DNA from: Senegalimassilia anaerobia JC110
GTDB lineage: Bacteria > Actinomycetota > Coriobacteriia > Coriobacteriales > Eggerthellaceae
NCBI RefSeq assembly: GCF_000236865.1
Contig: NZ_HE611014.1
Coordinates: 693,937 to 757,936, forward strand
Reading direction: 5' to 3'
Length of the DNA: 64,000 nucleotides
In this document: positions 1 to 64,000 of the stretch, piece by piece
Layout of the letters: each line of letters starts with the position of its first letter
Position numbering within the stretch: position 1 is the first letter of the stretch
Program-made: the position numbers and the translations under genes
Notes under the pieces: generated by a model
Told to the model about the DNA's origin: nothing
Seen by the model: only the letters and a program-made list of their open reading frames with translations
The model's database searches: none

Positions 1-1
1 C

Positions 2-1048
2 CGCGCCGCGGGGTCGAAGGGCGCCGCCTCCGCGATCGCGGGCGCGGTCTCGGGCGCCGCGCCCGCCCTGCTCGGGGCGGTGGCCGGCATCGTGGCCTTC
101 GTCGCCTGCGCGCTCGCCGTCGCGCAGCTGCTGAGCGCGCTGTTCGGCTTCTGGGACGACGCGGCCTCCAAGCGGGGCCTCGAGGGGCTGCCGCCCTACA
201 TCACCTACGAGATGGTCGAGGCGGCGCTCGAGTGCCAGGAGGAGTACGGGCACCCGGCGGGCTGCACCATAGCGCAGATCATCCAGGAGTCCGGCCAGGG
301 CGACCGCATGAGCCAGCTCGCAGAACGCGACCACAACCTCTTCGGCATGAAGTGGTGGTCGGGCTACGCGGGCTGCCCCGAGGTGGCCGGCAAGGCGAAC
401 TGGGCCACCAGCGAGGAGTACGTGCCCGGCGAGCACACCCAGATCACGGCGAGCTTCATCCGCTTCACCGGCGACGCCGAGTGCATCCGCTTCCGCAGCA
501 GGGTCTTCCTGCAGGCGGAGCGCTACTCGGGCAACGCCCTCATCCGCGAGGCGGTCGAGAGGCGCGACTCGGACAGGATGGCCGAGGGGCTCAAGGACGC
601 CGGCTGGGCGACCGACTCGTCCTACGTCGAGTCCCTGAAGTCGATCATGGCGCAATGGGGCCTCTACAGGTTCGACTCCATGACGGTCGAGGACCTGAAG
701 GACGCATCCGCGAGCGGGAACGCGATCGTCGAGGCGGCGTACAGCCAGCTCGGCGTGCCCTACGTGTGGGGAGGCTCGACCCCCGGCAAGGCGCTCGACT
801 GCAGCGGACTCACGCAATACTGCTACGCGCAGGCGGGCATCCGCATAAGCCACTACACGGGTTCCCAGTACGAGGAGCTCAGGCGCATACCGCTCTCGGA
901 GGCGAAGCCCGGCGACATCCTCTACCGCTCGGGCCACGTGGCCATCTACATCGGCGACGACAGGTACATACACGAGCCGCGAACGGGCGACGTGTGCCGC
1001 ATAGCGAGCGGCATCGGCAGCTTCAGCTGCGCGCTCACCGCGAGATAG
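2..1048 (+). CDS. ICE cell-wall hydrolase, NlpC/P60 (5' end outside window)
   Basis: Peptidoglycan hydrolase of a conjugation module; it would open the wall for the mating channel. The frame is open from base 2, so the gene starts upstream of the window; GTG 80 is only an internal possibility. An Ala-rich hydrophobic segment is followed by a glucosaminidase-like region (about residues 60-205 counted from 80, with the E of IIQESGQGD and NLFGMKWW), then an NlpC/P60 domain with Cys in LDCSGLTQ, His in GHVAIYIG and a third polar residue near YIHEPR. Domain order and neighbours match CD1108-type proteins of Tn1549-like elements (family knowledge). It is followed 9 bases later by a secreted protein gene, so probably the same operon. 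Exact glycosidase specificity is unsure. Confidence 0.8.
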   Translation, partial: RAAGSKGAASAIAGAVSGAAPALLGAVAGIVAFVACALAVAQLLSALFGFWDDAASKRGLEGLPPYITYEMVEAALECQEEYGHPAGCTIAQIIQESGQGDRMSQLAERDHNLFGMKWWSGYAGCPEVAGKANWATSEEYVPGEHTQITASFIRFTGDAECIRFRSRVFLQAERYSGNALIREAVERRDSDRMAEGLKDAGWATDSSYVESLKSIMAQWGLYRFDSMTVEDLKDASASGNAIVEAAYSQLGVPYVWGGSTPGKALDCSGLTQYCYAQAGIRISHYTGSQYEELRRIPLSEAKPGDILYRSGHVAIYIGDDRYIHEPRTGDVCRIASGIGSFSCALTAR

Positions 1049-1057
1049 GAGAAACCA

Positions 1058-1777
1058 ATGCAGGGAAAGTCAAGGGTCATGGCCGCCGTCGCGGCAAGCG
1101 CGCTCACCGTGGCGCTCGGCGCGGGCGCGGCGCGCTGCGCCATCGCCCCGCAGGAAGGCGCGCAGGATAGTCCACAGGAGCAAGAGCAGCCCGCGGCTGC
1201 AGGCGCCGACGCGGCAACCGGGAAGGCCACCTCGGGCGCCGAGGCGCTCTGGAACACCGCATGGACGGGCGCCGACGACCCGACAGCCACGCTGCGGATC
1301 GTCGAGGGCGCCATGGTGGAGAGCGCGGGCGGCACCGAGCGCGCCTGGTTCTTCTCGGCCGAGGAGCCCTCCGAGGCCGGCGGCGTGCTCAGCATACCCA
1401 TCGAGGTCAAGGGAACCGGCGACAAGGCGGGAGGCCTGTCGCTCATCCAGGTCTCGGGCGACGGGGGCGCCCGCACCCTGGCATGCGACCTCCTGACGCA
1501 GGCCTACGCGCCCCAGAAGGCGCAAGTCGGAGCGTTCTCCGTGACCGGCGCCGACGACCGCCTCTCCGAGGCGCTTGGCGCAGACGTCGCCGCCATCGAG
1601 GACGTCGTCGCCAGGAAGGCGGCGGAGGTGTCCCCGCAGGCGACGGGAGCCACCTGGGACAAGGAGGTGTGGCTCGACTACGCCGGAAACGTCGCGTCGA
1701 CGACCTTCACGCTCGACGACCCCGCCTCGACGGTGGTCACCGTGGTCTCGCGCGGCGGCTCGCTGGAGGCGATGTAG
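1058..1777 (+). CDS. Secreted conjugation-module protein, unknown function
   Basis: 239 residues. The start ATG follows AGGAGAAACC closely. An N-terminal signal peptide (basic MQGKSR, then an Ala/Val-rich core to about residue 27) is followed by a Gln/Ala/Glu-rich linker and a soluble domain of about 180 residues with no motif I recognise. It lies between the wall hydrolase and the VirB6-like channel gene, with 2 bases to the latter, so co-expression and a role at the cell surface in DNA transfer are inferred. Codon use matches its GC-rich neighbours. Confidence 0.7.
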   Translation: MQGKSRVMAAVAASALTVALGAGAARCAIAPQEGAQDSPQEQEQPAAAGADAATGKATSGAEALWNTAWTGADDPTATLRIVEGAMVESAGGTERAWFFSAEEPSEAGGVLSIPIEVKGTGDKAGGLSLIQVSGDGGARTLACDLLTQAYAPQKAQVGAFSVTGADDRLSEALGADVAAIEDVVARKAAEVSPQATGATWDKEVWLDYAGNVASTTFTLDDPASTVVTVVSRGGSLEAM

Positions 1778-1779
1778 CC

Positions 1780-2781
1780 GTGCGGGCGCTTGAATCGCAA
1801 CGCCGAAGGGCGTTCGCCATCTCCGCCGCGACGGCATTCGCCCTCTGCGCGCTCCTGCTCGTCCCCGCGCAGCCGGCATACGCCGACATAGCCGGGGACG
1901 TCAACGAGTGGCTGTGCGGCCTTCTGCGCGACTGCTGCAACTGGATGTTCAAGGCGCAAACGGGCGTGCTCGGGTCGATCGGCGCGAACGGGATCCTCTC
2001 GGCCGACTTCGCGCACATGCTCACGAGCTCGAGCGACCTGACCATGCACGACGTCGCCAGGGGCGTATGGCAGGCTGCCATCCTGCCGATCGGGTGCGGG
2101 GTGCTCGGCCTGGTCTTCACTCTGAAGCTCATCGAGATCTCCCAGCGCATGGACGGCAGCCAGAGCCTTCCCGGCGTCAAGGAGGTCGTTTTCCTCCTCG
2201 TGTTCTTCGCCGTGTTCCTGTTCCTCATACAGAACAGCTTCGACCTGATGGCGTCGATCTACGAGGTCTGCGGGCTCGCCATCGACCGAGTCGAGGCGCT
2301 CTTCGGCGCCGGAGGCGCGCTCGACCTGCCCGAGGTGTCCGTCGTCACCACCGACGACGACATCCCGTCGCTCATCGCCATGCTCGTCGTGAGCCTCATC
2401 AGCTGGGTCGTGGTGCTGGCGGCCTACGTCGTCGCCCTCGTGGTCTGCTGGGCCCGCGCGCTCCAGCTCTACATCATGGCCGCGTTCGCCCCGATCCCGC
2501 TGGCGTTCCTCGGCATGGACGCCACGCGCCAGATAGGCCTCGGCTACCTGAAGAGCTTCGGGGCGGTCTGCATCGCCGGCGTCATCATCCTCGTGCTGCT
2601 CATATCGTTCCCGCTCGTGCTCGGCGGGCTCACCGGGGCGAACCCCGGGACGGGCACCCCGGCCGACGCGGTCGCAAACGGGCTCACCTACGCGCTGCAG
2701 TACCTGGCCATGTGCGCGCTGCTCATCCTGGCCCTCGTGAAAAGCGGCTCCTGGGCGCGCGACATCGTGAGCGGCTTCTAG
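1780..2781 (+). CDS. VirB6/TrbL-like conjugal transfer membrane protein
   Basis: 333 residues from GTG 1780, two bases after the preceding stop; an apparent longer reading from 1261 only shadows the upstream gene. It has an N-terminal signal-like segment ending near AYADIAGD, a Cys-rich stretch (LCGLLRDCCNW), then five or six hydrophobic helices including a long LVVSLISWVVVLAAYVVALV segment and a conserved-looking APIPLAFLGMD loop. This is the pattern of the VirB6/TrbL channel proteins (CD1112 type) of Gram-positive ICEs, which form the inner-membrane part of the type IV secretion channel. Function rests on topology and context rather than a catalytic motif. Confidence 0.8.
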   Translation: MRALESQRRRAFAISAATAFALCALLLVPAQPAYADIAGDVNEWLCGLLRDCCNWMFKAQTGVLGSIGANGILSADFAHMLTSSSDLTMHDVARGVWQAAILPIGCGVLGLVFTLKLIEISQRMDGSQSLPGVKEVVFLLVFFAVFLFLIQNSFDLMASIYEVCGLAIDRVEALFGAGGALDLPEVSVVTTDDDIPSLIAMLVVSLISWVVVLAAYVVALVVCWARALQLYIMAAFAPIPLAFLGMDATRQIGLGYLKSFGAVCIAGVIILVLLISFPLVLGGLTGANPGTGTPADAVANGLTYALQYLAMCALLILALVKSGSWARDIVSGF

Positions 2782-2890
2782 CGGAAAAGCGAGGAAGGGG
2801 GCGGTCGCCATGAGATAGGGGCGCCGCGCCGGGGCACGCGTCCCGGCGGATGAAGACAAGGACCGATTGAAAACGAAAAGGAGGAAAGAC

Positions 2891-3349
2891 ATGGAAGAGA
2901 GGAAGAACGTGTACCTCTCGCTGCACAAGAGCTTCGTGCGCGAGGGCATCGAGTACACCGACCGCGCGACCGGCGAGGCCAGGACCTTCAACTCGGCGAC
3001 CCTTCCCAAGGGCACCGTCGTCGACGGCGTGGACGTGGGAGGCTACGAGTTCAGCCCCATGTTCGTTAACGAGAGCCGCTTCAAGGGGGCCGACTTCCGA
3101 GACATACCGCTGCTCGCGAACCGCGAGGTGTGGCTGAGGAAGACGGTGATGGGCCCGGACGGCCAGCCCGAGCTCGACGAGGGCGGCCGCGCGGTCAAGG
3201 ACACCGTGAAGGTCATGCCGGCGCAGCTCAAGGAGGCCGTTGACGCAGGGCGCTCGCGCTACCTCGCGGAGCGCGCCGAGCACGCCCGCCAGGCGAGCCG
3301 CGCCGCCGAGCACGAGGCGCCCCGCGCACAGCGAAGCGTCGAGAGATAG
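2891..3349 (+). CDS. Conjugation-module protein of unknown function
   Basis: 152 residues starting MEERKNVYLS; this ATG has GAGGAAAG just upstream and is preferred to an in-frame ATG at 2867. No signal peptide or membrane segment. The first two thirds look like a compact beta-rich domain (TFNSATLPKGT, YEFSPMF, VWLRKTV), ending in a charged Arg/Ala/Glu helix. It lies between the VirB6-like gene and the adhesin in the same orientation, so it belongs to the transfer operon. I do not recognise a family. Confidence 0.65.
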   Translation: MEERKNVYLSLHKSFVREGIEYTDRATGEARTFNSATLPKGTVVDGVDVGGYEFSPMFVNESRFKGADFRDIPLLANREVWLRKTVMGPDGQPELDEGGRAVKDTVKVMPAQLKEAVDAGRSRYLAERAEHARQASRAAEHEAPRAQRSVER

Positions 3350-3361
3350 GGAGGCGGAAAG

Positions 3362-6103
3362 ATGAACGCAGCGAAAGACTGCACCCTGCAGGAAAAGCTC
3401 CTCCGATGCGCCATGGCGCTCATCCTGGCGGCGGGGGCGCTGCTCGCCTCCGTGGCGGCCTCGCCCGCCTACGCCGCGCCGAGCACGGTAGACGTGTCCA
3501 TCGGCGGCAAGATCCCCTACGGCGGCTTCGCCACCACGTGGATGAGCGCCGACGGCAACATCGCCTACTGCGCCGAGCCCTCGTCCCCGACGCCCGCGCC
3601 GGGCTCCTACTCGACGAGCCCCGTGCCGAGCGGCGACGTGACAGCGGCGATCTGGTACTCGTTCGGCTCTCCCGGCTTCGACGCGTCGATGTTCCCGGGC
3701 AGCTGGTACGACGGCGGCGGCTGGGACGACGCGAAGTACGCCGCGGCGAGCCATGTGCTCATCGCCTACGCCTACTCTGGGTCCGAGTCGGCTGCCACGC
3801 ACGGCACGAGCGCCGAGTTCGCCTCCTGGGCGAAATCCGAGCTGATCGGCGGGACCTTCGCCAAGATGAAGGCGGGCGCCGGCAAGGTATCCGCCGGGTT
3901 CGAGGCGTTCTGCGTCAGGACCGGCGGCGGCTCCCAGACGCTCGTGAGCTTCAGCTGGTCCACGGGCGGAGTCAAGGTCGCCAAAACGGACTCCGAGGCG
4001 GGCGCGGAGCCCCAGGGCGACGCCTCGCTCGACGGCGCGAGCTTCTCCGTCGTTAACGAGACCGGCCGCTACGTGCTGGTCGGCGGCAAGTACTACGCCG
4101 ACGGCGAGGTATGCGCCACGATCAAGACCGCGCCCGAGGACGGGTCGCACGTCGCCGCGACCGGCGCCGACGCACTTCCCGCAGGCAATTACCGCATCGT
4201 CGAGTCCGGCGCGCCCGAGGGCTACGACGCCAGCGACGCCTCCGTCACGTTCACCGTGAAGGCCGACGAGGTGCGCGACCTCACGGGCGACCCCGTGACC
4301 GACGAGGTCTTCCGCGGCGGCGTGCAGGTGACCAAGTCCGACAAGGAGCTGCAGGCGTCCGAGGCGCTCGCGGGCAGCGGCCACAAGGAGGCGCCTGGCG
4401 AGCACCCCGGCCTCGACGGGATCGAGTTCACCGTCACGAACCGCTCGGCGCACAAGGTCCTCGTCGACGGCGAGTGGCGCGAGCCGGGCGAGGCCGTGGC
4501 CACGCTGACCACCGCATGGAACGACGAGGCCGGCGCCTACACCGCGCAGACCGCGGCCGACGCACTGCCGTACGGGACCTACGACGTGCGGGAGACGGCG
4601 ACGAACGGGAGCTACCTGCTGACCGACGGCGAGCCCCGCACCTTCGAGGTCCGCGCCGCTGGCGAGATCGTGAGCGCCTCCGCGGACGGCGCCGCGCTCG
4701 AGTTCCGCGACCAGGTGGTGCGCAACGACCTCGAGCTCTCCAAGAAGAGCGAGGCCGACAACGCCGGCCTCATGGTCCCGTTCGCCATCGAGAACGCGGC
4801 CACCGGCGAGATTCACGTGCTGGTCACGGACCGCAACGGCGACGCGTCGACCGCGAGCAGCTGGAACAGGCACTCGAGGGACACCAACGCCAACGACGCC
4901 CTGCTCGGCCATGAGGGCCCGATCGAGCCCGCCGACATGGACCCGAAGGCCGGCATCTGGTTCTCGCTCGGCGAGGACGGCTCCTCGGCGCCGGTCGACG
5001 ACTCGCTGGCGGCACTGCCGTACGGCGCCTACACCATGACCGAGCTGCGCTGCGAGGCCAACGAGGGCCTCGAGCTCATCACCAGGAGCTTCTGGATCGA
5101 GCGCGACTCGACGGTCGCGAAGGCCGTGTGGATGGGCCTCGACGACCAGGAGGGCCCGCGCATCTCCACCACGGCAAAGGACGGGGCGGATGGCGACAAG
5201 GACGTCTCGGCCGACGCCGAGGCCAAGGTCGTCGACGCGGTGGCCTACGAGGGGCTGAAGGCCGGCGAGGCGTACGAGCTCTCGGCAACCCTCGTCGACA
5301 AGGCGACCGGCGAGCCCGTGGCCGACGCCTCGGGCAAGCCCGTGGAGGCCAAGGCCCAGTTCGAGCCCGCGCTCTCGACCGGCAGCCATGACGTCGAGAT
5401 CTCCTTCGACGCGAGCCTGCTCGGCGGCCGCGACCTGGTCGTGTTCGAGAGCCTTCGCAAGGACGGTGCCGAGGTGGCGTCGCATGCGGACCTCTCCGAC
5501 GAGGGACAGACCGTCCACGTCGCCGTCGAGGTGGGCACCCAGGCGGCGGACGCCGCCGACGGCGACCAGGTAATCGAGGCCGGCAAGGCCAAGGTCGTCG
5601 ACACGGTGGCCTACAAGGGCCTCGTCCCCGGCAAGACATACATCGCCGTGGGCACGCTCATGGACAAGGGCACCGGAGAGCCGTTCCTCGACAAGGACGG
5701 CAACGAGGTGACCGCGCGCACGCCCTTCGAGCCCGAGGCGCCCTCCGGCACCGTCGAGGTGACCTTCGAGTTCGACACCGAGGGCCTGGCCGAGGGAGAC
5801 GAGCTCGTCGTCTTCGAGAAGGTCCTGGACTCCGCCGGCAACGTCGTCGCGACCCACGAGGACATCGACTCCGCCGAGCAGAGCGTCGTCGTGGACAACC
5901 CCGACACGCCCGAGGTCCCCGAGGAGCCCTACGCCAAGACCGGGGCCGACGCCCCCGACGGCACCGGCTACGCCGTGGCCGCGGGCATCGCTCTGGCAGC
6001 TGCGGCGGGCGCGGGCGGAGCGCTCGCGTACCGCAAGCGCAAGACGGCCGGCGCAAGCAAGGACGCGGCAGCCGAAGAGCCTGCCGAAGAGCCGGAAGAG
6101 TAG
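3362..6103 (+). CDS. Cell-wall-anchored adhesin with SpaA-type and VaFE repeats
   Basis: 913-residue surface protein, probably a contact adhesin for mating. A signal peptide (to about residue 39, SPAYAAPS) is followed by a thioester-domain-like region around Cys70 (AYCAEP), three SpaA/Cna-B type prealbumin folds (about 205-325, 325-460, 460-595; e.g. LDGASFSV, LDGIEFTV) and two VaFE/T-Q ester type repeats (about 600-850; KVVDAVAYEGL and KVVDTVAYKGL). The C terminus has YAKTG at residue 857, a hydrophobic helix, RKRK, and an unusual 15-20 residue Glu/Ala tail. The sorting motif departs from LPXTG. The class B sortase gene follows directly and is the likely anchoring enzyme. The start has AGGGAGGCGG upstream. 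Confidence 0.9.
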   Translation: MNAAKDCTLQEKLLRCAMALILAAGALLASVAASPAYAAPSTVDVSIGGKIPYGGFATTWMSADGNIAYCAEPSSPTPAPGSYSTSPVPSGDVTAAIWYSFGSPGFDASMFPGSWYDGGGWDDAKYAAASHVLIAYAYSGSESAATHGTSAEFASWAKSELIGGTFAKMKAGAGKVSAGFEAFCVRTGGGSQTLVSFSWSTGGVKVAKTDSEAGAEPQGDASLDGASFSVVNETGRYVLVGGKYYADGEVCATIKTAPEDGSHVAATGADALPAGNYRIVESGAPEGYDASDASVTFTVKADEVRDLTGDPVTDEVFRGGVQVTKSDKELQASEALAGSGHKEAPGEHPGLDGIEFTVTNRSAHKVLVDGEWREPGEAVATLTTAWNDEAGAYTAQTAADALPYGTYDVRETATNGSYLLTDGEPRTFEVRAAGEIVSASADGAALEFRDQVVRNDLELSKKSEADNAGLMVPFAIENAATGEIHVLVTDRNGDASTASSWNRHSRDTNANDALLGHEGPIEPADMDPKAGIWFSLGEDGSSAPVDDSLAALPYGAYTMTELRCEANEGLELITRSFWIERDSTVAKAVWMGLDDQEGPRISTTAKDGADGDKDVSADAEAKVVDAVAYEGLKAGEAYELSATLVDKATGEPVADASGKPVEAKAQFEPALSTGSHDVEISFDASLLGGRDLVVFESLRKDGAEVASHADLSDEGQTVHVAVEVGTQAADAADGDQVIEAGKAKVVDTVAYKGLVPGKTYIAVGTLMDKGTGEPFLDKDGNEVTARTPFEPEAPSGTVEVTFEFDTEGLAEGDELVVFEKVLDSAGNVVATHEDIDSAEQSVVVDNPDTPEVPEEPYAKTGADAPDGTGYAVAAGIALAAAAGAGGALAYRKRKTAGASKDAAAEEPAEEPEE

Positions 6104-6127
6104 CGGCGCCGCATCGATACCGAGCCG

Positions 6128-6155
6128 GAGGCCCTGGGCGCCCGCCCGGGGCCTC
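6128..6155 (+). other. Hairpin between adhesin and sortase genes
   Basis: GAGGCCC pairs with GGGCCTC, and the inner TGGGCG/CGCCCG extends the stem. No T-run follows, so it may limit read-through or protect the adhesin mRNA end rather than terminate. Confidence 0.4.
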
Positions 6156-6175
6156 CCCTGCGAACGGGGGAGGAC

Positions 6176-6907
6176 ATGAACAAAGGGAAAGCCGCCACGG
6201 CGCTCGCCGTCGCCGTGGCGTTGCTGGCGCTGGCGGCGCTCGCCGTCCTGCCGCAGCCCGAGAGGAACCCGTACGGGGTGCACGAGGTACCCGCAACGGA
6301 AGAGGACGCGACTATGGAGGTGAAAGAGACGGGAGGCGGAATCGACTGGGACGCCCTTCCCGCCTCCGTCGTCGCATGGGTGCGAGTGCCAGGCACGACC
6401 GTCGACTACCCGATCATCCAGGGCCGGCAGGAATCGCCCGACTTCTACCTCACGCACGACGTCGGCGGCGAAAGATCCGCATGGGGCGCTCCCTACATCG
6501 ACGCCGGGTGCGCGCAGGGCGCCGAGAGCCCGCTCGTCATCGTCTACGGGCACCACATGTCCGACGGCACCATGTTCGCGCCGCTCGCGCAGTACTCGTC
6601 GCGCGGTTTCGCCGAGGGGCACCGCACCATCCGGGTCTACACCCGCGAGAAGGAGATCGAGCTCGAGGTCTTCGCCGTGGACGTGGTCGACGCGAGCTCG
6701 GAGGGCAAGCGGACCGACTTCGCCGACGCGGCCGAGCTCGACGCCTACCTCGGGGACAAATTGTCCCGGTGCGAGGTCGTCCTGGAAGAGCCGTCGGACG
6801 TCGCGCAGGCCTGGGCCTTCGTGACGTGCAGTTACCAGACGAGCAACTCGCGCACCGTCGTCTACGCGAAGGAGGTGGAAGGATGGGATTCGCGCCCTTC
6901 GGAATAG
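6176..6907 (+). CDS. srtB: Class B sortase
   Basis: 243-residue membrane-anchored transpeptidase that would cleave the adhesin's sorting motif and join it to the wall or to another subunit. It has an N-terminal signal anchor (residues 7-25), the class B opening VAWVRVPGTTVDYPIIQG, catalytic His in VYGHHMSDG, catalytic Cys in FVTCSYQTSNSR and catalytic Arg in that last motif. The start ATG 6176 is preceded by GGGGGAGG. It directly follows its presumed substrate gene. A 31-codon gene overlaps its 3' end. Confidence 0.9.
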   Translation: MNKGKAATALAVAVALLALAALAVLPQPERNPYGVHEVPATEEDATMEVKETGGGIDWDALPASVVAWVRVPGTTVDYPIIQGRQESPDFYLTHDVGGERSAWGAPYIDAGCAQGAESPLVIVYGHHMSDGTMFAPLAQYSSRGFAEGHRTIRVYTREKEIELEVFAVDVVDASSEGKRTDFADAAELDAYLGDKLSRCEVVLEEPSDVAQAWAFVTCSYQTSNSRTVVYAKEVEGWDSRPSE

Positions 6908-6978
6908 GGCTCCTCATGGGGCTCCTCACGCTCACTGCCTACGCATGCTGCGCAGTCGGCGACGACGACCGGGACTAG
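6883..6978 (+). CDS. 31-residue membrane microprotein
   Basis: A short reading frame overlapping the end of the sortase gene in another frame. ATG 6883 is preceded by a near-perfect AAGGAGGTGG site, which is the main evidence that it is translated. The product is one hydrophobic helix (GFAPFGIGLLMGLLTLTAY), a CC pair and an acidic end (GDDDRD). It could be a small partner of the sortase or of the transfer channel. No family is recognised. Confidence 0.55.
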   Translation: MGFAPFGIGLLMGLLTLTAYACCAVGDDDRD

Positions 6979-7015
6979 TTGCCGAAAAACGAAATCGCAA
7001 CTGAACCGAACGATC

Positions 7016-7045
7016 AAGCCCCTCGCTCCGTCGGACGAGGGGCTT
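7016..7045 (+). terminator. Hairpin ending the transfer/sortase operon
   Basis: AAGCCCCTCG and CGAGGGGCTT form a perfect 10-bp stem with a 10-base loop, 37 bases after the microprotein stop. It lacks a clear T-run, so it is a weak or factor-assisted terminator. Confidence 0.5.
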
Positions 7046-7153
7046 GCACATGGTGGGATAATGAAGAGCACATGAGACGTGTCGTGCGTGCCGTGTTGCA
7101 TCGGCTGCGCATGAGCGCCTTACACAAGGTTCGTTTACGTCAGGAGATACAGG

Positions 7154-9091
7154 ATGGCGCTCAAATTCGATCTCGGGGAAGCCCTGTCCCAAGCTGCGCA
7201 CGCCGCAGGAGAGGTGGCAAAAGGCGCATCGGCAACTGTCGAGTCCGCCGCCAAAGGCGTCGCGAATGCGGCCGAGGGCGCGGGGAACGCCATCGTCGAT
7301 ACGGCCGCCTCGGCATCCGAAGCCGTCGGAAGCGCCATGTGCTCGGCTGCGGAAGGCGTGTCGAGCGCCGGCGAGCAGATCGCGTCGTCCGATGCGGGCA
7401 AGGCGATCGCAGGGGCTGCGAACGCGGTAGGCGGAATCGCCGTCGGCGCCGCAATGGGTTTGGCCCAGGGGGCGTCGTCCCTTGCATCCGGCGCGGCGTC
7501 GACCGTCGAGGGCGGCATCAACGCCATCAAGGAGAACTCGTTCTCCGCGCGCCTCCGCAAGGCGCGCATCAAGGGGTTCCGTGACGGCATCAAGCAGGGG
7601 GCCTACCTTGCGGGCGAGAAACGTTACAACTTCATCTACGCCTACGTGGCGACGCTCTGCTTCCTGATGCGCTGCGACGGCGATTTCTCCCATGAGGAGC
7701 AGGAGTGGCTCGAGGACGGCCTCGACTACCTCAAGCTGGACGGCGGCCTTCCGGACGACGTGAAGGCGAAGGTGCAGGCAATCGCGGACAACGAGGGCTT
7801 GTCCTTCGACCAAGTCAAGGACTGCCTGGACAACGTGAGCATCGTGTCGCTGGGCTCCATCGCCGAGCAGCTGCAGGTCGCCGCGGCGGCGGACGGCGAG
7901 GTGACGGAGGAAGAGGAGCACGCTTGCAGGCTCTTCGCCGACTACATGGCCGCGAGGGCGGCATGCGTGGCGGTTGACGAGAACTGGGCCGAGCAGGCAG
8001 TCGAGAAATCCGTTCGCGAGTACGGCGAGAGCCTCGAGCGCATTGACCGTGAGTTCAAGGAGCGGACGAGGCTGCAGGACGCCGACGCGGCCTTCGTCGT
8101 CGCCGCGACCATGCTCCAGGTCGCCCGCGTGCTCGTCATCAACTCCCTGACGGAGGTCGAGCGGGCGGGAGCGGGCAACGCCAAGGAGGACGCCCTGCAC
8201 AGCTTCCAGGGCCGCGTTTTCTCGGGCTTCGACGACGGGGCTCCGGCGGAATCGGGCCGCCTGTTCGCCTCCAAGAGCCACATCCTCTCCTCGCGAGGCG
8301 TGCCGTACGACGCGACACGTTACGAGGCTGAGAACCTCAAGATATTCAAGGGGGCGAACCACCGGTTCGCGACCCTCGGCCACGACCCGGTGCTCGGCCT
8401 CGTGTTCGGGACCTCGAACATCATGACGAACAGCATCACCTGCGTGAAGGACGCCAACGTCTTCGGGATCGGCGCGCGGATCCCCGCGACCTACTCGGTC
8501 TCCTACGACGCATTCGGGAAGAACCCGCTGATCGGGGCGCCCACCGGGACCGTGGAGATGCTGGTCGCGGCGGGAAGGCGCATCGTGAGCGAGCCGGATG
8601 CCGCCGCGGCGGCCCTGATCAAGCAGCTGGTCCACATCGGCACCGACCTCTACACGCCGTGCGGGATACAGATCCCGTTCGCCAACCTCGTCCTCGACAA
8701 GGCGCACACCGAGGCCCTCACCAAATACGTCAGCACCGGCGACATATTGAAAGTCGGCATGCAGGCGGGCATGACGGTGCTCATCAACTGGCTGATAGCG
8801 GCGCTCCACGGCTGCTCCCTGATATTCAAGGACGACGGGTCGGACTACTGCACCGAGATGTACCAGGCGCGCACCAAGAAGATCATCCTCATCTCCGACA
8901 CCATCGCGACCTCGAGCAGCATCGTGCAGGCATCGATCACGAAGAACCCCAAGTGTCTCGATCTCGGAGGCGCGGCGGTGCTCGTCTACCGACTGTTCTC
9001 GGATGCTCGCTTCGTCGCCAAGCTCAAAGAGGAGTTCCTCCAATCGGAGCTTGACAAGATCTACGACGAGCGAGCCAAGGGGCTACTCTAG
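7154..9091 (+). CDS. ICE cargo protein with Ala-rich N terminus and TerB-like domain
   Basis: 645 residues, with AGGAGATACAGG before the ATG. Residues 1-130 are an Ala/Gly/Ser amphipathic repeat (AAxxVAxGAxxA pattern, like LEA or apolipoprotein-type helices). Residues about 150-260 look like two TerB-type alpha-helical units, each with an acidic turn (RCDGDFSHEEQEW; AADGEVTEEEEH). Residues about 370-645 form a domain with GHDPVLGLVFGTSNIMT, a helical IKQLVHIGTDLYTPCGIQIPF stretch and a hydrophobic ITKNPKCLDLGGAAVLVYRLF segment. I recall similar C-terminal domains in many uncharacterised bacterial proteins. It stands alone, convergent with the mobilisation operon, as cargo genes often do. Defence or envelope stress is a guess. 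Confidence 0.75.
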   Translation: MALKFDLGEALSQAAHAAGEVAKGASATVESAAKGVANAAEGAGNAIVDTAASASEAVGSAMCSAAEGVSSAGEQIASSDAGKAIAGAANAVGGIAVGAAMGLAQGASSLASGAASTVEGGINAIKENSFSARLRKARIKGFRDGIKQGAYLAGEKRYNFIYAYVATLCFLMRCDGDFSHEEQEWLEDGLDYLKLDGGLPDDVKAKVQAIADNEGLSFDQVKDCLDNVSIVSLGSIAEQLQVAAAADGEVTEEEEHACRLFADYMAARAACVAVDENWAEQAVEKSVREYGESLERIDREFKERTRLQDADAAFVVAATMLQVARVLVINSLTEVERAGAGNAKEDALHSFQGRVFSGFDDGAPAESGRLFASKSHILSSRGVPYDATRYEAENLKIFKGANHRFATLGHDPVLGLVFGTSNIMTNSITCVKDANVFGIGARIPATYSVSYDAFGKNPLIGAPTGTVEMLVAAGRRIVSEPDAAAAALIKQLVHIGTDLYTPCGIQIPFANLVLDKAHTEALTKYVSTGDILKVGMQAGMTVLINWLIAALHGCSLIFKDDGSDYCTEMYQARTKKIILISDTIATSSSIVQASITKNPKCLDLGGAAVLVYRLFSDARFVAKLKEEFLQSELDKIYDERAKGLL

Positions 9092-9110
9092 GCACCAGGT
9101 GCCTTCGTTC

Positions 9111-9206
9111 TCACATCACCCACTTGAACACGGCGCGGAACAGCCAGACGAAAAAGCCCAGCGTGACCTTAAGCGCCGCCATGAGGAACCTACCAAGCCT
9201 CTTCAT
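9111..9206 (-). CDS. 31-residue basic membrane microprotein
   Basis: Last gene of the parA-relaxase operon. ATG 9206 is preceded by GGGGTGA and overlaps the end of the upstream gene by 17 bases. The product (MKRLGRFLMAALKVTLGFF and then VWLFRAVFKWVM) is a single cationic amphipathic or membrane helix. Overlap and ribosome site support translation. Role unknown; it could be a small membrane partner of the mobilisation machinery. Confidence 0.5.
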   Translation of the reverse strand: MKRLGRFLMAALKVTLGFFVWLFRAVFKWVM

Positions 9207-9744
9207 CGACGTCACCCCAATCTTCCTTGACCTTGCGGGCGCCCTCGTCGGCGCCCTCTTCCTTCTCTTCCGCGAGCAGCCTCGCCAGCTCATCCGGCAC
9301 GCCCGGGACCTCCGCCCTCCCCAGCGCGCGCTGAAGGTCCCTTATCTGCGACTTCAGCGGTTTTGAGGGAGGGCCCACGTGCTCGCGGTAGCAAGCGGAA
9401 ATTGCAGCCGCGTCGCACAGGTACCCTCGCACCCGGGCGAACGCCTCGTCGCCGTCGAGCAGGACGCGGCGGGCGCGCCCGAGCTCTGCCTCCGAGGCCA
9501 GCATGAAGCGCCACCCGCGGGACCTCCGCGCGGCCGGGATGCCGTCCGCGGGCGCCTCGGCGCGCCAGTCGTCGCGCACCTGGTGCCAGTTCGCCGTGAG
9601 CCAGAGCCCCTTCTCGGGCTCCTCGCGCATCTCGAGCTCGAACTCCGTGAGCATGTTCGCGCCGGAGAACGGCGAGCCCTCCGTGAACGAGAGCGTGTCG
9701 AACAGCGTCGTCCTGCCGCCCTCGTACTCTATCCTCACCATCAT
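9190..9744 (-). CDS. Mobilisation-operon protein, unknown function
   Basis: 184 residues from ATG 9744, whose ATGA overlaps the relaxase stop codon, so it is translationally coupled. The N-terminal half looks beta-rich (MVRIEYEGGRTTLFDTLSF), the middle has WRFMLASEAELGRARRVL, and the C terminus is a charged Glu/Lys helix ending in an acidic DVDEEAW. No catalytic motif is seen. Coupling suggests a job in DNA processing or in controlling the relaxase. Confidence 0.65.
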   Translation of the reverse strand: MMVRIEYEGGRTTLFDTLSFTEGSPFSGANMLTEFELEMREEPEKGLWLTANWHQVRDDWRAEAPADGIPAARRSRGWRFMLASEAELGRARRVLLDGDEAFARVRGYLCDAAAISACYREHVGPPSKPLKSQIRDLQRALGRAEVPGVPDELARLLAEEKEEGADEGARKVKEDWGDVDEEAW

Positions 9745-11012
9745 CTCCGGCCCCTTTCCCTGCGATGCTCCTGCTGGGCCCGCTGGCGTTCGACGGCGAG
9801 GATGCGCTGTTGCTCGTCCTCGCGGCGCCCGTCGCGCGAGCTTCCTTCGGCAGCACCGCGCCCGCGATCGTCCCCGTAGCGGGTTTTGAGCGGCATGAGC
9901 TCGTTCATCGCCATGTAGTCGCGCGCCGCCTCGAGTCGACGGTAGCCCTCGCCGCCCGCCTGGCCGCGACGCTCGAGCGTCGCCATCCTGAGACCGAACT
10001 CCTCGATGGACTCGACGTCGAACTTCGCGCAGGTCTCGAGCGCCGAGGAGAGCCTGCTCAGCTCCGAGAGGTCGTTGAGCTCGAGGGCTCGCTCGGCGGC
10101 CTCGCGGATGCGCGCGGCGCTCGCGTCCGTGGGACGGTAGGCGCCCCCGCGCTCGAACCGCCGGCGGAGCATCTCCTTGCCGTAGACGAACCCCAGGCGC
10201 TCGCCGCTGACCTTCTTGGACGGCTCCTCGGCCAGGCTGAACACCCAGTCGTCCCGCCGCGCCTTGGCCGAGTTGTCGGCGACGTGCACGCCCAGGGCGT
10301 CGAGGACGCCGAGGAACTCCGCCTCGTCGCGCGCCGTGGTCTTGGCGAGCGCGACGCGGGCGCGGATGTCGCCGACCCACGAGTAGCCGCCCGAGCGCAT
10401 GATCTCCTTCTCGGCCCGGCCCAGGTAGACGCTCCTGCGGCTCCTGGGCCCGCCCGCACCTGCCCGCCCGCGCGCCTTCGACGGCGATTCGGGAGCTCGG
10501 TCGTTGGAGAGCCCCGACAGCCCGCGCTCGCGCGCCATGTCCTGCAGGTCTCGGTTGAGGTCCTCGGGGTGCTGGGTCTGCATGCGGTAGCCGGTGCGGA
10601 GGTTGGCGTTATTCACGACGATGTGCGCGTGCGGTATGCCGCGGGCGTTGTCGTCGTGGTACACGATGGCGATCTCGTGGTCGCCGAAGTGCTTGAGAGC
10701 CCACGAGCACGCGAGCTCGCGCAGCGCCGCCAGGTCGATATCGTCGCCGGGGTCCGGCGAGAGCACGAAGTGCTTGAACGTCCGCGCGGGCTTTCCCCTC
10801 CAGGGGGCGTCCGTGCCGAAGGCGGCGCGCGTGGCGTCCATCTCGGCGTCCCAGGCGCAGGCCTCCTTGGCCTCGTTTCCCAGTGCGCCGGCATCGCGCT
10901 CGTCGTAGCTCAGGTTGAACAGGTCGCGCGCCAGGGCGCGGCCTCCCTTCTCGAGGTAGCGGCGGATGCCACCCGTCGAGCCGTGGCCGCTTATCGGCTT
11001 CAGGATCGGCAT
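9741..11012 (-). CDS. Relaxase, HUH mobilisation nuclease (PF03432-type)
   Basis: 423 residues. Nicks oriT and leads the single strand into the recipient. It opens MPILKPISGHGSTGGIRRYL with a candidate catalytic Tyr at about residue 19, then TFKHFVLSPDPGDD and the metal-binding pair in IPHAHIVVNN, preceded by AIVYHDDN; together these are the relaxase motifs. The C-terminal 200 residues are charged and helical (FVYGKEMLRRRFERGGAYRP). Start 11012 is chosen because the motif-bearing N terminus begins there; it overlaps the mobC stop by 13 bases. The downstream partner gene overlaps its stop. Confidence 0.88.
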   Translation of the reverse strand: MPILKPISGHGSTGGIRRYLEKGGRALARDLFNLSYDERDAGALGNEAKEACAWDAEMDATRAAFGTDAPWRGKPARTFKHFVLSPDPGDDIDLAALRELACSWALKHFGDHEIAIVYHDDNARGIPHAHIVVNNANLRTGYRMQTQHPEDLNRDLQDMARERGLSGLSNDRAPESPSKARGRAGAGGPRSRRSVYLGRAEKEIMRSGGYSWVGDIRARVALAKTTARDEAEFLGVLDALGVHVADNSAKARRDDWVFSLAEEPSKKVSGERLGFVYGKEMLRRRFERGGAYRPTDASAARIREAAERALELNDLSELSRLSSALETCAKFDVESIEEFGLRMATLERRGQAGGEGYRRLEAARDYMAMNELMPLKTRYGDDRGRGAAEGSSRDGRREDEQQRILAVERQRAQQEHRRERGRR

Positions 11013-11446
11013 GGCGAGCCCTCCACGAGCGAGTCGGCACCGATGCGACCGAGCTCCGCCGCCATCTCGCGGGCCGCGCCGTTCACGTCGGCGAGCTCTC
11101 GCTCGATCGTCGGGATGCTCTCCGCGACGAGGTCCCGGTCGACGTGCCCGTGGCGGGCGTGGAAGTTGATGAGGTTCATCGCGTGCACTGCCTGGTTGTA
11201 GTGGTAGCCCCACTTCGTGAGCTCCCGAGACATCGACCAAAGGGCCCTGCGGTCCACGAGTATGCGGTGCTCGTCTCCAGCGTTGGCCTCCGTCGACAGC
11301 GGTATGCGAACGAGGTAGCGCAGGTACTCTGACTTGCTGAGGCCGGCGCGCTCGCACCGCTCGCAGAGCGCGTCGTAGTCGCCTCCCTCCATGCGGAACG
11401 TGACGCGGCGCTCCTTGCCTTTGGCGGCGCCGGCTTCCTCTTCCAT
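11000..11446 (-). CDS. mobC: MobC-like relaxosome protein
   Basis: 148 residues, ATG 11446 with AAAGGAA upstream. The N-terminal part (RRVTFRMEGGDYDALCERC, then GLSKSEYLRYLV) is a ribbon-helix-helix DNA-binding fold; the C-terminal half (SRELTKWGYHYNQAVHAMN) is the classic MobC signature. It would bind oriT and help the relaxase open the nic region. It overlaps the relaxase start, so the two are coupled. Confidence 0.85.
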   Translation of the reverse strand: MEEEAGAAKGKERRVTFRMEGGDYDALCERCERAGLSKSEYLRYLVRIPLSTEANAGDEHRILVDRRALWSMSRELTKWGYHYNQAVHAMNLINFHARHGHVDRDLVAESIPTIERELADVNGAAREMAAELGRIGADSLVEGSPCRS

Positions 11447-11656
11447 GGCGGATTCCTTTCCTCGGGCCCGCCGCGCGGCGGGCGCGTCTCTCTGGGGGCG
11501 CGGGGGATCCCCCGCAGGCGGTGGCCCGGCCCGGGCGCCGCCTCTGGGACCGGGCCTCGCGAAAGCGGGCTCCCAAACGGCCCGCGGCATGACGGGTCCG
11601 AAGCCGCCCGTTCCCCAAGTGCTATGGACGCCCGACGCGATGTCGGACGCCATAGG
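11447..11656. other. Candidate oriT region between parB and mobC
   Basis: This gap directly upstream of mobC and the relaxase is the usual place for oriT. It holds a perfect 18-bp palindrome at 11466-11483 (GCCCGCCGCG|CGGCGGGC) and the large inverted repeat at 11622-11655. No nic consensus was identified, so this is a positional inference. Confidence 0.4.
11622..11655. repeat. Inverted repeat after parB
   Basis: CTATGGaCGCCCGAC and GTCGGACGCCATAG pair with one bulge and one G-T pair around a 5-base loop. It starts 1 base after the parB stop codon on the minus strand. It is either an operon-internal attenuator or the relaxosome recognition arm. Confidence 0.55.
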
Positions 11657-12613
11657 CTACTTGCTGGATTTCGAACCTGAGGCCCTTCTGCGGCGCTTTC
11701 GGGCATCGCTGCCCGCATCCGCGTACGGGGCGGTCATGAGCGCCATCTCGCGCAGCAGCGAGAGGTCGGCCGCGCTCGGGCTCTCGGGCGGGCTCTCCAG
11801 GAAGTCGGCGACGAGCCTCGCGGCCTTCGCGATGCGCCCGTCGGGGCCGGCCTGCGTTTCGCTCTCGCTCCTCACGTAGTCGGAGAGCTCCCGCTTGGTG
11901 CGCCGCCAGGGCTCCATGGCGGCGTGCATCTCCGCCTGGCGCTCCTTCGGCATGCCCGCGAGCGAGCGCACCGCCTCGGCGCTGAGGTTGCCGCGGTCGG
12001 CCTCGGCGGCCCACTCGGGCGAGAGGTCCTCGGCGATGCGGCGGGCCAGCCTCTCCTCGCGCGCGATGGTCTTGCCGGAGACCTTGCGGCCCGTCTGCCG
12101 CTCGATGATGGCGGCCTTCACGTCGTCGACGCGCATGCCGGAAAGCGACGGGTCCTCGGAGCGCAGGCGCACGGCGTCGCCCCTGAGCGCCTCGGTCGCT
12201 GCGGCGCGCTCGGTCACGGTGAGCGCGCGGGTGAAGTAGTTCGCGGCGTGGAGCAGCGTCACCGCCCGCTCGTCGTCGATGCCCTCTATCACGCGGCAGG
12301 GCATCCTCTCGTAGGCGGGGTCGTCCTTGGCGAGCAGCGCGTAGGCGGCCTTGCGGCGGTGCCCGGAGACCATCTGCCACGAGCCGTCGCCGACCTTGCG
12401 CACCAGCGGCAGGTCGGTGAGGCCGTCCTCGCGTATGGACTCGGCGAGCTCGGCTATGCCGGCCGGGTCCATGGAGTACGCGGCGTTCGCCGGGTGGTCG
12501 GCGATGTCGGCCACCGCTATCTCGGACACCGGGTAGCGCCCGCGGGTGCGCGACGCGCCGTCGAGAAGCCCCGTGATGGTGAAGCCCGCGGCCACCTGGC
12601 TAGGCGAGCTCAC
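11657..12613 (-). CDS. parB: ParB-family partition protein
   Basis: 318 residues from GTG 12613, overlapping the parA stop by 14 bases. The ParB/Srx nucleotide-binding domain is clear (IAELAESIREDGLTDLPLV, MVSGHRRKAAYALLA), followed by a helix-turn-helix region (VSGKTIAREERLARRI) and a charged C terminus with RKRRRR. With ParA it would segregate or stabilise the excised circular ICE. No parS site was recognised. Confidence 0.85.
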   Translation of the reverse strand: MSSPSQVAAGFTITGLLDGASRTRGRYPVSEIAVADIADHPANAAYSMDPAGIAELAESIREDGLTDLPLVRKVGDGSWQMVSGHRRKAAYALLAKDDPAYERMPCRVIEGIDDERAVTLLHAANYFTRALTVTERAAATEALRGDAVRLRSEDPSLSGMRVDDVKAAIIERQTGRKVSGKTIAREERLARRIAEDLSPEWAAEADRGNLSAEAVRSLAGMPKERQAEMHAAMEPWRRTKRELSDYVRSESETQAGPDGRIAKAARLVADFLESPPESPSAADLSLLREMALMTAPYADAGSDARKRRRRASGSKSSK

Positions 12614-13364
12614 GGGACACCTCGTCGGCGAGAGCCTCGTAGTCGCGCGCGGGGCGGCTCCCCGGCTCGAAGGCCGCCACCGGCTTCCACTGCCAGCTGC
12701 CCTCGCAGACCTTGCTGCTCGCGTGTATGACCGTCTCGAACTGCTCGCCCGGGAAGAACCCGTCGAGCACGGCCGCGCCCGTGGCCTCGGCGTTGGTCAT
12801 GCGGCCGGGCACGCAGGTGCGCAGTATCTTCCATCTGGGCGTGGGCATGCGCAGGGCGTCTGAAATGGAGCGCGTCGCCTCCACGGTGAGCGCCGTGCCG
12901 CGCATCACGGTGGAGTCGAGCTTCACGGGGATGACGACCATGCCGCCCTCCGCTGCGGCGAGGTAGGCGTTGAAGGCAAGCCTGCGCATCACGGGGCTGC
13001 AGTCGATGAGGCAGACGTCGTAGGAGCCCGAGGCGTCGTCGAGGGCGAACTTGAGGCGCTGCTCGCGCAGGAGCATCTCGTTCTGGTCGACGAGGTCGAT
13101 GGTCGAGGCCACCACGTCGAGGCCCTCCCCGGCGGCGTAGGCGACCTCCTCCACGGGCGCGCCGCCGTAGAGCAGCTCGACCGAGGTGCGCCGCTCGGAG
13201 GCGGCGCGGTCGTAGAGGCCGAAGAAGTCGGTGGCCGACGCCTGCGGGTCGAGGTCGACGAGCAGGGTCCGAAGGCCCCGGGCGGCGAAGATGGCCGCCA
13301 GGTTGACGGCGGTCGTCGTCTTGCCGACGCCTCCCTTGTAGTTGGAAATGGCTATCGTGCGCAT
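12600..13364 (-). CDS. parA: ParA-type partition ATPase
   Basis: 254 residues. Deviant Walker A NYKGGVGKTTTAVNL near the N terminus, VDLDPQASATDFFG, and Walker B DVCLIDCSP define a ParA/Soj ATPase. ATG 13364 has GAGAGGA upstream; a longer frame to 13706 has no support. It is first gene of the leftward parA-parB-mobC-relaxase operon. Its promoter region carries two copies of the ICE operator, so it is probably repressed by the XRE protein at 20580. Confidence 0.9.
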   Translation of the reverse strand: MRTIAISNYKGGVGKTTTAVNLAAIFAARGLRTLLVDLDPQASATDFFGLYDRAASERRTSVELLYGGAPVEEVAYAAGEGLDVVASTIDLVDQNEMLLREQRLKFALDDASGSYDVCLIDCSPVMRRLAFNAYLAAAEGGMVVIPVKLDSTVMRGTALTVEATRSISDALRMPTPRWKILRTCVPGRMTNAEATGAAVLDGFFPGEQFETVIHASSKVCEGSWQWKPVAAFEPGSRPARDYEALADEVSRELA

Positions 13365-13446
13365 GGGTCGCGTCCTCTCTAGCGTGGGGCGCGCCTCGCC
13401 GCATCCGGTCCGGCGCGCCCCGAGTCTCGGAGCGTCGGGACAAAAC

Positions 13447-13513
13447 CGTACGAATTTGTCCGACAAGCGGAGTGTACCACGAAAACGTACGTATATGTAC
13501 GTTTTCGTGGTAC
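13447..13513. promoter_or_regulatory. parA operator region: 40-nt palindrome and two CGTAC-N6-GTACG sites
   Basis: 13474-13513 is a perfect inverted repeat with 17-base arms around GTATAT. Its centre, 13486-13501, reads CGTACGTATATGTACG, identical to the site at 20458-20473. A weaker copy lies at 13447-13462 (CGTAC, N6, GTCCG), about 39 bases away centre to centre. The position upstream of parA implies control of the partition-mobilisation operon. No clear -35/-10 pair could be fixed. Confidence 0.75.
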
Positions 13514-13567
13514 AGGGTCGGATTTCGGGGAAGTCCGGCCCCGGGAGCCCGGGGCCGGGCGCGCCGC

Positions 13568-13939
13568 CTAGGAGAGCGGCTCCATCTCGCCGAAGCAGTT
13601 GATGTGGTGGCGAAGGAGCGCTCGGTTCTCCTTGACGACCATCATCGCCACCTCGTCGAAGCGGACCGGGGTGTCTGCGTAGTCGTCGCTGTTCCCCGCG
13701 AGCCACGTCGCCGCCAGCGCCTCGCGCAGCCCGCGCGCCCTGTGGGCCTCGGGGAAGCCGTCCGTTCCGATCCGGACCGTGGCGTCGACGAAGACCAGGG
13801 TCCCGTCCTCGTCCACCGCCACGAGGTCGATCCCGCCGATGCCCTCGGGCCCCTGCCAGGCCTCGTCGACGATCTCGTAGCCCTTGCGCTCGAGGAAGGC
13901 CCTGACCGCGCCCATCGCCTTTTCCTTCATGTCGTTCAT
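13568..13939 (-). CDS. YraN-like (UPF0102) protein, nuclease residues altered
   Basis: 123 residues; GGAGCAAGGC precedes ATG 13939. It fits the YraN restriction-endonuclease-like fold: AFLERKGYEIVDEAW, then IGGIDLVAVDEDGTLVFVDATVR. In the family the last strand normally carries E-x-K (VEVKxR); here it reads D-A-T, so the catalytic Lys is missing. It may bind DNA without cutting, or use another residue. It lies 54 bases beyond the parA operator palindrome, leftward but separated from parA by it. Confidence 0.7.
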   Translation of the reverse strand: MNDMKEKAMGAVRAFLERKGYEIVDEAWQGPEGIGGIDLVAVDEDGTLVFVDATVRIGTDGFPEAHRARGLREALAATWLAGNSDDYADTPVRFDEVAMMVVKENRALLRHHINCFGEMEPLS

Positions 13940-14484
13940 GCCTTGCTCCTTAGACTCTGAGGCCCGCCCCTGTGGCGTGCCTTGCGCCGCGTGAGTCGCA
14001 TGCAGCGCGGGCGTGCCTGCAAGGGAGGAAGCGAAGTCGGGCGTGGTTATAGAAATCTCCCGACGTCAGTTTTTCGCGTTGTTCGCGCGCGCAGCGCATG
14101 GGGCGAAGAACCCGAAAAAGTGTCGCGGCCCTTGCGGGCCGCCTGCCGGCGTGCGACCCTGCGCGTCCAAGGAGCGCCGGGGCGAGTTTCGGGTCGGAGG
14201 GGCGGAGGCGTGCGGCATGGAATCGGGCGTGGGCGCCGAAACCCTCCGGGCATGGGATGCGGCCCGTCGGCGGTCCTGGGCTCCCGCGGGACTTGGCGAC
14301 GACGTCGCGGCGGGGACGGAGGCGGGATCCCGAGTCGTGGTGCCGCGGTATGAGTCGGGACAGATGGCTTTCCCGCGCCGCTTGCGGTCGATATGTGCAC
14401 GGGACCGTGGGCAGCGAGATGGTTCTCCGCATGGAACGGCTACGGTGCTGCGCGACACGTCTGTTGAGAGAAGGAGGCGAGCTG
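13940..14484. other. Gene-free stretch of the ICE
   Basis: About 545 GC-rich bases between divergent genes. Open frames here have skewed Arg/Pro/Ala composition and no ribosome sites. It probably holds promoters for the flanking genes. No repeat or RNA recognised. Confidence 0.5.
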
Positions 14485-14754
14485 ATGTTGAGCCACGAAG
14501 AGAAGTTGGAGCGCATCGAGCTCATCGATGCCGTGTGCGATGCCGGGAGACTGGCGAGGGGCCTGGACCAGCTGCTCGAGTCCCTGGCTCACGCCGACCA
14601 GCTGGACCCGCTCGACGTCGAGGGGATCCTGGTCCTGAGGTCTATAAGCGAGAGGTGTGCCGAGCGCATCGGCGACGCGGCGCGCATCCTGGAGGCTCAG
14701 AACGAGGTCCTCTATGCGGAGGAGCGGGCCAAAGTCAAACCGCGCGATAACTGA
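14485..14754 (+). CDS. Small helical ICE protein, unknown
   Basis: 89 residues starting MLSHEEKLERIEL; AAGGAGGCGA lies just upstream of ATG 14485, so this is preferred to the longer frame from 14098. Predicted all-helical with alternating acidic and hydrophobic residues (LARGLDQLLESLAHADQLD), no Cys pair motif and no membrane segment. Possibly a small regulator or an anti-defence protein; nothing in the sequence decides. Confidence 0.6.
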   Translation: MLSHEEKLERIELIDAVCDAGRLARGLDQLLESLAHADQLDPLDVEGILVLRSISERCAERIGDAARILEAQNEVLYAEERAKVKPRDN

Positions 14755-14931
14755 GGAACGAAACCCGGTCCGGAAACTGTTCCTTGATTCCGGCCGGATG
14801 ATCTTCTCCGCCGCCCGGTGTCGCATTGTGTCCGAGCGGCTGATGTCCCCCTATTCCCAGTGCCGCGGCGTACCGCTGCGTTATAATTCAGAAAACGCAT
14901 TTGTATTGCATTTCGAGGGATAGAGGCGCGA

Positions 14932-15144
14932 ATGTCTAATGGCTATAAGGAGCTCATCAAGGGTAACCCCGGCGAGACCGAGATCAGGAGCTTCCTGGTA
15001 AACGGCGACCAGGTATCTGTGACCCTGCGCATCCCCGACACCCTGCGCGACGCGGCGAAGGAGGAGGCTGCCCTTCGCGGCATGAGCTTCTCCGCCTTTG
15101 TGCGCACTTGCATGATCGAAGAGCTCGCGAAGAAGGGACAATAG
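14932..15144 (+). CDS. Small ribbon-helix-helix-like regulator
   Basis: 70 residues. VSVTLRIPDTLRDAAKEEA and GMSFSAFVRTCMIEEL match the strand-helix-helix pattern of Arc/CopG-type DNA-binding proteins. A TATAAT at 14882-14887 may be its -10 box. It precedes the methyltransferase stub by 3 bases and may once have regulated that restriction locus. Confidence 0.65.
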   Translation: MSNGYKELIKGNPGETEIRSFLVNGDQVSVTLRIPDTLRDAAKEEAALRGMSFSAFVRTCMIEELAKKGQ

Positions 15145-15147
15145 CCC

Positions 15148-15351
15148 GTGACGGAGCCAATGCACGACATCTCGGTCGAAGGCTTCATAGAGTCCTTCGA
15201 CCGCCGATACCCGACTTTCATTCTCAAGACGTTGCTGTGCGACCGCACTACGGGGCGCAACATCATATGGGCCGACAACGAATACGAGGCCCTAGGCGAC
15301 GGCTACATGGGCGATGACGAGATGACCGTCGAGAATGCTCATGTACGGTAA
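15148..15351 (+). pseudogene. Truncated N terminus of an adenine methyltransferase/restriction protein
   Basis: 67 codons from GTG 15148. The text (FIESFDRRYPTFILKTLLCD, GRNIIWADNEYEALGDGY) resembles the start of Eco57I-like restriction-modification methylases I recall from actinobacteria. The full protein should be several hundred residues with an NPPY motif; here homology stops near MTVE (about 15335) and the frame ends six codons later as composition drops to the AT-richer tet(W) block. So it is a stub left by the insertion. Confidence 0.6.
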
Positions 15352-15669
15352 AGAAGCAAGCAACCGAAAACAATAGATAGACCGCCAGCACTACACTATT
15401 CCGAACCAAAGACCAAAAGATAAGCATTGTGGGAAAATCTAAACTTTTGGATTTTCCTACAATGCCAACTACGGCGGAATCCCTCCCACTCCTTATATCT
15501 TTCTGTATACATTGAATTTGTATTTAGTAAAATGCAGACAACACCACGGATCGGCTTTTGGTTGGACAATTCCAACCAAACACCACAGCAGACAGCAGAA
15601 AACATTCTGAACGCTAGGAAGCCGGTATGATTGTTACATATAAGGGGAAGAAAAATTTCTTTTAGGTAC
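15352..15669 (+). other. Left flank of the tet(W) block, AT-rich
   Basis: No convincing gene. Two clean hairpins: 15427-15462 (13-base arms, one G-T pair) and 15557-15580 (TTTGGTTGG, 6-base loop, CCAACCAAA). Base composition is unlike the ICE on either side. A 67-codon frame at 15427 lacks a ribosome site. Confidence 0.5.
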
Positions 15670-15698
15670 TTGCTTTCCTAAAACTGATGTGATACAAT
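15670..15698 (+). promoter_or_regulatory. tet(W) promoter
   Basis: TTGCTT (15670-15675), a 17-base spacer and TACAAT (15693-15698). Expected start near 15705, just ahead of the leader peptide. Confidence 0.75.
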
Positions 15699-15726
15699 GA
15701 TTTAATCAAGAAAAGGAGTAAAAAAT

Positions 15727-15750
15727 ATGCGGCAAGGTATTCTTAAATAA
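15727..15750 (+). CDS. tet(W) leader peptide MRQGILK
   Basis: A 7-codon frame with AAAGGAG at 15712-15718 ahead of ATG 15727. It lies inside the left arm of the attenuator, so translation of it would disturb the RNA fold. Matches the arrangement known for ribosomal-protection tet genes such as tet(M). Confidence 0.6.
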   Translation: MRQGILK

Positions 15751-15940
15751 AATTTGATAATGGGCGCAAAAATGATTGCCCCTTGCAGGGGCTTAGTTTT
15801 TGTACCCAATTTAAGAATACTTTTGCCTTTTTAGTAAATATCGTGACGGACAGCGGCTCATGTAAGCCGTCATACTTCTGTTTGTCCGAAGTCATGATCC
15901 CCAGCGGTAAAAGTATTAGCCGCTGGGGATTTTTGCGCCC
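15731..15940 (+). promoter_or_regulatory. tet(W) transcription attenuator
   Basis: Competing inverted repeats: 15731-15746 pairs with 15811-15827 (one bulge); 15762-15773 (GGGCGCAAAAAT) is perfectly complementary to 15929-15940; and 15899-15928 (CCCCAGCGG... CCGCTGGGG) followed by ATTTTT is an intrinsic terminator. Leader translation or stalled ribosomes would choose between them, as proposed for tet(M). Confidence 0.75.
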
Positions 15941-15966
15941 ATTTGGGCCTTGTATGGAGGATAGAC

Positions 15967-17886
15967 ATGAACATTATCAATATCGGGATTCTTGCCCATG
16001 TAGACGCTGGAAAGACAACCTTGACGGAGAGCCTGCTATATGCCAGCGGAGCCATTTCAGAACCGGGGAGCGTCGAAAAAGGGACAACGAGGACGGACAC
16101 CATGCTTTTGGAGCGGCAGCGTGGGATTACCATTCAAGCGGCAGTCACTTCCTTCCAGTGGCACAGATGTAAAGTCAACATTGTGGATACGCCCGGCCAC
16201 ATGGATTTTTTGGCGGAGGTGTACCGCTCTTTGGCTGTTTTAGATGGGGCCATCTTGGTGATCTCCGCTAAAGATGGTGTGCAGGCCCAGACCCGTATTC
16301 TGTTCCATGCCCTGCGGAAAATGGACATTCCCACCGTTATCTTTATCAATAAGATCGACCAGGCTGGCGTTGATTTGCAGGGCGTGTATCAGTCTGTTCG
16401 GGATAAGCTCTCCGCCGATATTATCATCAAGCAGACGGTGTCGCTGTCCCCGGAAATAGTCCTGGAGGAAAATACCGACATAGAAGCATGGGATGCGGTC
16501 ATCGAAAATAACGATGAATTATTGGAAAAGTATATCGCAGGAGAACCAATCAGCCGGGAAGAACTTGCGCAGGAGGAACAGCGGCGGGTTCAAGACGCCT
16601 CCCTGTTCCCGGTCTATCATGGCAGCGCCAAAAAGGGCCTTGGCATTCAACCGTTGATGGATGCGGTGACAGGGCTGTTCCAACCGATTGGGGAACAGGG
16701 GAGCGACGCCCTATGCGGCAGCGTTTTCAAGGTGGAGTATACAGATTGTGGCCAGCGGCTCATCTATTTGCGGCTATACAGCGGAACGCTGCGCCTGCGG
16801 GATACGGTGGCTCTGGCCGGGAGAGAAAAGCTGAAAATCACAGAGATGCGTATTCCATCCAAAGGGGAAATTGTTCGGACAGACACCGCTTATCCGGGTG
16901 AAATTGTTATCCTTCCCAGCGACAGCGTGAGGTTAAACGATGTATTAGGGGACCCAACCCGGCTCCCTCGTAAAAGGTGGCGTGAGGACCCCCTCCCCAT
17001 GCTGCGGACGTCGATTGCGCCGAAAACGGCAGCGCAAAGAGAACGGCTGCTGGACGCTCTTACGCAACTTGCGGATACTGACCCGCTTTTGCGCTGCGAG
17101 GTGGATTCCATCACCCATGAGATCATTCTTTCTTTTTTGGGCCGGGTGCAGTTGGAGGTTGTTTCCGCTTTGCTGTCGGAAAAATACAAGCTTGAAACAG
17201 TGGTAAAGGAACCCACCGTCATTTATATGGAGCGGCCGCTCAAAGCAGCCAGCCACACCATCCATATCGAGGTGCCGCCCAACCCGTTTTGGGCATCCAT
17301 CGGACTGTCTGTTACACCACTCCCGCTTGGCTCCGGTGTACAATACGAGAGCCGGGTTTCGCTGGGATACTTGAACCAGAGTTTTCAAAACGCTGTCAGG
17401 GATGGTATCCGTTACGGGCTGGAGCAGGGCTTGTTCGGCTGGAACGTAACGGACTGTAAGATTTGCTTTGAATACGGGCTTTATTACAGTCCGGTCAGCA
17501 CGCCGGCGGACTTCCGCTCATTGGCCCCGATTGTATTGGAACAGGCATTGAAGGAATCAGGGACGCAACTGCTGGAACCTTATCTCTCCTTCACCCTCTA
17601 TGCGCCCCGGGAATATCTTTCCAGGGCTTATCATGATGCACCGAAATACTGTGCCACCATCGAAACGGCCCAGGTAAAAAAGGATGAAGTTGTCTTTACT
17701 GGCGAGATTCCCGCCCGCTGTATACAGGCATACCGTACTGATCTGGCCTTTTACACCAACGGGCAGAGCGTATGCCTTACAGAACTGAAAGGGTATCAGG
17801 CCGCTGTCGGCAAGCCAGTCATCCAGCCCCGCCGTCCAAACAGCCGCCTGGACAAGGTGCGCCATATGTTTCAGAAGGTAATGTAA
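15967..17886 (+). CDS. tet(W): Tetracycline-resistance ribosomal protection protein Tet(W)
   Basis: 639 residues, the length I know for Tet(W), and the sequence reads as Tet(W) throughout ([20 protein letters not shown]; ends [13 protein letters not shown]). It is an EF-G-like GTPase that removes tetracycline from the ribosome. G1 AHVDAGKTT, switch RGITIQ, G3 DTPGHMDF and G4 NKID are intact. TATGGAGG precedes ATG 15967; an in-frame ATG at 15943 lies inside the attenuator and is rejected. Lower GC and different codon use than the ICE show separate acquisition. Variant-level identity needs an alignment. Confidence 0.97.
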
Positions 17887-17940
17887 CGTCTTGCGCAATG
17901 CAAGCGTTCATTGCTGGCTATTGCGAAATATCATTGATAA

Positions 17941-18729
17941 AATCACGAGGTGTTCGAGTCCACGTTCGACCCCGGCTACTGCGACGCGGACATCCCCTCC
18001 GCTCCCGGCGTCGAGCGCCTGAACGTGCTGATATTCGGCCTCAAGAACTCGACGCTCATCCCGTACGTGCTCTACGTTCGCAAGAACGCGGAGTCTTCGG
18101 GCGAGGAATCCGAGGTCTTCGCCCTGCTTGAGAGCTACATCGTCCGCCGAACGCTGGTTCAGGCGACCACGAAGAACTACAACAGGCTGTTCACCTCGCT
18201 GATCCTGAACGAGGTGAAGGACGCGGAGACGCTGAGGAAGGCTCTTGAAGCCAACGAAGAGGCGACGACGTACATGCCCGGCGATGACGAGGTTCGAAGG
18301 GCGTTCGAGGAATCGTGTCTGTACAACCTTCAGTCCAAGGGCGTTCTCTATCTGCTGGAAAGCGCCATTCGCCCAGACATGAGCAGCACGGCCCTGCTCG
18401 GGTTCAACCAGTACACCCTCGAACACATGATGCCCAAGAAGTGGCGCAACAAATGGGGAGCCCTCGACGATGAGGCTGCCACGCGAAGGGACAGGAAGCT
18501 CCTCACGCTCGGCAACCTCGCCATCATCACGCATTCCCTTAACGCCTCCATCCGCGATGCCGATTGGCCCACCAAGAAGCAGGGAAAGGGATACAAGGAC
18601 GGTCTTGCCCTCTGCGCCGCCGGCCTTGCGACCATGGCCGGCGCCCTGGAGAAGGAGTCTTGGGACGAGGGCGATATCGCCGATCGCGCCGAATGGCTTG
18701 CGGACAAGGCGTTGGAGGTCTGGCGTTAA
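17941..18729 (+). pseudogene. C-terminal remnant of a GmrSD-type (DUF262-DUF1524) restriction protein
   Basis: An open frame of about 262 codons beginning abruptly after TAA 17938 (reads NHEVFEST; GTG 17950 is the first start-like codon). YVRKNAESSGEES, LLESYIVRRTLV and TKNYNRLFTSLI are typical of the helical part before DUF1524, and YTLEHMMPKKW is the DUF1524 HNH-like motif. The N-terminal DUF262 ParB-like NTPase half is absent. Type IV GmrSD enzymes cut modified phage DNA; alone this fragment should be inactive. The left break coincides with the end of the tet(W) block. Confidence 0.75.
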
Positions 18730-18732
18730 ACC

Positions 18733-19158
18733 TTACATGCGCCCCATCTCGAAGATGCTTGCGGTGTCGGAGCCCGCATCCATGACGGATGTTGTCGGCT
18801 CTTCCAAATGCGAGGTTTGCGGTGGCGCTTCCGTCACTGGTGCCTCAACCCCCTCGCCGAGCGCCAGGAAGAACCTCATCACGAGCTCGATCCTCTGCTG
18901 CAGGGACTCGCTCAGCTCGCCGTAGGAGGCCGCCAGCCGGACCTCCTTGGCCAACTCCGTCATCGTGTCCTTCAGCGCCTTCTGAACGCTCACAGAGGGC
19001 TTCACCTCGACCTTGGTATCGGTCAGCTTGGCGATGATGTAGTCCTGCCTGCTCATGCCGCTCCAAGCTGCCATCTCGCATATGAGCTTGTGCTCCTCGG
19101 GCGTACAGCGGAACGCCATCGTCTTGCTGCGCTTGCGGGCGCTGTTCTCGCACGGCAT
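18733..19158 (-). CDS. RHH/MobC-like protein downstream of integrase
   Basis: 141 residues. The N terminus (RSKTMAFRCTPEEHKLICEM, MSRQDYIIAKLTD) is a ribbon-helix-helix mobilisation-type DNA-binding domain; a central helix (SVQKALKDTMTELAKEV) and an acidic Pro/Thr-rich tail follow. It begins 5 bases after the integrase stop, so it belongs to the xis-int operon. The start could be ATG 19158 (AAGAAGG directly adjacent) or ATG 19119. It may be a second relaxosome or regulatory factor. Confidence 0.65.
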   Translation of the reverse strand: MPCENSARKRSKTMAFRCTPEEHKLICEMAAWSGMSRQDYIIAKLTDTKVEVKPSVSVQKALKDTMTELAKEVRLAASYGELSESLQQRIELVMRFFLALGEGVEAPVTEAPPQTSHLEEPTTSVMDAGSDTASIFEMGRM

Positions 19159-19163
19159 CCTTC

Positions 19164-20234
19164 TTACCCCCTCGCCCCGTCGAGCGCGGCGGCCATCTCG
19201 TCCTGCTTCGTGGGGAACAGGTGCGCGTAGCGGTAGGTGATGTCAACCGCCTCGTGGCCCATGCGCTCGGCGATGGCAAGCGCGGAGAACCCCATCTCGA
19301 TCAGCAGGCTCACATGGCTGTGGCGTATGTCGTGTATGCGGATGCGCTTCACGCCAGACGCCTTGCACCCGCGCTCCATCTCATGGGCCAGGAAGTGCTT
19401 GGTCACGGCGAACAGGCGCTCGTCGGGGGCGACGTCGTCGCGCATCTCGATGAAGTCCGCCATCTCGTCGCGCAGGAAGGCGGGCATGACGATCGTGCGC
19501 ACCGACTTGGGCGTCTTGGGGTCGGTCACGGTGTCCATGCCGTGGAGGCTCTGGTACGACTTGTTGATGCGCAGCCGCGAGCTCTCCAGCATGAAGTCGG
19601 ACGGCGTGAGCGCCAGGAGCTCGCCGCAGCGGATGCCCGTCCAGTAGAGCAGCTCGAAGGCGTGGAACGAGAGAGGCTTGTCCATGATGGCCTCGCTGAA
19701 CCTCAGGTACTCGTCCTTGGTCCAGAACTGCATCTCGCCGCCCTTCTTCGACCCTATCTTGTCGACCCTGCGCACCGGGTTGTCGGTGAGGCCGTAGTAG
19801 CGCTCGGCGTGGTTGAAGATGGCGTTGAGCTGGTTGTTCACCGTGCGCAGGTACGTCGGCGCCCAGGGCTTCCCGTCGGCGTCCCGGTGCTCGGTGAGCT
19901 CGTTTTGCCACCTGATGACGTCGATCGGCCTCACGTCGCACATGCGCATGTCCCCGAAGAACGGCACGAGCTTGTCGTTGATGATGTACTCCTTGGTGAT
20001 CCACGTGTGCTCGCGTATGCGCGGCTTCACCTCGGAGGCGTACACCTCGACGAACTCGGAGAACGTCATGTCCATGGCCCCGCCGTTAAGGCTCTTGAAC
20101 TGGCTCTCCCACACTGCGGCCTCCACCTCGGAGGAGAAGCCGCGCTTCGTCTTGTGGCGCTTCGAGCCGCGGGCGTCGCGGTAGTAGCACTGCACGTAGA
20201 ACGTGCCGTTGTTGTCATCCTTGTACACGGGCAT
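19164..20234 (-). CDS. int: Tyrosine integrase of the ICE
   Basis: 356 residues. N-terminal AP2-like arm-binding domain (TFYVQCYYRDARGSKRH), SAM-like core-binding domain (about 55-160), and catalytic domain with R in TGIRCGELLAL, HDIRHSH, GH in AERMGHEAV and the Tyr in DITYRYAHLF. It catalyses integration and excision by strand exchange. One base separates it from the excisionase stop, so they are co-translated. It lies near guaA, as expected for the enzyme that chose that site. Confidence 0.93.
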   Translation of the reverse strand: MPVYKDDNNGTFYVQCYYRDARGSKRHKTKRGFSSEVEAAVWESQFKSLNGGAMDMTFSEFVEVYASEVKPRIREHTWITKEYIINDKLVPFFGDMRMCDVRPIDVIRWQNELTEHRDADGKPWAPTYLRTVNNQLNAIFNHAERYYGLTDNPVRRVDKIGSKKGGEMQFWTKDEYLRFSEAIMDKPLSFHAFELLYWTGIRCGELLALTPSDFMLESSRLRINKSYQSLHGMDTVTDPKTPKSVRTIVMPAFLRDEMADFIEMRDDVAPDERLFAVTKHFLAHEMERGCKASGVKRIRIHDIRHSHVSLLIEMGFSALAIAERMGHEAVDITYRYAHLFPTKQDEMAAALDGARG

Positions 20235-20235
20235 G

Positions 20236-20439
20236 TCAGTCCACCTCCGGGAAGTACAGTGCGTCGAAGACGTCGCTTCGGACGCGCCCGCGGATAACCA
20301 CGCGCCCGCGCGCCTCCTGCTCGGCGTTTATCCTCCTGATCACCTCGTAGGCGCTGCCTTTCTTGATCCTCAGCAGCTCCGCGACCTCGTCGGCGTCTAG
20401 CATGTGAGGCCTCGGCGTCTTCGCCACCTTCTCGTCCAT
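20236..20439 (-). CDS. xis: Excisionase-type helix-turn-helix protein
   Basis: 67 residues from ATG 20439 with GGAGGA just upstream; a start at 20454 would overlap the ribosome site. MLDADEVAELLRIKKGSAYEV is the winged-helix HTH_17 pattern of excisionases and MerR-like small proteins. First gene of the leftward xis-int-RHH operon, immediately downstream of the operator-bearing promoter. Confidence 0.8.
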   Translation of the reverse strand: MDEKVAKTPRPHMLDADEVAELLRIKKGSAYEVIRRINAEQEARGRVVIRGRVRSDVFDALYFPEVD

Positions 20440-20457
20440 GGCTCCTCCAATCAACAG

Positions 20458-20548
20458 CGTACGTATATGTACGGTTTACAGATTGAGAGTAAACGTACGC
20501 ATCCGTACTGTCAATAGAATTGCGTACATTTGCGTACGCTGATAAGAT
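20458..20548. promoter_or_regulatory. Divergent xis-int / XRE promoters with three operators
   Basis: Leftward promoter: TTGACA (complement of 20509-20514), 17-base spacer, TACTCT (complement of 20486-20491). Rightward promoter: TTGCGT 20520-20525, 17-base spacer, TAAGAT 20543-20548. CGTAC-N6-GTACG operators: 20458-20473 (downstream of the leftward start), 20494-20509 (last base T, in the leftward spacer) and 20523-20538 (in the rightward spacer). This is a lambda-like repressor switch layout; binding by the XRE protein is inferred. Confidence 0.8.
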
Positions 20549-20579
20549 GTGCGGGTACGTAATTCCAGGAGGAGGGCGC

Positions 20580-20993
20580 ATGTCCGTAGGCGAGAACATA
20601 AGGCGGTACCGCAAGTTGCGCGGCATGACGCAGGCGCAGCTCGCCGAGGCGGTCGGTCTGACCGAGGGGGCCGTGCGCCATTACGAGAGCGGCATCCGCG
20701 CCGTCAAGCCCGAGCTGCTCGAGTCCATCTCCGCCGCGCTCGGCGTTTCCGTCAACGCCCTCAAGGATTACGGCGTCGAGACCGCGGGCGACCTCATGTC
20801 GCTGCTCGTGCGGCTCGAGGACTCCTTCGGCATCGTTCCCGCAGCCGACGGCTCGGGCCTCTCCCTGAACCCCAAGGCGCCGCACGCTCCCAAAGCCGCG
20901 ATGGCGATCGAGCTGTGGGCCGAGAAGCGCGCGCAGCTCGAGAACGGCGAGATCGACGCCGACGAATACGAGGGCTGGAAAGCCTCGCTGTAG
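20580..20993 (+). CDS. XRE-family repressor of the ICE
   Basis: 137 residues from ATG 20580 with GGAGGAGGG upstream. An N-terminal Cro/C1-type HTH (NIRRYRKLRGMTQAQLAEAV, TEGAVRHYESG) is followed by a short helical C-terminal domain (APKAAMAIELWAEKRAQLE, EIDADEYEGW) that likely dimerises. No protease-type S24 domain, so relief must come by another route. An operator overlaps its own promoter spacer, which implies autoregulation. Confidence 0.88.
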   Translation: MSVGENIRRYRKLRGMTQAQLAEAVGLTEGAVRHYESGIRAVKPELLESISAALGVSVNALKDYGVETAGDLMSLLVRLEDSFGIVPAADGSGLSLNPKAPHAPKAAMAIELWAEKRAQLENGEIDADEYEGWKASL

Positions 20994-21458
20994 CGGCTCC
21001 CCGCATTTCGCAACCAGCGCAACCGAATCAGGACGCCAGGCTAGGCGGTGAGCTCCGCCCGCTCCTGCGTCTGCTGAGTTTTTACTCCCCATTGCATGTC
21101 AAGGCATTTTCGGCGCTCCTGGGGAGTAAATGACGCGGTGGCTTATATGACGGCACGCGACAGCACGCCGCGGCATTTCCCCTGATTACTCCCGTTTTCC
21201 TTGAGACGGTGAGATTCTTTACTCCCCATTAACGACCTGGGGAAACGCCGTGCGGAGACCGCCGAAAAGCCTATTGAGTTCGATTTGAGTTTCACGGGCC
21301 CCGAAACGGCCTCGTTTCGTCCTCGGGGACAAAAACCGCGCGTCTACTCATTTGGGATGAATCCTTACTCCCATTCCTCCGAATACCGCCCAGTGCTTTG
21401 CCGTCTTGAAATACGGGGAGTAAATGGCGAAATCGCAGGTGAAAGGGAGTAAATAGGC
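20994..21458. other. Gene-free ICE/guaA junction region
   Basis: 465 bases without a supported gene between the XRE gene and the guaA terminator. Composition is less GC-rich than the ICE. It is dominated by repeated TTTACTCCC motifs and probably contains the integration junction. Confidence 0.5.
21081..21454. repeat. TTTACTCCC repeat cluster, possible att remnants
   Basis: Copies on the plus strand at 21081-21093 (TTTACTCCCCATT), 21185-21193 (ATTACTCCC), 21218-21230 (TTTACTCCCCATT) and 21364-21375 (CTTACTCCCATT); inverted copies at 21121-21131, 21415-21425 and 21445-21454. A decayed copy is at 21508-21517. The 3' end of guaA reads CTACTCCCACT at 21611-21621, so the motif may derive from the guaA attachment core; a regulatory role is the alternative. 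Confidence 0.6.
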
Positions 21459-21495
21459 AAAGAAAAAGCCTCCGTTCCAACATGGGAGCGGAGGC
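21459..21495 (-). terminator. guaA terminator
   Basis: On the minus strand a stem of about 11 bp (GCCTCCGCTCC/GGAACGGAGGC, one G-T pair) is followed by TTTTTCTTTG. About 115 bases past the guaA stop. Confidence 0.75.
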
Positions 21496-21610
21496 TAGAT
21501 TATCGTATTTACTCACCGCCGTCGCCGGTGGCTTTGCCATGACTGTCGTACGAAACGAAACTCAGCGGCACAGCGCGGCACTCAAAAATGCAGGTCAGAA
21601 CCCTATCGGC

Positions 21611-23206
21611 CTACTCCCACTCGATCGTCGCGGGGGGCTTGGGGGTGATGTCGTAGCACACGCGGTTGGCGCCCGGCACCTCGGCAACGATGCGGCTGGA
21701 GATCTTCGCCAGCAGCTCGTAGGGCAGCTTCGCCCAGTCGGCGGTCATGGCGTCGGAGCTTTCCACGGCGCGCAGGATGATGGGGCGCTGGTAGGTGCGC
21801 TCGTCGCCCATGACGCCCACCGATTTGATGTCGGGGAGCACGGCGAAGTACTGCCAGCAGCTGTGCTCGCTGTTGCGCTCGCCGGTCTCCTCGAATAGGC
21901 GCTGGTTGTACGCGTCAAGCTCCTCGCGCACGATGGCGTCGGCGTTCTTCAGGATCTCAAGCTTCTCGGGGGAAACCGCGCCGATGATGCGGATGGCAAG
22001 ACCCGGGCCGGGGAAGGGCTGGCGATGCACGATGTGGTCGGGCAGTCCCAGCGCCGTGCCGAGCGCGCGGACCTCGTCCTTGAAGAAGTGGTCGAGCGGC
22101 TCGATCAGGTCGAAGTGCACGCCCTCGGGGAACGGGATGAGGTTGTGGTGGCTCTTGATGGTTGCCGCCTTGCCGCCCGTCTTGCGCGCGCCGGACTCGA
22201 TGATGTCGGGGTAGATGGTGCCCTGGGCCAGGTACTTCACGCCGTCGAGCTGCTGGGCCACGGTGAAGAACTCCTCCCAGAACTGCGTGCCGATGATGCG
22301 GCGCTTCTGCTCGGGATCGGTGACGCCGTCGAGCAGCTTGGCGTAGCGCTCCTCGGCGTGAACGTGGATGAAGTCGACGTCGAACTGCTTGGTGAACACG
22401 TCCTCGACCTGTTCGGGCTCGCCCTTGCGCAGCAAGCCGTGGTTGACGAACACGCAGGTCATCTGCTTGCCGACGGCGCGTGCGCCCAGCGCGGCAACCA
22501 CGGAGGAGTCGACGCCGCCCGACAGGGCCAGGATGACGCGGTCGGAGCCGACCTTCTCGCGGAAGTCGGCGGTCAGGGTTTCCACCAGGTTGTCCATGGT
22601 CCAGTTTGGCTCAAGGCCGCAGATGTCGAACAGGAAGTTCTTGAGCATCTGGTTACCGAACTCGGTGTGCTTGACTTCGGGATGGAACTGCGTGGTGTAG
22701 ATCTTGCGCTCGGGGCACTCCATGGCGGCCACGGGGCACACGTCGGTGGAGGCGACCACGGTAAAGCCGGCGGGAACGTCCTTCACGGCATCGAAATGGC
22801 TCATCCACACGGTTTGATCGGCGGGCGTGCCCGCGAACAGCTGGCCGCCGGTGACGTGCAGCGTGGCGGGGCCGTATTCGCCCACCTCGGGGTGGTACAC
22901 GCTGCCGCCCAAGGTGACGGAGGTCACCTGATGGCCGTAGCAGAAGCCCAAGATCGGCACGCCCAGCTCGTAGATGGCGGGGTCGACGCGCGGAGCGTCC
23001 TCTGCGTTGACGGAGGCCGGGCCGCCGGACAGGATGATGGCGGCGGGCGCCATCTCACGCACCTCGTCGGCGGTGATGTCGCACGGGACGATCTCCGAGT
23101 ACACGTTCAAATCGCGCACGCGGCGGGCGATCAGCTGCCCGTACTGCGCGCCGAAGTCGAACACGACGACTTTCTGGTTGGTGGAACTGGACGATGCGGT
23201 GCTCAC
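21611..23206 (-). CDS. guaA: GMP synthase (glutamine-hydrolysing)
   Basis: 531 residues; converts XMP, glutamine and ATP to GMP. An N-terminal class I amidotransferase (Cys in GFCYGHQ, His-Glu in FHPEVKHTE) and a PP-loop synthetase (ALSGGVDSSVVAAL) with the usual C-terminal dimer domain ending PPATIEWE. GTG 23206 has AAGGAG upstream. The gene is complete, which fits integration that restores the 3' end. guaA 3' ends are known integration sites for genomic islands. Confidence 0.97.
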   Translation of the reverse strand: MSTASSSSTNQKVVVFDFGAQYGQLIARRVRDLNVYSEIVPCDITADEVREMAPAAIILSGGPASVNAEDAPRVDPAIYELGVPILGFCYGHQVTSVTLGGSVYHPEVGEYGPATLHVTGGQLFAGTPADQTVWMSHFDAVKDVPAGFTVVASTDVCPVAAMECPERKIYTTQFHPEVKHTEFGNQMLKNFLFDICGLEPNWTMDNLVETLTADFREKVGSDRVILALSGGVDSSVVAALGARAVGKQMTCVFVNHGLLRKGEPEQVEDVFTKQFDVDFIHVHAEERYAKLLDGVTDPEQKRRIIGTQFWEEFFTVAQQLDGVKYLAQGTIYPDIIESGARKTGGKAATIKSHHNLIPFPEGVHFDLIEPLDHFFKDEVRALGTALGLPDHIVHRQPFPGPGLAIRIIGAVSPEKLEILKNADAIVREELDAYNQRLFEETGERNSEHSCWQYFAVLPDIKSVGVMGDERTYQRPIILRAVESSDAMTADWAKLPYELLAKISSRIVAEVPGANRVCYDITPKPPATIEWE

Positions 23207-23551
23207 TAGAAGGCTCCTTCTTCGGTTGTATCATGCTGCCCGGTCGCGCTTGCGGCTGCACTTTTGTCTGCGTATTCGTATCAACGATTGTACAGTAAGC
23301 TGCGCTAATCCATACCTGTCGGCTGTGCATCTTCAATACAACGCTACGCAAGGCCCATGTTATCGCCTGCGTTTTGCCCTTCCAATATCAAATGCAGGTA
23401 AAGAAAACGTGCGCCCGCTCTGGTTTATCGGGTCGACCGAAGTTCGCGGCCTGCGTGGCGCTTCGCTGCCTCCTACAATTTCGAATCCGTGCGGCGTTGC
23501 GGGCTTATCCGGCTTGCGTCTGCACGCGTACGGCTCACCGAAAGGCGGAAC
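23207..23551. other. Divergent intergenic region guaA/uppP
   Basis: 345 bases that must carry promoters for both genes. I see no riboswitch, hairpin-T terminator or gene here. Confidence 0.5.
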
Positions 23552-24553
23552 ATGATCATCGAAGCGTTGAAATCCCTCCTCATCGGCATCGTCGAGGGCG
23601 TCACCGAATGGCTGCCCATCTCGTCGACGGGCCATATGATCCTCGTCGATGATTTCGTGCAGCTCCAGGTTTCCCCGGAGTTTCTTGCGCTGTTTTTGGT
23701 GGTCATCCAGATCGGCGCCATCCTGGCCGTGCTCACGCTGTACTTCCACAAGCTCAATCCCCTGAGTCCGCGCAAAAACGCCGACGAGAAGCGCGCGACC
23801 TGGCGGCTGTGGGGGATGGTGGCGATCGGATGCATCCCGGCGGCTGTCGCGGGCATCTTGCTCGACGATTGGGTGAACGCTCACTTCTACAACAAGGTCA
23901 CCGTTGCGGCCATGCTTATCTTGTACGGCGTGGTCTTCATCGTCATGGAGGGCCGTAATCGCCGTCGCATGCGCCGTGCCCGTGCCGCGGTGCGAAACCA
24001 GGCGCGCGCTCGCGTCGAGCAGCCTCCGGTCCCGCGCGGCCGCCATGCCCGCGTGCAGGTTCCGTCCCGTCCCGTGCCCGCTCATGCCTGCGCCGTCGAC
24101 CTTGACGCCGCGGCCGAGTGCGGCATCTTCCGTATCGCCGATGTCGACGACGTCGATTGGAAGACGGCCCTGAAGATCGGCTGCTTCCAGGTGCTCGCCA
24201 TCGTCCCCGGCACCTCCCGTTCGGGCGCCACCATCATCGGCGGCATGCTGTGCGGCTGCAGCAGGACGGCCGCGGCGGAGTTCACGTTCTTCCTGGCAAT
24301 CCCCATCATGTTCGGGTGGGGCCTGGTGAAATGCATCAAGTTTGCCGCCGCGGGCCTTGCCATGACGACAACCGAGGCGGTCGTTCTCGCAGCGGGCGTG
24401 GTTTCGGCGTTCGTCATGTCCGTGGTGTCCATCAAGTTCCTGATGGGGTACATTAAGAAGAACGACTTCACGGCGTTCGGCTGGTACCGTATCGTGGTGG
24501 GCGCGCTGGTGCTCGGCGTCTTCGCGCTGCAAACCGCGGGCATCCTGGCGTAA
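23552..24553 (+). CDS. uppP: Undecaprenyl-diphosphatase
   Basis: 333-residue polytopic membrane enzyme that recycles undecaprenyl diphosphate for cell-wall synthesis; its loss lowers bacitracin resistance in other species. Motifs EGVTEWLPISSTGHM and VPGTSRSGATI are both present. It is about 60 residues longer than the usual 265-280 because of an Arg/Ala/Pro-rich cytoplasmic loop (about residues 130-205, RRNRRRMRRARAAV onward). Start ATG 23552 follows AAAGGCGG; the longer frame from 23489 has no support. Confidence 0.93.
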   Translation: MIIEALKSLLIGIVEGVTEWLPISSTGHMILVDDFVQLQVSPEFLALFLVVIQIGAILAVLTLYFHKLNPLSPRKNADEKRATWRLWGMVAIGCIPAAVAGILLDDWVNAHFYNKVTVAAMLILYGVVFIVMEGRNRRRMRRARAAVRNQARARVEQPPVPRGRHARVQVPSRPVPAHACAVDLDAAAECGIFRIADVDDVDWKTALKIGCFQVLAIVPGTSRSGATIIGGMLCGCSRTAAAEFTFFLAIPIMFGWGLVKCIKFAAAGLAMTTTEAVVLAAGVVSAFVMSVVSIKFLMGYIKKNDFTAFGWYRIVVGALVLGVFALQTAGILA

Positions 24554-24624
24554 CGGCCCGCGCCCGGCGCTTCCCGCCCCACTCCGTGAGCTCACGCAAT
24601 GCGCAGGGAAAGGGAAGGGAAGCG

Positions 24625-25563
24625 GTGCTTAGCCAGTTCAGCAGCATCTTCACGCAGATGGTGGCCCTGTTCGCCGCTATAGGCGTCGGCTATATCTGCA
24701 AGAAAACGGGCGTTATGGACGCCGATTTCGACAAGAGGCTCTCGGGGCTTGTCCTGAGCGCCACGTTGCCTGCGCTGATCTTGGCGTCGGTGCTTAACGT
24801 GGATAGCTTGCCCGATCCCGTGCTTATGGCCCAGATCATCGGGCTTTCCGTGCTCAGCTATGTGCTGTTCATCCCCATCGCCTATATCGTCACCTACGTG
24901 CTGCGCATCCCCGACGGCCGTCGCGGCGTGTACCGCTTCATGCTCATCTTCGGCAATACGGGTTTCATCGGCTACCCCGTGCTGTCCGCCATTTTCGGCC
25001 CGCAGACGGTTGTATACGCGGTTGTGTACAACATCGTGTTCAACATGCTGTCGTTCACCTTCGGCGCCTGGCTCATCGCGTCGGACAACGAATACGGCGT
25101 CAAGGTGCGTATGAGCTGGCGCGATTTCGTCACACCCTGCAACATCGCCACGCTTGCCACCATGGCGCTGGCGTTTTGCGGCGTGCATGCCGTGCCCGTG
25201 GTCGGCCCCGCGCTTTCCACCATCGGCAGCTTCACCACGCCCGCCACGCTGCTCATCGTGGGTTCGTCGCTGGCGAACCTTCCCGCCGCCAAGCTTATGG
25301 GCACCCCTCGCCTGTGGATTGCGTGTCTGGTGCGCATGGTGGCCATCCCGCTGTTCATCTTCGCCGTCATGCGCCCTCTTGCCGGCGGCGCGCTGCTGGG
25401 GGTGGTCGTGGTGCTGGCGGCCATGCCCGTGGCCACCAACGGCACCATGTTCTGCTATCAGTACGGCGGCGACGCCAAGACCATGGCGCAGGGCACCTTC
25501 ATCACCACCGTCTTGGCGCTGGTCACCATCCCGTTGTTGGCAACGTTCTCGGCCGTCTTGTAG
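24625..25563 (+). CDS. AEC-family transporter
   Basis: 312 residues, about ten hydrophobic helices, with the family's helix-5 region FGNTGFIGYPVL and C-terminal NGTMFCYQYGGDAKTM. Auxin-efflux-carrier relatives move organic acids (malate, malonate) in bacteria; the substrate here cannot be told. GTG 24625 with AAGGGAAGG upstream is preferred to GTG 24586. Same orientation as uppP, 71 bases downstream. Confidence 0.85.
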   Translation: MLSQFSSIFTQMVALFAAIGVGYICKKTGVMDADFDKRLSGLVLSATLPALILASVLNVDSLPDPVLMAQIIGLSVLSYVLFIPIAYIVTYVLRIPDGRRGVYRFMLIFGNTGFIGYPVLSAIFGPQTVVYAVVYNIVFNMLSFTFGAWLIASDNEYGVKVRMSWRDFVTPCNIATLATMALAFCGVHAVPVVGPALSTIGSFTTPATLLIVGSSLANLPAAKLMGTPRLWIACLVRMVAIPLFIFAVMRPLAGGALLGVVVVLAAMPVATNGTMFCYQYGGDAKTMAQGTFITTVLALVTIPLLATFSAVL

Positions 25564-25743
25564 CCGGGACGGGGTGCTTGGCCCATTTACCTACTTTATT
25601 CCTCAGATTTTCCCGAATCGGCATGTGGTTTTGCTATCATGATGCGCACACGAGGGCCGCTTTCGTCCTGCACGGCGCGCGTCTGGTACTCGACGCGCCG
25701 CGCGGCCATGCTCGTTACCGCTCAAGAACAGGAAGGAACGCCG

Positions 25744-26025
25744 ATGTCTGATCAGAACAGCTCGTTCGAGCAGATCCAGGAACATCGTGCAAAGATCGAC
25801 GAGCTTGACCGCCAGATCGTCGCGCTGCTCAACAAGCGCGCCGGTCATTCGCTGGTCATCCGCGGCCTGAAGCCCGGTGCGCACCTGGGTCTGTACGACC
25901 CCAAACGCGAAGAGGAGATCTTCGAGAAGGTGGATAGCTATAACGAGGGCCCGCTCTATAACGATAACCTCCGCGAGATCTACGGTACTATCCTGAAAGT
26001 CATGAAGGAGACCCCGTCAGCATGA
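25744..26025 (+). CDS. aroQ: Chorismate mutase, AroQ type
   Basis: 93 residues, all helical. KIDELDRQIVALLNKRAG plus downstream YDPKREEEIFEKV gives the Arg/Lys/Glu pattern of the AroQ active site that turns chorismate to prephenate. ATG 25744 has AGGAAGGAA upstream. Its stop overlaps the DAHP synthase start (ATGA), a pairing that suggests a bifunctional complex with regulation of DAHP synthase by the mutase, as known in Bacillus and Mycobacterium. Confidence 0.88.
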   Translation: MSDQNSSFEQIQEHRAKIDELDRQIVALLNKRAGHSLVIRGLKPGAHLGLYDPKREEEIFEKVDSYNEGPLYNDNLREIYGTILKVMKETPSA

Positions 26026-26825
26026 GCGAGCAGAGAATCGAAGCGAAACTGCCGGATTACGGCACCCGTACTGACGAGATAACCATCTACGCCGGCCCTT
26101 GCTCGGTCGAAAGCGAAGAGCAGTTCTTCGAAGTGGCCGAGTGCATCAGCGACCTGGGCCTTACCTGGATCCGCGGCGGCGCGTACAAGCCGCGCACCAA
26201 CCCGCACAGCTTCCAGGGCCTTGGCGAGGAAGCCCTTAAGATCATGAAGGCCGGCGGCGAGAAGTACGGCCTGAAAACCCTTACGGAAGTCATGGACTCC
26301 GAGCACTGCGAGCTGGTGCATTCCTATGTGGACGGCCTGCAGGTGGGCGCCCGCAACTTCCAGAACTTCAGCCTGCTGAAAAACATCGGCAAGGTCACGA
26401 AGGACTCCCACAAGATGGTGCTGTTCAAGCGCGGCTTCGCGGGCACCATCGCCGAGTGGCTGGCGGCTACGGACTACATCACCATGGAAGGCAACGACAA
26501 CGTGGTGTTGTGCGAGCGCGGCCTGCGCACGTTCGAGACGGCCACGCGCTTCACGCTCGACATCTCGGCCGTGCCCGTCATCCACAAGCAAAGCCTGCTG
26601 CCCATCTGCGTGGACGTGTCCCATCCGGCCGGCGTTCGCGACCTGGTTCCCAGCCTGGCGCGCGCTGCAGTGGCCGTGGGCGCCGACTCCATCATGATCG
26701 AGGTGCACCCCAACCCGCCGGCGGCGCTTTCCGACGGCCCGCAGCAGCTGACTCCGGCGCAGTTCCGCGTCCTGGTCGAGGAGCTGCGCGAGATCGCCGC
26801 GGTGTTCGGGAAGAAGATCGTCTAA
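26022..26825 (+). CDS. aroF: DAHP synthase, type I beta
   Basis: 267 residues; condenses phosphoenolpyruvate and erythrose 4-phosphate, first step of the shikimate pathway. Contains YAGPCSVESEEQ, RGGAYKPRTNPHSFQG, VLFKRGF and DVSHPAGVRDL, characteristic of the KDSA-like beta subgroup. No fused regulatory domain; the overlapping chorismate mutase gene may supply control. A strong terminator follows. Confidence 0.93.
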   Translation: MSEQRIEAKLPDYGTRTDEITIYAGPCSVESEEQFFEVAECISDLGLTWIRGGAYKPRTNPHSFQGLGEEALKIMKAGGEKYGLKTLTEVMDSEHCELVHSYVDGLQVGARNFQNFSLLKNIGKVTKDSHKMVLFKRGFAGTIAEWLAATDYITMEGNDNVVLCERGLRTFETATRFTLDISAVPVIHKQSLLPICVDVSHPAGVRDLVPSLARAAVAVGADSIMIEVHPNPPAALSDGPQQLTPAQFRVLVEELREIAAVFGKKIV

Positions 26826-26855
26826 CGGTCGCGAAGCGTTTTGCATAATGTAACG

Positions 26856-26888
26856 AAGGCGGATCGGGAAACCGGTCCGCCTTTTTTC
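26856..26888 (+). terminator. Terminator after aroF
   Basis: AAGGCGGA and TCCGCCTT pair around GATC/GGTC-extended loop bases, followed by TTTTTT. Classic intrinsic terminator. Confidence 0.9.
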
Positions 26889-27033
26889 GTGTGCGGAATC
26901 GAACATCCTCTGGCCATGCTGTGCACGCTTGGCGCGGATAGGGCGCACGCCGCTCGGAAGCGGTACAATCATCAGTCGCGCCTTGTGCGCCCTGAACTTG
27001 CAACCGCACGTGAACATCATGTTAGGAAGCCCT

Positions 27034-29430
27034 ATGCCCGTCGACATCACCACGCTCAACGGCCCCCAGCGTCAGGCCGTCGAATGCACCGAAGGCCCGC
27101 TTTTGGTCTTGGCTGGTGCTGGATCAGGCAAAACGCGCGTGCTCACGTACCGCATCGCGCACATCCTGGAGGATTTGAACGTGGCGCCATGGGAGATCTT
27201 GGCCATCACGTTCACCAACAAGGCGGCCGCCGAGATGCGCGAGCGCTTGCAGGGCCTGGTCGGCCCACGCAGCCGCGGCATGTGGGTGTCCACCTTCCAC
27301 AGCATGTGCGTGCGCATGCTGCGCGCCGACGCCGAGCGCCTGGGATTCTCGAAGAGCTTCACCATCTACGACACCGACGATCAGAAGCGCCTGTATAAGG
27401 AAATCATGGCCGAGCTGGACATCGACCCGAAGCGTTTCCCGATAAACGCCCTGATGAACCGTATTTCCACGGCAAAAAACGAGCTGAAGGTGCCCGGTAA
27501 CTTCGCCAAGGAGGCCAACGACCCGGTGGGCAAGGTGGCCGCGCGCGTGTACGAGAAGCTGCAGGAGCGCTTGAAGCAGGCCAACGCCTTCGATTTCGAC
27601 GACTTGCTGTTGTACGCGTACCTGCTGCTGAAGAACCATCCCGACGTGCTCGAGGCCTATCAGCTGCGCTTCCGCTACATCATGGTCGACGAGTACCAGG
27701 ACACCAACCACGCCCAGTACGAGATCACGCGCCTTCTGGCCGAGCAGCACGGCAACATCATGGTGGTGGGCGACGACGACCAGTCCATTTACAGCTGGCG
27801 CGGCGCCGACATCCGCAACATCTTGGAGTTCGAGAAGGACTACCCACAGTGCACCACGGTGAAGCTGGAGCAGAACTACCGCAGCGTGGGCAATGTGCTG
27901 GCGGCGGCCAACGCCGTCATCGCGAACAACCAGCATCGCAAGGTGAAGAAGCTGTTCACCGACCAGGAGGACGGCGAGAAGATCCACGTGTACATGGCCT
28001 CCGACGAGCGTGACGAGGGCCGCTGGATCGCCGGCGAGATCGAGAAGCAGCGCCAGAAGGGGCTGTCCTACAACCAGGTGGCGGTGTTTTACCGCACCAA
28101 CGCCCAGTCGCGCATGCTTGAAGATATGCTGCTGCGCGCCGGCGTTCCGTACCGCATCGTCGGCGGCACGCGATTCTTCGACCGCGCCGAGATCCGCGAC
28201 GTCATGGCCTACCTTACGCTGGTGGTCAACCCCGCCGACGACATCGCGGCCAAGCGCGTCATCAACACGCCGCGCCGCGGCATCGGCAAGTCCACGGTGG
28301 AGCGCATCGAGCAGTTCGCGCGCGAGATGGACATGACGTTCATGGAGGGCGCCGAGATCGCCATCGCCGACCCCGAGCTGCGTGCCGCCACGCGCCGCAG
28401 CGTAGGGGAGTTCGTGCAGATCATCAAGGACGCGCAGTCCTACTCGGGCGACCTGCGCAAGTGCATCGAAGCCGTCATCGACAAGTCGGGCCTGATCGGT
28501 GCCTTGCAGGCCGAGAACACCGACGAGGCGCGCGGGCGCGTTGAGAACATCCAGGAGTTCCTGTCCGTTGTCGATGAGTTCGTGGACACCCACGACGAGG
28601 AGGATGCCGACTACGCCGCCCCCACGGTAGGCGAGCAGGGCGGGGAAAGCGAAGGCGCCGCCGAGCCCGTGCGCGTGCTGCGCGGCGATTCGCTGGCCGA
28701 CTTTTTGGAGTGGGTGCGTCTGCGCACCGACCTTGACACCATGGACGAGGACGGCCAGGCGGTCACCATGATGACGGTGCATGCCTCGAAGGGCCTGGAG
28801 TTTGACTGTGTGTTCGTGGCGGGCATGGAGGAGACGCTGTTTCCGCATATGAACAGCGTCGGCGATGCCGCCGGCATCGAGGAGGAGCGCCGCCTGGCCT
28901 ACGTCGCCATCACGCGCGCCCGCAAGGTGCTGTTCCTCACCTGCGCCTACACGCGCCAGATTTTCGGCCAGACGCAGGCGAACCCCGTCTCGCGCTTCAT
29001 CCACGAGATCCCCGGCGAGCTTCGCCAGACCATGGGCGTGGGCAGCCAGGGCTTCTCCGGCACCGGCTGGGAGAAGCGCGGCAGCCGCAAGGGCATCTCC
29101 GGCAGCGGCGTGGAAGCCGGCGGCGGCCGCGTGTTCGGCCGCTCGAGCGCCAGCGCCCCCGGCGGCAGGTCCGAGCGCGAGCGCCGCGAGGTGCGTACGA
29201 ATCGTATCGGCGCAGGTCGTTCCGTGTCGGGCGCCTACGTGCGCCCCGGGGCGGAGAAGAAGGCGGCAGCGAAGATGACCTTCGCCGCAGGCGACACCGT
29301 CGATCACAAGACGTTCGGCCGCGGCAAGGTGACGAAGGTGGACGGCGACACGCTCTACGTCCGCTTCTCCAAGTCCGGCCAAACGAAGAAGCTGCTGAAA
29401 GATTACGCGCCCATCGTCAAGATCGGGTAG
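27034..29430 (+). CDS. pcrA: ATP-dependent DNA helicase PcrA/UvrD
   Basis: 798-residue SF1A 3'-5' helicase for repair and replication. Walker A LAGAGSGKTRVL, motif II VDEYQDTNHAQYE, GDDDQSIYSWRGAD, and motif VI region EEERRLAYVAITRAR. The C terminus has a Gly/Arg-rich linker and a Tudor-like domain (DTVDHKTFGRGKVTKV) as in Gram-positive PcrA, which binds RNA polymerase. TTAGGAAG precedes ATG 27034. Confidence 0.95.
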   Translation: MPVDITTLNGPQRQAVECTEGPLLVLAGAGSGKTRVLTYRIAHILEDLNVAPWEILAITFTNKAAAEMRERLQGLVGPRSRGMWVSTFHSMCVRMLRADAERLGFSKSFTIYDTDDQKRLYKEIMAELDIDPKRFPINALMNRISTAKNELKVPGNFAKEANDPVGKVAARVYEKLQERLKQANAFDFDDLLLYAYLLLKNHPDVLEAYQLRFRYIMVDEYQDTNHAQYEITRLLAEQHGNIMVVGDDDQSIYSWRGADIRNILEFEKDYPQCTTVKLEQNYRSVGNVLAAANAVIANNQHRKVKKLFTDQEDGEKIHVYMASDERDEGRWIAGEIEKQRQKGLSYNQVAVFYRTNAQSRMLEDMLLRAGVPYRIVGGTRFFDRAEIRDVMAYLTLVVNPADDIAAKRVINTPRRGIGKSTVERIEQFAREMDMTFMEGAEIAIADPELRAATRRSVGEFVQIIKDAQSYSGDLRKCIEAVIDKSGLIGALQAENTDEARGRVENIQEFLSVVDEFVDTHDEEDADYAAPTVGEQGGESEGAAEPVRVLRGDSLADFLEWVRLRTDLDTMDEDGQAVTMMTVHASKGLEFDCVFVAGMEETLFPHMNSVGDAAGIEEERRLAYVAITRARKVLFLTCAYTRQIFGQTQANPVSRFIHEIPGELRQTMGVGSQGFSGTGWEKRGSRKGISGSGVEAGGGRVFGRSSASAPGGRSERERREVRTNRIGAGRSVSGAYVRPGAEKKAAAKMTFAAGDTVDHKTFGRGKVTKVDGDTLYVRFSKSGQTKKLLKDYAPIVKIG

Positions 29431-29462
29431 GGAAGAGCCAACGGGCCGCGTAAACAGAACGA

Positions 29463-29501
29463 TGCACTCTTGTGCGTTGCATGCTTACGCACAAGAGTGC
29501 A
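29463..29501. terminator. 15-bp perfect hairpin, convergent terminator
   Basis: TGCACTCTTGTGCGT pairs perfectly with ACGCACAAGAGTGCA over a 9-base loop. It sits between pcrA (rightward) and the small leftward operon, so may stop both. The T-run on the plus strand is short (CTTTTGG). Confidence 0.7.
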
Positions 29502-29527
29502 GCTTTTGGCGAAGGTTTTATTCATCG

Positions 29528-29665
29528 CTACTTTTCTTTGAGCGTGTAGTAACCAAATACAGCGCCGCAGGCAAGCATTGCCATTCCGGCAAGGTATTGT
29601 CCGTCGCTGATTAGCTTGATGCTCAATGCTGCCCAGAAAACCTCTAGCGCGAGTACGAACCCCAT
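29528..29665 (-). CDS. 45-residue membrane protein
   Basis: Too short for most gene finders but preceded by AGGAGG six bases before ATG 29665. Two hydrophobic segments (FVLALEVFWAALSIKLI; YLAGMAMLACGAVFGYY) separated by SDGQ, ending TLKEK. AT-richer than the flanking chromosome. It is last in a leftward run of three small genes. Function unknown. Confidence 0.65.
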   Translation of the reverse strand: MGFVLALEVFWAALSIKLISDGQYLAGMAMLACGAVFGYYTLKEK

Positions 29666-29689
29666 GGTGCCTCCTATCTAGCGATGCAG

Positions 29690-30142
29690 TTATAGTTGAG
29701 GCATTGCTTTGCCAAGCATCTTCCCTAACTTTTGAAGCTTGAACGGGGCCTTAATGGTTCTAAGGAGGCTACCCGATTCAAAATCATCGATTACCTCAAC
29801 TAGTTGCGGCTTAATCTTCGGAATGTCGGATTTGACAGTTGGCCAGAGCTTTTCAATCATTGCGCGGTCGTTGTCGCTTGCGTCTTCGTAAGAAACAATG
29901 CTGCTTGCGATGGTCGCGATAAGAATATTGTTAACAAGCGTTTGGTTACTTTTGAGGTATCTAACCTCTGCTGGCGTTAAATCGCTTAGGTCGATATCTA
30001 GCTCATCGCTGAGTGCGGCATATTTTCTGATTTTCTGTTCGTCTGTGGAGTTCATATTAAACGCCTCACTACGTTTACTGCTTTTTATTTCGTTCTTGTT
30101 GAGCTTTCTCAAGGAGACATGCTTGTCTTTGCGGTGAGACAT
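29690..30142 (-). CDS. Small-islet protein, unknown function
   Basis: 150 residues if started at ATG 30142 (AGGAGG upstream, but within the overlapping gene); 121 if at ATG 30055 (GAGG). Acidic helical N-terminal half (KIRKYAALSDELDIDLSDLT), a hydrophobic segment NNILIATIASSIV, and a basic C terminus (LQKLGKMLGKAMPQL). It starts inside the coding region of a 65-residue membrane protein, overlapping by 68 bases if the longer start is right. AT-rich composition suggests transfer. No family recognised. Confidence 0.6.
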   Translation of the reverse strand: MSHRKDKHVSLRKLNKNEIKSSKRSEAFNMNSTDEQKIRKYAALSDELDIDLSDLTPAEVRYLKSNQTLVNNILIATIASSIVSYEDASDNDRAMIEKLWPTVKSDIPKIKPQLVEVIDDFESGSLLRTIKAPFKLQKLGKMLGKAMPQL

Positions 30143-30272
30143 ACCAGCCTCCTACGAAACAAATGAGCAGGCAAATTATGCCAATTGGAAGACATGGGAT
30201 TCCCATGAAAGACCATCCCAAGATGCCGAGTATCGTCATGATTACACCGACGAATCCTAGAAATGAAAACAT
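30075..30272 (-). CDS. 65-residue two-helix membrane protein
   Basis: ATG 30272 is preceded by AAAGGAGGG. Two membrane helices (FLGFVGVIMTILGILGW; IGIICLLICFVGGWYV) and a basic, Gln/Glu-rich cytoplasmic tail ending ERNKKQ. First gene of the low-GC leftward operon. Two short hydrophobic helices with a charged tail resemble holin-like or type I toxin-like small proteins, but this is only shape. Confidence 0.65.
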   Translation of the reverse strand: MFSFLGFVGVIMTILGILGWSFMGIPCLPIGIICLLICFVGGWYVSPQRQACLLEKAQQERNKKQ

Positions 30273-30294
30273 AGTCCCTCCTTTTTGTTGTGGC

Positions 30295-30373
30295 CATTGA
30301 CCAGCTGGTCAATGTTCTTTATCTAACGATAAAGAACAGCATGTCATCACTGCCTTCGTTCGCGTAACGAACG
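30295..30373. repeat. Three consecutive palindromes upstream of the small operon
   Basis: 30295-30314 is a perfect 20-base palindrome (CATTGACCAG|CTGGTCAATG). 30314-30337 is a perfect 10-bp stem with TAAC loop (GTTCTTTATC/GATAAAGAAC). 30357-30373 is a 6-bp stem CGTTCG/CGAACG. They fill the 5' region of the leftward operon and may be operators or RNA structures. The rest of 30273-30511 shows no gene. Confidence 0.75.
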
Positions 30374-30511
30374 CTCTTTGGTGTGGTGTGATTGCTTGTG
30401 AGATTGTAGAAAGTCGGTTGTTTCGGGGCTTTGTTATCAAGTTCGCGGTGTTCGTGCTCTGGGTGTTGGAATCATCTGCAATTTGGTAAAACGCCAGCAG
30501 ACGTTATATGC

Positions 30512-30566
30512 TTGCGATTTTCTAGCTGCTTTCGTAAAATGCCTATATCGTACAAAAAATTGTACA
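30512..30566 (+). promoter_or_regulatory. yefM promoter and operator
   Basis: TTGCGA 30512-30517, 17-base spacer, TAAAAT 30535-30540. Downstream GTACA (30550-30554) and TGTACA (30561-30566) flank an A/T spacer. TGTACA cores are the known YefM binding element in E. coli, so autoregulation is expected. Confidence 0.75.
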
Positions 30567-30582
30567 GCTAAGGAGGCTTCTC

Positions 30583-30849
30583 ATGGAGGCGGTTGCTTAT
30601 TCGACGTTTCGTAAGGATTTGCGGGCATATTTGGATAAAACTCGCGACGATGCCGCTCCGTTGCTGGTCACCAGCAAAGACCCAAGCGCGAATGTGGTTG
30701 TCATGAACGCCATGGACTACGATAACCTTATCGAGAACCTAGAAATTCAGTCGAACGCGCGATTAATGAGCAAAATCGAGCGCGGTATGAAACAGTTTGC
30801 GGAAGGGCGCGGCGTAAGTCACGAACTTATTGAGGTAGACGATGCCTAA
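30583..30849 (+). CDS. yefM: YefM-type antitoxin
   Basis: 88 residues, AAGGAGG upstream. The Phd/YefM fold is clear: MEAVAYSTFRKDLRAYLDK, then LLVTSKDPSANVVVMNAMDYDNLIE; the acidic C terminus (SHELIEVDDA) would wrap the toxin. Overlaps the toxin gene by 8 bases, giving coupled synthesis. Confidence 0.92.
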   Translation: MEAVAYSTFRKDLRAYLDKTRDDAAPLLVTSKDPSANVVVMNAMDYDNLIENLEIQSNARLMSKIERGMKQFAEGRGVSHELIEVDDA

Positions 30850-31105
30850 GCTTTGGTCAGATGATGCTTGGGAAGACTATTTGTGGTGGCAATCCCAGGA
30901 CAAGCGCACCCTCAAACGCATCAATAAGCTGGTGGAAGATGCCCAGCGCAATCCATATGAAGGCCTGGGCAAGCCCGAGAAGCTCAGGGGTAGCTTGTCG
31001 GGCTTATGGTCAAGAAGAATCAACGAAAAGGACCGCCTTGTCTACGATATGCAAGGCGATACCATTCGCATTTACTCAGCAAGAAGCCACTATTCGGATA
31101 AATAG
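30842..31105 (+). CDS. yoeB: YoeB-type ribosome-dependent mRNA interferase toxin
   Basis: 87 residues of the RelE superfamily. WSDDAWEDYLWWQSQDKR, NPYEGLGKPEKLRG and GLWSRRINEKDRLVYDM hold the Glu, Arg and C-terminal HYSDK/His-Tyr residues used in YoeB catalysis. Cuts mRNA in the ribosomal A site when free of YefM. Complete, no frameshift. Its end is 11 bases from the convergent sdaA gene. Confidence 0.92.
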   Translation: MPKLWSDDAWEDYLWWQSQDKRTLKRINKLVEDAQRNPYEGLGKPEKLRGSLSGLWSRRINEKDRLVYDMQGDTIRIYSARSHYSDK

Positions 31106-31115
31106 CGGCTTCTCC

Positions 31116-32741
31116 TTACTTCCCGCACATGTGCGATTCGCACCAGGCGCAGGCGTCGGGGGTTGCCGCCAGGCCGCCCAGGGCCGATTCGCGCAGCTCG
31201 AAGGGAAGGCTGCGGCCCACCTTGTACATGGCCTCCGCCGTTTGGTCGAAGCCCACCAGGTTGCCGATGCCCGCAAGCGAGGTCTGGGCGCTCACCAGCG
31301 CCGTTGCCGCGCCCGAGGCGTTGCGTTTCTGACACGGCACCTCCACTAGGCCGGCAACCGGGTCGCACACCAGGCCCATCATGTTGGTGAGCGCGTTGCC
31401 GGCGGCGTTCAAGCATTGCTCGGGCGTGCCGCCTTCAAGCTCCACGCACGCCGCCGCGGCCATCGCCGCCGCCGAGCCGATCTCGGCCTGGCAGCCGCCT
31501 TCGGCGCCGGAGACCGTGGCGTTGCGGGTGATCAGGTAGCCCACGGCGGCGGCGCAGGCAAGCGCGTGCTGCAGCTGCTCGTCGGAATATCCCTTCGCCT
31601 TCTGCAGGGCCAGCAGCACGCCGGGGATGACGCCGGCCGATCCGGCGGTGGGGGCCGCCACGATGCGGCCCATGGAAGCATTGGTCTCCAGCACCGCCAT
31701 GGCGTAGGCGGCTGCGCTGGCGATGGGCTCGCCGAGCACGTCGCCAGCCGAATCGCGCACCTTCGCCATGCGTTGCGCCTCTTCGCCCAAAAGCCCGCCC
31801 ATGGATGCGGCCGGTGCGTCGAGCGGCAGGAACGCGGCGTCTTTCATGACGCGCAGCGCGTAAGCGAGATACGCGCTCGTGCCGTCGGCATGCCCGCCTG
31901 CCTGCTGCACGGCGGCCTCACGGCGCAGGAACACCTCGGAGATGGCGGCCTTTTGAGCAGCGCAAAGCGCGAGCAGCTGCGTCCCGTTCGTGAAATCGAG
32001 CGCCCGCAGACGCTCGAGCGCCGCTGCTTGCTCGGTTTCCCCGATGGCAGCCTGCGCTTGGCCGAGCGAGGCGGCGGGGATGACGCGCACGCCGCGGATC
32101 AGCGGGTTTTCCAGAATAGCCGTCTGCGCATCGTCGTCGATGCGCTGGTCGGTCTCGAGCACGGTCCATGCCGTGTCGCCACGCTGCTCGCGGTACAGGC
32201 GGGCCGTGGCGATGTTGACGCCGTGCGCCGAAAGGCTGGTGGCGATGTGCGCGAGGACGCCCGGCAGGTCGCGCTGCTGCACCACGATCGAGTGGTTCTC
32301 GCCGGTGATGTAGACGTCCACCCCGTCGATCTTGCGGATAACCGCCGCGCCGCCGCCTATGCTTTCGCCGCGCACTTCCATGCGGCCGCCTTCAGCGGTG
32401 TCGATGACGATATCGATGGTGTTGGGGTGCTCGTAGTCGTCGCAGTCGGGCAGGGGGGTGAATGTGAAGTCGAGCCCTGCCTCGCGGGCGTGCGCGAACG
32501 AGCTGCGGATGCGCAGGTCGTCGGGCGCGAAGCCGAGCATGCCGGCGACCAGGGCCTTGTCGGTGCCGTGGCCGGTCAGGGTGTGCGCGAAGCTGCCGAG
32601 CAGGCGGAACTCCACGTGCGCCGGCAGCTCGCCGGCCAGCTTGCGCGCCATGTACGCGATGCGCAGCGCGCCGGCGGTGTGACTGCTCGACGGTCCCACC
32701 ATCACCGGCCCGATGATATCGGTCAGCCCAATCGTTTCCAT
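31116..32741 (-). CDS. sdaA: L-serine dehydratase, single-chain iron-sulfur type
   Basis: 541 residues; deaminates L-serine to pyruvate and ammonia. N-terminal beta domain (IIGPVMVGPSSSHTAGA), an ACT-like region (about 145-225, LPGVLAHIATSLSAHGVNIA), then the alpha domain with Cys residues for a [4Fe-4S] cluster (GGCQAEIG, LVCDPVAGLVEVPCQ). In Bacillus these are two proteins; here fused in order beta-alpha. AAGGAG precedes ATG 32741. One copy of a 95-bp repeat starts 29 bases upstream. Confidence 0.95.
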   Translation of the reverse strand: METIGLTDIIGPVMVGPSSSHTAGALRIAYMARKLAGELPAHVEFRLLGSFAHTLTGHGTDKALVAGMLGFAPDDLRIRSSFAHAREAGLDFTFTPLPDCDDYEHPNTIDIVIDTAEGGRMEVRGESIGGGAAVIRKIDGVDVYITGENHSIVVQQRDLPGVLAHIATSLSAHGVNIATARLYREQRGDTAWTVLETDQRIDDDAQTAILENPLIRGVRVIPAASLGQAQAAIGETEQAAALERLRALDFTNGTQLLALCAAQKAAISEVFLRREAAVQQAGGHADGTSAYLAYALRVMKDAAFLPLDAPAASMGGLLGEEAQRMAKVRDSAGDVLGEPIASAAAYAMAVLETNASMGRIVAAPTAGSAGVIPGVLLALQKAKGYSDEQLQHALACAAAVGYLITRNATVSGAEGGCQAEIGSAAAMAAAACVELEGGTPEQCLNAAGNALTNMMGLVCDPVAGLVEVPCQKRNASGAATALVSAQTSLAGIGNLVGFDQTAEAMYKVGRSLPFELRESALGGLAATPDACAWCESHMCGK

Positions 32742-32769
32742 GCCTGCTCCTTCGCCCTCGTCGCCTTAT

Positions 32770-32864
32770 GCGGTCGTTTCCGTTTCCGTACACTATACCG
32801 GCTTGCCGCCGGCGCGCGTAGCCGTTTACGCACGGTTAACGGTTCCAACATGTAGAGGAAGCCG
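32770..32864. repeat. 95-bp direct repeat, copy 1
   Basis: Aligns without gaps to 33547-33641, with about eight differences. Contains TTTCCGTACACTATA, CTTGCCGCCGGCGCGCGTA and GGTTAACGGTTCCAACA. Lies upstream of sdaA. Confidence 0.9.
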
Positions 32865-32936
32865 TGCTTGGTTCCGTGTCGTTTGCATAAGCCCTTCGAG
32901 CTCGGCGCCGTGCCCTCGCCCTGGGGGGCGCGCGAT

Positions 32937-32988
32937 GCGAAAAACCGTCGGTTTTGGTCGCTGGCGGTCAAAACAGACGGTTTTTCGC
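32937..32988. repeat. Long hairpin, 20-base arms
   Basis: GCGAAAAACCGTCGGTTTTG (32937-32956) pairs with 32969-32988 with one mismatch over a 12-base loop. A/T tracts inside both arms would give a T-run in either direction, so it may be a bidirectional terminator. Confidence 0.75.
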
Positions 32989-33086
32989 GGTCTCGGAAGT
33001 GGGAAATGGACTTTTTTATCGGTTGTTTGCGTAGGGGCTTTCCGATAGCGCAAATAATCGTGTGTTTTGGCCTTGGGGCTGCGAAG

Positions 33087-33130
33087 AATCGCCAATTCTG
33101 ACCACGGCTGGGCAGAATTGGCGATTTTTT
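33087..33130 (+). terminator. Strong intrinsic terminator
   Basis: AATCGCCAATTCTG and CAGAATTGGCGATT form a perfect 14-bp stem with a 12-base loop, ending in TTTTTT. No upstream rightward gene exists for about 2 kb, so it may end a non-coding transcript. Confidence 0.8.
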
Positions 33131-33546
33131 GCCGTGAGAACTCGCTGTTCGGTTCGGTTAACGATTCGGGGCCCGGTTTTCGTCCTGGCGTGCGCTGGGG
33201 GTGGTGCCACGGTGGCGTCCCCCAGACGGTGGGCAGATCGGAAACCCTGCCCTCGACACCTCACATTACCTGGCTGTGGTCTCCGGGCCCGGCGGCTTCC
33301 TGTCAGTCGTTCGGATCAGCGAGCGTCCTCGGCGGCAACACCTCCCCGGGCCCTCGAGGGGCAGGGGCAGAGGGCCATCCGGGGATGCTCGATCGGCGGC
33401 CCCCTCGCGGCTTGGCCGAACTGTGGGCCATGTGCCGAATACTCGCCACCGAAGTTCATCGGCGGCTTATCTCTGACTGTAATGGACGGCAGACAGACCT
33501 TGCGTCATCCTTCGGCCGCGGCTTGGGCAGCATGTCGCCGCCCCTT

Positions 33547-33641
33547 GCGGTCGTTTTCGTTTCCGTACACTATATCGGCTTGCCGCCGGCGCGCGTAGCG
33601 GTTTACGCATGGTTAACGGTTCCAACACGTGGAGGAAACCG
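33547..33641. repeat. 95-bp direct repeat, copy 2
   Basis: Second copy of the element at 32770, same orientation, 215 bases upstream of ppaC. Confidence 0.9.
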
Positions 33642-33855
33642 CGGTCGCGGGCATCGCGGCTGCATAGCGGTGGTCGTGGCGTGCGGCGCCCGGCGGCCGT
33701 TTGCGCTCGGTTCGTGGCTGTTCGCTAGGGTTTTGGGCATGTGCGCCAAGCGAGGTTATAATGGTTGGTCGGCGTCGCGTCTTTTGTGAACGCTTCGCCG
33801 AAAAGGGTAGGACGATGAAGGCCGGGCGTAACCCGGCTAGCGAAGGAGCGATCAC

Positions 33856-34794
33856 ATGGCGGCACCCATCCTGGTGTTCGGTCACAAGAACCCCGACAAC
33901 GATGCCATCAGCGCAGCTGTTGGCTATGCGTACCTGAAAAACGAGCTGGCCAAGCGCGCCGGTTCCGACGCCGTCTACGAGGCGTGCCGTCTGGGCGGCC
34001 TTCCGCCGGAGACCGAGTGGATCTTGGGCGAGAACGGCATCGAGGCGCCGCGTCTGATCGAGTCCCTTTCCGAGGGCCAGCAGGTCATCCTTGTCGACCA
34101 CAACGAGACCCTGCAGTCCGCCGACGGCCTTGACGCCGCCGAGATCGTCGAGATCGTCGACCATCACCGCCTGGGCGGCCTGGTCACCGCGCAGCCGCTG
34201 CGCTTCAACGCCAAGCCCGTGGGCTCCACCGCCGCCATCGTGGCGCGCGAGTTCGAGATCGAGGGCGTGGAGCTGCCGCGTGGCATCGCCGCGCTGCTGC
34301 TCGGCGCCATGCTCACCGACACCGTCATCATGAAGTCGCCCACCACCACCGATTTCGATCGCGACATCATCGCCCGCACGGCCGCTGCCGTGGGCGTCGA
34401 CCCGGTCGAGTACGGCATGTCCATCTTCAAGTGCCGCTCCAACCCCGCCGAGCTGCCCGTCGACAAGCTGGTCAACGCCGACGCCAAGGAGTTCGAGCTG
34501 TCCAACGGCAACAAGGTCTACATCGGCCAGTATGAAACGGTCGACCTGCAGGCCGTGCTCGGCCGCGAGGCCGAGATCCGCGAGGCCATCAAGGGCCTGG
34601 TCGCGGACAAGGGCTACCAGTTCGTGCTGTTCTTCGCCACCGATATCCTGGCCGAGGGCAGCCAGTTCATCTGCGAGGGCGACACCGACTTCGTCAACCG
34701 CGCCTTCGACATCGACTGCACCGGCAAATCCGTCTGGATGCCCGGCGTGCTTTCCCGCAAGAAGCAGGTGGCCGCACCCATCCTGGCGCTCTAA
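33856..34794 (+). CDS. ppaC: Manganese-dependent inorganic pyrophosphatase (family II)
   Basis: 312 residues of the DHH superfamily; hydrolyses pyrophosphate. Metal ligands in FGHKNPDNDAI, VDHNET and EIVDHHRLGG, and the C-terminal DHHA2 motif with SRKKQV are in place. GAAGGAGCG precedes the ATG. A strong hairpin follows the stop. Confidence 0.95.
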   Translation: MAAPILVFGHKNPDNDAISAAVGYAYLKNELAKRAGSDAVYEACRLGGLPPETEWILGENGIEAPRLIESLSEGQQVILVDHNETLQSADGLDAAEIVEIVDHHRLGGLVTAQPLRFNAKPVGSTAAIVAREFEIEGVELPRGIAALLLGAMLTDTVIMKSPTTTDFDRDIIARTAAAVGVDPVEYGMSIFKCRSNPAELPVDKLVNADAKEFELSNGNKVYIGQYETVDLQAVLGREAEIREAIKGLVADKGYQFVLFFATDILAEGSQFICEGDTDFVNRAFDIDCTGKSVWMPGVLSRKKQVAAPILAL

Positions 34795-34816
34795 CCCTGC
34801 GTTAGCAAACGTCATC

Positions 34817-34860
34817 GCGAAAGGAAGCCCCCGCGCAACCGCGCGAGGGCTTCCTTTCGC
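34817..34860. terminator. Bidirectional terminator after ppaC
   Basis: GCGAAAGGAAGCCC pairs with GGGCTTCCTTTCGC, and an inner CGCGC/GCGCG extends the stem. A and T tracts lie at the stem base. Confidence 0.8.
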
Positions 34861-35034
34861 TTCCGGACGCATTGCGCGCCCGCTCGCCGACGCTCGGACG
34901 CTTCGGGGACGTAGCGTTATCTGTCAGGTTTCGTCCCGCACTGCCTTCGCCTGCCGGTCTCGCCTATCTTGCTGCGCGATCCTCGCATCCCGGTCCCGGG
35001 TGCCCGGCCTTTGCTTGCGGGACCCATACGCCGC

Positions 35035-35910
35035 TTATGAGTCCGCTTCGCCCATGCGCCGTCTTATGAACTCCAGCAGGAACGCGTGGAACTCGGCGGC
35101 TTTCTGGCCGAACGGGTGCTTGGCCGTCTCCACCACGATATCGCGCGCGAACCCGGGATCCGCGATCGGCACCAGCACCACGTCCGACCCCTCCAGCGCA
35201 CCCCAGCTGCGTTCAGGCCAAAATCCCACGCCAAGCCCCAGCGCGATGAACTTGCGCACCACATCGGGGCTGTCCGACTCGAACACCACGTTCGGCGCGA
35301 ACCCCGCCTTCAGGCACAGCTCGTCGCACACGCCGCGGAACCCGCGCGTTCCCGCCAGGCACACGAACGGCGCATCGGCGAAATCCGCCAGGCAAACCGA
35401 CTTACCCTTTGCCTGCTCCTTGGGGATGGCCAGGCATATGCGTTCGCGGAACACCTGGGATGTGCGCGCATCCGGCTTGCCGCCGCCCCCGGGCGTCACC
35501 GTGCGAACCCGCACGTCCCAGCGAGCTTCGCTGTTCGCTTGGTTGATAACGAAGGCGGCCTGCGGAACCGTCGCGCGAAACACCGCGATGGCGTCGACCG
35601 TCATGGATGTTGCGGCTTCGACGTCGATGCGCACCGTGTCGCGTTCTTGGCCCTTCGCCTGTGCAATGGTCTGGGGAATCTCGTCGAACGCGGCAAGCAA
35701 CGGCGCTACTTTGGCCTCAAGCGCCTCGCCGCAGGGGGTCAACCTGATGTTGCGCCCGGCGCGCTCGAACAGCTTCGCATCCAACTCGCCCTCAAGACGG
35801 CGGATGGCCTGCGTCAGTGCCGGCTGAGCCACGCCAAGGCGCTTCGCCGAGTTCGTCATATGCTGGGTTTGCGCCACCTCGTGAAAATAGCGCAGCTGCA
35901 ACAGCTCCAT
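35035..35910 (-). CDS. LysR-type transcriptional regulator
   Basis: 291 residues. N-terminal winged HTH (LLQLRYFHEVAQTQHMTNSA, RLGVAQPALTQAIRRLE) and a LysR substrate-binding domain. ATG 35910 has AAGGAGGTG upstream; the longer start is rejected. Divergent from the PQ-loop gene, its likely target. The effector is unknown. Confidence 0.9.
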   Translation of the reverse strand: MELLQLRYFHEVAQTQHMTNSAKRLGVAQPALTQAIRRLEGELDAKLFERAGRNIRLTPCGEALEAKVAPLLAAFDEIPQTIAQAKGQERDTVRIDVEAATSMTVDAIAVFRATVPQAAFVINQANSEARWDVRVRTVTPGGGGKPDARTSQVFRERICLAIPKEQAKGKSVCLADFADAPFVCLAGTRGFRGVCDELCLKAGFAPNVVFESDSPDVVRKFIALGLGVGFWPERSWGALEGSDVVLVPIADPGFARDIVVETAKHPFGQKAAEFHAFLLEFIRRRMGEADS

Positions 35911-36057
35911 GCGCACCTCCTTCAACCTCAATGTGACGATAACGCGCAGATTATGGAAAACGCTTAACCTATAACGTTGACTGTTTTACCATAGCAAATC
36001 GCCGAGGGCGTGCACCCGCGGCGAACCTGCAGAATACCACCAAGGGAGATGACGGAA

Positions 36058-36387
36058 ATGGCAGAGGCGCTTGAGGCGATCATGCTCATTTGCTTCGGGC
36101 TTTCGTGGCCTATGAACGCATACAAGAACTTCAAGGCCCGTACGGCTGCGGGAACCAGTTGGCAGTTCATCCTGCTGATCACGCTCGGCTATTTCGCTGG
36201 CATCGCCGCGAAGTTCGTGTCCGGCACCATCAACTGGGTGCTTGCCGTGTATTTCCTCAACGTCGTCTGCATCGCCGCAAATTGGGTTGTGTACTTCCGT
36301 AACTGCGCCATCGACCGTGAACGCGATCGACTGCGCAAAGAGGAGGACGCGCAGGACGCCATGGCGCAAGCGCATGCCGCGCGATAA
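36058..36387 (+). CDS. PQ-loop/SemiSWEET-like membrane protein
   Basis: 109 residues with three hydrophobic helices. ICFGLSWPMNAYKNFKARTAAGTSW follows the PQ-loop pattern in two parts, with P-M in place of P-Q and the usual K-x(n)-G-T-S. Such half-transporters dimerise to move sugars or amino acids. AAGGGAG lies 9 bases before ATG 36058, favouring it over ATG 36049. Basic/acidic cytoplasmic tail (RDRLRKEEDAQ). Confidence 0.75.
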   Translation: MAEALEAIMLICFGLSWPMNAYKNFKARTAAGTSWQFILLITLGYFAGIAAKFVSGTINWVLAVYFLNVVCIAANWVVYFRNCAIDRERDRLRKEEDAQDAMAQAHAAR

Positions 36388-36471
36388 CGGCGCCTTCCCG
36401 CGCCGCGTGGTCGTTTCAAGCATTCCTTGCGTTCGCGCGGGCGCTGGCCTATATCTATATATGAACCATTT

Positions 36472-36499
36472 CGGAAAGCCGCCTGAGCGCGGCTTTCCG
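36472..36499 (+). terminator. Hairpin between PQ-loop gene and peptidase gene
   Basis: CGGAAAGCCGC and GCGGCTTTCCG form an 11-bp stem; no long T-run follows. Confidence 0.6.
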
Positions 36500-36556
36500 C
36501 GTATCCCGGCGAATCGGCATCCCGATTCGCCGACATGCTGACTGAAAGGGGAGCCT

Positions 36557-37669
36557 GTGAAGCCCGACCGCCTGCTCGATTTGTTCTGCGAACTTGCGCG
36601 CATCGAAAGCCCGTCGCGCCGTGAGGCCGTTATGGCGAAACGGTGCAAGGCCGAGCTGGAGGACCTGGGGTTCACCGTCCGCTTCGATGATTCCGCGGAA
36701 CGGACCGGTTCCGACACGGGCAACCTGATCGCTTTCCGCGCCGGCATCGTTCCCGGCGCCGTGGCGTTGTGCGGGCATATGGATACCGTGCGCCCATGCA
36801 AGGGGATCGAGCCCGTGGTGGAGGGCGGCGTGATCCGCAGCGCGGGGGATACCATCCTCTCTGCCGACGACAAGGCTGGCGTGGCCGCCATCTTCGAGGG
36901 AGTTCGCAGCCTCATCGAAGCGGGGGAGGCGCTTCCGGATGTGCATGTCGTCCTGACCACGTGCGAGGAAATGCACCTGCTGGGCGCCGGCGCTCTCGAT
37001 GTCTCGTTCCTGTCGGAAGGCACGCCGTGCTATGTATTGGATGCCGACGGCGATCCGGGCACCATCATCAACCAGGCGCCGTGCCACTGCACGTTCACCG
37101 CAACCTTCCGCGGAAAGTCGGCGCATGCCGGCGTCGAGCCCGAGCGCGGCGTCTCTGCGCTTGCCATGGCGGCGCAGGCGGTCTGCCATATGCCCTTGGG
37201 GCGCATTTCCGCGCATACCACGTCCAACGTAGGCGTCATCGAGTGCGACGGGGCCACGAACGTGGTGCCTGGCACCTGCTGGCTGTCGGGTGAATGCCGT
37301 TCCACCTCCCTTGAGCGCGCCCGTGCCGAGCGCAGCGCCATGGACGAGGCCATGCGCGCGGCCGCGGCGCAGGCCGGCGGCAGCGTCGACATCGAGTGGC
37401 GCACCGACTACCTGCCTATCTCCTACGCCTCCGATCACCCGTTGGTCGAGGGCGTCATGCACGCGGCCCGGGCGGCCGGGTTGCGTCCACGCCTTGCCGC
37501 ATCCGGCGGAGGAGCGGATGCGAACATCTTGGCGGGACGCGGAGTCTCGGCGATCACGCTTGCCACGGGTATGGCCAACTACCATTCCTGCGACGAATAC
37601 ATCACCGTCGACAACTTGAACGGCTGCGCGCGCCTAGTCGAGCGGCTCGTGCTCGAGGCTCGCAAATAG
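36557..37669 (+). CDS. M20-family metallopeptidase (PepT-like)
   Basis: 370 residues from GTG 36557 (GAAAGGGGAG upstream). Zinc ligands and catalytic residues of the family are visible: CGHMDTV, SADDKAGVA, TCEEMHLLGA, LDADGDPG, and the dimerisation domain with GKSAHAGVEPERG. Acts as an aminotripeptidase or carboxypeptidase on peptides in the cytoplasm; specificity unresolved. Confidence 0.9.
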   Translation: MKPDRLLDLFCELARIESPSRREAVMAKRCKAELEDLGFTVRFDDSAERTGSDTGNLIAFRAGIVPGAVALCGHMDTVRPCKGIEPVVEGGVIRSAGDTILSADDKAGVAAIFEGVRSLIEAGEALPDVHVVLTTCEEMHLLGAGALDVSFLSEGTPCYVLDADGDPGTIINQAPCHCTFTATFRGKSAHAGVEPERGVSALAMAAQAVCHMPLGRISAHTTSNVGVIECDGATNVVPGTCWLSGECRSTSLERARAERSAMDEAMRAAAAQAGGSVDIEWRTDYLPISYASDHPLVEGVMHAARAAGLRPRLAASGGGADANILAGRGVSAITLATGMANYHSCDEYITVDNLNGCARLVERLVLEARK

Positions 37670-37879
37670 CGGATCGGCCGTGCCTCGAGCGGTTTCGCCG
37701 ACGGGGAAGGGCCCAGGGAGATGCTGCCGGCGTCCGTGAAACGTTGGTTTCATGCCCGTTGCAGGGCTTGCGGGGATGCGCGACGACCATGCCGATGAGG
37801 ACCCCGCACCGATTCGCAACTTTTGCAACAACTTTTCGCGAAATTGTGTGCAAAACGTGCATCGCAGATCATTAAAACG
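37670..37879. other. Intergenic region before the str operon
   Basis: Part of a 422-base gap between the peptidase and rpsL. I see no gene here; the promoter section is listed separately, and the transcribed leader runs from about 37915 to 38091. Confidence 0.5.
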
Positions 37880-37966
37880 TTGCATGACCTGCCAAAACAC
37901 GGTAAAATACCAATAGACACGCCCGGGTGCGTGGCGTTTGACAGCCCCTATACCCGGTGATAAAGT
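37880..37966 (+). promoter_or_regulatory. Tandem str-operon promoters
   Basis: P1: TTGCAT 37880-37885, 17-base spacer, TAAAAT 37903-37908. P2: TTGACA 37938-37943, 17-base spacer, TAAAGT 37961-37966. Both point to rpsL and leave a 5' leader of about 120-175 bases. Confidence 0.8.
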
Positions 37967-38091
37967 TCCAACTCGCGCTCCGAAAGGGGCAGGGTTTTCG
38001 CGTGCGTATCAGCTGAACGCACTTGGAAACCCAAGAGTAATGCGGCGGTGGTCTCGTACACCGCCGGAGGCAAATATAGAAGGAGAAGATT

Positions 38092-38463
38092 TTGCCTACC
38101 ATCAACCAGCTGGTCCGCAAGGGCCGCAAGAAGTCGGTCGACAAGAAGAAGACGCCGGCTCTGAAGGGCAACCCGCAGAAGCGTGGCGTGTGCACCCGCG
38201 TGTACACCACCACCCCCAAGAAGCCGAACTCGGCTCTGCGTAAGGTCTGCCGTGTGCGCCTGGTCAACGGCATGGAGGTCACGGCCTACATCCCCGGTAT
38301 CGGCCACAACCTGCAGGAGCACTCCATGGTGCTCATCCGCGGCGGTCGTGTTAAGGACCTCCCCGGTGTGCGCTACAAGGTCATCCGCGCCGCGCTGGAC
38401 TGCGCCGCCGTGGACAACCGCAAGCAGGCTCGCAGCCGCTACGGTGCCAAGCGCCCGAAATAA
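38092..38463 (+). CDS. rpsL: 30S ribosomal protein S12
   Basis: 123 residues, the usual short form. Begins [13 protein letters not shown] from a TTG start with AAGGAGAAG upstream. Contains [12 protein letters not shown] and the PGIGHN loop; the streptomycin-relevant Lys residues are wild type ([13 protein letters not shown]). First gene of the str operon. Confidence 0.98.
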
Positions 38464-38583
38464 GTAACCGCTAAGCCGCGCGGGTTGCATGAAAGCGCCT
38501 CTCCCGAAAGGGTCGGGAAGGCGGCAACCTAATGGGAAGGAGAAAGCTTCCCCGAAGCGCGCAGGAATCAGAAGGAGTTTTAC

Positions 38584-39054
38584 ATGCCGCGTCGTGCAGC
38601 AGCAGTCCGCCGTGAAGTTCAGCCGGACGCCGTCTACAACAACCGTCTTGTCACCCAGTTGATCAACAAGATCCTGCTGGACGGCAAGAAGTCCACCGCC
38701 GAGGGCATCGTCTACGGTGCTTTCGAGCTGGTCCAGGCCAAGACGGGCGAGGATCCGCTGGCTATCTTCAAGAAGGCCATGGACAACGTCCGCCCCACCC
38801 TCGAGGTCAAGCCGAAGCGTGTCGGCGGCGCCACCTACCAGGTGCCCATGGAGGTCAACTCCCGCCGCGCCACCACGCTGGCCATCCGCTGGATCGTGGA
38901 CTTCTCCCGTAAGCGCAAGGAGCACACCATGAAGCAGCGCCTGGCCGCTGAGATCATGGACGCCGCCGAGAACACCGGCGCTTCCGTGAAGAAGCGCGAG
39001 GACCTGTATAAGATGGCCGAGTCCAACCGTGCGTTCTCGCACTACCGCTTCTAG
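38584..39054 (+). CDS. rpsG: 30S ribosomal protein S7
   Basis: 156 residues, [22 protein letters not shown] start and [13 protein letters not shown], as expected for S7, which nucleates the 30S head. AGAAGGAG precedes ATG. Ends 13 bases before fusA. Confidence 0.98.
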
Positions 39055-39067
39055 GGCGTGAACTAAC

Positions 39068-41173
39068 ATGGCTAAAGCTAATGATCTGAAACTCACGCGT
39101 AACTTCGGCATCATGGCCCACATCGATGCTGGTAAGACCACCACTACCGAGCGTATCCTGTACTACACGGGCAAGACGCACAAGATCGGCGAGGTGCACG
39201 ACGGCGCCGCTACCATGGACTGGATGGTCCAGGAGCAGGAGCGCGGCGTGACCATCACCGCTGCCGCCACCACGTGCTTCTGGAAGAAGGACGACGAGAC
39301 GTACCGCTTCCAGATCATCGACACGCCCGGCCACGTGGACTTCACCGCCGAGGTCGAGCGCTCCCTGCGCGTCCTCGACGGCACCGTCGCCGTCTTCGAC
39401 GCCGTTGCAGGCGTGCAGCCGCAGTCCGAGACCGTGTGGCGTCAGGCCGAGAACTACGGCGTGCCGCGCATCGCGTTCATCAACAAGTACGACCGCGTCG
39501 GCGCAGACTTCGAGCATGCTATCCAGACCATGAAGGATCGCCTGCATGCCAACGCCGTCGCTGCTCAGCTGCCCATGGGCGCCGAGGACAACTTCTGGGG
39601 CGTCATCGACCTGGTCACCATGACCGCTTGGGACTTCAAGGCCGACGACAAGGGCATGACCTACCCCGAGCCCATGGATGCCATCCCCGCAGAGTTCGCC
39701 GACGAGGCCGAGCTGGCTCACCAGGAGCTGGTCGAGGCTGCCGCCGACTGCGACGACGAGCTCATGGAGAAGGTCCTCATGGAGGAGGAAGTCTCCGTCG
39801 AGGAGCTGAAGGCCGCTCTGCGCAAGGGCGTCATCGCCTGCAAGATCAACCCTGTGTTCGTGGGCTCCGCCTACAAGAACAAGGGCGTCCAGGAGCTGCT
39901 CGACGCCGTCGTCGACTACCTGCCGGCTCCCGTCGACGTTCCCGCCATCAAGGGCACCATCCCCGGCACCGACGAGGAGGACGAGCGTCCTTCCGACCCG
40001 AAGGCTCCGTTCAGCGCCCTGGCGTTCAAGATCATGACCGACCCGTTCGTGGGTAAGCTGACCTACCTGCGCGTCTACTCCGGTTCCCTTGACGCCGGTT
40101 CCTACGTGACCAACGCCACGAAGGACAAGAAGGAGCGCATCGGCCGTCTGCTGCAGATGCACTCCAACCAGCGCGTCGACATCGATTCCTGCTCCGCTGG
40201 CGACATCGTCGCCGTCGTCGGCCTGAAGAACACCACCACCGGTGACACCCTGGCCGATGACAACGCTCCGATCATCCTGGAGTCCATGGAGTTCGCCGAC
40301 CCGGTTATCGACATCGCCGTCGAGCCGAAGACCAAGGCCGACCAGACCAAGATGGAGATCGCCCTGCAGAAGCTGGCCGAGGAGGACCCGACCTTCCGCG
40401 TGTCCACCAACCATGAGACCGGCCAGACCATCATCGCCGGCATGGGCGAGCTGCACCTGGAGATCATCGTCGACCGCCTGATGCGCGAGTTCAAGGTGGA
40501 GGCAAACGTCGGCAAGCCGCAGGTTGCCTACCGCGAGCGTCCGGGCCACGAGGTCCTCTCCGCCGAGGGCAAGTTCGTTCGCCAGTCCGGTGGTCGCGGC
40601 CAGTACGGCCATGCGGTCATCAACATGTACCCGCAGGAGCCGGGCAAGGGCTACGAGTTCGAGAACAAGATCGTCGGCGGCGTCGTGCCGAAGGAATACA
40701 TTCCTTCCATCGACAAGGGTATCCAGGAAGCCCTCAACACGGGCGTTCTGGCCGGTTACCCCGTCGAGGACGTCCGCGTCGAGCTCATCGATGGTTCTTA
40801 CCACGACGTCGACTCTTCGGAAGCTGCCTTCAAGGTTGCCGGCTCCATGGCCATCAAGGAAGCTCTGCGCAAGTCCGACCCGGTCATCCTCGAGCCTGTC
40901 ATGGCCGTCGAGGTCGAGACCCCGGAGGAGTACACGGGCTTCGTCATGGGCGACATCCCGTCTCGCCGTGGCATGATCCAGGGCCAGGAGCAGCGCAACG
41001 GCGCCGTCGCCATCTCCGCGAAGGTGCCGCTGGGCATGATGTTCGGCTACGCTACCGATCTGCGTTCCGGTACGCAGGGTCGCGCAACCTACACCATGCA
41101 GTTCGACTCTTACGAGCCGGTTCCCAAGAACGTCGCTGCAGAGATTATCAGCAAGGCCGGCGGCAACGCTTAA
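39068..41173 (+). CDS. fusA: Elongation factor G
   Basis: 701 residues. G1 [17 protein letters not shown], switch [15 protein letters not shown]4 [10 protein letters not shown] and domain IV-V motifs ([22 protein letters not shown]). Translocase GTPase. G4 is NKYD rather than the more usual NKMD/NKLD. tuf, which often follows fusA, is absent. Confidence 0.98.
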
Positions 41174-41210
41174 GCGTTGAACGTCCGAAAGCTTAACGGA
41201 GGAAATGAAA

Positions 41211-41519
41211 GTGGCTAATCAGAAGATTCGCATCCGCCTCAAGGGATACGATCATGAGATCGTGGACCAGTCCACGAAGCTCATCGTCGATACCGCTCAG
41301 AAGACGGGTGCCAAGGTGTCCGGTCCCATCCCGCTGCCGACGGAGCGTAACCTGTTCACCGTCGTCAAGGGCCCCCATGTGGACAAGGATTCGCGCGAGC
41401 AGTTCGAGATGCGCACCCATAAGCGCCTGATCGACATCCTGGAGCCCACCCCCAACACGGTGGATTCCCTGATGCGTCTGGACCTCCCTGCCGGCGTCGA
41501 CATCGAGATCAAGCTGTAA
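41211..41519 (+). CDS. rpsJ: 30S ribosomal protein S10
   Basis: 102 residues from GTG 41211 ([14 protein letters not shown]), with GGAGG nine bases upstream; the ATG at 41205 is too close to that site and gives two extra residues. First gene of the S10 cluster, 37 bases after fusA. Confidence 0.97.
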
Positions 41520-41534
41520 GGGGTGTCAATTAGC

Positions 41535-42155
41535 ATGATTAACGCTATTTTTGGTAAGAAGATCGGCATGACCCAGATCTTCAACGAGGAGGACAAGCTC
41601 ATCCCCGTGACCGTGATCCAGGCTGAGCCGAACACGGTGTGCCAGGTCAAGACGAAGGCCACCGACGGCTACGAGGCCGTGCAGCTGGGCTTCGGCGAGA
41701 TCAAGGCCAAGAAGGTCAACAAACCCATGGGCGGCCATTTCGCCAAGCAGGGCATCGAGCCTACCCGTTACCTGCGCGAGGTGCGCGTCGAGGACGCCGC
41801 CGAGTACAAGGCCGGCGACCAGCAGACCGTGGCGGCGTTCGCCGAGGTCAAGAAGGTCGACGTCACCGGTACCTCCAAGGGTAAGGGCTTCGCCGGCGTC
41901 ATGAAGCGCTACGGCTTTGCCGGTGGTCCGGGCGGCCATGGTGCTCACTTCCACCGCGCTCCCGGTTCGGTGGGCATGTGCGCCACGCCTTCCCGCGTGC
42001 TCAAGGGCATGCGCCTGCCTGGTCACATGGGCTGCGACACCGTCACCGTCAAGAACCTGACCGTGATGCGCGTCGACGAGGAGCAGAACCTGATCCTGGT
42101 CAAGGGCGCCATCCCCGGCGGCAAGAACGGCATCGTGCGCGTGCGCATGGCGTAA
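41535..42155 (+). CDS. rplC: 50S ribosomal protein L3
   Basis: 206 residues starting [16 protein letters not shown]. The central [17 protein letters not shown] and [15 protein letters not shown] loop reach the peptidyl transferase centre. ATG 41535 matches the family start. 15 bases after rpsJ. Confidence 0.97.
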
Positions 42156-42186
42156 CCTGGACTATCTATAAGGAGTTTTCACTACC

Positions 42187-42813
42187 ATGACGACTATCGA
42201 GATCAAGGACGCAAGCGGTAAGAAGGCCGGCGACGCCGAGCTTTCCGCTTCCGTGTTCGGCATCGAGCCGAACGTGCCCGTCATGCACCAGGTTGTGCGC
42301 GCTCAGCGTGCGTCTTGGCGTGCCGGCACCAGCAACACCCTCACCCGCGGCCAGGTCCGCGGCGGCGGCAAGAAGCCGTGGCGCCAGAAGGGCACCGGCC
42401 GTGCCCGCCAGGGCTCCATCCGCTCCCCTCAGTGGGCTGGCGGCGGTACCGTGTTCGGTCCGCATCCGCGCAGCTACGCCTTCCGCGTGAACAACAAGGA
42501 AGTCAAGCTGGCCATGCGCTCCGCTCTGTCCGCCAAGGTGGCCGACGGTCAGTTCACCGTTGTCGACGAGTTCAAGTTCGAGAAGCCTTGCACCAAGGAC
42601 GCCAAGGCGTTCATCAAGGCCATGGGCTTCGAGGGCCAGCGCACCACGCTGGTCATCGGCAACGACGACGTCACCACGTGGCTGTCCTTCCGCAACCTGG
42701 AGAAGGTCAACATCCTGCCCGTCGCCGAGGCCAACACCTACGAGCTGCTCGACAATAAGCAGCTGGTGTTCACCGCTGAGGCCCTGAAGCGCATCGAGGA
42801 GGTGCTCGCATAA
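42187..42813 (+). CDS. rplD: 50S ribosomal protein L4
   Basis: 208 residues with the tunnel loop [19 protein letters not shown] and the L4 core. AAGGAG lies 11 bases before ATG. Its stop overlaps the rplW start (TAATG). L4 often autoregulates this operon in proteobacteria; no S10 leader is seen here. Confidence 0.97.
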
Positions 42814-43100
42814 TGAAGGATCCCCGCGAGGTCATCATCCGTCCTATCGTGACGGAGCACAGCTACGACCAGATGGAGAACAACGTGTACACCTTCGAGG
42901 TGGCCAAGGACTCCAACAAGGTTGAGATCCGCCAGGCCATCGAGGCTATCTTCAACGTCTCCGTGGTCAAGGTGAACACCCTGAACGTCAAGCCGAAGCC
43001 CAAGCGCGTGCGTTATCAGGTCGGTCAGACCCGTACGTGGAAGAAGGCCATGGTGACGCTGAAGGAAGGCGATACCATCGAGCTGTTCGGCGCCAACTAA
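42813..43100 (+). CDS. rplW: 50S ribosomal protein L23
   Basis: 95 residues, KDPREVIIRPIVTEHSYDQM start and the NVKPKPKRVRYQVGQ loop. L23 at the tunnel exit is the docking site of trigger factor. It is followed by a terminator instead of rplB. Confidence 0.97.
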   Translation: MKDPREVIIRPIVTEHSYDQMENNVYTFEVAKDSNKVEIRQAIEAIFNVSVVKVNTLNVKPKPKRVRYQVGQTRTWKKAMVTLKEGDTIELFGAN

Positions 43101-43137
43101 GGTTGACGTTACACCAAGCTAACGCTTGAACCGCTTA

Positions 43138-43172
43138 GAGCGCCCCGGCACATATGCCGGGGCGCTCTTTTG
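43138..43172 (+). terminator. Terminator after rplW
   Basis: GAGCGCCCCGGCA, CATA loop, TGCCGGGGCGCTC, then TTTTGT: a perfect 13-bp intrinsic terminator. Confidence 0.95.
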
Positions 43173-43215
43173 TATAATCAGGTGAAGGAAAGCACCCGAA
43201 GAGCAAGGTGGGGAC

Positions 43216-43917
43216 ATGGCGTTTGTGGAATTCAACGATGTTCGTAAGGTGTACAAGATGGGCGAGGTGGAGGTTGCCGCTGCCGATGGCATGACTTTTT
43301 CCGCCGAAGCTGGCGAGTTCGTGGTGGTGGTGGGCCCTTCGGGCGCCGGCAAGACCACGCTTTTGAACATGCTCGGCGGCATGGACTCATGCACGTCCGG
43401 CACCATCACGCTTGATGGGCGCGAGATCAGCCGATTCACCGAACGTCAGCTCACGCAGTACCGCCGTCTGGATATCGGCTTCGTGTTCCAGTTCTATAAC
43501 CTGGTTCAGAACCTTACGGCGCTCGAGAACGTTGAGCTTGCCAGCCAGATCTGCCCGCATCCGCTTGATGCGGCGCAGGTGCTTGCGCAGGTGGGCCTTT
43601 CGCATCGCATGGACAACTTCCCTGCGCAACTTTCCGGCGGCGAGCAACAGCGCGTGGCCATTGCCCGAGCGCTTGCCAAGAACCCTAAGTTGCTGTTGTG
43701 CGACGAGCCTACCGGCGCCTTGGATTACAAAACCGGCAAGGCTATCCTGAAGCTTCTGCAGGACACGTGCCGCACTACCGGCAAGACGGTGGTGCTCATC
43801 ACCCACAACTCCGCTTTCGCCGACATCGCCGATCGCGTCATCCATGTGCGCGAAGGCCGAGTAGCCAGCTGCTATATCAACCCCCATCCTGGCAACGCCG
43901 CTGATTTGGAGTGGTAG
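43216..43917 (+). CDS. ABC transporter ATP-binding protein (MacB/LolD type)
   Basis: 233 residues. Walker [16 protein letters not shown]-loop FQFYNLV, signature [16 protein letters not shown], Walker [13 protein letters not shown] and H-loop ITHN are all present. TATAAT at 43173-43178 just after the upstream terminator is a likely -10. Its stop lies 2 bases before the permease start, so the pair forms one mechanotransducing ABC system. Confidence 0.93.
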
Positions 43918-43919
43918 AC

Positions 43920-46900
43920 ATGGGAGCCTTTCGTAAAGAAGTCCTGCGCTCCATCACGCATTCGTGGGGAAGGTTCTTGGCCATTGCCGTGATGGCGGCG
44001 CTCGGTTGCGGCTTCTATGCCGGCTTGCGCATGACCGGTCCCGATATGCGCTTGGCAGGGGACGAGTATTATGACGCAACCGAGCTGTGCGACCTTCGCG
44101 TGGTATCATCGCTCGGGATGTCCGATGAGCAGGTCGATATGCTGCGCGGCGTCGAAGGCGTATCGGGCGTCATGCCCGCCTACGAGGCGGATGCCGTATC
44201 TCAGCTGGCAGGCGTGCAGTACACGCTGCGCTACCATTCGCTTGACGTTGATGCTGCGAAAGCGAGCAGTTGCGACGATGGCATGCATGTGCGATCGGAC
44301 GATGACGACTACGTGAACCGGCCCATCTTGGTGGAGGGCAGCTGGCCGGAATCGGATGACGAGTGCCTGCTTTCCGTTGACAACGTGTGGACGTCCCCGG
44401 TTCATATCGGCGATACCGTCGAGCTGCTTGAGGGCACTCAAGACCTGGATGGCGTGTTCACCACCCGTACCTTTACCGTCGCGGGTTTCGTGCGGTCCTC
44501 GTATTACACGTGCACTACCAATACCGGCGCCACCTCGCTTGGCTCGGGAGAGCTTTCGTCCTTCGTGTTCGTGCCCGAAGGGGCGTTCGCGGCCGATTAT
44601 CCTTATACGGAAGCGTTCCTCACCGTCGACGGGGCGGCTGGCGAGGCATGGCCCGATAGCGCCTATCAGGAGCGCGTCGACGCGGTGGCGCAGCGGTTGA
44701 ACGACCTTTCCCCGCGGTTGTCTGCATCGCGTGTCGAGCAGCTGCAGCGTGATGCTCAGGCAGAGCTTGACGATAAGCGTGCGGAGTTCGAGCGCGAGAA
44801 GGCAGACGCCGTCGCGCAGATGGACGATGCCCAAGCGCAGCTTGACGATGCGAGCGCCCAGCTTGATAACGCTGCGGCTCAGCTTTCCTCCGCGGCGGCG
44901 CAGCTCTCCAGCAGCCAGGCTCAGCTTGCCCAGGGCGAGTCGGAGCTTGCCAGCGGCCGGGCGCAGCATGACAGCGGCACGGCTCAGCTTGCCGAGCAAC
45001 GCGAACAGGCTCAGTCGGCCATAGCGCAGGCCCAGGCTGAGCTCGATGCCGCACAAGCGGAGTACGACCAGGCCATGGCGCAACGCAGCCTGCTCGAGGC
45101 GCAGCTCGAGCAGGCACGCGCGGCTCAGCTTGCCGATGTGGCGGCGCGGCTGGAGGCCGCAATCGCTCAAATCGATGCCCAAACCGCCGGCGCACCCGAT
45201 CAGCTGGCCGCAGGTCGGGCCGAGCTCGATGCGCAGCGAGAACAGGCCGCCTCGCAGCTTTCCGCGGCACAGGCTCAGCTTGATAGCGCGCAATCCCAGC
45301 TCGATGACGCAGCGGCTCGTCTGGCGTCCGGGCGTGCACAATATGCCGCCGGACAGCAAAGCTACGAGCAGGGTCGCGCCGAGTACGAAAGCGGCTTGGC
45401 CGAGCAGCGAAGCGGGCAATCCGAGCTTGATGGGAAGCGCGCCGAGGCGCAGCAGCGCTTCGCCGACGCCGAGCGGCAGCTGGCGGATGCGCAGGCCGAG
45501 ATCGATGCCATCGCCGATAAGGACGCCAGCGTGTACGTGCTCGACCGTTCGAAGAACCTAGGTGCGGAGAGCTTCCGCAGCGATGCTGGCCGCATGGACC
45601 AGATCGCCGCGGTGTTCCCGCTTATGTTCTTCCTGGTTGCCGCGTTGGTGTCGCTGACCACCATGACCCGCATGGTGGAGGAGGAGCGGGTGCTCATCGG
45701 CACGTACAAGGCGCTGGGCTATTCAAATGCGCGCATCACGTCGAAGTACCTCATCTATGCGGTGGTGGCGTCGGGCGTGGGCGCGGCCGTGGGCATCGCG
45801 TTGCTTTCCCAGTTCCTGCCGTGGTTCATCATGAACGCGTATTCCATCATGTATATGGTGCCCTGCATGCCCACCCCGGTGAACCCGGGCGTGGCCGCAA
45901 GCGCCGCCGGATTGGGCGTGGGCATTACCGTGGCCGCAACATGGTTCGCTGCGGCTGCCACCCTGCGCGAGCGCCCGGCTTCGTTGATGCTGCCGCGTGC
46001 GCCGAAGGCCGGCAAGCGCATCTTGCTCGAGCGCATCCGCCCGCTGTGGAGCAGGATGACGTTCAGCTGGAAGGTGACGGCGCGAAACCTGTTCCGCTAC
46101 AAGCGCCGTTTCTTCATGGCCATCATCGGCATCGCCGGCTGTACCGCGCTGCTGCTCACGGGCCTGGGGCTGCAAAACGCCATCAACGACATCATCGATA
46201 AGCAGTACGGCGAGGTGTATAGCTTCAACACCATCGTGCGCATGGATGCCGACGAAGCCGGCCAGGAGGCCAAGGATGCGGTTTCGGATGCGGTGGGCTC
46301 GGATGGCCAGGAATTTGCATGGGTTTCCACCGAGAACAAGATCGCTTGCGCTCCCGATGGCGGCTCCGAGCATCGCCTGGAGCTGGTGTGCGCTCAAGAC
46401 GCTCAGCAGCTGCAGCGTTTCGTACAGATGCGCGAACGCGTAGGCGGCCGGCCTCTCACGCTCGATGACGGCGGCGCCATCATCAGCGAGAAGCTTGCGA
46501 GCCAACTGGGGGTTTCAGTGGGCGATACGCTGACGCTCTACGACGAGGACGACATCGGCAACCTGGTAGGAGATGGGCACGCGGTGACCGTCGGCGGCAT
46601 CATGGAGAACTATGTGGCGCAGTATGCCTACGTCACCGCCGATGTGTACGAGCAGGCCATGGGAAAACCGGCGGATTTCGCCACCGTGTATGCCGACCTT
46701 GGGGAAGGCGTGGATCGTACCGCGTTCTCCGACCAGCTGCTTTCCATGGATGGCGTGAAAACCGTCACCTATAGCGATGAGACCATCGGCAGCTATCGCA
46801 CTATGCTCAAGACGGTCGACAGCGTGGTGGTGGTGCTTGTGGTCGCGGCGGCGCTGCTGGCGTTCGTGGTGCTGTACAACCTCACGAACATCAACATCAC

Positions 46901-47216
46901 CGAACGCGCCCGCGAGATCGCCACGCTCAAAGTGCTCGGCTTCACCTCGCGCGAGGTGGATGCGTACATCTTCCGCGAAACCATCCTGCTGTCGGTGATC
47001 GGCGCCGCGATCGGCCTGGTGCTCGGCGTTTTCATGGAAGGTTTCGTCATCACCACCGCAGAGGTCGATCAAGTCATGTTCGGCCGCGACATCCACGCGG
47101 CAAGCTTCGCCATCGCGTTCGCGCTCACCATGGTGTTCTCGGGCATCGTGGCCCTTGCCATGCGCGGCAAGCTGCGCCGCATCGACATGGTGGAAAGCCT
47201 GAAGTCCAACGAGTAG
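43920..47216 (+). CDS. FtsX-family ABC permease with long extracytoplasmic coiled coil
   Basis: 1098 residues from ATG 43920 (TTTGGAGTGG upstream). N-terminal membrane helix (FLAIAVMAALGCGFYAGL), MacB-type extracytoplasmic domain to about 275, an Ala/Gln/Leu coiled coil from about 280 to 535 built of AQLDxAxAQL-type repeats, then an FtsX membrane block, a second extracytoplasmic domain and a final FtsX block (AREIATLKVLGFTSREV). The coil could project about 250 residues toward the wall. Substrate unknown: lipoprotein, peptide, or control of a hydrolase as FtsEX does. Confidence 0.9.
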   Translation: MGAFRKEVLRSITHSWGRFLAIAVMAALGCGFYAGLRMTGPDMRLAGDEYYDATELCDLRVVSSLGMSDEQVDMLRGVEGVSGVMPAYEADAVSQLAGVQYTLRYHSLDVDAAKASSCDDGMHVRSDDDDYVNRPILVEGSWPESDDECLLSVDNVWTSPVHIGDTVELLEGTQDLDGVFTTRTFTVAGFVRSSYYTCTTNTGATSLGSGELSSFVFVPEGAFAADYPYTEAFLTVDGAAGEAWPDSAYQERVDAVAQRLNDLSPRLSASRVEQLQRDAQAELDDKRAEFEREKADAVAQMDDAQAQLDDASAQLDNAAAQLSSAAAQLSSSQAQLAQGESELASGRAQHDSGTAQLAEQREQAQSAIAQAQAELDAAQAEYDQAMAQRSLLEAQLEQARAAQLADVAARLEAAIAQIDAQTAGAPDQLAAGRAELDAQREQAASQLSAAQAQLDSAQSQLDDAAARLASGRAQYAAGQQSYEQGRAEYESGLAEQRSGQSELDGKRAEAQQRFADAERQLADAQAEIDAIADKDASVYVLDRSKNLGAESFRSDAGRMDQIAAVFPLMFFLVAALVSLTTMTRMVEEERVLIGTYKALGYSNARITSKYLIYAVVASGVGAAVGIALLSQFLPWFIMNAYSIMYMVPCMPTPVNPGVAASAAGLGVGITVAATWFAAAATLRERPASLMLPRAPKAGKRILLERIRPLWSRMTFSWKVTARNLFRYKRRFFMAIIGIAGCTALLLTGLGLQNAINDIIDKQYGEVYSFNTIVRMDADEAGQEAKDAVSDAVGSDGQEFAWVSTENKIACAPDGGSEHRLELVCAQDAQQLQRFVQMRERVGGRPLTLDDGGAIISEKLASQLGVSVGDTLTLYDEDDIGNLVGDGHAVTVGGIMENYVAQYAYVTADVYEQAMGKPADFATVYADLGEGVDRTAFSDQLLSMDGVKTVTYSDETIGSYRTMLKTVDSVVVVLVVAAALLAFVVLYNLTNINITERAREIATLKVLGFTSREVDAYIFRETILLSVIGAAIGLVLGVFMEGFVITTAEVDQVMFGRDIHAASFAIAFALTMVFSGIVALAMRGKLRRIDMVESLKSNE

Positions 47217-47364
47217 CCCTTGGCGGGCGGCGTGAGCAAAGGTCCCGCCGCCCCTTTCGCCAGCTCGCGAGCGGGCGGAGGGGCGCCTTGGCGGCCCCAG
47301 GGGTTGCCAACTGCCGGGTTGCGTTACAATGTGAGCGTTTCATCATCAATCAGAAGGGGATCCC

Positions 47365-48666
47365 ATGAAGGTTACCGAGAAGAAGATCGAGGACGGCCTC
47401 ATCGAGCTCACCGCCGCCGCTGCAACCGCCGAGGTGGCCCAGGCGTTCAATGTGGCGCATTATTCGTTCTGCGCGAGCATGGGCGTGGAAGTTCCACAGG
47501 GCCAGACGCCGGCCCAGGCAGCCGAGGAGAAGCTCGGCATCAAGGACCTGGACTCTGTTTCCCAGCAGATGGCTATCGACTACCTCGTGCCGTTCGCCGT
47601 GGACAAGCGCAACCTGTGCCCGGCGTTCCCGCCTACGCCCATCATCGACCAGCCCATCAAGCGCGGCCAGGTCTTCGAGTTCAAGGTGCAGGTGACTCCC
47701 AAGCCCGATTACGAGCTTACCAGCTACGAGCCCGTGTCCATCACCGTCCCGCCGCTGAATTTCGACGAGTCGCTGGTCGATCAGCAGATCCAGCAGCTCG
47801 CTGAGAGCTTCGCCACTTACGAGAAGTGCGATGCCAAGCCGCTCGACGCTTCCGGCGCCGCGAAGATCGCCCTCGAGGTCTCCCAGGGCGGCAAGCGCCT
47901 GGATAACCTGTGCACCGACGGGCGCACCTACATCCTGGGCATGGGCCTTATGCCCGATGAGTTCGAGAAGAACCTCATCGGCATGACCGAGGGCGATGTC
48001 AAGGAGTTCGCCTTCGATATGCCCGGCGCCCCCGAGGGTGAGGCTCCCCTTGACTGCAAGGTCACGGTGCTCGAGTGCCAGGAGAAGCATGTGCCCGAGG
48101 TCGACCAGGCGTTCATCGAGAAGAACATGCCCATGGCCCGCGACGTGGAGTCGCTTCGTCAGGTGGTTTCCGAGCGCCTGCAGGCCGAGCAGCGTGCCCA
48201 GTATCAGGAGATGCAGCTGACCATGGTGGCCGACGAGCTGTCCCGTCGCTTCCAGGGCACCATCTCCGACGAGGTATATGAGTCCATGCGCGACACGCTC
48301 ATGCAGAACGTGCGCGGCTCCCTTGCCCAGCAGGGCATCCCGTTCGAGCAGTTCGTCGAGGCCCAGGGCGGAGACCAGCAGTTCGGCATGATGCTCATGA
48401 TACAGGCCCGTCAGATGCTCGTGCAGGGCTACGCGCTCGACGCGGTGTTCCGCCACGAGAAGATGACGCTCGACGACGAGGACATCATGGCCGCCTGCCG
48501 TGCCATGAACCCTGCCGACCCCACCACGGCGCGCCGTCAGATGGAGGGCAACGGGCAGGCCTTCGTGCTGCGTGAGACCGCAGGCCGCCTGAAGGCCAAC
48601 CGCTGGCTGCTCGAGCATGCCGACATCACCGTGTCCGAGGAGCCTGCGGCCGAGAAGGCCGAGTAG
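47365..48666 (+). CDS. tig: Trigger-factor-like chaperone, altered ribosome-docking loop
   Basis: 433 residues, normal for trigger factor. N-terminal domain aligns by pattern (EVAQAFNVAH... AIDYLVPFAVDKRNL), a central FKBP-like region (GDVKEFAFDMPGAPEG) and the helical C-terminal domain (VVSERLQAEQRAQYQEMQL). The docking signature GFRxGxxP is replaced by MGVEVPQGQTP, removing the Phe-Arg-Lys that contacts L23. It may bind ribosomes weakly or act free in the cytosol. Whether the genome has a second, normal tig is not visible. Confidence 0.85.
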   Translation: MKVTEKKIEDGLIELTAAAATAEVAQAFNVAHYSFCASMGVEVPQGQTPAQAAEEKLGIKDLDSVSQQMAIDYLVPFAVDKRNLCPAFPPTPIIDQPIKRGQVFEFKVQVTPKPDYELTSYEPVSITVPPLNFDESLVDQQIQQLAESFATYEKCDAKPLDASGAAKIALEVSQGGKRLDNLCTDGRTYILGMGLMPDEFEKNLIGMTEGDVKEFAFDMPGAPEGEAPLDCKVTVLECQEKHVPEVDQAFIEKNMPMARDVESLRQVVSERLQAEQRAQYQEMQLTMVADELSRRFQGTISDEVYESMRDTLMQNVRGSLAQQGIPFEQFVEAQGGDQQFGMMLMIQARQMLVQGYALDAVFRHEKMTLDDEDIMAACRAMNPADPTTARRQMEGNGQAFVLRETAGRLKANRWLLEHADITVSEEPAAEKAE

Positions 48667-48772
48667 GGCAATCGCCGGTTGGGATACGGCTCGGGGGAGT
48701 GTTGAGCCGGCGTCGGCCTGTGGCTGGCATCGGCGGCCTTCCCCTGGGGCTCTCATTCGCGGAAAACATGTG

Positions 48773-48810
48773 AACGCCGCGCGCGAACGTCATCGCGCGC
48801 GGCGTTTTCC
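48773..48810 (+). terminator. Terminator between tig and rpmE
   Basis: AACGCCGCGCGCG, 8-base loop, CGCGCGCGGCGTT, then TTCC. A 13-bp stem with a short T-run. Confidence 0.8.
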
Positions 48811-48814
48811 GTGC

Positions 48815-48880
48815 TATAATGCAAAGGCTTGTCTTCCGCCTTGGTCGGAAACCAAGGCACGGTAAAAGGAGTACCAGACT
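48815..48880 (+). promoter_or_regulatory. rpmE promoter -10 and structured leader
   Basis: TATAAT at 48815-48820 implies a leader of about 54 bases. It contains a perfect 8-bp hairpin, GCCTTGGT/ACCAAGGC with CGGAA loop (48838-48858), then the ribosome site AAAGGAG. L31 leader RNAs for autogenous control are described in Actinobacteria and Coriobacteria, so this is a good candidate. Confidence 0.6.
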
Positions 48881-49336
48881 ATGAAACAAGGAATCCATCC
48901 GGAGTACGTGGAGTGCACCGTCAAGTGCAGCTGCGGCAATACCTTCACCACCCGCTCGACGAAGTCCGAGCTGAAGGTCGACATCTGCAACGTGTGCCAT
49001 CCGTTCTACACCGGCCAGCAGCGCTTCGTCGACACCGGCGGACGCGTCCAGCGCTTCGCCGACAAGTTCGGTTCCGCTAAGGAGCAGGTGGCTGCTCGCG
49101 AGGCTGCCAAGAAGGCCGAGCGCGCCGCTAAGGCCGCTGAGATCGAGGCCGCCAAGAAGGCCGAGCGCGAGGCTAAGGCCGCCGCTAAGGCAAAGCGTGC
49201 CGAGGAGTTCGCCAAGAAGGCTGCTGCCGAGGCTGAGAAGGCTGCCGAGATCGAGGCTGCCACTGCTGCTGCCGAGGCCGTCGAGGCTCCCGCAGAGGCC
49301 GAGGTCGAGGCTGCTGCCGAGACCGCTGCCGAATAG
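48881..49336 (+). CDS. rpmE: 50S ribosomal protein L31 with long C-terminal extension
   Basis: 151 residues, twice the usual length. Residues 1-66 are zinc-type L31 ([29 protein letters not shown], four Cys). From about 67 on there is an Ala/Glu/Lys helix ([18 protein letters not shown] pattern) ending in an acidic Ala/Glu/Pro tail. The extension is in frame with no sign of a sequencing error and is low in complexity. Confidence 0.95.
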
Positions 49337-49377
49337 CACCACAGCATCAAGCACAATAAGCACTGCACAAAAAGCAA

Positions 49378-49407
49378 CAGGAAGGCCCGCGAAAGCGGGC
49401 TTTCCTG
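49378..49407 (+). terminator. Terminator after rpmE
   Basis: CAGGAAGGCCCGC, GAAA loop, GCGGGCTTTCCTG, then CGTTTT. Confidence 0.85.
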
Positions 49408-49679
49408 CGTTTTGGGGGCATTGCGCGTATGCAGCATGTCGGTAACGCTTTGCTTTTGCTCCGCAATCGAGGTGTTGAGCGGCGTATAGTCGAAGGTGTA
49501 GAGGGGTGAAGAGCGCTGTGCGGCGTGCAGTCGAAGGCGCTGCCGGGGTCGTGCTGCATCAGATCGCTTTACGTTTCCGGTTGCTTTCGGCTCCTTGCTT
49601 TTTGCTGCATCGTTTTTGGGTGCTTCAGCCTTCCGATTGTCATCATCCCACCCTTCCCGTTATCGGTTCAGGAGTGATA
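49408..49679. other. No gene seen between rpmE terminator and operator
   Basis: Within the 411-base gap between rpmE and the flavin reductase gene. No ribosome-site-led frame or clear promoter was found outside the palindrome that follows. Confidence 0.5.
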
Positions 49680-49706
49680 TGATAATACTATTAGGAAGTA
49701 TTATCA
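49680..49706. promoter_or_regulatory. Palindromic operator of the flavin reductase gene
   Basis: TGATAATACT, 7-base centre, AGTATTATCA: a perfect 10-base inverted repeat 42 bases before the start codon. Its GATAAT/ATTATC content recalls Fur/PerR-family boxes, suggesting metal or redox control (inference). Confidence 0.65.
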
Positions 49707-49747
49707 TTTATTGTGAAAACAAGCAAAGCTGGACTAAGGAGGCTCCT

Positions 49748-50425
49748 ATGTTCGATAAGCAGGCGTTCCATTCGCTTAGCTATGGCATGTATGTCATCGG
49801 CGCGCGTTGCGATGGCAGGGATTACGGTTGCGTAGCAAACACGTTTGCCCAGGTCACTTCATCTCCCTTGCAGGTGAGCGTGGCGCTGAACAAGGAGAAC
49901 GCCACCACGGCCGCCGTGCGTCAAGCCGGTCGCTTCACGGCATCTTGCTTGTCCGAACAGGCCGACATGCAGCTCATCGGCACGTTCGGGTTCCACACCT
50001 CCACTGAACTCGATAAGTTCGCGCAGCATGCAAGTGCGCGCGATGAGGCCGGTATGCCCTATGTGGCGGAGCAATGCTGCGCGTGGTTTTCTGCGAAGGT
50101 GGTCTCCGAACTTGACCTGGGCACGCACGTGCTGTTCGTGGGGGAGGTGCAGGAGTGCGCCAAGGTTGCCGACGCGGCCGCTCCTATGACGTATGCGTTC
50201 TATCATCAGGTTAAGGGCGGCAAGACGCCTCCGAAGGCGTCTAGCTATCTGGGTGAAGAGCAGCCCGCCGTCGCGTCGGTACAGTCGAACGGCGACGAAC
50301 AGCCCAAAGTTGCCTGGCGTTGCACCATTTGCGGGCATATGGAGTATGTCGACGAGCTGCCCGATGATTTCGTCTGCCCGGTGTGCGGCGTTGGCAAGGA
50401 GTTCTTCGAGCGAGTTGAACTGTAA
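49748..50425 (+). CDS. Flavin reductase-rubredoxin fusion
   Basis: 225 residues from ATG 49748 (AAGGAGG upstream). Residues 1-155 form an FMN-binding flavin-reductase split barrel (ANTFAQVTSSPLQVSVALNK), joined by a Pro/Ser linker to a C-terminal rubredoxin (WRCTICGHMEY, FVCPVCGVGKE; two CxxC). The layout is that of high-molecular-weight rubredoxins that pass electrons from NAD(P)H to flavodiiron or similar oxygen/NO-reducing proteins in anaerobes. A palindromic operator is upstream. Confidence 0.9.
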   Translation: MFDKQAFHSLSYGMYVIGARCDGRDYGCVANTFAQVTSSPLQVSVALNKENATTAAVRQAGRFTASCLSEQADMQLIGTFGFHTSTELDKFAQHASARDEAGMPYVAEQCCAWFSAKVVSELDLGTHVLFVGEVQECAKVADAAAPMTYAFYHQVKGGKTPPKASSYLGEEQPAVASVQSNGDEQPKVAWRCTICGHMEYVDELPDDFVCPVCGVGKEFFERVEL

Positions 50426-50549
50426 GGTTTCATGCGGGTTTTGCTGCTCTCGGCGGTTGGGGTGGGCGGCTTGCGCGGCACAACGCCTCGAGCTGTTTCC
50501 TGCTTATCAACCAGCTTTCTTGCTAGAAGCGTTCCGACGGCATATCGCG

Positions 50550-50588
50550 AAAGGGCGTGCAAGCTGTTCTAAGGCTTGCACGCCCTTT
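50550..50588. terminator. Convergent terminator
   Basis: AAAGGGCGTGCAAGC and GCTTGCACGCCCTTT form a perfect 15-bp stem between the flavin reductase gene and nadK, with A and T tracts at its base. Confidence 0.85.
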
Positions 50589-50611
50589 GTCGTTTCAGCG
50601 AGGGACGTTTT

Positions 50612-51499
50612 CTAGAAGAACACCTTCGCTGCATGGTTGTAAAAGCCTTCGTCCTTGTAACGCAGAAGGGTGGTGGGCACGTCGCCGCGGCGAACATACA
50701 GGCGGCGCAAAGGTCGGTCGAGCTCAACCAGCTCGCCGTCTATGAACAGGGTGGCATCGCGATCATCCTGGTTTTCGGACAGGTCCATCTCAACCACGTC
50801 GGACGGTGCGGTGACCACGGCGCGGGAATGCAGCGTGTGCGGCGCGATGGGCACGGCCACCAGACCCGTGAAGCCCGGCGCCACCAGCGGTCCGCCTGCT
50901 GATAGCGCATAGGCAGTGGAGCCTGTGGCGCTTGCAACCACCAAGCCGTCGCCGCGCATGTTCGCCAGGTGCGATCCCGAAACGCCCAGCCCGAAGTCGA
51001 TGATGCGGCCGTTGGCGCCGCGGGTGACGGCTACCTCGTTCAACGCGAAGAATTCGCGCGGTTCGTCCGGCTCGGCGCCGGCGCCATCATCGGCATAGGG
51101 GTCGGCTTCGCCTTCGCACACCACCCGTATGTCCAGGTTCGTGCGCACCTCATGGGCCGCATCGCCGGAAAGCGCTGCAACCAGCGGTTCCATGACCCCC
51201 GCTTCGTTCGGGTTCGCCAAAAAGCCCAGCCGGCCGTAATTGATGCCGAGGATCGGCGTACCATGGAAGCCCACCTGACGTGCCGTGCGCAGGATGGTGC
51301 CGTCCCCGCCCAGGGCCACCGCCATGTCCACGCCATGATCGAACAGCTCGGAAAGCTCGGGAGCCGCCAGGGGGGAGGCAAGCTTCGAGGAGTCCACCAC
51401 GGTGTAGTCGATTCCCTGTGTGGCCAGGTACGTTACCAGCAGCAACGATGCATCGATCGCCTGCGAGTTGGAATTATTACGCACGATGAGGATGTGCAT
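50612..51499 (-). CDS. nadK: NAD kinase
   Basis: 295 residues starting MHILIVRNNSNSQ; AAAGAGG precedes ATG 51499. GGDGTILRTAR, GRLGFLANP, TGSTAYALSAGGP and the FIDGE motif define the ATP-NAD kinase that makes NADP. An Asp/Glu/Pro-rich insert (about 165-185, YADDGAGAEPDEP) is unusual but lies in a loop. Divergent from murJ with 63 bases between. Confidence 0.95.
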   Translation of the reverse strand: MHILIVRNNSNSQAIDASLLLVTYLATQGIDYTVVDSSKLASPLAAPELSELFDHGVDMAVALGGDGTILRTARQVGFHGTPILGINYGRLGFLANPNEAGVMEPLVAALSGDAAHEVRTNLDIRVVCEGEADPYADDGAGAEPDEPREFFALNEVAVTRGANGRIIDFGLGVSGSHLANMRGDGLVVASATGSTAYALSAGGPLVAPGFTGLVAVPIAPHTLHSRAVVTAPSDVVEMDLSENQDDRDATLFIDGELVELDRPLRRLYVRRGDVPTTLLRYKDEGFYNHAAKVFF

Positions 51500-51562
51500 G
51501 CGGAGCCTCTTTCCGTGTTTGCTATGATGAGCAATCATACCATCACGAGAAAGCGCATTTTC

Positions 51563-53299
51563 ATGTCCGACAAGCTCGCACGAGCTCGACACACACGCTC
51601 TGCCGATCTCGCGGCCTCGGCCGCTTCCCCGCAAACCCAACAAACCCTGCATGAGACGGGATCCTCGTCCGGCGAACCTCGTCCCTCTCAGGGCGGTGCC
51701 GACCAAGGGTCCACCGCTGCCATCGGCGGTTCTGCGGCCCTCATCAGCATCTGCACCATCATCTCCCGCATCACCGGTTTCGCTCGCACCTGGGCTATGG
51801 CCTTCGCGCTCGGTTCCACGCTGTTGTCAAGCTCCTATCAGGTGGCGAACAATCTTCCCAACCAGCTCTACGAGCTGGTCTGCGGCGGCATGATCGTCAC
51901 CGCGTTTTTGCCCGTGTACGTTTCGGTGAAGAAGAAGCTGGGGCAGCGTGCCGGCAACGAATACGCTTCGAATCTGCTTACGCTCGTGGTGCTGCTGCTT
52001 GGAGCGGTTTCGCTTCTGTGCATGCTGTTCCCCTCGGCGGTCATCTACACGCAAAGCTTCTACTCCGATCAGTCGCAGATGGCCACCTCGGTGTTCTTCT
52101 TCCAGTTCTTCGCCATACAGATCGTGTTCTATGGATGCTCGGCTATTGTGTCGGGCCTGCTCAACGCAAGCCGCGACTACCTGTGGTCATCCATAGCTCC
52201 GGTGGCGAACAACCTGATCGTCATCGTCACGTTCTTGGCCTATTCATTTGTGGCTCCGTACGATCAGCAGTTGGCGCTGTATATCATCGCCATCGGCAAC
52301 CCTGCCGGTGTGTTCATTCAGATGGCTATTCAGCTGCCCGCGCTCAAACGCAACGGCATCCGCATCCGCCCGCGCGTGAACCTGCGCGACCCTTCTCTTC
52401 GCGAAACGTTGGGAATCGGCGTTCCTGCGGTTCTCGTCATGCTGTGCTCCTTCGCCATCGTGTCGGTGCAAAACGCCGCTTCTTACAACTTCGCTGACAA
52501 CGGTCCTTCCATCCTGGCATACGCGCGTCTGTGGTTCACGCTGCCGTATTCGTTCTTGGCCGTGCCCATCACCACCGCCATGTTCACCGAGCTTTCCGAT
52601 ATGCAGGCGGAAGGGAACATGGAAGGCGTGAAACGCGGCATCGTGTCGGGCACCAATCAGATCCTGTTCTTCATGATCCCGTTCGCTATGTACCTGGCCG
52701 TGTTCAGCATGCCGCTGGTCACCCTGTATCATGCCGGCGCCTTCACCATGGAGAACGTGTCCGCTATCGCCACGTATCTGGCAGTGTGGGCCGTTGCCTT
52801 GCCTCTGTACGGCGTGAACACGTACTTGCAGAAGACGTTCTCCAGCCTTCGTCGTATGGGCGTGTTCGCTGGCTTCAATTTCATTGCGGGCGCCGTCCAG
52901 ATCGGCCTGACCATGTTTGCCGCAAGCCACTCCGATGTCATGCCTATCAGTTCCATCGCCGTTGCCGAGGCGCTGTTCTACTTGGTGCTGGACGTGTGTC
53001 TGTTCGGATATCTGCGACGAATCCTGGGCCCATTCGGTCTGCGCTCTGTAGCGCGCGCCTTGGCTACGGCCGTGTTGCTCGGCGGTGCCGGTGCCGCTGC
53101 CGGCGGTGCTGTGATGTGGTTGCTGCAGACGCTGGTTTCCCCGCTGTCTGGTTCTATCGTGCAGGCTCTAGTGTATGTCATGGCGGGTGGGCTGGTTGCC
53201 TTGGCCGTCACGTTTGTACCGGCTTGCAAGCTTAACGTGCCCGAGGCCGCCTTCATCAACACCATCGTTCGCAAGATCGGCGGGAAGCTGGGCCGGTAG
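51563..53299 (+). CDS. murJ: Lipid II flippase MurJ
   Basis: 578 residues, about 14 membrane helices of the MOP superfamily. A Ser/Gln/Gly-rich N-terminal extension of about 55 residues precedes the family start (ISICTIISRITGFARTWAMA). Moves lipid-linked peptidoglycan precursor outward. Start is uncertain: ATG 51563 (GAGAAAG upstream) or ATG 51527. Confidence 0.92.
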   Translation: MSDKLARARHTRSADLAASAASPQTQQTLHETGSSSGEPRPSQGGADQGSTAAIGGSAALISICTIISRITGFARTWAMAFALGSTLLSSSYQVANNLPNQLYELVCGGMIVTAFLPVYVSVKKKLGQRAGNEYASNLLTLVVLLLGAVSLLCMLFPSAVIYTQSFYSDQSQMATSVFFFQFFAIQIVFYGCSAIVSGLLNASRDYLWSSIAPVANNLIVIVTFLAYSFVAPYDQQLALYIIAIGNPAGVFIQMAIQLPALKRNGIRIRPRVNLRDPSLRETLGIGVPAVLVMLCSFAIVSVQNAASYNFADNGPSILAYARLWFTLPYSFLAVPITTAMFTELSDMQAEGNMEGVKRGIVSGTNQILFFMIPFAMYLAVFSMPLVTLYHAGAFTMENVSAIATYLAVWAVALPLYGVNTYLQKTFSSLRRMGVFAGFNFIAGAVQIGLTMFAASHSDVMPISSIAVAEALFYLVLDVCLFGYLRRILGPFGLRSVARALATAVLLGGAGAAAGGAVMWLLQTLVSPLSGSIVQALVYVMAGGLVALAVTFVPACKLNVPEAAFINTIVRKIGGKLGR

Positions 53300-53362
53300 C
53301 CGTTCCGCCTTCGGTAGGGTGGTATTGCTTTGCTTGCTGCTTTTTGAATCCTATTGAGCCTT

Positions 53363-53400
53363 AACGTGCCTTGCGCTCTTCAAGAGCGCAAGGCACGTTT
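53363..53400 (+). terminator. Terminator after murJ
   Basis: AACGTGCCTTGCGCTCTT pairs over 18 bases with AAGAGCGCAAGGCACGTT around a single C, followed by T. Confidence 0.85.
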
Positions 53401-54000
53401 GCGTTTGGGCTCTTGGAATTGCTTGCCCCTGCTTTCTGTAACCGGCTTGATGCGCGTTGTGGGTTGTTGCTAAGCCTTTGCAGGCGTATATGTGCACGGC
53501 TTTTGCTGTGCGCTACATGCGTTGCCAGGCTCTCTTCGAGGGAATTCATCTAACGGTTGTGTCATGCGCCCTCTACTCCGATTCCTGGTTTATTGCCCGT
53601 TCGGATTTCACCGCTGCACTCGTTTGGCGTTGCATGTCTAGCATGCTGGTCATTTTTGCAGCCAAATAAACATATCCTCATCTTATCGTGTGTGCTAGTG
53701 TCTGCACGCTTTTTTGGTTGTTGGTCATTGACACCGTGATTTCCTTTCGTTCACCTGCTTGCCTCTAGAACCCTCTAGGAACCGCAGTAAAGGTATTTCT
53801 AGGCCAAACTAGCCATCAATCTGCGTAAATAGGAAAGACCGATGTAAACATATGCCCAACAGGAAGTACCGATATACACCAGGTAAAGTGCACCTTTTGC
53901 ATGCAGGTCGCCTGAATCGCTAGCATCGTATGCAGCGCCGCAAAAGCCCTCAAATTCGCCCTGGTTCGGAAACTGCTCATCGCGCGCGAACGCTTGCCCA
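53401..54000. other. Gene-free region between murJ and the DUF1846 gene
   Basis: About 600 bases with lower GC than the flanks. Short frames here lack ribosome sites. No tRNA or known RNA fold recognised; the bases near 53760-53870 have several short CTAG/CCTAGAA runs but no clear repeat. Confidence 0.5.
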
Positions 54001-54035
54001 AACAAAAACGCCCCGCGAGCAACCTCGCGGGGCGT
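54001..54035 (-). terminator. Terminator of the DUF1846 gene
   Basis: On the minus strand ACGCCCCGCGAG/CTCGCGGGGCGT forms a 12-bp stem with a 4-base loop, followed by TTTTTGTT. Confidence 0.9.
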
Positions 54036-54078
54036 GGGTACCTTGGCGACGAGCGCCAAGCAAATATGTGGTTGGCTC

Positions 54079-55560
54079 CTACTTGTGGAAGTACCTGCGC
54101 TGCTCGTATTTCGGCTCGCAGCAGATGTTGATGCCGAGCGTGCGGTAGAGCTTCTCGTCGGTGGGGCTCAAGATCACGCTGAAGAACGCATCGCAGCCGC
54201 GCAGCTGGTCGGCTGCATCCACCAGCTGCTTGGCAACCGGATCGGTAGCGCTGGACACGGAAAGCGCCAGCAGCGTCTCGTCGGAATGCAGGCGCGGGTT
54301 CTTCGCGTGCAGCGTGGACGTCTTGAGGTCGCAGATGGGCTCGATAACCTCGTCGGAGATGACGAACAGGTCCTCGTCGACGCCCGCCACGCCCTTGAGC
54401 GCGTTCATGAGCAGCGAGGAGGCAGCGCCCAGCAGGTCCGATGTTTTGCCGGTGACCACGCGGCCATCGGGCAGCACCATGGCGCCAGCCGGAGCGCCGG
54501 TCGCCTCGGCCTTGAGCAGGGCGGCCGAGCGTGCGGGCGAGAAGTTCGTGTCCACGCCCACCTGGTTCATTAAAAGCTCCAGGTGCTCCACGTACTCGTG
54601 ATGCAAACCGGTGCGGCGCTCGTCCACCGCGGCTTGGAAGTAGCGGCGTACGATCTCCATCTTCGCGGCCTCGCGACATGCCTCGTCGTCGACGATGGCC
54701 ATGCCCGCCATGTTCACGCCCATGTCGGTGGGGGACTGGTAGGGGCTGGTGCCCAGGATACGTTCCATCATGGCCTTGAGCACCGGGAAGATCTCAACGT
54801 CGCGGTTGTAGTTGACGGTGGTTTCCCCGTACGCCTCAAGATGGAAAGGATCGATGGTGTTTGCGTCGTCCAGGTCGACGGTTGCAGCCTCATACGCCAC
54901 GTTCACCGGGTGCTTGAGCGGAAGGTTCCAAATGGGGAAGGTCTCGTACTTCGCGTAGCCCGCCTCGACGCCGCGCTCATGCTCATGGTAGAGCTGGGAG
55001 AGGCACGTGGCCATCTTGCCGGAACCCGGGCCGGGGGCGGTGACGACTACCAAGGGATGCGTGGTCTCCACGAACTCGTTTTTGCCGTAGCCTTCCGACG
55101 AGACGATGCGCGCCGTATCGTAGGGATACCCGGCGATGGGGTAGTGCAGGTAGCTCTTGATGCCCAGGCTGTCCAGGCGATGACGGAATGCCAGCGCGTT
55201 GGGCTGGTTCTCGAAGCGGGTGATCACCACGCCGGCGGTGGCGAAACCCATGGAGCGGAAGATATCCAGCAGGCGCAGGACGTCTTCGTCATAGGTGATG
55301 CCCAAATCGCCGCGCACCTTGTTCTTCTCGATATCGTTAGCGTTGATGGCGATGATGATCTCAACGTCCTCGGCCATCTGCTGCAGCATACGGATCTTGC
55401 TGTCGGGCTGAAAGCCCGGCAGCACGCGCGAGGCATGGTAGTCGTCGAACAGCTTGCCGCCGAACTCCAGATACAGCTTGCCGCCGAACTGGCCGATCCT
55501 CTCGCGGATATGCTCAGCCTGCAAAGCCAGGTATTTATCGTTGTCGAAACCGATGCGCAT
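54079..55560 (-). CDS. DUF1846 (UPF0371) family protein
   Basis: 493 residues, normal family length. FGGKLYLEFGGKLFDDYHASRV is shown by LEFGGKLFDDYHA and GFQPDSKI; TAPGPGSGKMATCLSQLYHE looks like a P-loop-type turn. The crystal-solved family is widespread in anaerobes; proposed nucleotide or ATP-dependent roles are not settled. AAAGGGG precedes ATG 55560. Leftward, convergent with murJ. Confidence 0.9.
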   Translation of the reverse strand: MRIGFDNDKYLALQAEHIRERIGQFGGKLYLEFGGKLFDDYHASRVLPGFQPDSKIRMLQQMAEDVEIIIAINANDIEKNKVRGDLGITYDEDVLRLLDIFRSMGFATAGVVITRFENQPNALAFRHRLDSLGIKSYLHYPIAGYPYDTARIVSSEGYGKNEFVETTHPLVVVTAPGPGSGKMATCLSQLYHEHERGVEAGYAKYETFPIWNLPLKHPVNVAYEAATVDLDDANTIDPFHLEAYGETTVNYNRDVEIFPVLKAMMERILGTSPYQSPTDMGVNMAGMAIVDDEACREAAKMEIVRRYFQAAVDERRTGLHHEYVEHLELLMNQVGVDTNFSPARSAALLKAEATGAPAGAMVLPDGRVVTGKTSDLLGAASSLLMNALKGVAGVDEDLFVISDEVIEPICDLKTSTLHAKNPRLHSDETLLALSVSSATDPVAKQLVDAADQLRGCDAFFSVILSPTDEKLYRTLGINICCEPKYEQRRYFHK

Positions 55561-57588
<2,028 letters not shown>

Positions 57589-57646
57589 TCCGGCAGGTTC
57601 CGGGGTTCGGACTAAACCGGTTAAAGGTTTACATAATGTTGTTGTT

Positions 57647-57680
57647 GCGAAAAGGCCGCCGTATCGGGCGGCCTTTTCGC
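57647..57680 (+). terminator. Terminator after pyrG
   Basis: GCGAAAAGGCCGCC and GGCGGCCTTTTCGC, 14-bp stem with a 6-base loop. Confidence 0.85.
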
Positions 57681-57724
57681 GTGGTGGGGTATATAAAGAT
57701 GGACCGATAGGGAAGGAAGCGCTA

Positions 57725-58648
57725 GTGGACGAGAGCATCGATACCGACGATCTGATCGATTTGGCGGCGGAGTACATCGCCTATCTGCGCATCGAGCGCG
57801 GCAGTTCGCCGTGCACCATCGAGGCCTATGAGGCCGACCTGGAAACCTACCGGGATTTCCTGTCTTCGCAAGGCATCGAGAAGCTCTCGCAGGTGTCGCG
57901 CGAGTCCATCGTGGCGTACCAGGAGCATCTGTTCGCGCAGGGCTACGCCGCCTCGACAGTGTGCCGAAGAGCGTCGGTGGTGAAGGGTTTTCACCGGTTT
58001 TGCGTGGCCGAGGACTACACCGAAAGCAACCCTGCGGCAGGGCTGCCGCTGCCGAAAACCCCGGAGCGCCTGCCCGACGTTCTGTCCATCGACCAGGTGC
58101 AACGCTTATTCGAAGAGCTTGAGGGGCAGGAGGGCGGTCCCGCGGCAGCGCGCAATCGCGCCATGCTCGAGGTGCTCTACGGATGCGGTCTGCGCGTCAG
58201 CGAGCTGTGCGGCCTCGACCTGTCCGACGTGATGCTCGACCAAGGGTATCTGCTCGTGCTCGGCAAGGGCGGCAAGCAGCGCATCTCCCCGATATCGGGT
58301 GAGGCGGCAACCGCGTTGGCCGACTACCTGGAGAACGCGCGCCCGCAGCTGTGCAAGCCTTACGCCAAACCCACCGATGCCGTGTTCTTGAACGCTCGCG
58401 GCGGCCGCCTGACGCGCCAAAGCGTGTTCAAAGTGGTGGCGCGCGCGGGCCTTGCCATCGGCGTGGACAACCTGCATCCGCACACGCTGCGCCATTCGTT
58501 CGCCACGCATATGCTGCAGGGCGGGGCGGACCTGCGCGTTATCCAGGACATCCTGGGGCATTCCGACATCTCCATCACGCAGGTATACACCCACGTCGAT
58601 CGCAGCCACCTGCGCGAGGAATACCTGCACGCGCACCCGCGCGCGTAA
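57725..58648 (+). CDS. xerD: Tyrosine recombinase XerD
   Basis: 307 residues from GTG 57725 (GGAAGGAAG upstream). SAM-like N domain (YIAYLRIERGSSPCTIEAYE), then R in YGCGLRVSELCGL, K in LGKGGKQR, HTLRHSFATHM, GHSDISITQVYTHV. Resolves chromosome dimers at dif. Sits alone upstream of the dcw cluster. Length and lack of an arm-binding domain separate it from the ICE integrase. Confidence 0.93.
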   Translation: MDESIDTDDLIDLAAEYIAYLRIERGSSPCTIEAYEADLETYRDFLSSQGIEKLSQVSRESIVAYQEHLFAQGYAASTVCRRASVVKGFHRFCVAEDYTESNPAAGLPLPKTPERLPDVLSIDQVQRLFEELEGQEGGPAAARNRAMLEVLYGCGLRVSELCGLDLSDVMLDQGYLLVLGKGGKQRISPISGEAATALADYLENARPQLCKPYAKPTDAVFLNARGGRLTRQSVFKVVARAGLAIGVDNLHPHTLRHSFATHMLQGGADLRVIQDILGHSDISITQVYTHVDRSHLREEYLHAHPRA

Positions 58649-58934
58649 GCTTCAAAAGCGAAGACGTACGAGCCGGACAGCTGTGGGCACCGCGGATATT
58701 CGGCTCCGAAGATGCGGCTGAGCGGTTCTCAACGAAGCAATTGCCCGTTTTGCATATGCTACGTGATTCGACCATTCATGGGCATCGCCTCTGACGCCAT
58801 CTTTTGCGCCGCAACCGTATTCAACCGGTCCCGCTGTCGGTTAAAGACGGTGACCGGTATCGTCTCTTGCAATGCGCGGGCGGGTAACGGGCAACGCCTC
58901 CCGCAACGCGGCGGCAGCCGTCGCGCCAACGCCT

Positions 58935-59008
58935 CCCACTCCGCCCCACTCATCCCACATCGCCCCACGCCATCGAATCCGCACAAATGCAATCCCACTT
59001 CATCCCAC
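58935..59008 (-). promoter_or_regulatory. Array of six inverted MraZ-type boxes
   Basis: CCCAC (TGGG on the minus strand) at 58935, 58945, 58954, 58964, 58994 and 59004, spaced 10, 9, 10, 30 and 10 bases. MraZ binds TGGGN repeats one helical turn apart (established for E. coli), so this looks like binding sites in reverse orientation. Confidence 0.6.
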
Positions 59009-59174
59009 CCCATTTTCGCCCTGACGCAAATCTATATATTGTGGTTGGCGAGGCACCTTGCGCACCATATGGAAACCACCCCCGAAAACACCTGTTTTAC
59101 GAATGAATCAGGCAGGTTACAAGGGGTCAACGCCTGTGCAAAACCGCCCAAAACGTGCCGCAAGATGTTGCGAA

Positions 59175-59190
59175 GTGGGATGAAGTGGGG
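59175..59190 (+). promoter_or_regulatory. Two direct MraZ-type boxes at mraZ
   Basis: GTGGGATGAAGTGGGG: boxes 10 bases apart, 50 bases before mraZ. This sequence is the inverted copy of 58993-59009 (16 of 17 bases). Confidence 0.65.
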
Positions 59191-59240
59191 TAGAATCCCA
59201 AACACCGAACGGAACAAACGGAAAGCAGCGGAAGGAAGGC

Positions 59241-59690
59241 ATGGCAGAAGGCGTCGACAAGCCGATCGACATGAACGGCTCCTACCGACACAAGGTAGAC
59301 GCCAAGGGCCGTATGTCCCTGCCCGCCGCGTTTCGCAAAGTCCTTTCGGAAGATCTGGTGGTAACCCTCAGCCCCGATGACGAGTGCCTGTACGCATTCG
59401 AGCCTCAGGCGTTCGAGGACTGGATCGTGTCGCTGTTCGAAAGCAAGTTCGGCGGCTACGACCCCACGTCCAAGGCCCACGTCGGCTTGCGTCGCAAGCT
59501 GAAGAGCCGCGCCAACAACGTCAGCGTCGACAACGCCGGGCGCATCGGCATCCCCGCCGAGCTGCGTCAGAAGGCCGGCATCGACAAGGACGTCGTCGCA
59601 CTAGGCAACACGGGCTACTTCGAGATCTGGGACGCAAAGCGCTTCGATGAGCAGGATGACGACATCGACTTGAGCGTGTTGTTCAGCTAA
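59241..59690 (+). CDS. mraZ: Transcriptional regulator MraZ
   Basis: 149 residues with two SpoVT/AbrB-like MraZ repeats (YRHKVDAKGRMSLPAAFRK; VSVDNAGRIGIPAELRQ). Represses its own dcw operon through TGGGN repeats in other bacteria. GGAAGGAAGG precedes ATG 59241. First gene of the division and cell-wall cluster, 9 bases before rsmH. Confidence 0.95.
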   Translation: MAEGVDKPIDMNGSYRHKVDAKGRMSLPAAFRKVLSEDLVVTLSPDDECLYAFEPQAFEDWIVSLFESKFGGYDPTSKAHVGLRRKLKSRANNVSVDNAGRIGIPAELRQKAGIDKDVVALGNTGYFEIWDAKRFDEQDDDIDLSVLFS

Positions 59691-59699
59691 TCGGAAGGC

Positions 59700-60668
59700 G
59701 TGAGCGAATTGGCAAACCAAGAGTTTCGGCATATACCGGTCCTGCTCCCCGAGTGCCTCGAGCACTTGAACCTCAAACCGCAGCAGACGTTCGTGGACGC
59801 AACGCTCGGCGGGGCAGGGCATTCCTTCGAAGTTGCCCAGCGCATCGGATGCGGGGGCACCCTCATCGGCATCGATCAGGACGACGTGGCGCTTGCCGCG
59901 GCCGCCCGCAAACTCGGCTCGCTGCCCGATGAGCTGCGCCCGCATCTGGAACTGGTGCGCAACAACTTCGGCAACATGGACGAAGCGCTTCTGAGCGTGG
60001 ATGTTCCCGGTGTTGACGCGTTCTTGTTCGACATCGGCGTATCCTCCGTTCAGATCGACACGCCATCACGGGGCTTCTCCTTCAAGGAGGACGGCCCGCT
60101 TGATATGAGGATGGATCCGGGGAAAAACACCCTAACCGCAGCAGAGGTCGTGAACACCTACAACGCAGCAGACCTCACTCGGATCATCCGCTCCTACTCC
60201 GATGAGCGGTGGGCCAGCCGCATCGCGGACTTCATCGTCCGCGCCCGCGAGAAGGCCCCGCTTGAAACGAGCGCGCAGCTGGTCGACGTCATCAAGGCGG
60301 CCATCCCGGCAAGCGCGCGCCGCGCCGGCGGACATCCTGCCAAGCGCACGTTCCAAGCCCTGCGCATCGAAGTCAACGGCGAGCTCGACGTTTTGAAAAG
60401 CGGCCTGGAAGCTGCCATCCGCTGGGCGAACCCCGGCGGGCGCATCTGCGTGATCAGCTACCACTCGCTTGAGGACCGCATCGTCAAGGATATGTTCCAA
60501 AGCTTCGCGAACCGTTGCACCTGCCCGCCCGATCTTCCGGTGTGCATGTGCGGCAAGGAGCCGATACTCAAGGTGCTTACCCGAAAGCCCATCGTCCCCA
60601 CGGCCGATGAGATAGCGCGCAACCCCCGCGCCCGCAGCGCCAAGCTGCGCGTGGCGCAGAAGCTGTAG
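59700..60668 (+). CDS. rsmH: 16S rRNA (cytosine1402-N4)-methyltransferase RsmH
   Basis: 322 residues from GTG 59700 (GGAAGGC upstream). HIPVLLPECLEHLN start, SAM site VDATLGGAGHS, FDIGVSSVQID, RRAGGHPAKRTFQALRIEVN and SYHSLEDRIVK are the family signatures. The second gene of the dcw cluster as usual. Confidence 0.96.
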   Translation: MSELANQEFRHIPVLLPECLEHLNLKPQQTFVDATLGGAGHSFEVAQRIGCGGTLIGIDQDDVALAAAARKLGSLPDELRPHLELVRNNFGNMDEALLSVDVPGVDAFLFDIGVSSVQIDTPSRGFSFKEDGPLDMRMDPGKNTLTAAEVVNTYNAADLTRIIRSYSDERWASRIADFIVRAREKAPLETSAQLVDVIKAAIPASARRAGGHPAKRTFQALRIEVNGELDVLKSGLEAAIRWANPGGRICVISYHSLEDRIVKDMFQSFANRCTCPPDLPVCMCGKEPILKVLTRKPIVPTADEIARNPRARSAKLRVAQKL

Positions 60669-60763
60669 CGCAGCACGACGACAGCAACAACACGACAACC
60701 GAGCGAACCCGTTCGCGCAACGTGCCACCGTAAACGAAGCAGAAACACGAAAGGAGGTGGAGC

Positions 60764-61228
60764 ATGAGCGCCCAGCCTGCGTATTCCCTGTATCCCGAAC
60801 GCGCCGTCGAGCGCGCCCCGCGCACGCGCATCTCCGTCGTGCCCGGCCAGCGCACCCGCTCCGCCGCTCCCGCCTCCACCGTCACGCCCGGCCTCGTGCT
60901 GAAGGCGGCGATCATCGTCATGGCGGTTTTGGCCCTGGTGGGCATCGCAAGCCTCACCCTTTCGGCGGCCACCGTGACCACCTCCATGCAATCCCAGGCG
61001 CTTTCCAGCCAGATCGATGATGCCCGTGCGCAGGGCAGCTCGCTCGAGGTCACGCAAAGCCTGCTTTCCAACTCCACCCGCGTGCGCATGCAGGCCGAGA
61101 AGCTCGGCATGGCGGCGCCTGCGGAAGTGGGTACCATCAACATGCCCGAAGACGTGGTTTCCACCAACGACGATGGGTCGCTTTCCCTGTCCCGCAGCGT
61201 GGAGACCGCCACCAACGCCGGGGAGTAG
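60764..61228 (+). CDS. ftsL: FtsL-like cell division protein
   Basis: 154 residues. Basic Arg/Pro/Ala-rich cytoplasmic N terminus, one membrane helix (about 45-70, AAIIVMAVLALVGIASLTL) and a short coiled coil (SSQIDDARAQGSSLEVTQS). Position between rsmH and ftsI and topology identify it; sequence conservation in FtsL is always low. AAAGGAGGTGG precedes the ATG. Confidence 0.8.
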   Translation: MSAQPAYSLYPERAVERAPRTRISVVPGQRTRSAAPASTVTPGLVLKAAIIVMAVLALVGIASLTLSAATVTTSMQSQALSSQIDDARAQGSSLEVTQSLLSNSTRVRMQAEKLGMAAPAEVGTINMPEDVVSTNDDGSLSLSRSVETATNAGE

Positions 61229-61234
61229 CCCGTT

Positions 61235-63274
61235 ATGCAGAATCGAAACCGCCCGCCTCGCAACGACGGCGGCGCCCGCGATGCCCAGCGTCGCGCGAAC
61301 AATAGCAGATCCGGCCGTTCGTCAGGCCAACACGCAAGCCGCACCGACGCCCGCAGCGCATATCGCTCCGGGCGTCACGGCGCTTCGGGGCAAGGCCGTT
61401 CCCGCTCCGAGCGCGATGCGCGCGCGTCCCGCTCGCGAAGCGGCGCGTCCCGCCGCCAGCCCGCCCAGCCTAAAAGCGGCGCCGCGGGCTTCATCGCGTT
61501 CCTCAATGCCGAGCGCGCACTCGCGCCGCTGTTCCTGTTCGGCCTTATCGTCGCGCTGTTCTTCGGCAAGCTCGTGTGGCTGCAGGTCATAAAGGCCCCC
61601 GAGTTCACCGACCAGGCACAGGCGCAGCGCACGTCCAAGATCGTGCTCGAGCCGCGCCGCGGCACCATATACGACCGCAACGGCGTGGTGCTCGCCACCA
61701 GCGTCGACGCGACGACTATCTACGTCAACCCCGCCGAGGTGTCCGACCCCAATCTGACCGCGGGCATCCTCGCGCAGGTGCTCGGCGGCGAGGCGAAGGA
61801 CTATCTGGAAAAGGTCACCGCCAGCGACACGTACTATTCCATCATCAAGCGCAAGGCGGACACGAGCGTCGGCGACGAGGTCAGGCAGCTGGCCTCCGAG
61901 CGCGTCGAGGAGGCGCAGAACAAGGAGACGGCCGACGCCAAGGCGGCGGGTCGCAAAGCCGAGACCATCGCCTCGGGCATCCACTACGTCTCCGAAAGCC
62001 GTCGTGAGTACCCGAACGCCCAAGTGGGCGGCCAGGTGGTCGGCGCATGCAGCATCGGTGTGGATTCGGACACGAACCGCGAATACTACTACGGCATCTG
62101 CGGCCTTGAGGCGGAGTACAACGACGTGCTGTCCGGCACGCCCGGCTACATGGAGCAGGAATACGGCCAGACCGGCCAGCTCATCCCCAGCGGCACGCAC
62201 GAGAAGGTGGATGCCATCGACGGGCAGGACATCGTCGTGTCCATCGACATCGAGTTGCAGCGCCAGGTGGAGGACTCCCTGACGTCGGGCTGCAAAGGTC
62301 TTAACGCCACGGGCGGCTCCGCCGTGCTCATGGACGGCTCCACCGGCGAGATCTACGCCGCCGCATCCCTTCCGCTGTTCAACCCCGCCGATCGAAGCGA
62401 GGTCAAGGAAGGCGCCATGCAGCTCAAGTGCGTCACCGACCTGCTCGAGCCCGGCTCCATCTTCAAGTCGGTCTCGGCCATGGCCATCTTGGAGACGGGC
62501 ACGCTCACGCCCGATTCCGAGCTGTTCTGCCCGGCCTCGATCACCGCGGACGGCTATACCATCTCCGACGCCCACGAGCGCGGCGACGCCACGTTCGCGC
62601 TGCGCCAGATCCTCGACCAGTCCTCCAACGTCGGCATCTCGCTTGCCACGGAGAAGATGGGCTTCGAGGAGCTGTACAACCACATCGTCCGCTACAACCT
62701 GCACTCGGACACCGGAGTGGATTATCCCGGCGAAGGGGAGGAGGGCACCGACGTGCTCGGCATGCTCGCGCCCTACGACCAGTGGTCGGCGGTCCAAGCG
62801 TACAACGTCTCGTTCGGCCAGGGCGTGTCGGTCACCCCGCTGCAGATGACGCGCTTCTACGGCGCCATCGTCAACAACGGCGTCGAGTGCGTGCCGCACT
62901 TCCTCATCGGCATGCCGCAAAGCGGCACCACGCCCGCCTATGGCACCACCCAGGTCATCGAGAACACCGACGCCCTCGGCGACATGCAGTCGATGCTCAA
63001 GACCGTCGTCACCGATGGCACGGGTGCAAAGGCCGCCATCGACGGGTTTAACGTGGCCGGCAAGACCTCCACGGCCGAGATCTACGACGAGGAGAACGGC
63101 GGTTACCGCAAGAACGTGTACAACTTGGCGTTCACGGGCTTTTTGGCGGATTCGTCAAGCAAGCTAGTGTGCTTTGTGGGCGCAAATGAGGTTCCTGGGG
63201 ACGGTGTCGTCACGCCTATCTTTAAGGATATAATGACTTCAGCAATCGATCGATTCGGGATTACGTCTGAGTGA
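61235..63274 (+). CDS. ftsI: Division transpeptidase FtsI/PBP2-type (class B PBP)
   Basis: 679 residues. An 85-residue basic, Ser/Arg-rich cytoplasmic tail, a membrane helix (LAPLFLFGLIVALFFGKLVW), the PBP dimer domain (EPRRGTIYDRNGVVLATS) and a transpeptidase with SIFK (catalytic Ser), SSN and KTS motifs (LEPGSIFKSV, DQSSNVG, AGKTSTAE). KTS replaces the usual KTG. No PASTA domain. Makes septal peptidoglycan with FtsW and FtsL. Confidence 0.93.
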   Translation: MQNRNRPPRNDGGARDAQRRANNSRSGRSSGQHASRTDARSAYRSGRHGASGQGRSRSERDARASRSRSGASRRQPAQPKSGAAGFIAFLNAERALAPLFLFGLIVALFFGKLVWLQVIKAPEFTDQAQAQRTSKIVLEPRRGTIYDRNGVVLATSVDATTIYVNPAEVSDPNLTAGILAQVLGGEAKDYLEKVTASDTYYSIIKRKADTSVGDEVRQLASERVEEAQNKETADAKAAGRKAETIASGIHYVSESRREYPNAQVGGQVVGACSIGVDSDTNREYYYGICGLEAEYNDVLSGTPGYMEQEYGQTGQLIPSGTHEKVDAIDGQDIVVSIDIELQRQVEDSLTSGCKGLNATGGSAVLMDGSTGEIYAAASLPLFNPADRSEVKEGAMQLKCVTDLLEPGSIFKSVSAMAILETGTLTPDSELFCPASITADGYTISDAHERGDATFALRQILDQSSNVGISLATEKMGFEELYNHIVRYNLHSDTGVDYPGEGEEGTDVLGMLAPYDQWSAVQAYNVSFGQGVSVTPLQMTRFYGAIVNNGVECVPHFLIGMPQSGTTPAYGTTQVIENTDALGDMQSMLKTVVTDGTGAKAAIDGFNVAGKTSTAEIYDEENGGYRKNVYNLAFTGFLADSSSKLVCFVGANEVPGDGVVTPIFKDIMTSAIDRFGITSE

Positions 63275-63283
63275 GGTATCCAA

Positions 63284-64000
63284 ATGGGTAAGACCTGCAC
63301 CGAACTGTTTGAAGGCATGGACTGCACCATCATCGGCAACGCGCAAGATGAGGTTGAGGGCATCGCCTATCGAAGTGATAAAGTCAAGCCCGGCGACGCG
63401 TTCTTCTGCATCGTCGGCATGAAAACCGACGGCCACACCTTCGCCCAGGACGCCATCGACCATGGCGCGAAGGTGCTTGTGGTGGAGCGCAAGGTCTACT
63501 TGGCCGACGCCACCGACGTCACGGAGGTCGTGGTGTCCGATACGCGCAAGGCCATGGCAGAGGCATCGGCGCGCTTCTACGACGATCCGTCGCGCGCGCT
63601 TTCGCTGGTGGGCGTCACGGGCACCAACGGCAAAACCACCACCACGTATCTGGTGGAGCATATCGCCCGCGTGGCGGGCAAGCGAACGGGCGTCATCGGC
63701 ACCGTGGGCACCGTCATCGGCGATGTGCATGAGAAGTCTTCGCACACCACGCCGGAATCGCCCGACCTGCAGCATCTGCTCGCCCGTATGCGCGACGCGC
63801 GCTGCGACGTGGTGGCCATGGAAGTTTCCAGCCATGCGCTGGACCTTGAGCGCACGTACGCCGCGTCGTTCGCGGTCACGGCGTTCTCCAACCTGACGCA
63901 AGACCACCTCGATTACCATCACACCTTCGAGGCCTACTTCGAGGCGAAGGCGCGCCTGTTCGGCAAGGATTACCCTGCTCGCCGCGTCATCTGCATCGAC
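63284..64000 (+). CDS. murE: UDP-MurNAc-tripeptide synthetase MurE (3' end outside window)
   Basis: 239 codons visible from ATG 63284. The N-terminal UDP-binding domain (GIAYRSDKVKPGDAFFCIVG) and the P-loop VGVTGTNGKTTTTYLVEH plus HTTPESPDLQ and MEVSSHAL are MurE signatures. Adds the third amino acid (meso-DAP or Lys; the deciding DNPR-type motif lies beyond the window). Confidence 0.95.
   Translation, partial: MGKTCTELFEGMDCTIIGNAQDEVEGIAYRSDKVKPGDAFFCIVGMKTDGHTFAQDAIDHGAKVLVVERKVYLADATDVTEVVVSDTRKAMAEASARFYDDPSRALSLVGVTGTNGKTTTTYLVEHIARVAGKRTGVIGTVGTVIGDVHEKSSHTTPESPDLQHLLARMRDARCDVVAMEVSSHALDLERTYAASFAVTAFSNLTQDHLDYHHTFEAYFEAKARLFGKDYPARRVICID

Follow-up and report, generated by a model that had tools for sequence, protein, structure and literature searches.

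The open reading frame at positions 7154–9091 of the window (the whole stretch of 64,000 nucleotides from Senegalimassilia anaerobia JC110 that was analysed) encodes a protein of 645 amino acids. Judged by its sequence, this protein is, with a probability of about 0.6, a membrane-attached, Bunzi-related phage-defence effector of the abortive type that combines a TerB-like regulator with a putative metal-dependent enzyme in one polypeptide.

Results and Discussion

The reading frame is a real gene, as can be seen from its ribosome-binding site, its intact and near-identical copies across genera of Coriobacteriia and its low dN/dS. The source genome contains one copy. A contig of 6,266 bases from Enorma burkinafasonensis encodes the protein at 100% identity within a DNA stretch that is 99.95% identical, and full-length copies with 89–97% identity are present in Paraeggerthella hongkongensis, 'Jeddahella massiliensis', Tractidigestivibacter montrealensis and another Coriobacteriia genome (G060), with more distant homologues in two further genera (56% and 39% identity). 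Comparison with close copies gave dN/dS values of 0.12 (locus L003), 0.20 (L004) and 0.13 (L031) and thus points to purifying selection on the whole protein. The copy in Collinsella vaginalis (L006, 5574–8001) is interrupted near codons 200–225, where some 2.4 kb of other DNA intervene, and is probably inactive. A consensus promoter scan found no promoter upstream of the gene, and a 10-bp inverted repeat read directly at 7016–7025 and 7036–7045, where the terminator scan made no call, may separate it from the sortase operon. The protein had no match in NCBIfam or among the PDB sequences and no homologue in phage records; in viral contigs a single-protein scan found 0 homologues versus 22 with an alignment-based scan. 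The features discussed below are:

7142–7146, + strand: ribosome-binding site AGGAG, 7 nt 5' of the ATG (direct reading)
7154–9091, + strand: single-gene TerB-like/BnzB-like fusion, 645 aa (ORF, ATG at 7154, stop ending at 9091)
7169–7387, + strand: Ala-rich amphipathic helix, LEA/apolipoprotein-like, predicted to bind membranes, residues 6–78 (hydrophobic moment)
7394–7534, + strand: Gly/Ala-rich hydrophobic segment, a weak counterpart of the Gly-rich segment seen in partner proteins, residues 81–127
7640–7951, + strand: TerB-like domain, residues 163–266 (PF05099, E 3.2e-4, below gathering score)
8009–9088, + strand: BnzB-like domain, mostly helical, residues 286–645 (PADLOC BnzB, relatives, model)
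8309–8311, + strand: D386, VPYDA motif, invariant in 60/60 sequences
8360–8362, + strand: H403, HR motif, invariant in 60/60 sequences
8381–8383, + strand: H410, GHDP motif, invariant in 60/60 sequences
8633–8635, + strand: H494, HxxxDxxTxxG motif, invariant in 60/60 sequences
8645–8647, + strand: D498, HxxxDxxTxxG motif, invariant in 60/60 sequences

The one PADLOC match within the protein is to BnzB of the Bunzi system (E 2.2e-26), which aligns residues 380–638 with positions 232–502 of the 504 in the profile. We compiled 60 BnzB-like domains by profile searches covering Coriobacteriia, Clostridia-type genomes, viral contigs and plasmids. The mean column identity of their alignments is just 25–29%, and D386, H403, H410, H494, D498 and also G415 are identical in every one of them, with P412 kept in 59 (98%) and P508 in 97%. 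The GHDPVLG motif pointed out in the initial annotation therefore marks a truly conserved site, with H410 and G415 found in all relatives and P412 in all except one. The five invariant aspartate and histidine residues are best explained as a putative metal site of an enzyme, probably a hydrolase.

When folded alone, residues 281–645 gave a mostly helical model with one set of strands (pLDDT 84.6, pTM 0.67). The full-length model is poor outside this domain, namely in the N-terminal 280 residues, with a pLDDT of about 40–60 in the TerB-like part. Foldseek found no match to PDB entries at E 0.001 or better for either model, the best VIA-align Z of 8.0–8.4 lies within the noise for helical proteins, and the full-length model matched no viral structure. 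Neither structure search thus gave a convincing match, including to a housekeeping family, which the initial annotation had named as the outcome that would speak against an effector.

The main rival to the hydrolase reading is a pore-forming or otherwise membrane-disrupting defence effector that is not an enzyme. Its amphipathic helix, Gly-rich stretch and hydrophobic helices would oligomerise in the membrane on infection, and a metal held by the aspartate and histidine residues would have a structural or regulatory role. The helices at residues 312–330 and 540–558 lie close to the transmembrane threshold, and the loose VIA-align matches are mostly to membrane helical bundles, which may mean nothing; however, five invariant residues amid such divergent sequences look catalytic, and we consider a pore former unlikely.

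A possible enzyme class for the BnzB-like domain is suggested by YdjM (DUF457, PF04307), a family described as predicted membrane-bound metal-dependent hydrolases. The 30 YdjM sequences compared share with BnzB-like domains the order D ... HR ... H ... HxxxDxxTxxG, the spacing within HxxxDxxTxxG and the character of a membrane protein, whereas the distance from HR to H is 5 residues in YdjM and 7 in the BnzB-like domain, and the fusion protein differs from YdjM by a much longer domain in which no N-terminal TH motif was seen. A Pfam search of the protein up to E 1 returned no YdjM row. Alignment of the BnzB-like and YdjM profiles with hhalign gave a score of 24.6 at an HHalign probability of just 4.6%, best aligned on HxxxDxxTxxG, compared to maxima of 17.7 in 60 block shuffles and 15.0 in 30 column shuffles and to 15.4 for the reversed profile. 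The PAP2 and HD control profiles, both built from related genomes, reached 12.1 and 13.4 and were at shuffle level. As the score exceeds the controls yet is weak on its own, we do not claim membership in YdjM and regard the similarity as a modest lead backed by controls, not as proof of homology.

The N-terminal half begins with the Ala-rich region that had been annotated as LEA/apolipoprotein-like. This description holds, as the hydrophobic moment at 99 degrees is 4.5 for residues 6–78 compared to 1.7 ± 0.4 after shuffling, and none of 500 shuffles came as high. Separate partner genes of BnzB-like relatives at L039, L041 and L042 open with a similar Ala-rich stretch. Matches to phage tape-measure proteins in PHROGs cover the region of the Ala-rich helix and were set aside as a probable effect of composition. 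The following Gly/Ala-rich segment (KD 1.59 at residue 85) passes the scan for Gly-rich segments in the window copy, and the sister copies L029, L031, L032 and L033 fail it. Residues 163–266 match TerB (PF05099) in Pfam with 21.4 bits at a cut-off of 24.4, and since this is below the gathering score we call the domain TerB-like; five out of seven fusion homologues also match TerB (E up to 0.1). Thus the TerB-like character that had been proposed is retained on one weak match, and the 'paired' acidic turns become a single TerB-like domain, as this one match spans them. Tellurite resistance finds no support, the weak TerB match being all there is in its favour.

All these parts also occur outside the fusion protein. 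Among 61 rows of BnzB-like genes, some of them redundant or fragmentary, 39 have a gene with a Gly-rich hydrophobic segment on the same strand within two places, compared to 10 of 583 other genes in the same stretches. The BnzB-like gene and its Gly-rich partner frequently overlap at stop and start, many of the overlaps being 4 bases long, and in L135 and L136 both parts are found in one protein. The Gly-rich C-terminal part of L136 and the partner in L129 match the PADLOC candidate PDC-M09A, the partners at L007 and L041 match BnzA in part, and in L133 a separate TerB-like gene lies directly upstream of the BnzB-like gene. Because partner genes elsewhere carry matching parts, the window protein looks like a fusion that unites sensor-like, membrane-binding and core parts kept on separate genes in related predicted defence systems. 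A pore former would be favoured by the Gly-rich hydrophobic segment being the most constant partner feature and by the glycine-zipper proteins found in other defence operons (PMC11090510), but this part mostly resides in a protein of its own and has a weak form in the fusion protein.

Three further operons show the variety of partners. On pNP40, a classical lactococcal phage-resistance plasmid, an unlabelled operon (L046, 8854–11543) encodes a WYL regulator, a BnzB-like protein and a protein of 486 amino acids that ends in an EF-Tu C-terminal domain (PF03143, E 7e-23; domain 3), which could act as a sensor or decoy. Plasmid pLLI11B (L047, 8869–13364) carries a canonical Bunzi system under a WYL regulator (BnzA E 5e-128, BnzB E 3e-150) and in the same stretch a second BnzB-like gene of clade I with a coiled-coil partner, a relative of the clade of the fusion protein. 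In Eubacterium eligens (L048, 8854–12661) a dynamin-family, LeoA-like GTPase comes after the BnzB-like gene, a WYL regulator accompanies the pair, and L125 looks similar.

The gene had been described as lone cargo of an integrative and conjugative element (ICE) between transfer modules, and its surroundings agree with this. Upstream we found PrgI and an ATPase (L045; DUF87 in Pfam, VirB4-like by eye), an NlpC/P60-glucosaminidase, an adhesin and a sortase, and downstream NikA-like, relaxase, ParB, ParA and tyrosine integrase genes. The surface protein at 3362–6907, which precedes the sortase and contains thioester, SpaA and T-Q ester-bond domains, is likely the adhesin of the element. The same ICE carries a ribosomal-protection tetracycline-resistance gene at 15943–17886 (tet(W)-like by eye) and next to it, at 17950–18729, a protein with a GmrSD C-terminal domain (PF07510, E 9e-18) and an N-terminal half that was not recognised, possibly what is left of a type IV restriction system. 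Within 19164–23206 the integrase adjoins guaA, the 3' end of which (21611) faces the element, and the ICE is likely inserted at this end.

The fusion gene moves apart from this ICE and was found in three different genomic settings. Paraeggerthella shares at least positions 1–15335 of the window, Jeddahella and Tractidigestivibacter (L004/L005) share 6570–9315 only and G060 (L031) 6925–9070 only. In the Jeddahella/Tractidigestivibacter setting (L029) McrBC follows the gene, and in G060 type I specificity and restriction subunits lie about 3–7 kb away. Several BnzB-like relatives also have defence genes nearby, namely GmrSD-type (L041), HEC-05 and AriA/GajA-like homologues (L042), HsdR with PDC-S15 (L131), IetAS (L037) and PDC-S27 (L034). 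As the choice of these neighbours was made by eye, ahead of the PADLOC scan and without a matched background, we claim no figure for enrichment. Other relatives lie on prophage-like contigs between phage genes (e.g. L054) or on Lactococcus plasmids. The earlier proposal that a defence function is likely is thus supported by the strong BnzB match and by the defence genes that this survey revealed beside several relatives.

The same settings bear on the idea that the protein serves maintenance of or exclusion by the ICE, or protects from envelope stress such as tellurite, with no role against phages. The position between the ICE sortase and relaxase, the TerB-like domain and the LEA-like N-terminus would fit such a factor, but the gene occurs without this ICE in L004/L005 and L031, where it is near McrBC and type I restriction-modification genes, and BnzB-like relatives are found on prophages, plasmids and islands that have no conjugation genes close by. 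We therefore regard this function as improbable.

For the preferred reading, a defence effector with a putative hydrolase site, we propose the following model. The N-terminal helix, the Gly-rich stretch and the C-terminal hydrophobic helices would anchor the protein at the inner face of the cytoplasmic membrane, and the TerB-like domain might keep it silent or sense infection. D386, H403, H410, H494 and D498 would bind metal and form a YdjM-like hydrolase site. Upon a trigger by the phage this domain might attack a membrane-associated substrate, perhaps of the phospholipid or polyprenyl-phosphate type, and the resulting membrane damage would stop the infected cell from releasing phage.

Comparison with known systems

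The Bunzi anti-phage system was reportedly published by Millman et al. in 2022. It consists of the two genes bnzA and bnzB (PADLOC PDLC03833 and PDLC03834), and its BnzB-type domain has the same invariant aspartate and histidine residues as the fusion protein. Carriage on mobile elements is also common to both, as is TerB, with PF05099 being listed for Bunzi (PMC10952713). Whereas Bunzi needs two genes there is one here, and BnzA is missing: the fusion gene is adjoined by the sortase gene and reverse-strand mobilisation genes, and no BnzA was found next to it or in the source genome, nor in any of 14 control genomes. Where Bunzi has the N-terminal region of BnzA and a Gly-rich segment, the fusion protein has its Ala-rich amphipathic N-terminus. 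In the tree a branch with 100/100 support separates the fusion protein from the canonical BnzB of pLLI11B (L047, 11823–13361), and the TerB-like fusions have one origin (100/99). Next to them in the tree are the closest split relatives, those of L007, L008 and L053, whose partners have no clear TerB.

One might still see a canonical Bunzi system that has lost its BnzA half through decay or relocation, in line with the BnzB match (E 2e-26) and with the TerB reported for Bunzi. This we consider highly improbable, as no BnzA was found in the genome (nor in the 14 control genomes), the fusion protein does not group with the canonical BnzB in the tree, and on pLLI11B a canonical BnzA/BnzB pair and a relative of the clade of the fusion stand side by side and thus are different members. 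As two defining features of Bunzi, BnzA and the clade, were not found, the gene is, on sequence grounds, a Bunzi-related single-gene fusion and not Bunzi itself. The 'undescribed effector' of the initial annotation has therefore to be narrowed: the C-terminal half falls into the same superfamily as the published BnzB, and the features that appear not to have been described before are the fusion of the parts in one gene, the clade of its own and the D/H site with its invariant residues.

A review gives the mechanism of Bunzi as unknown (PMC12926258), and our literature search for a Bunzi mechanism found none. The one-gene version is easy to clone and five residues are named for mutation, so that it becomes directly testable through this gene whether BnzB is an enzyme and whether the membrane is its target. 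Bunzi is now tied through one superfamily to the PADLOC candidate PDC-M09 and to several unlabelled operons, the one on pNP40 among them, and a Bunzi-related cargo is shown on an ICE of gut Coriobacteriia. We tentatively suggest, with somewhat less than even confidence, that the BnzB superfamily might form a new hydrolase class, metal-dependent and membrane-associated, which would be a distant relative of YdjM and in wide use for phage defence together with modular partners, and that the present protein might combine sensor, anchor and enzyme in a self-contained form. The interchangeable modules would then be BnzA, Gly-rich membrane proteins, dynamin-like GTPases and the EF-Tu-domain protein, a grouping that we hold just as tentatively.

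Two further systems can be compared with the fusion protein in single parts. In PDC-M09, a candidate phage-defence system, the M09A component is a Gly-rich membrane protein adjoining a BnzB-like gene (L129), and M09A is not matched by the 645-residue protein. Shango, which consists of a TerB-like protein, an ATPase and a helicase (PMC10250203), likewise has a TerB-like domain within a defence system, whereas the fusion gene has neither a helicase nor an ATPase partner.
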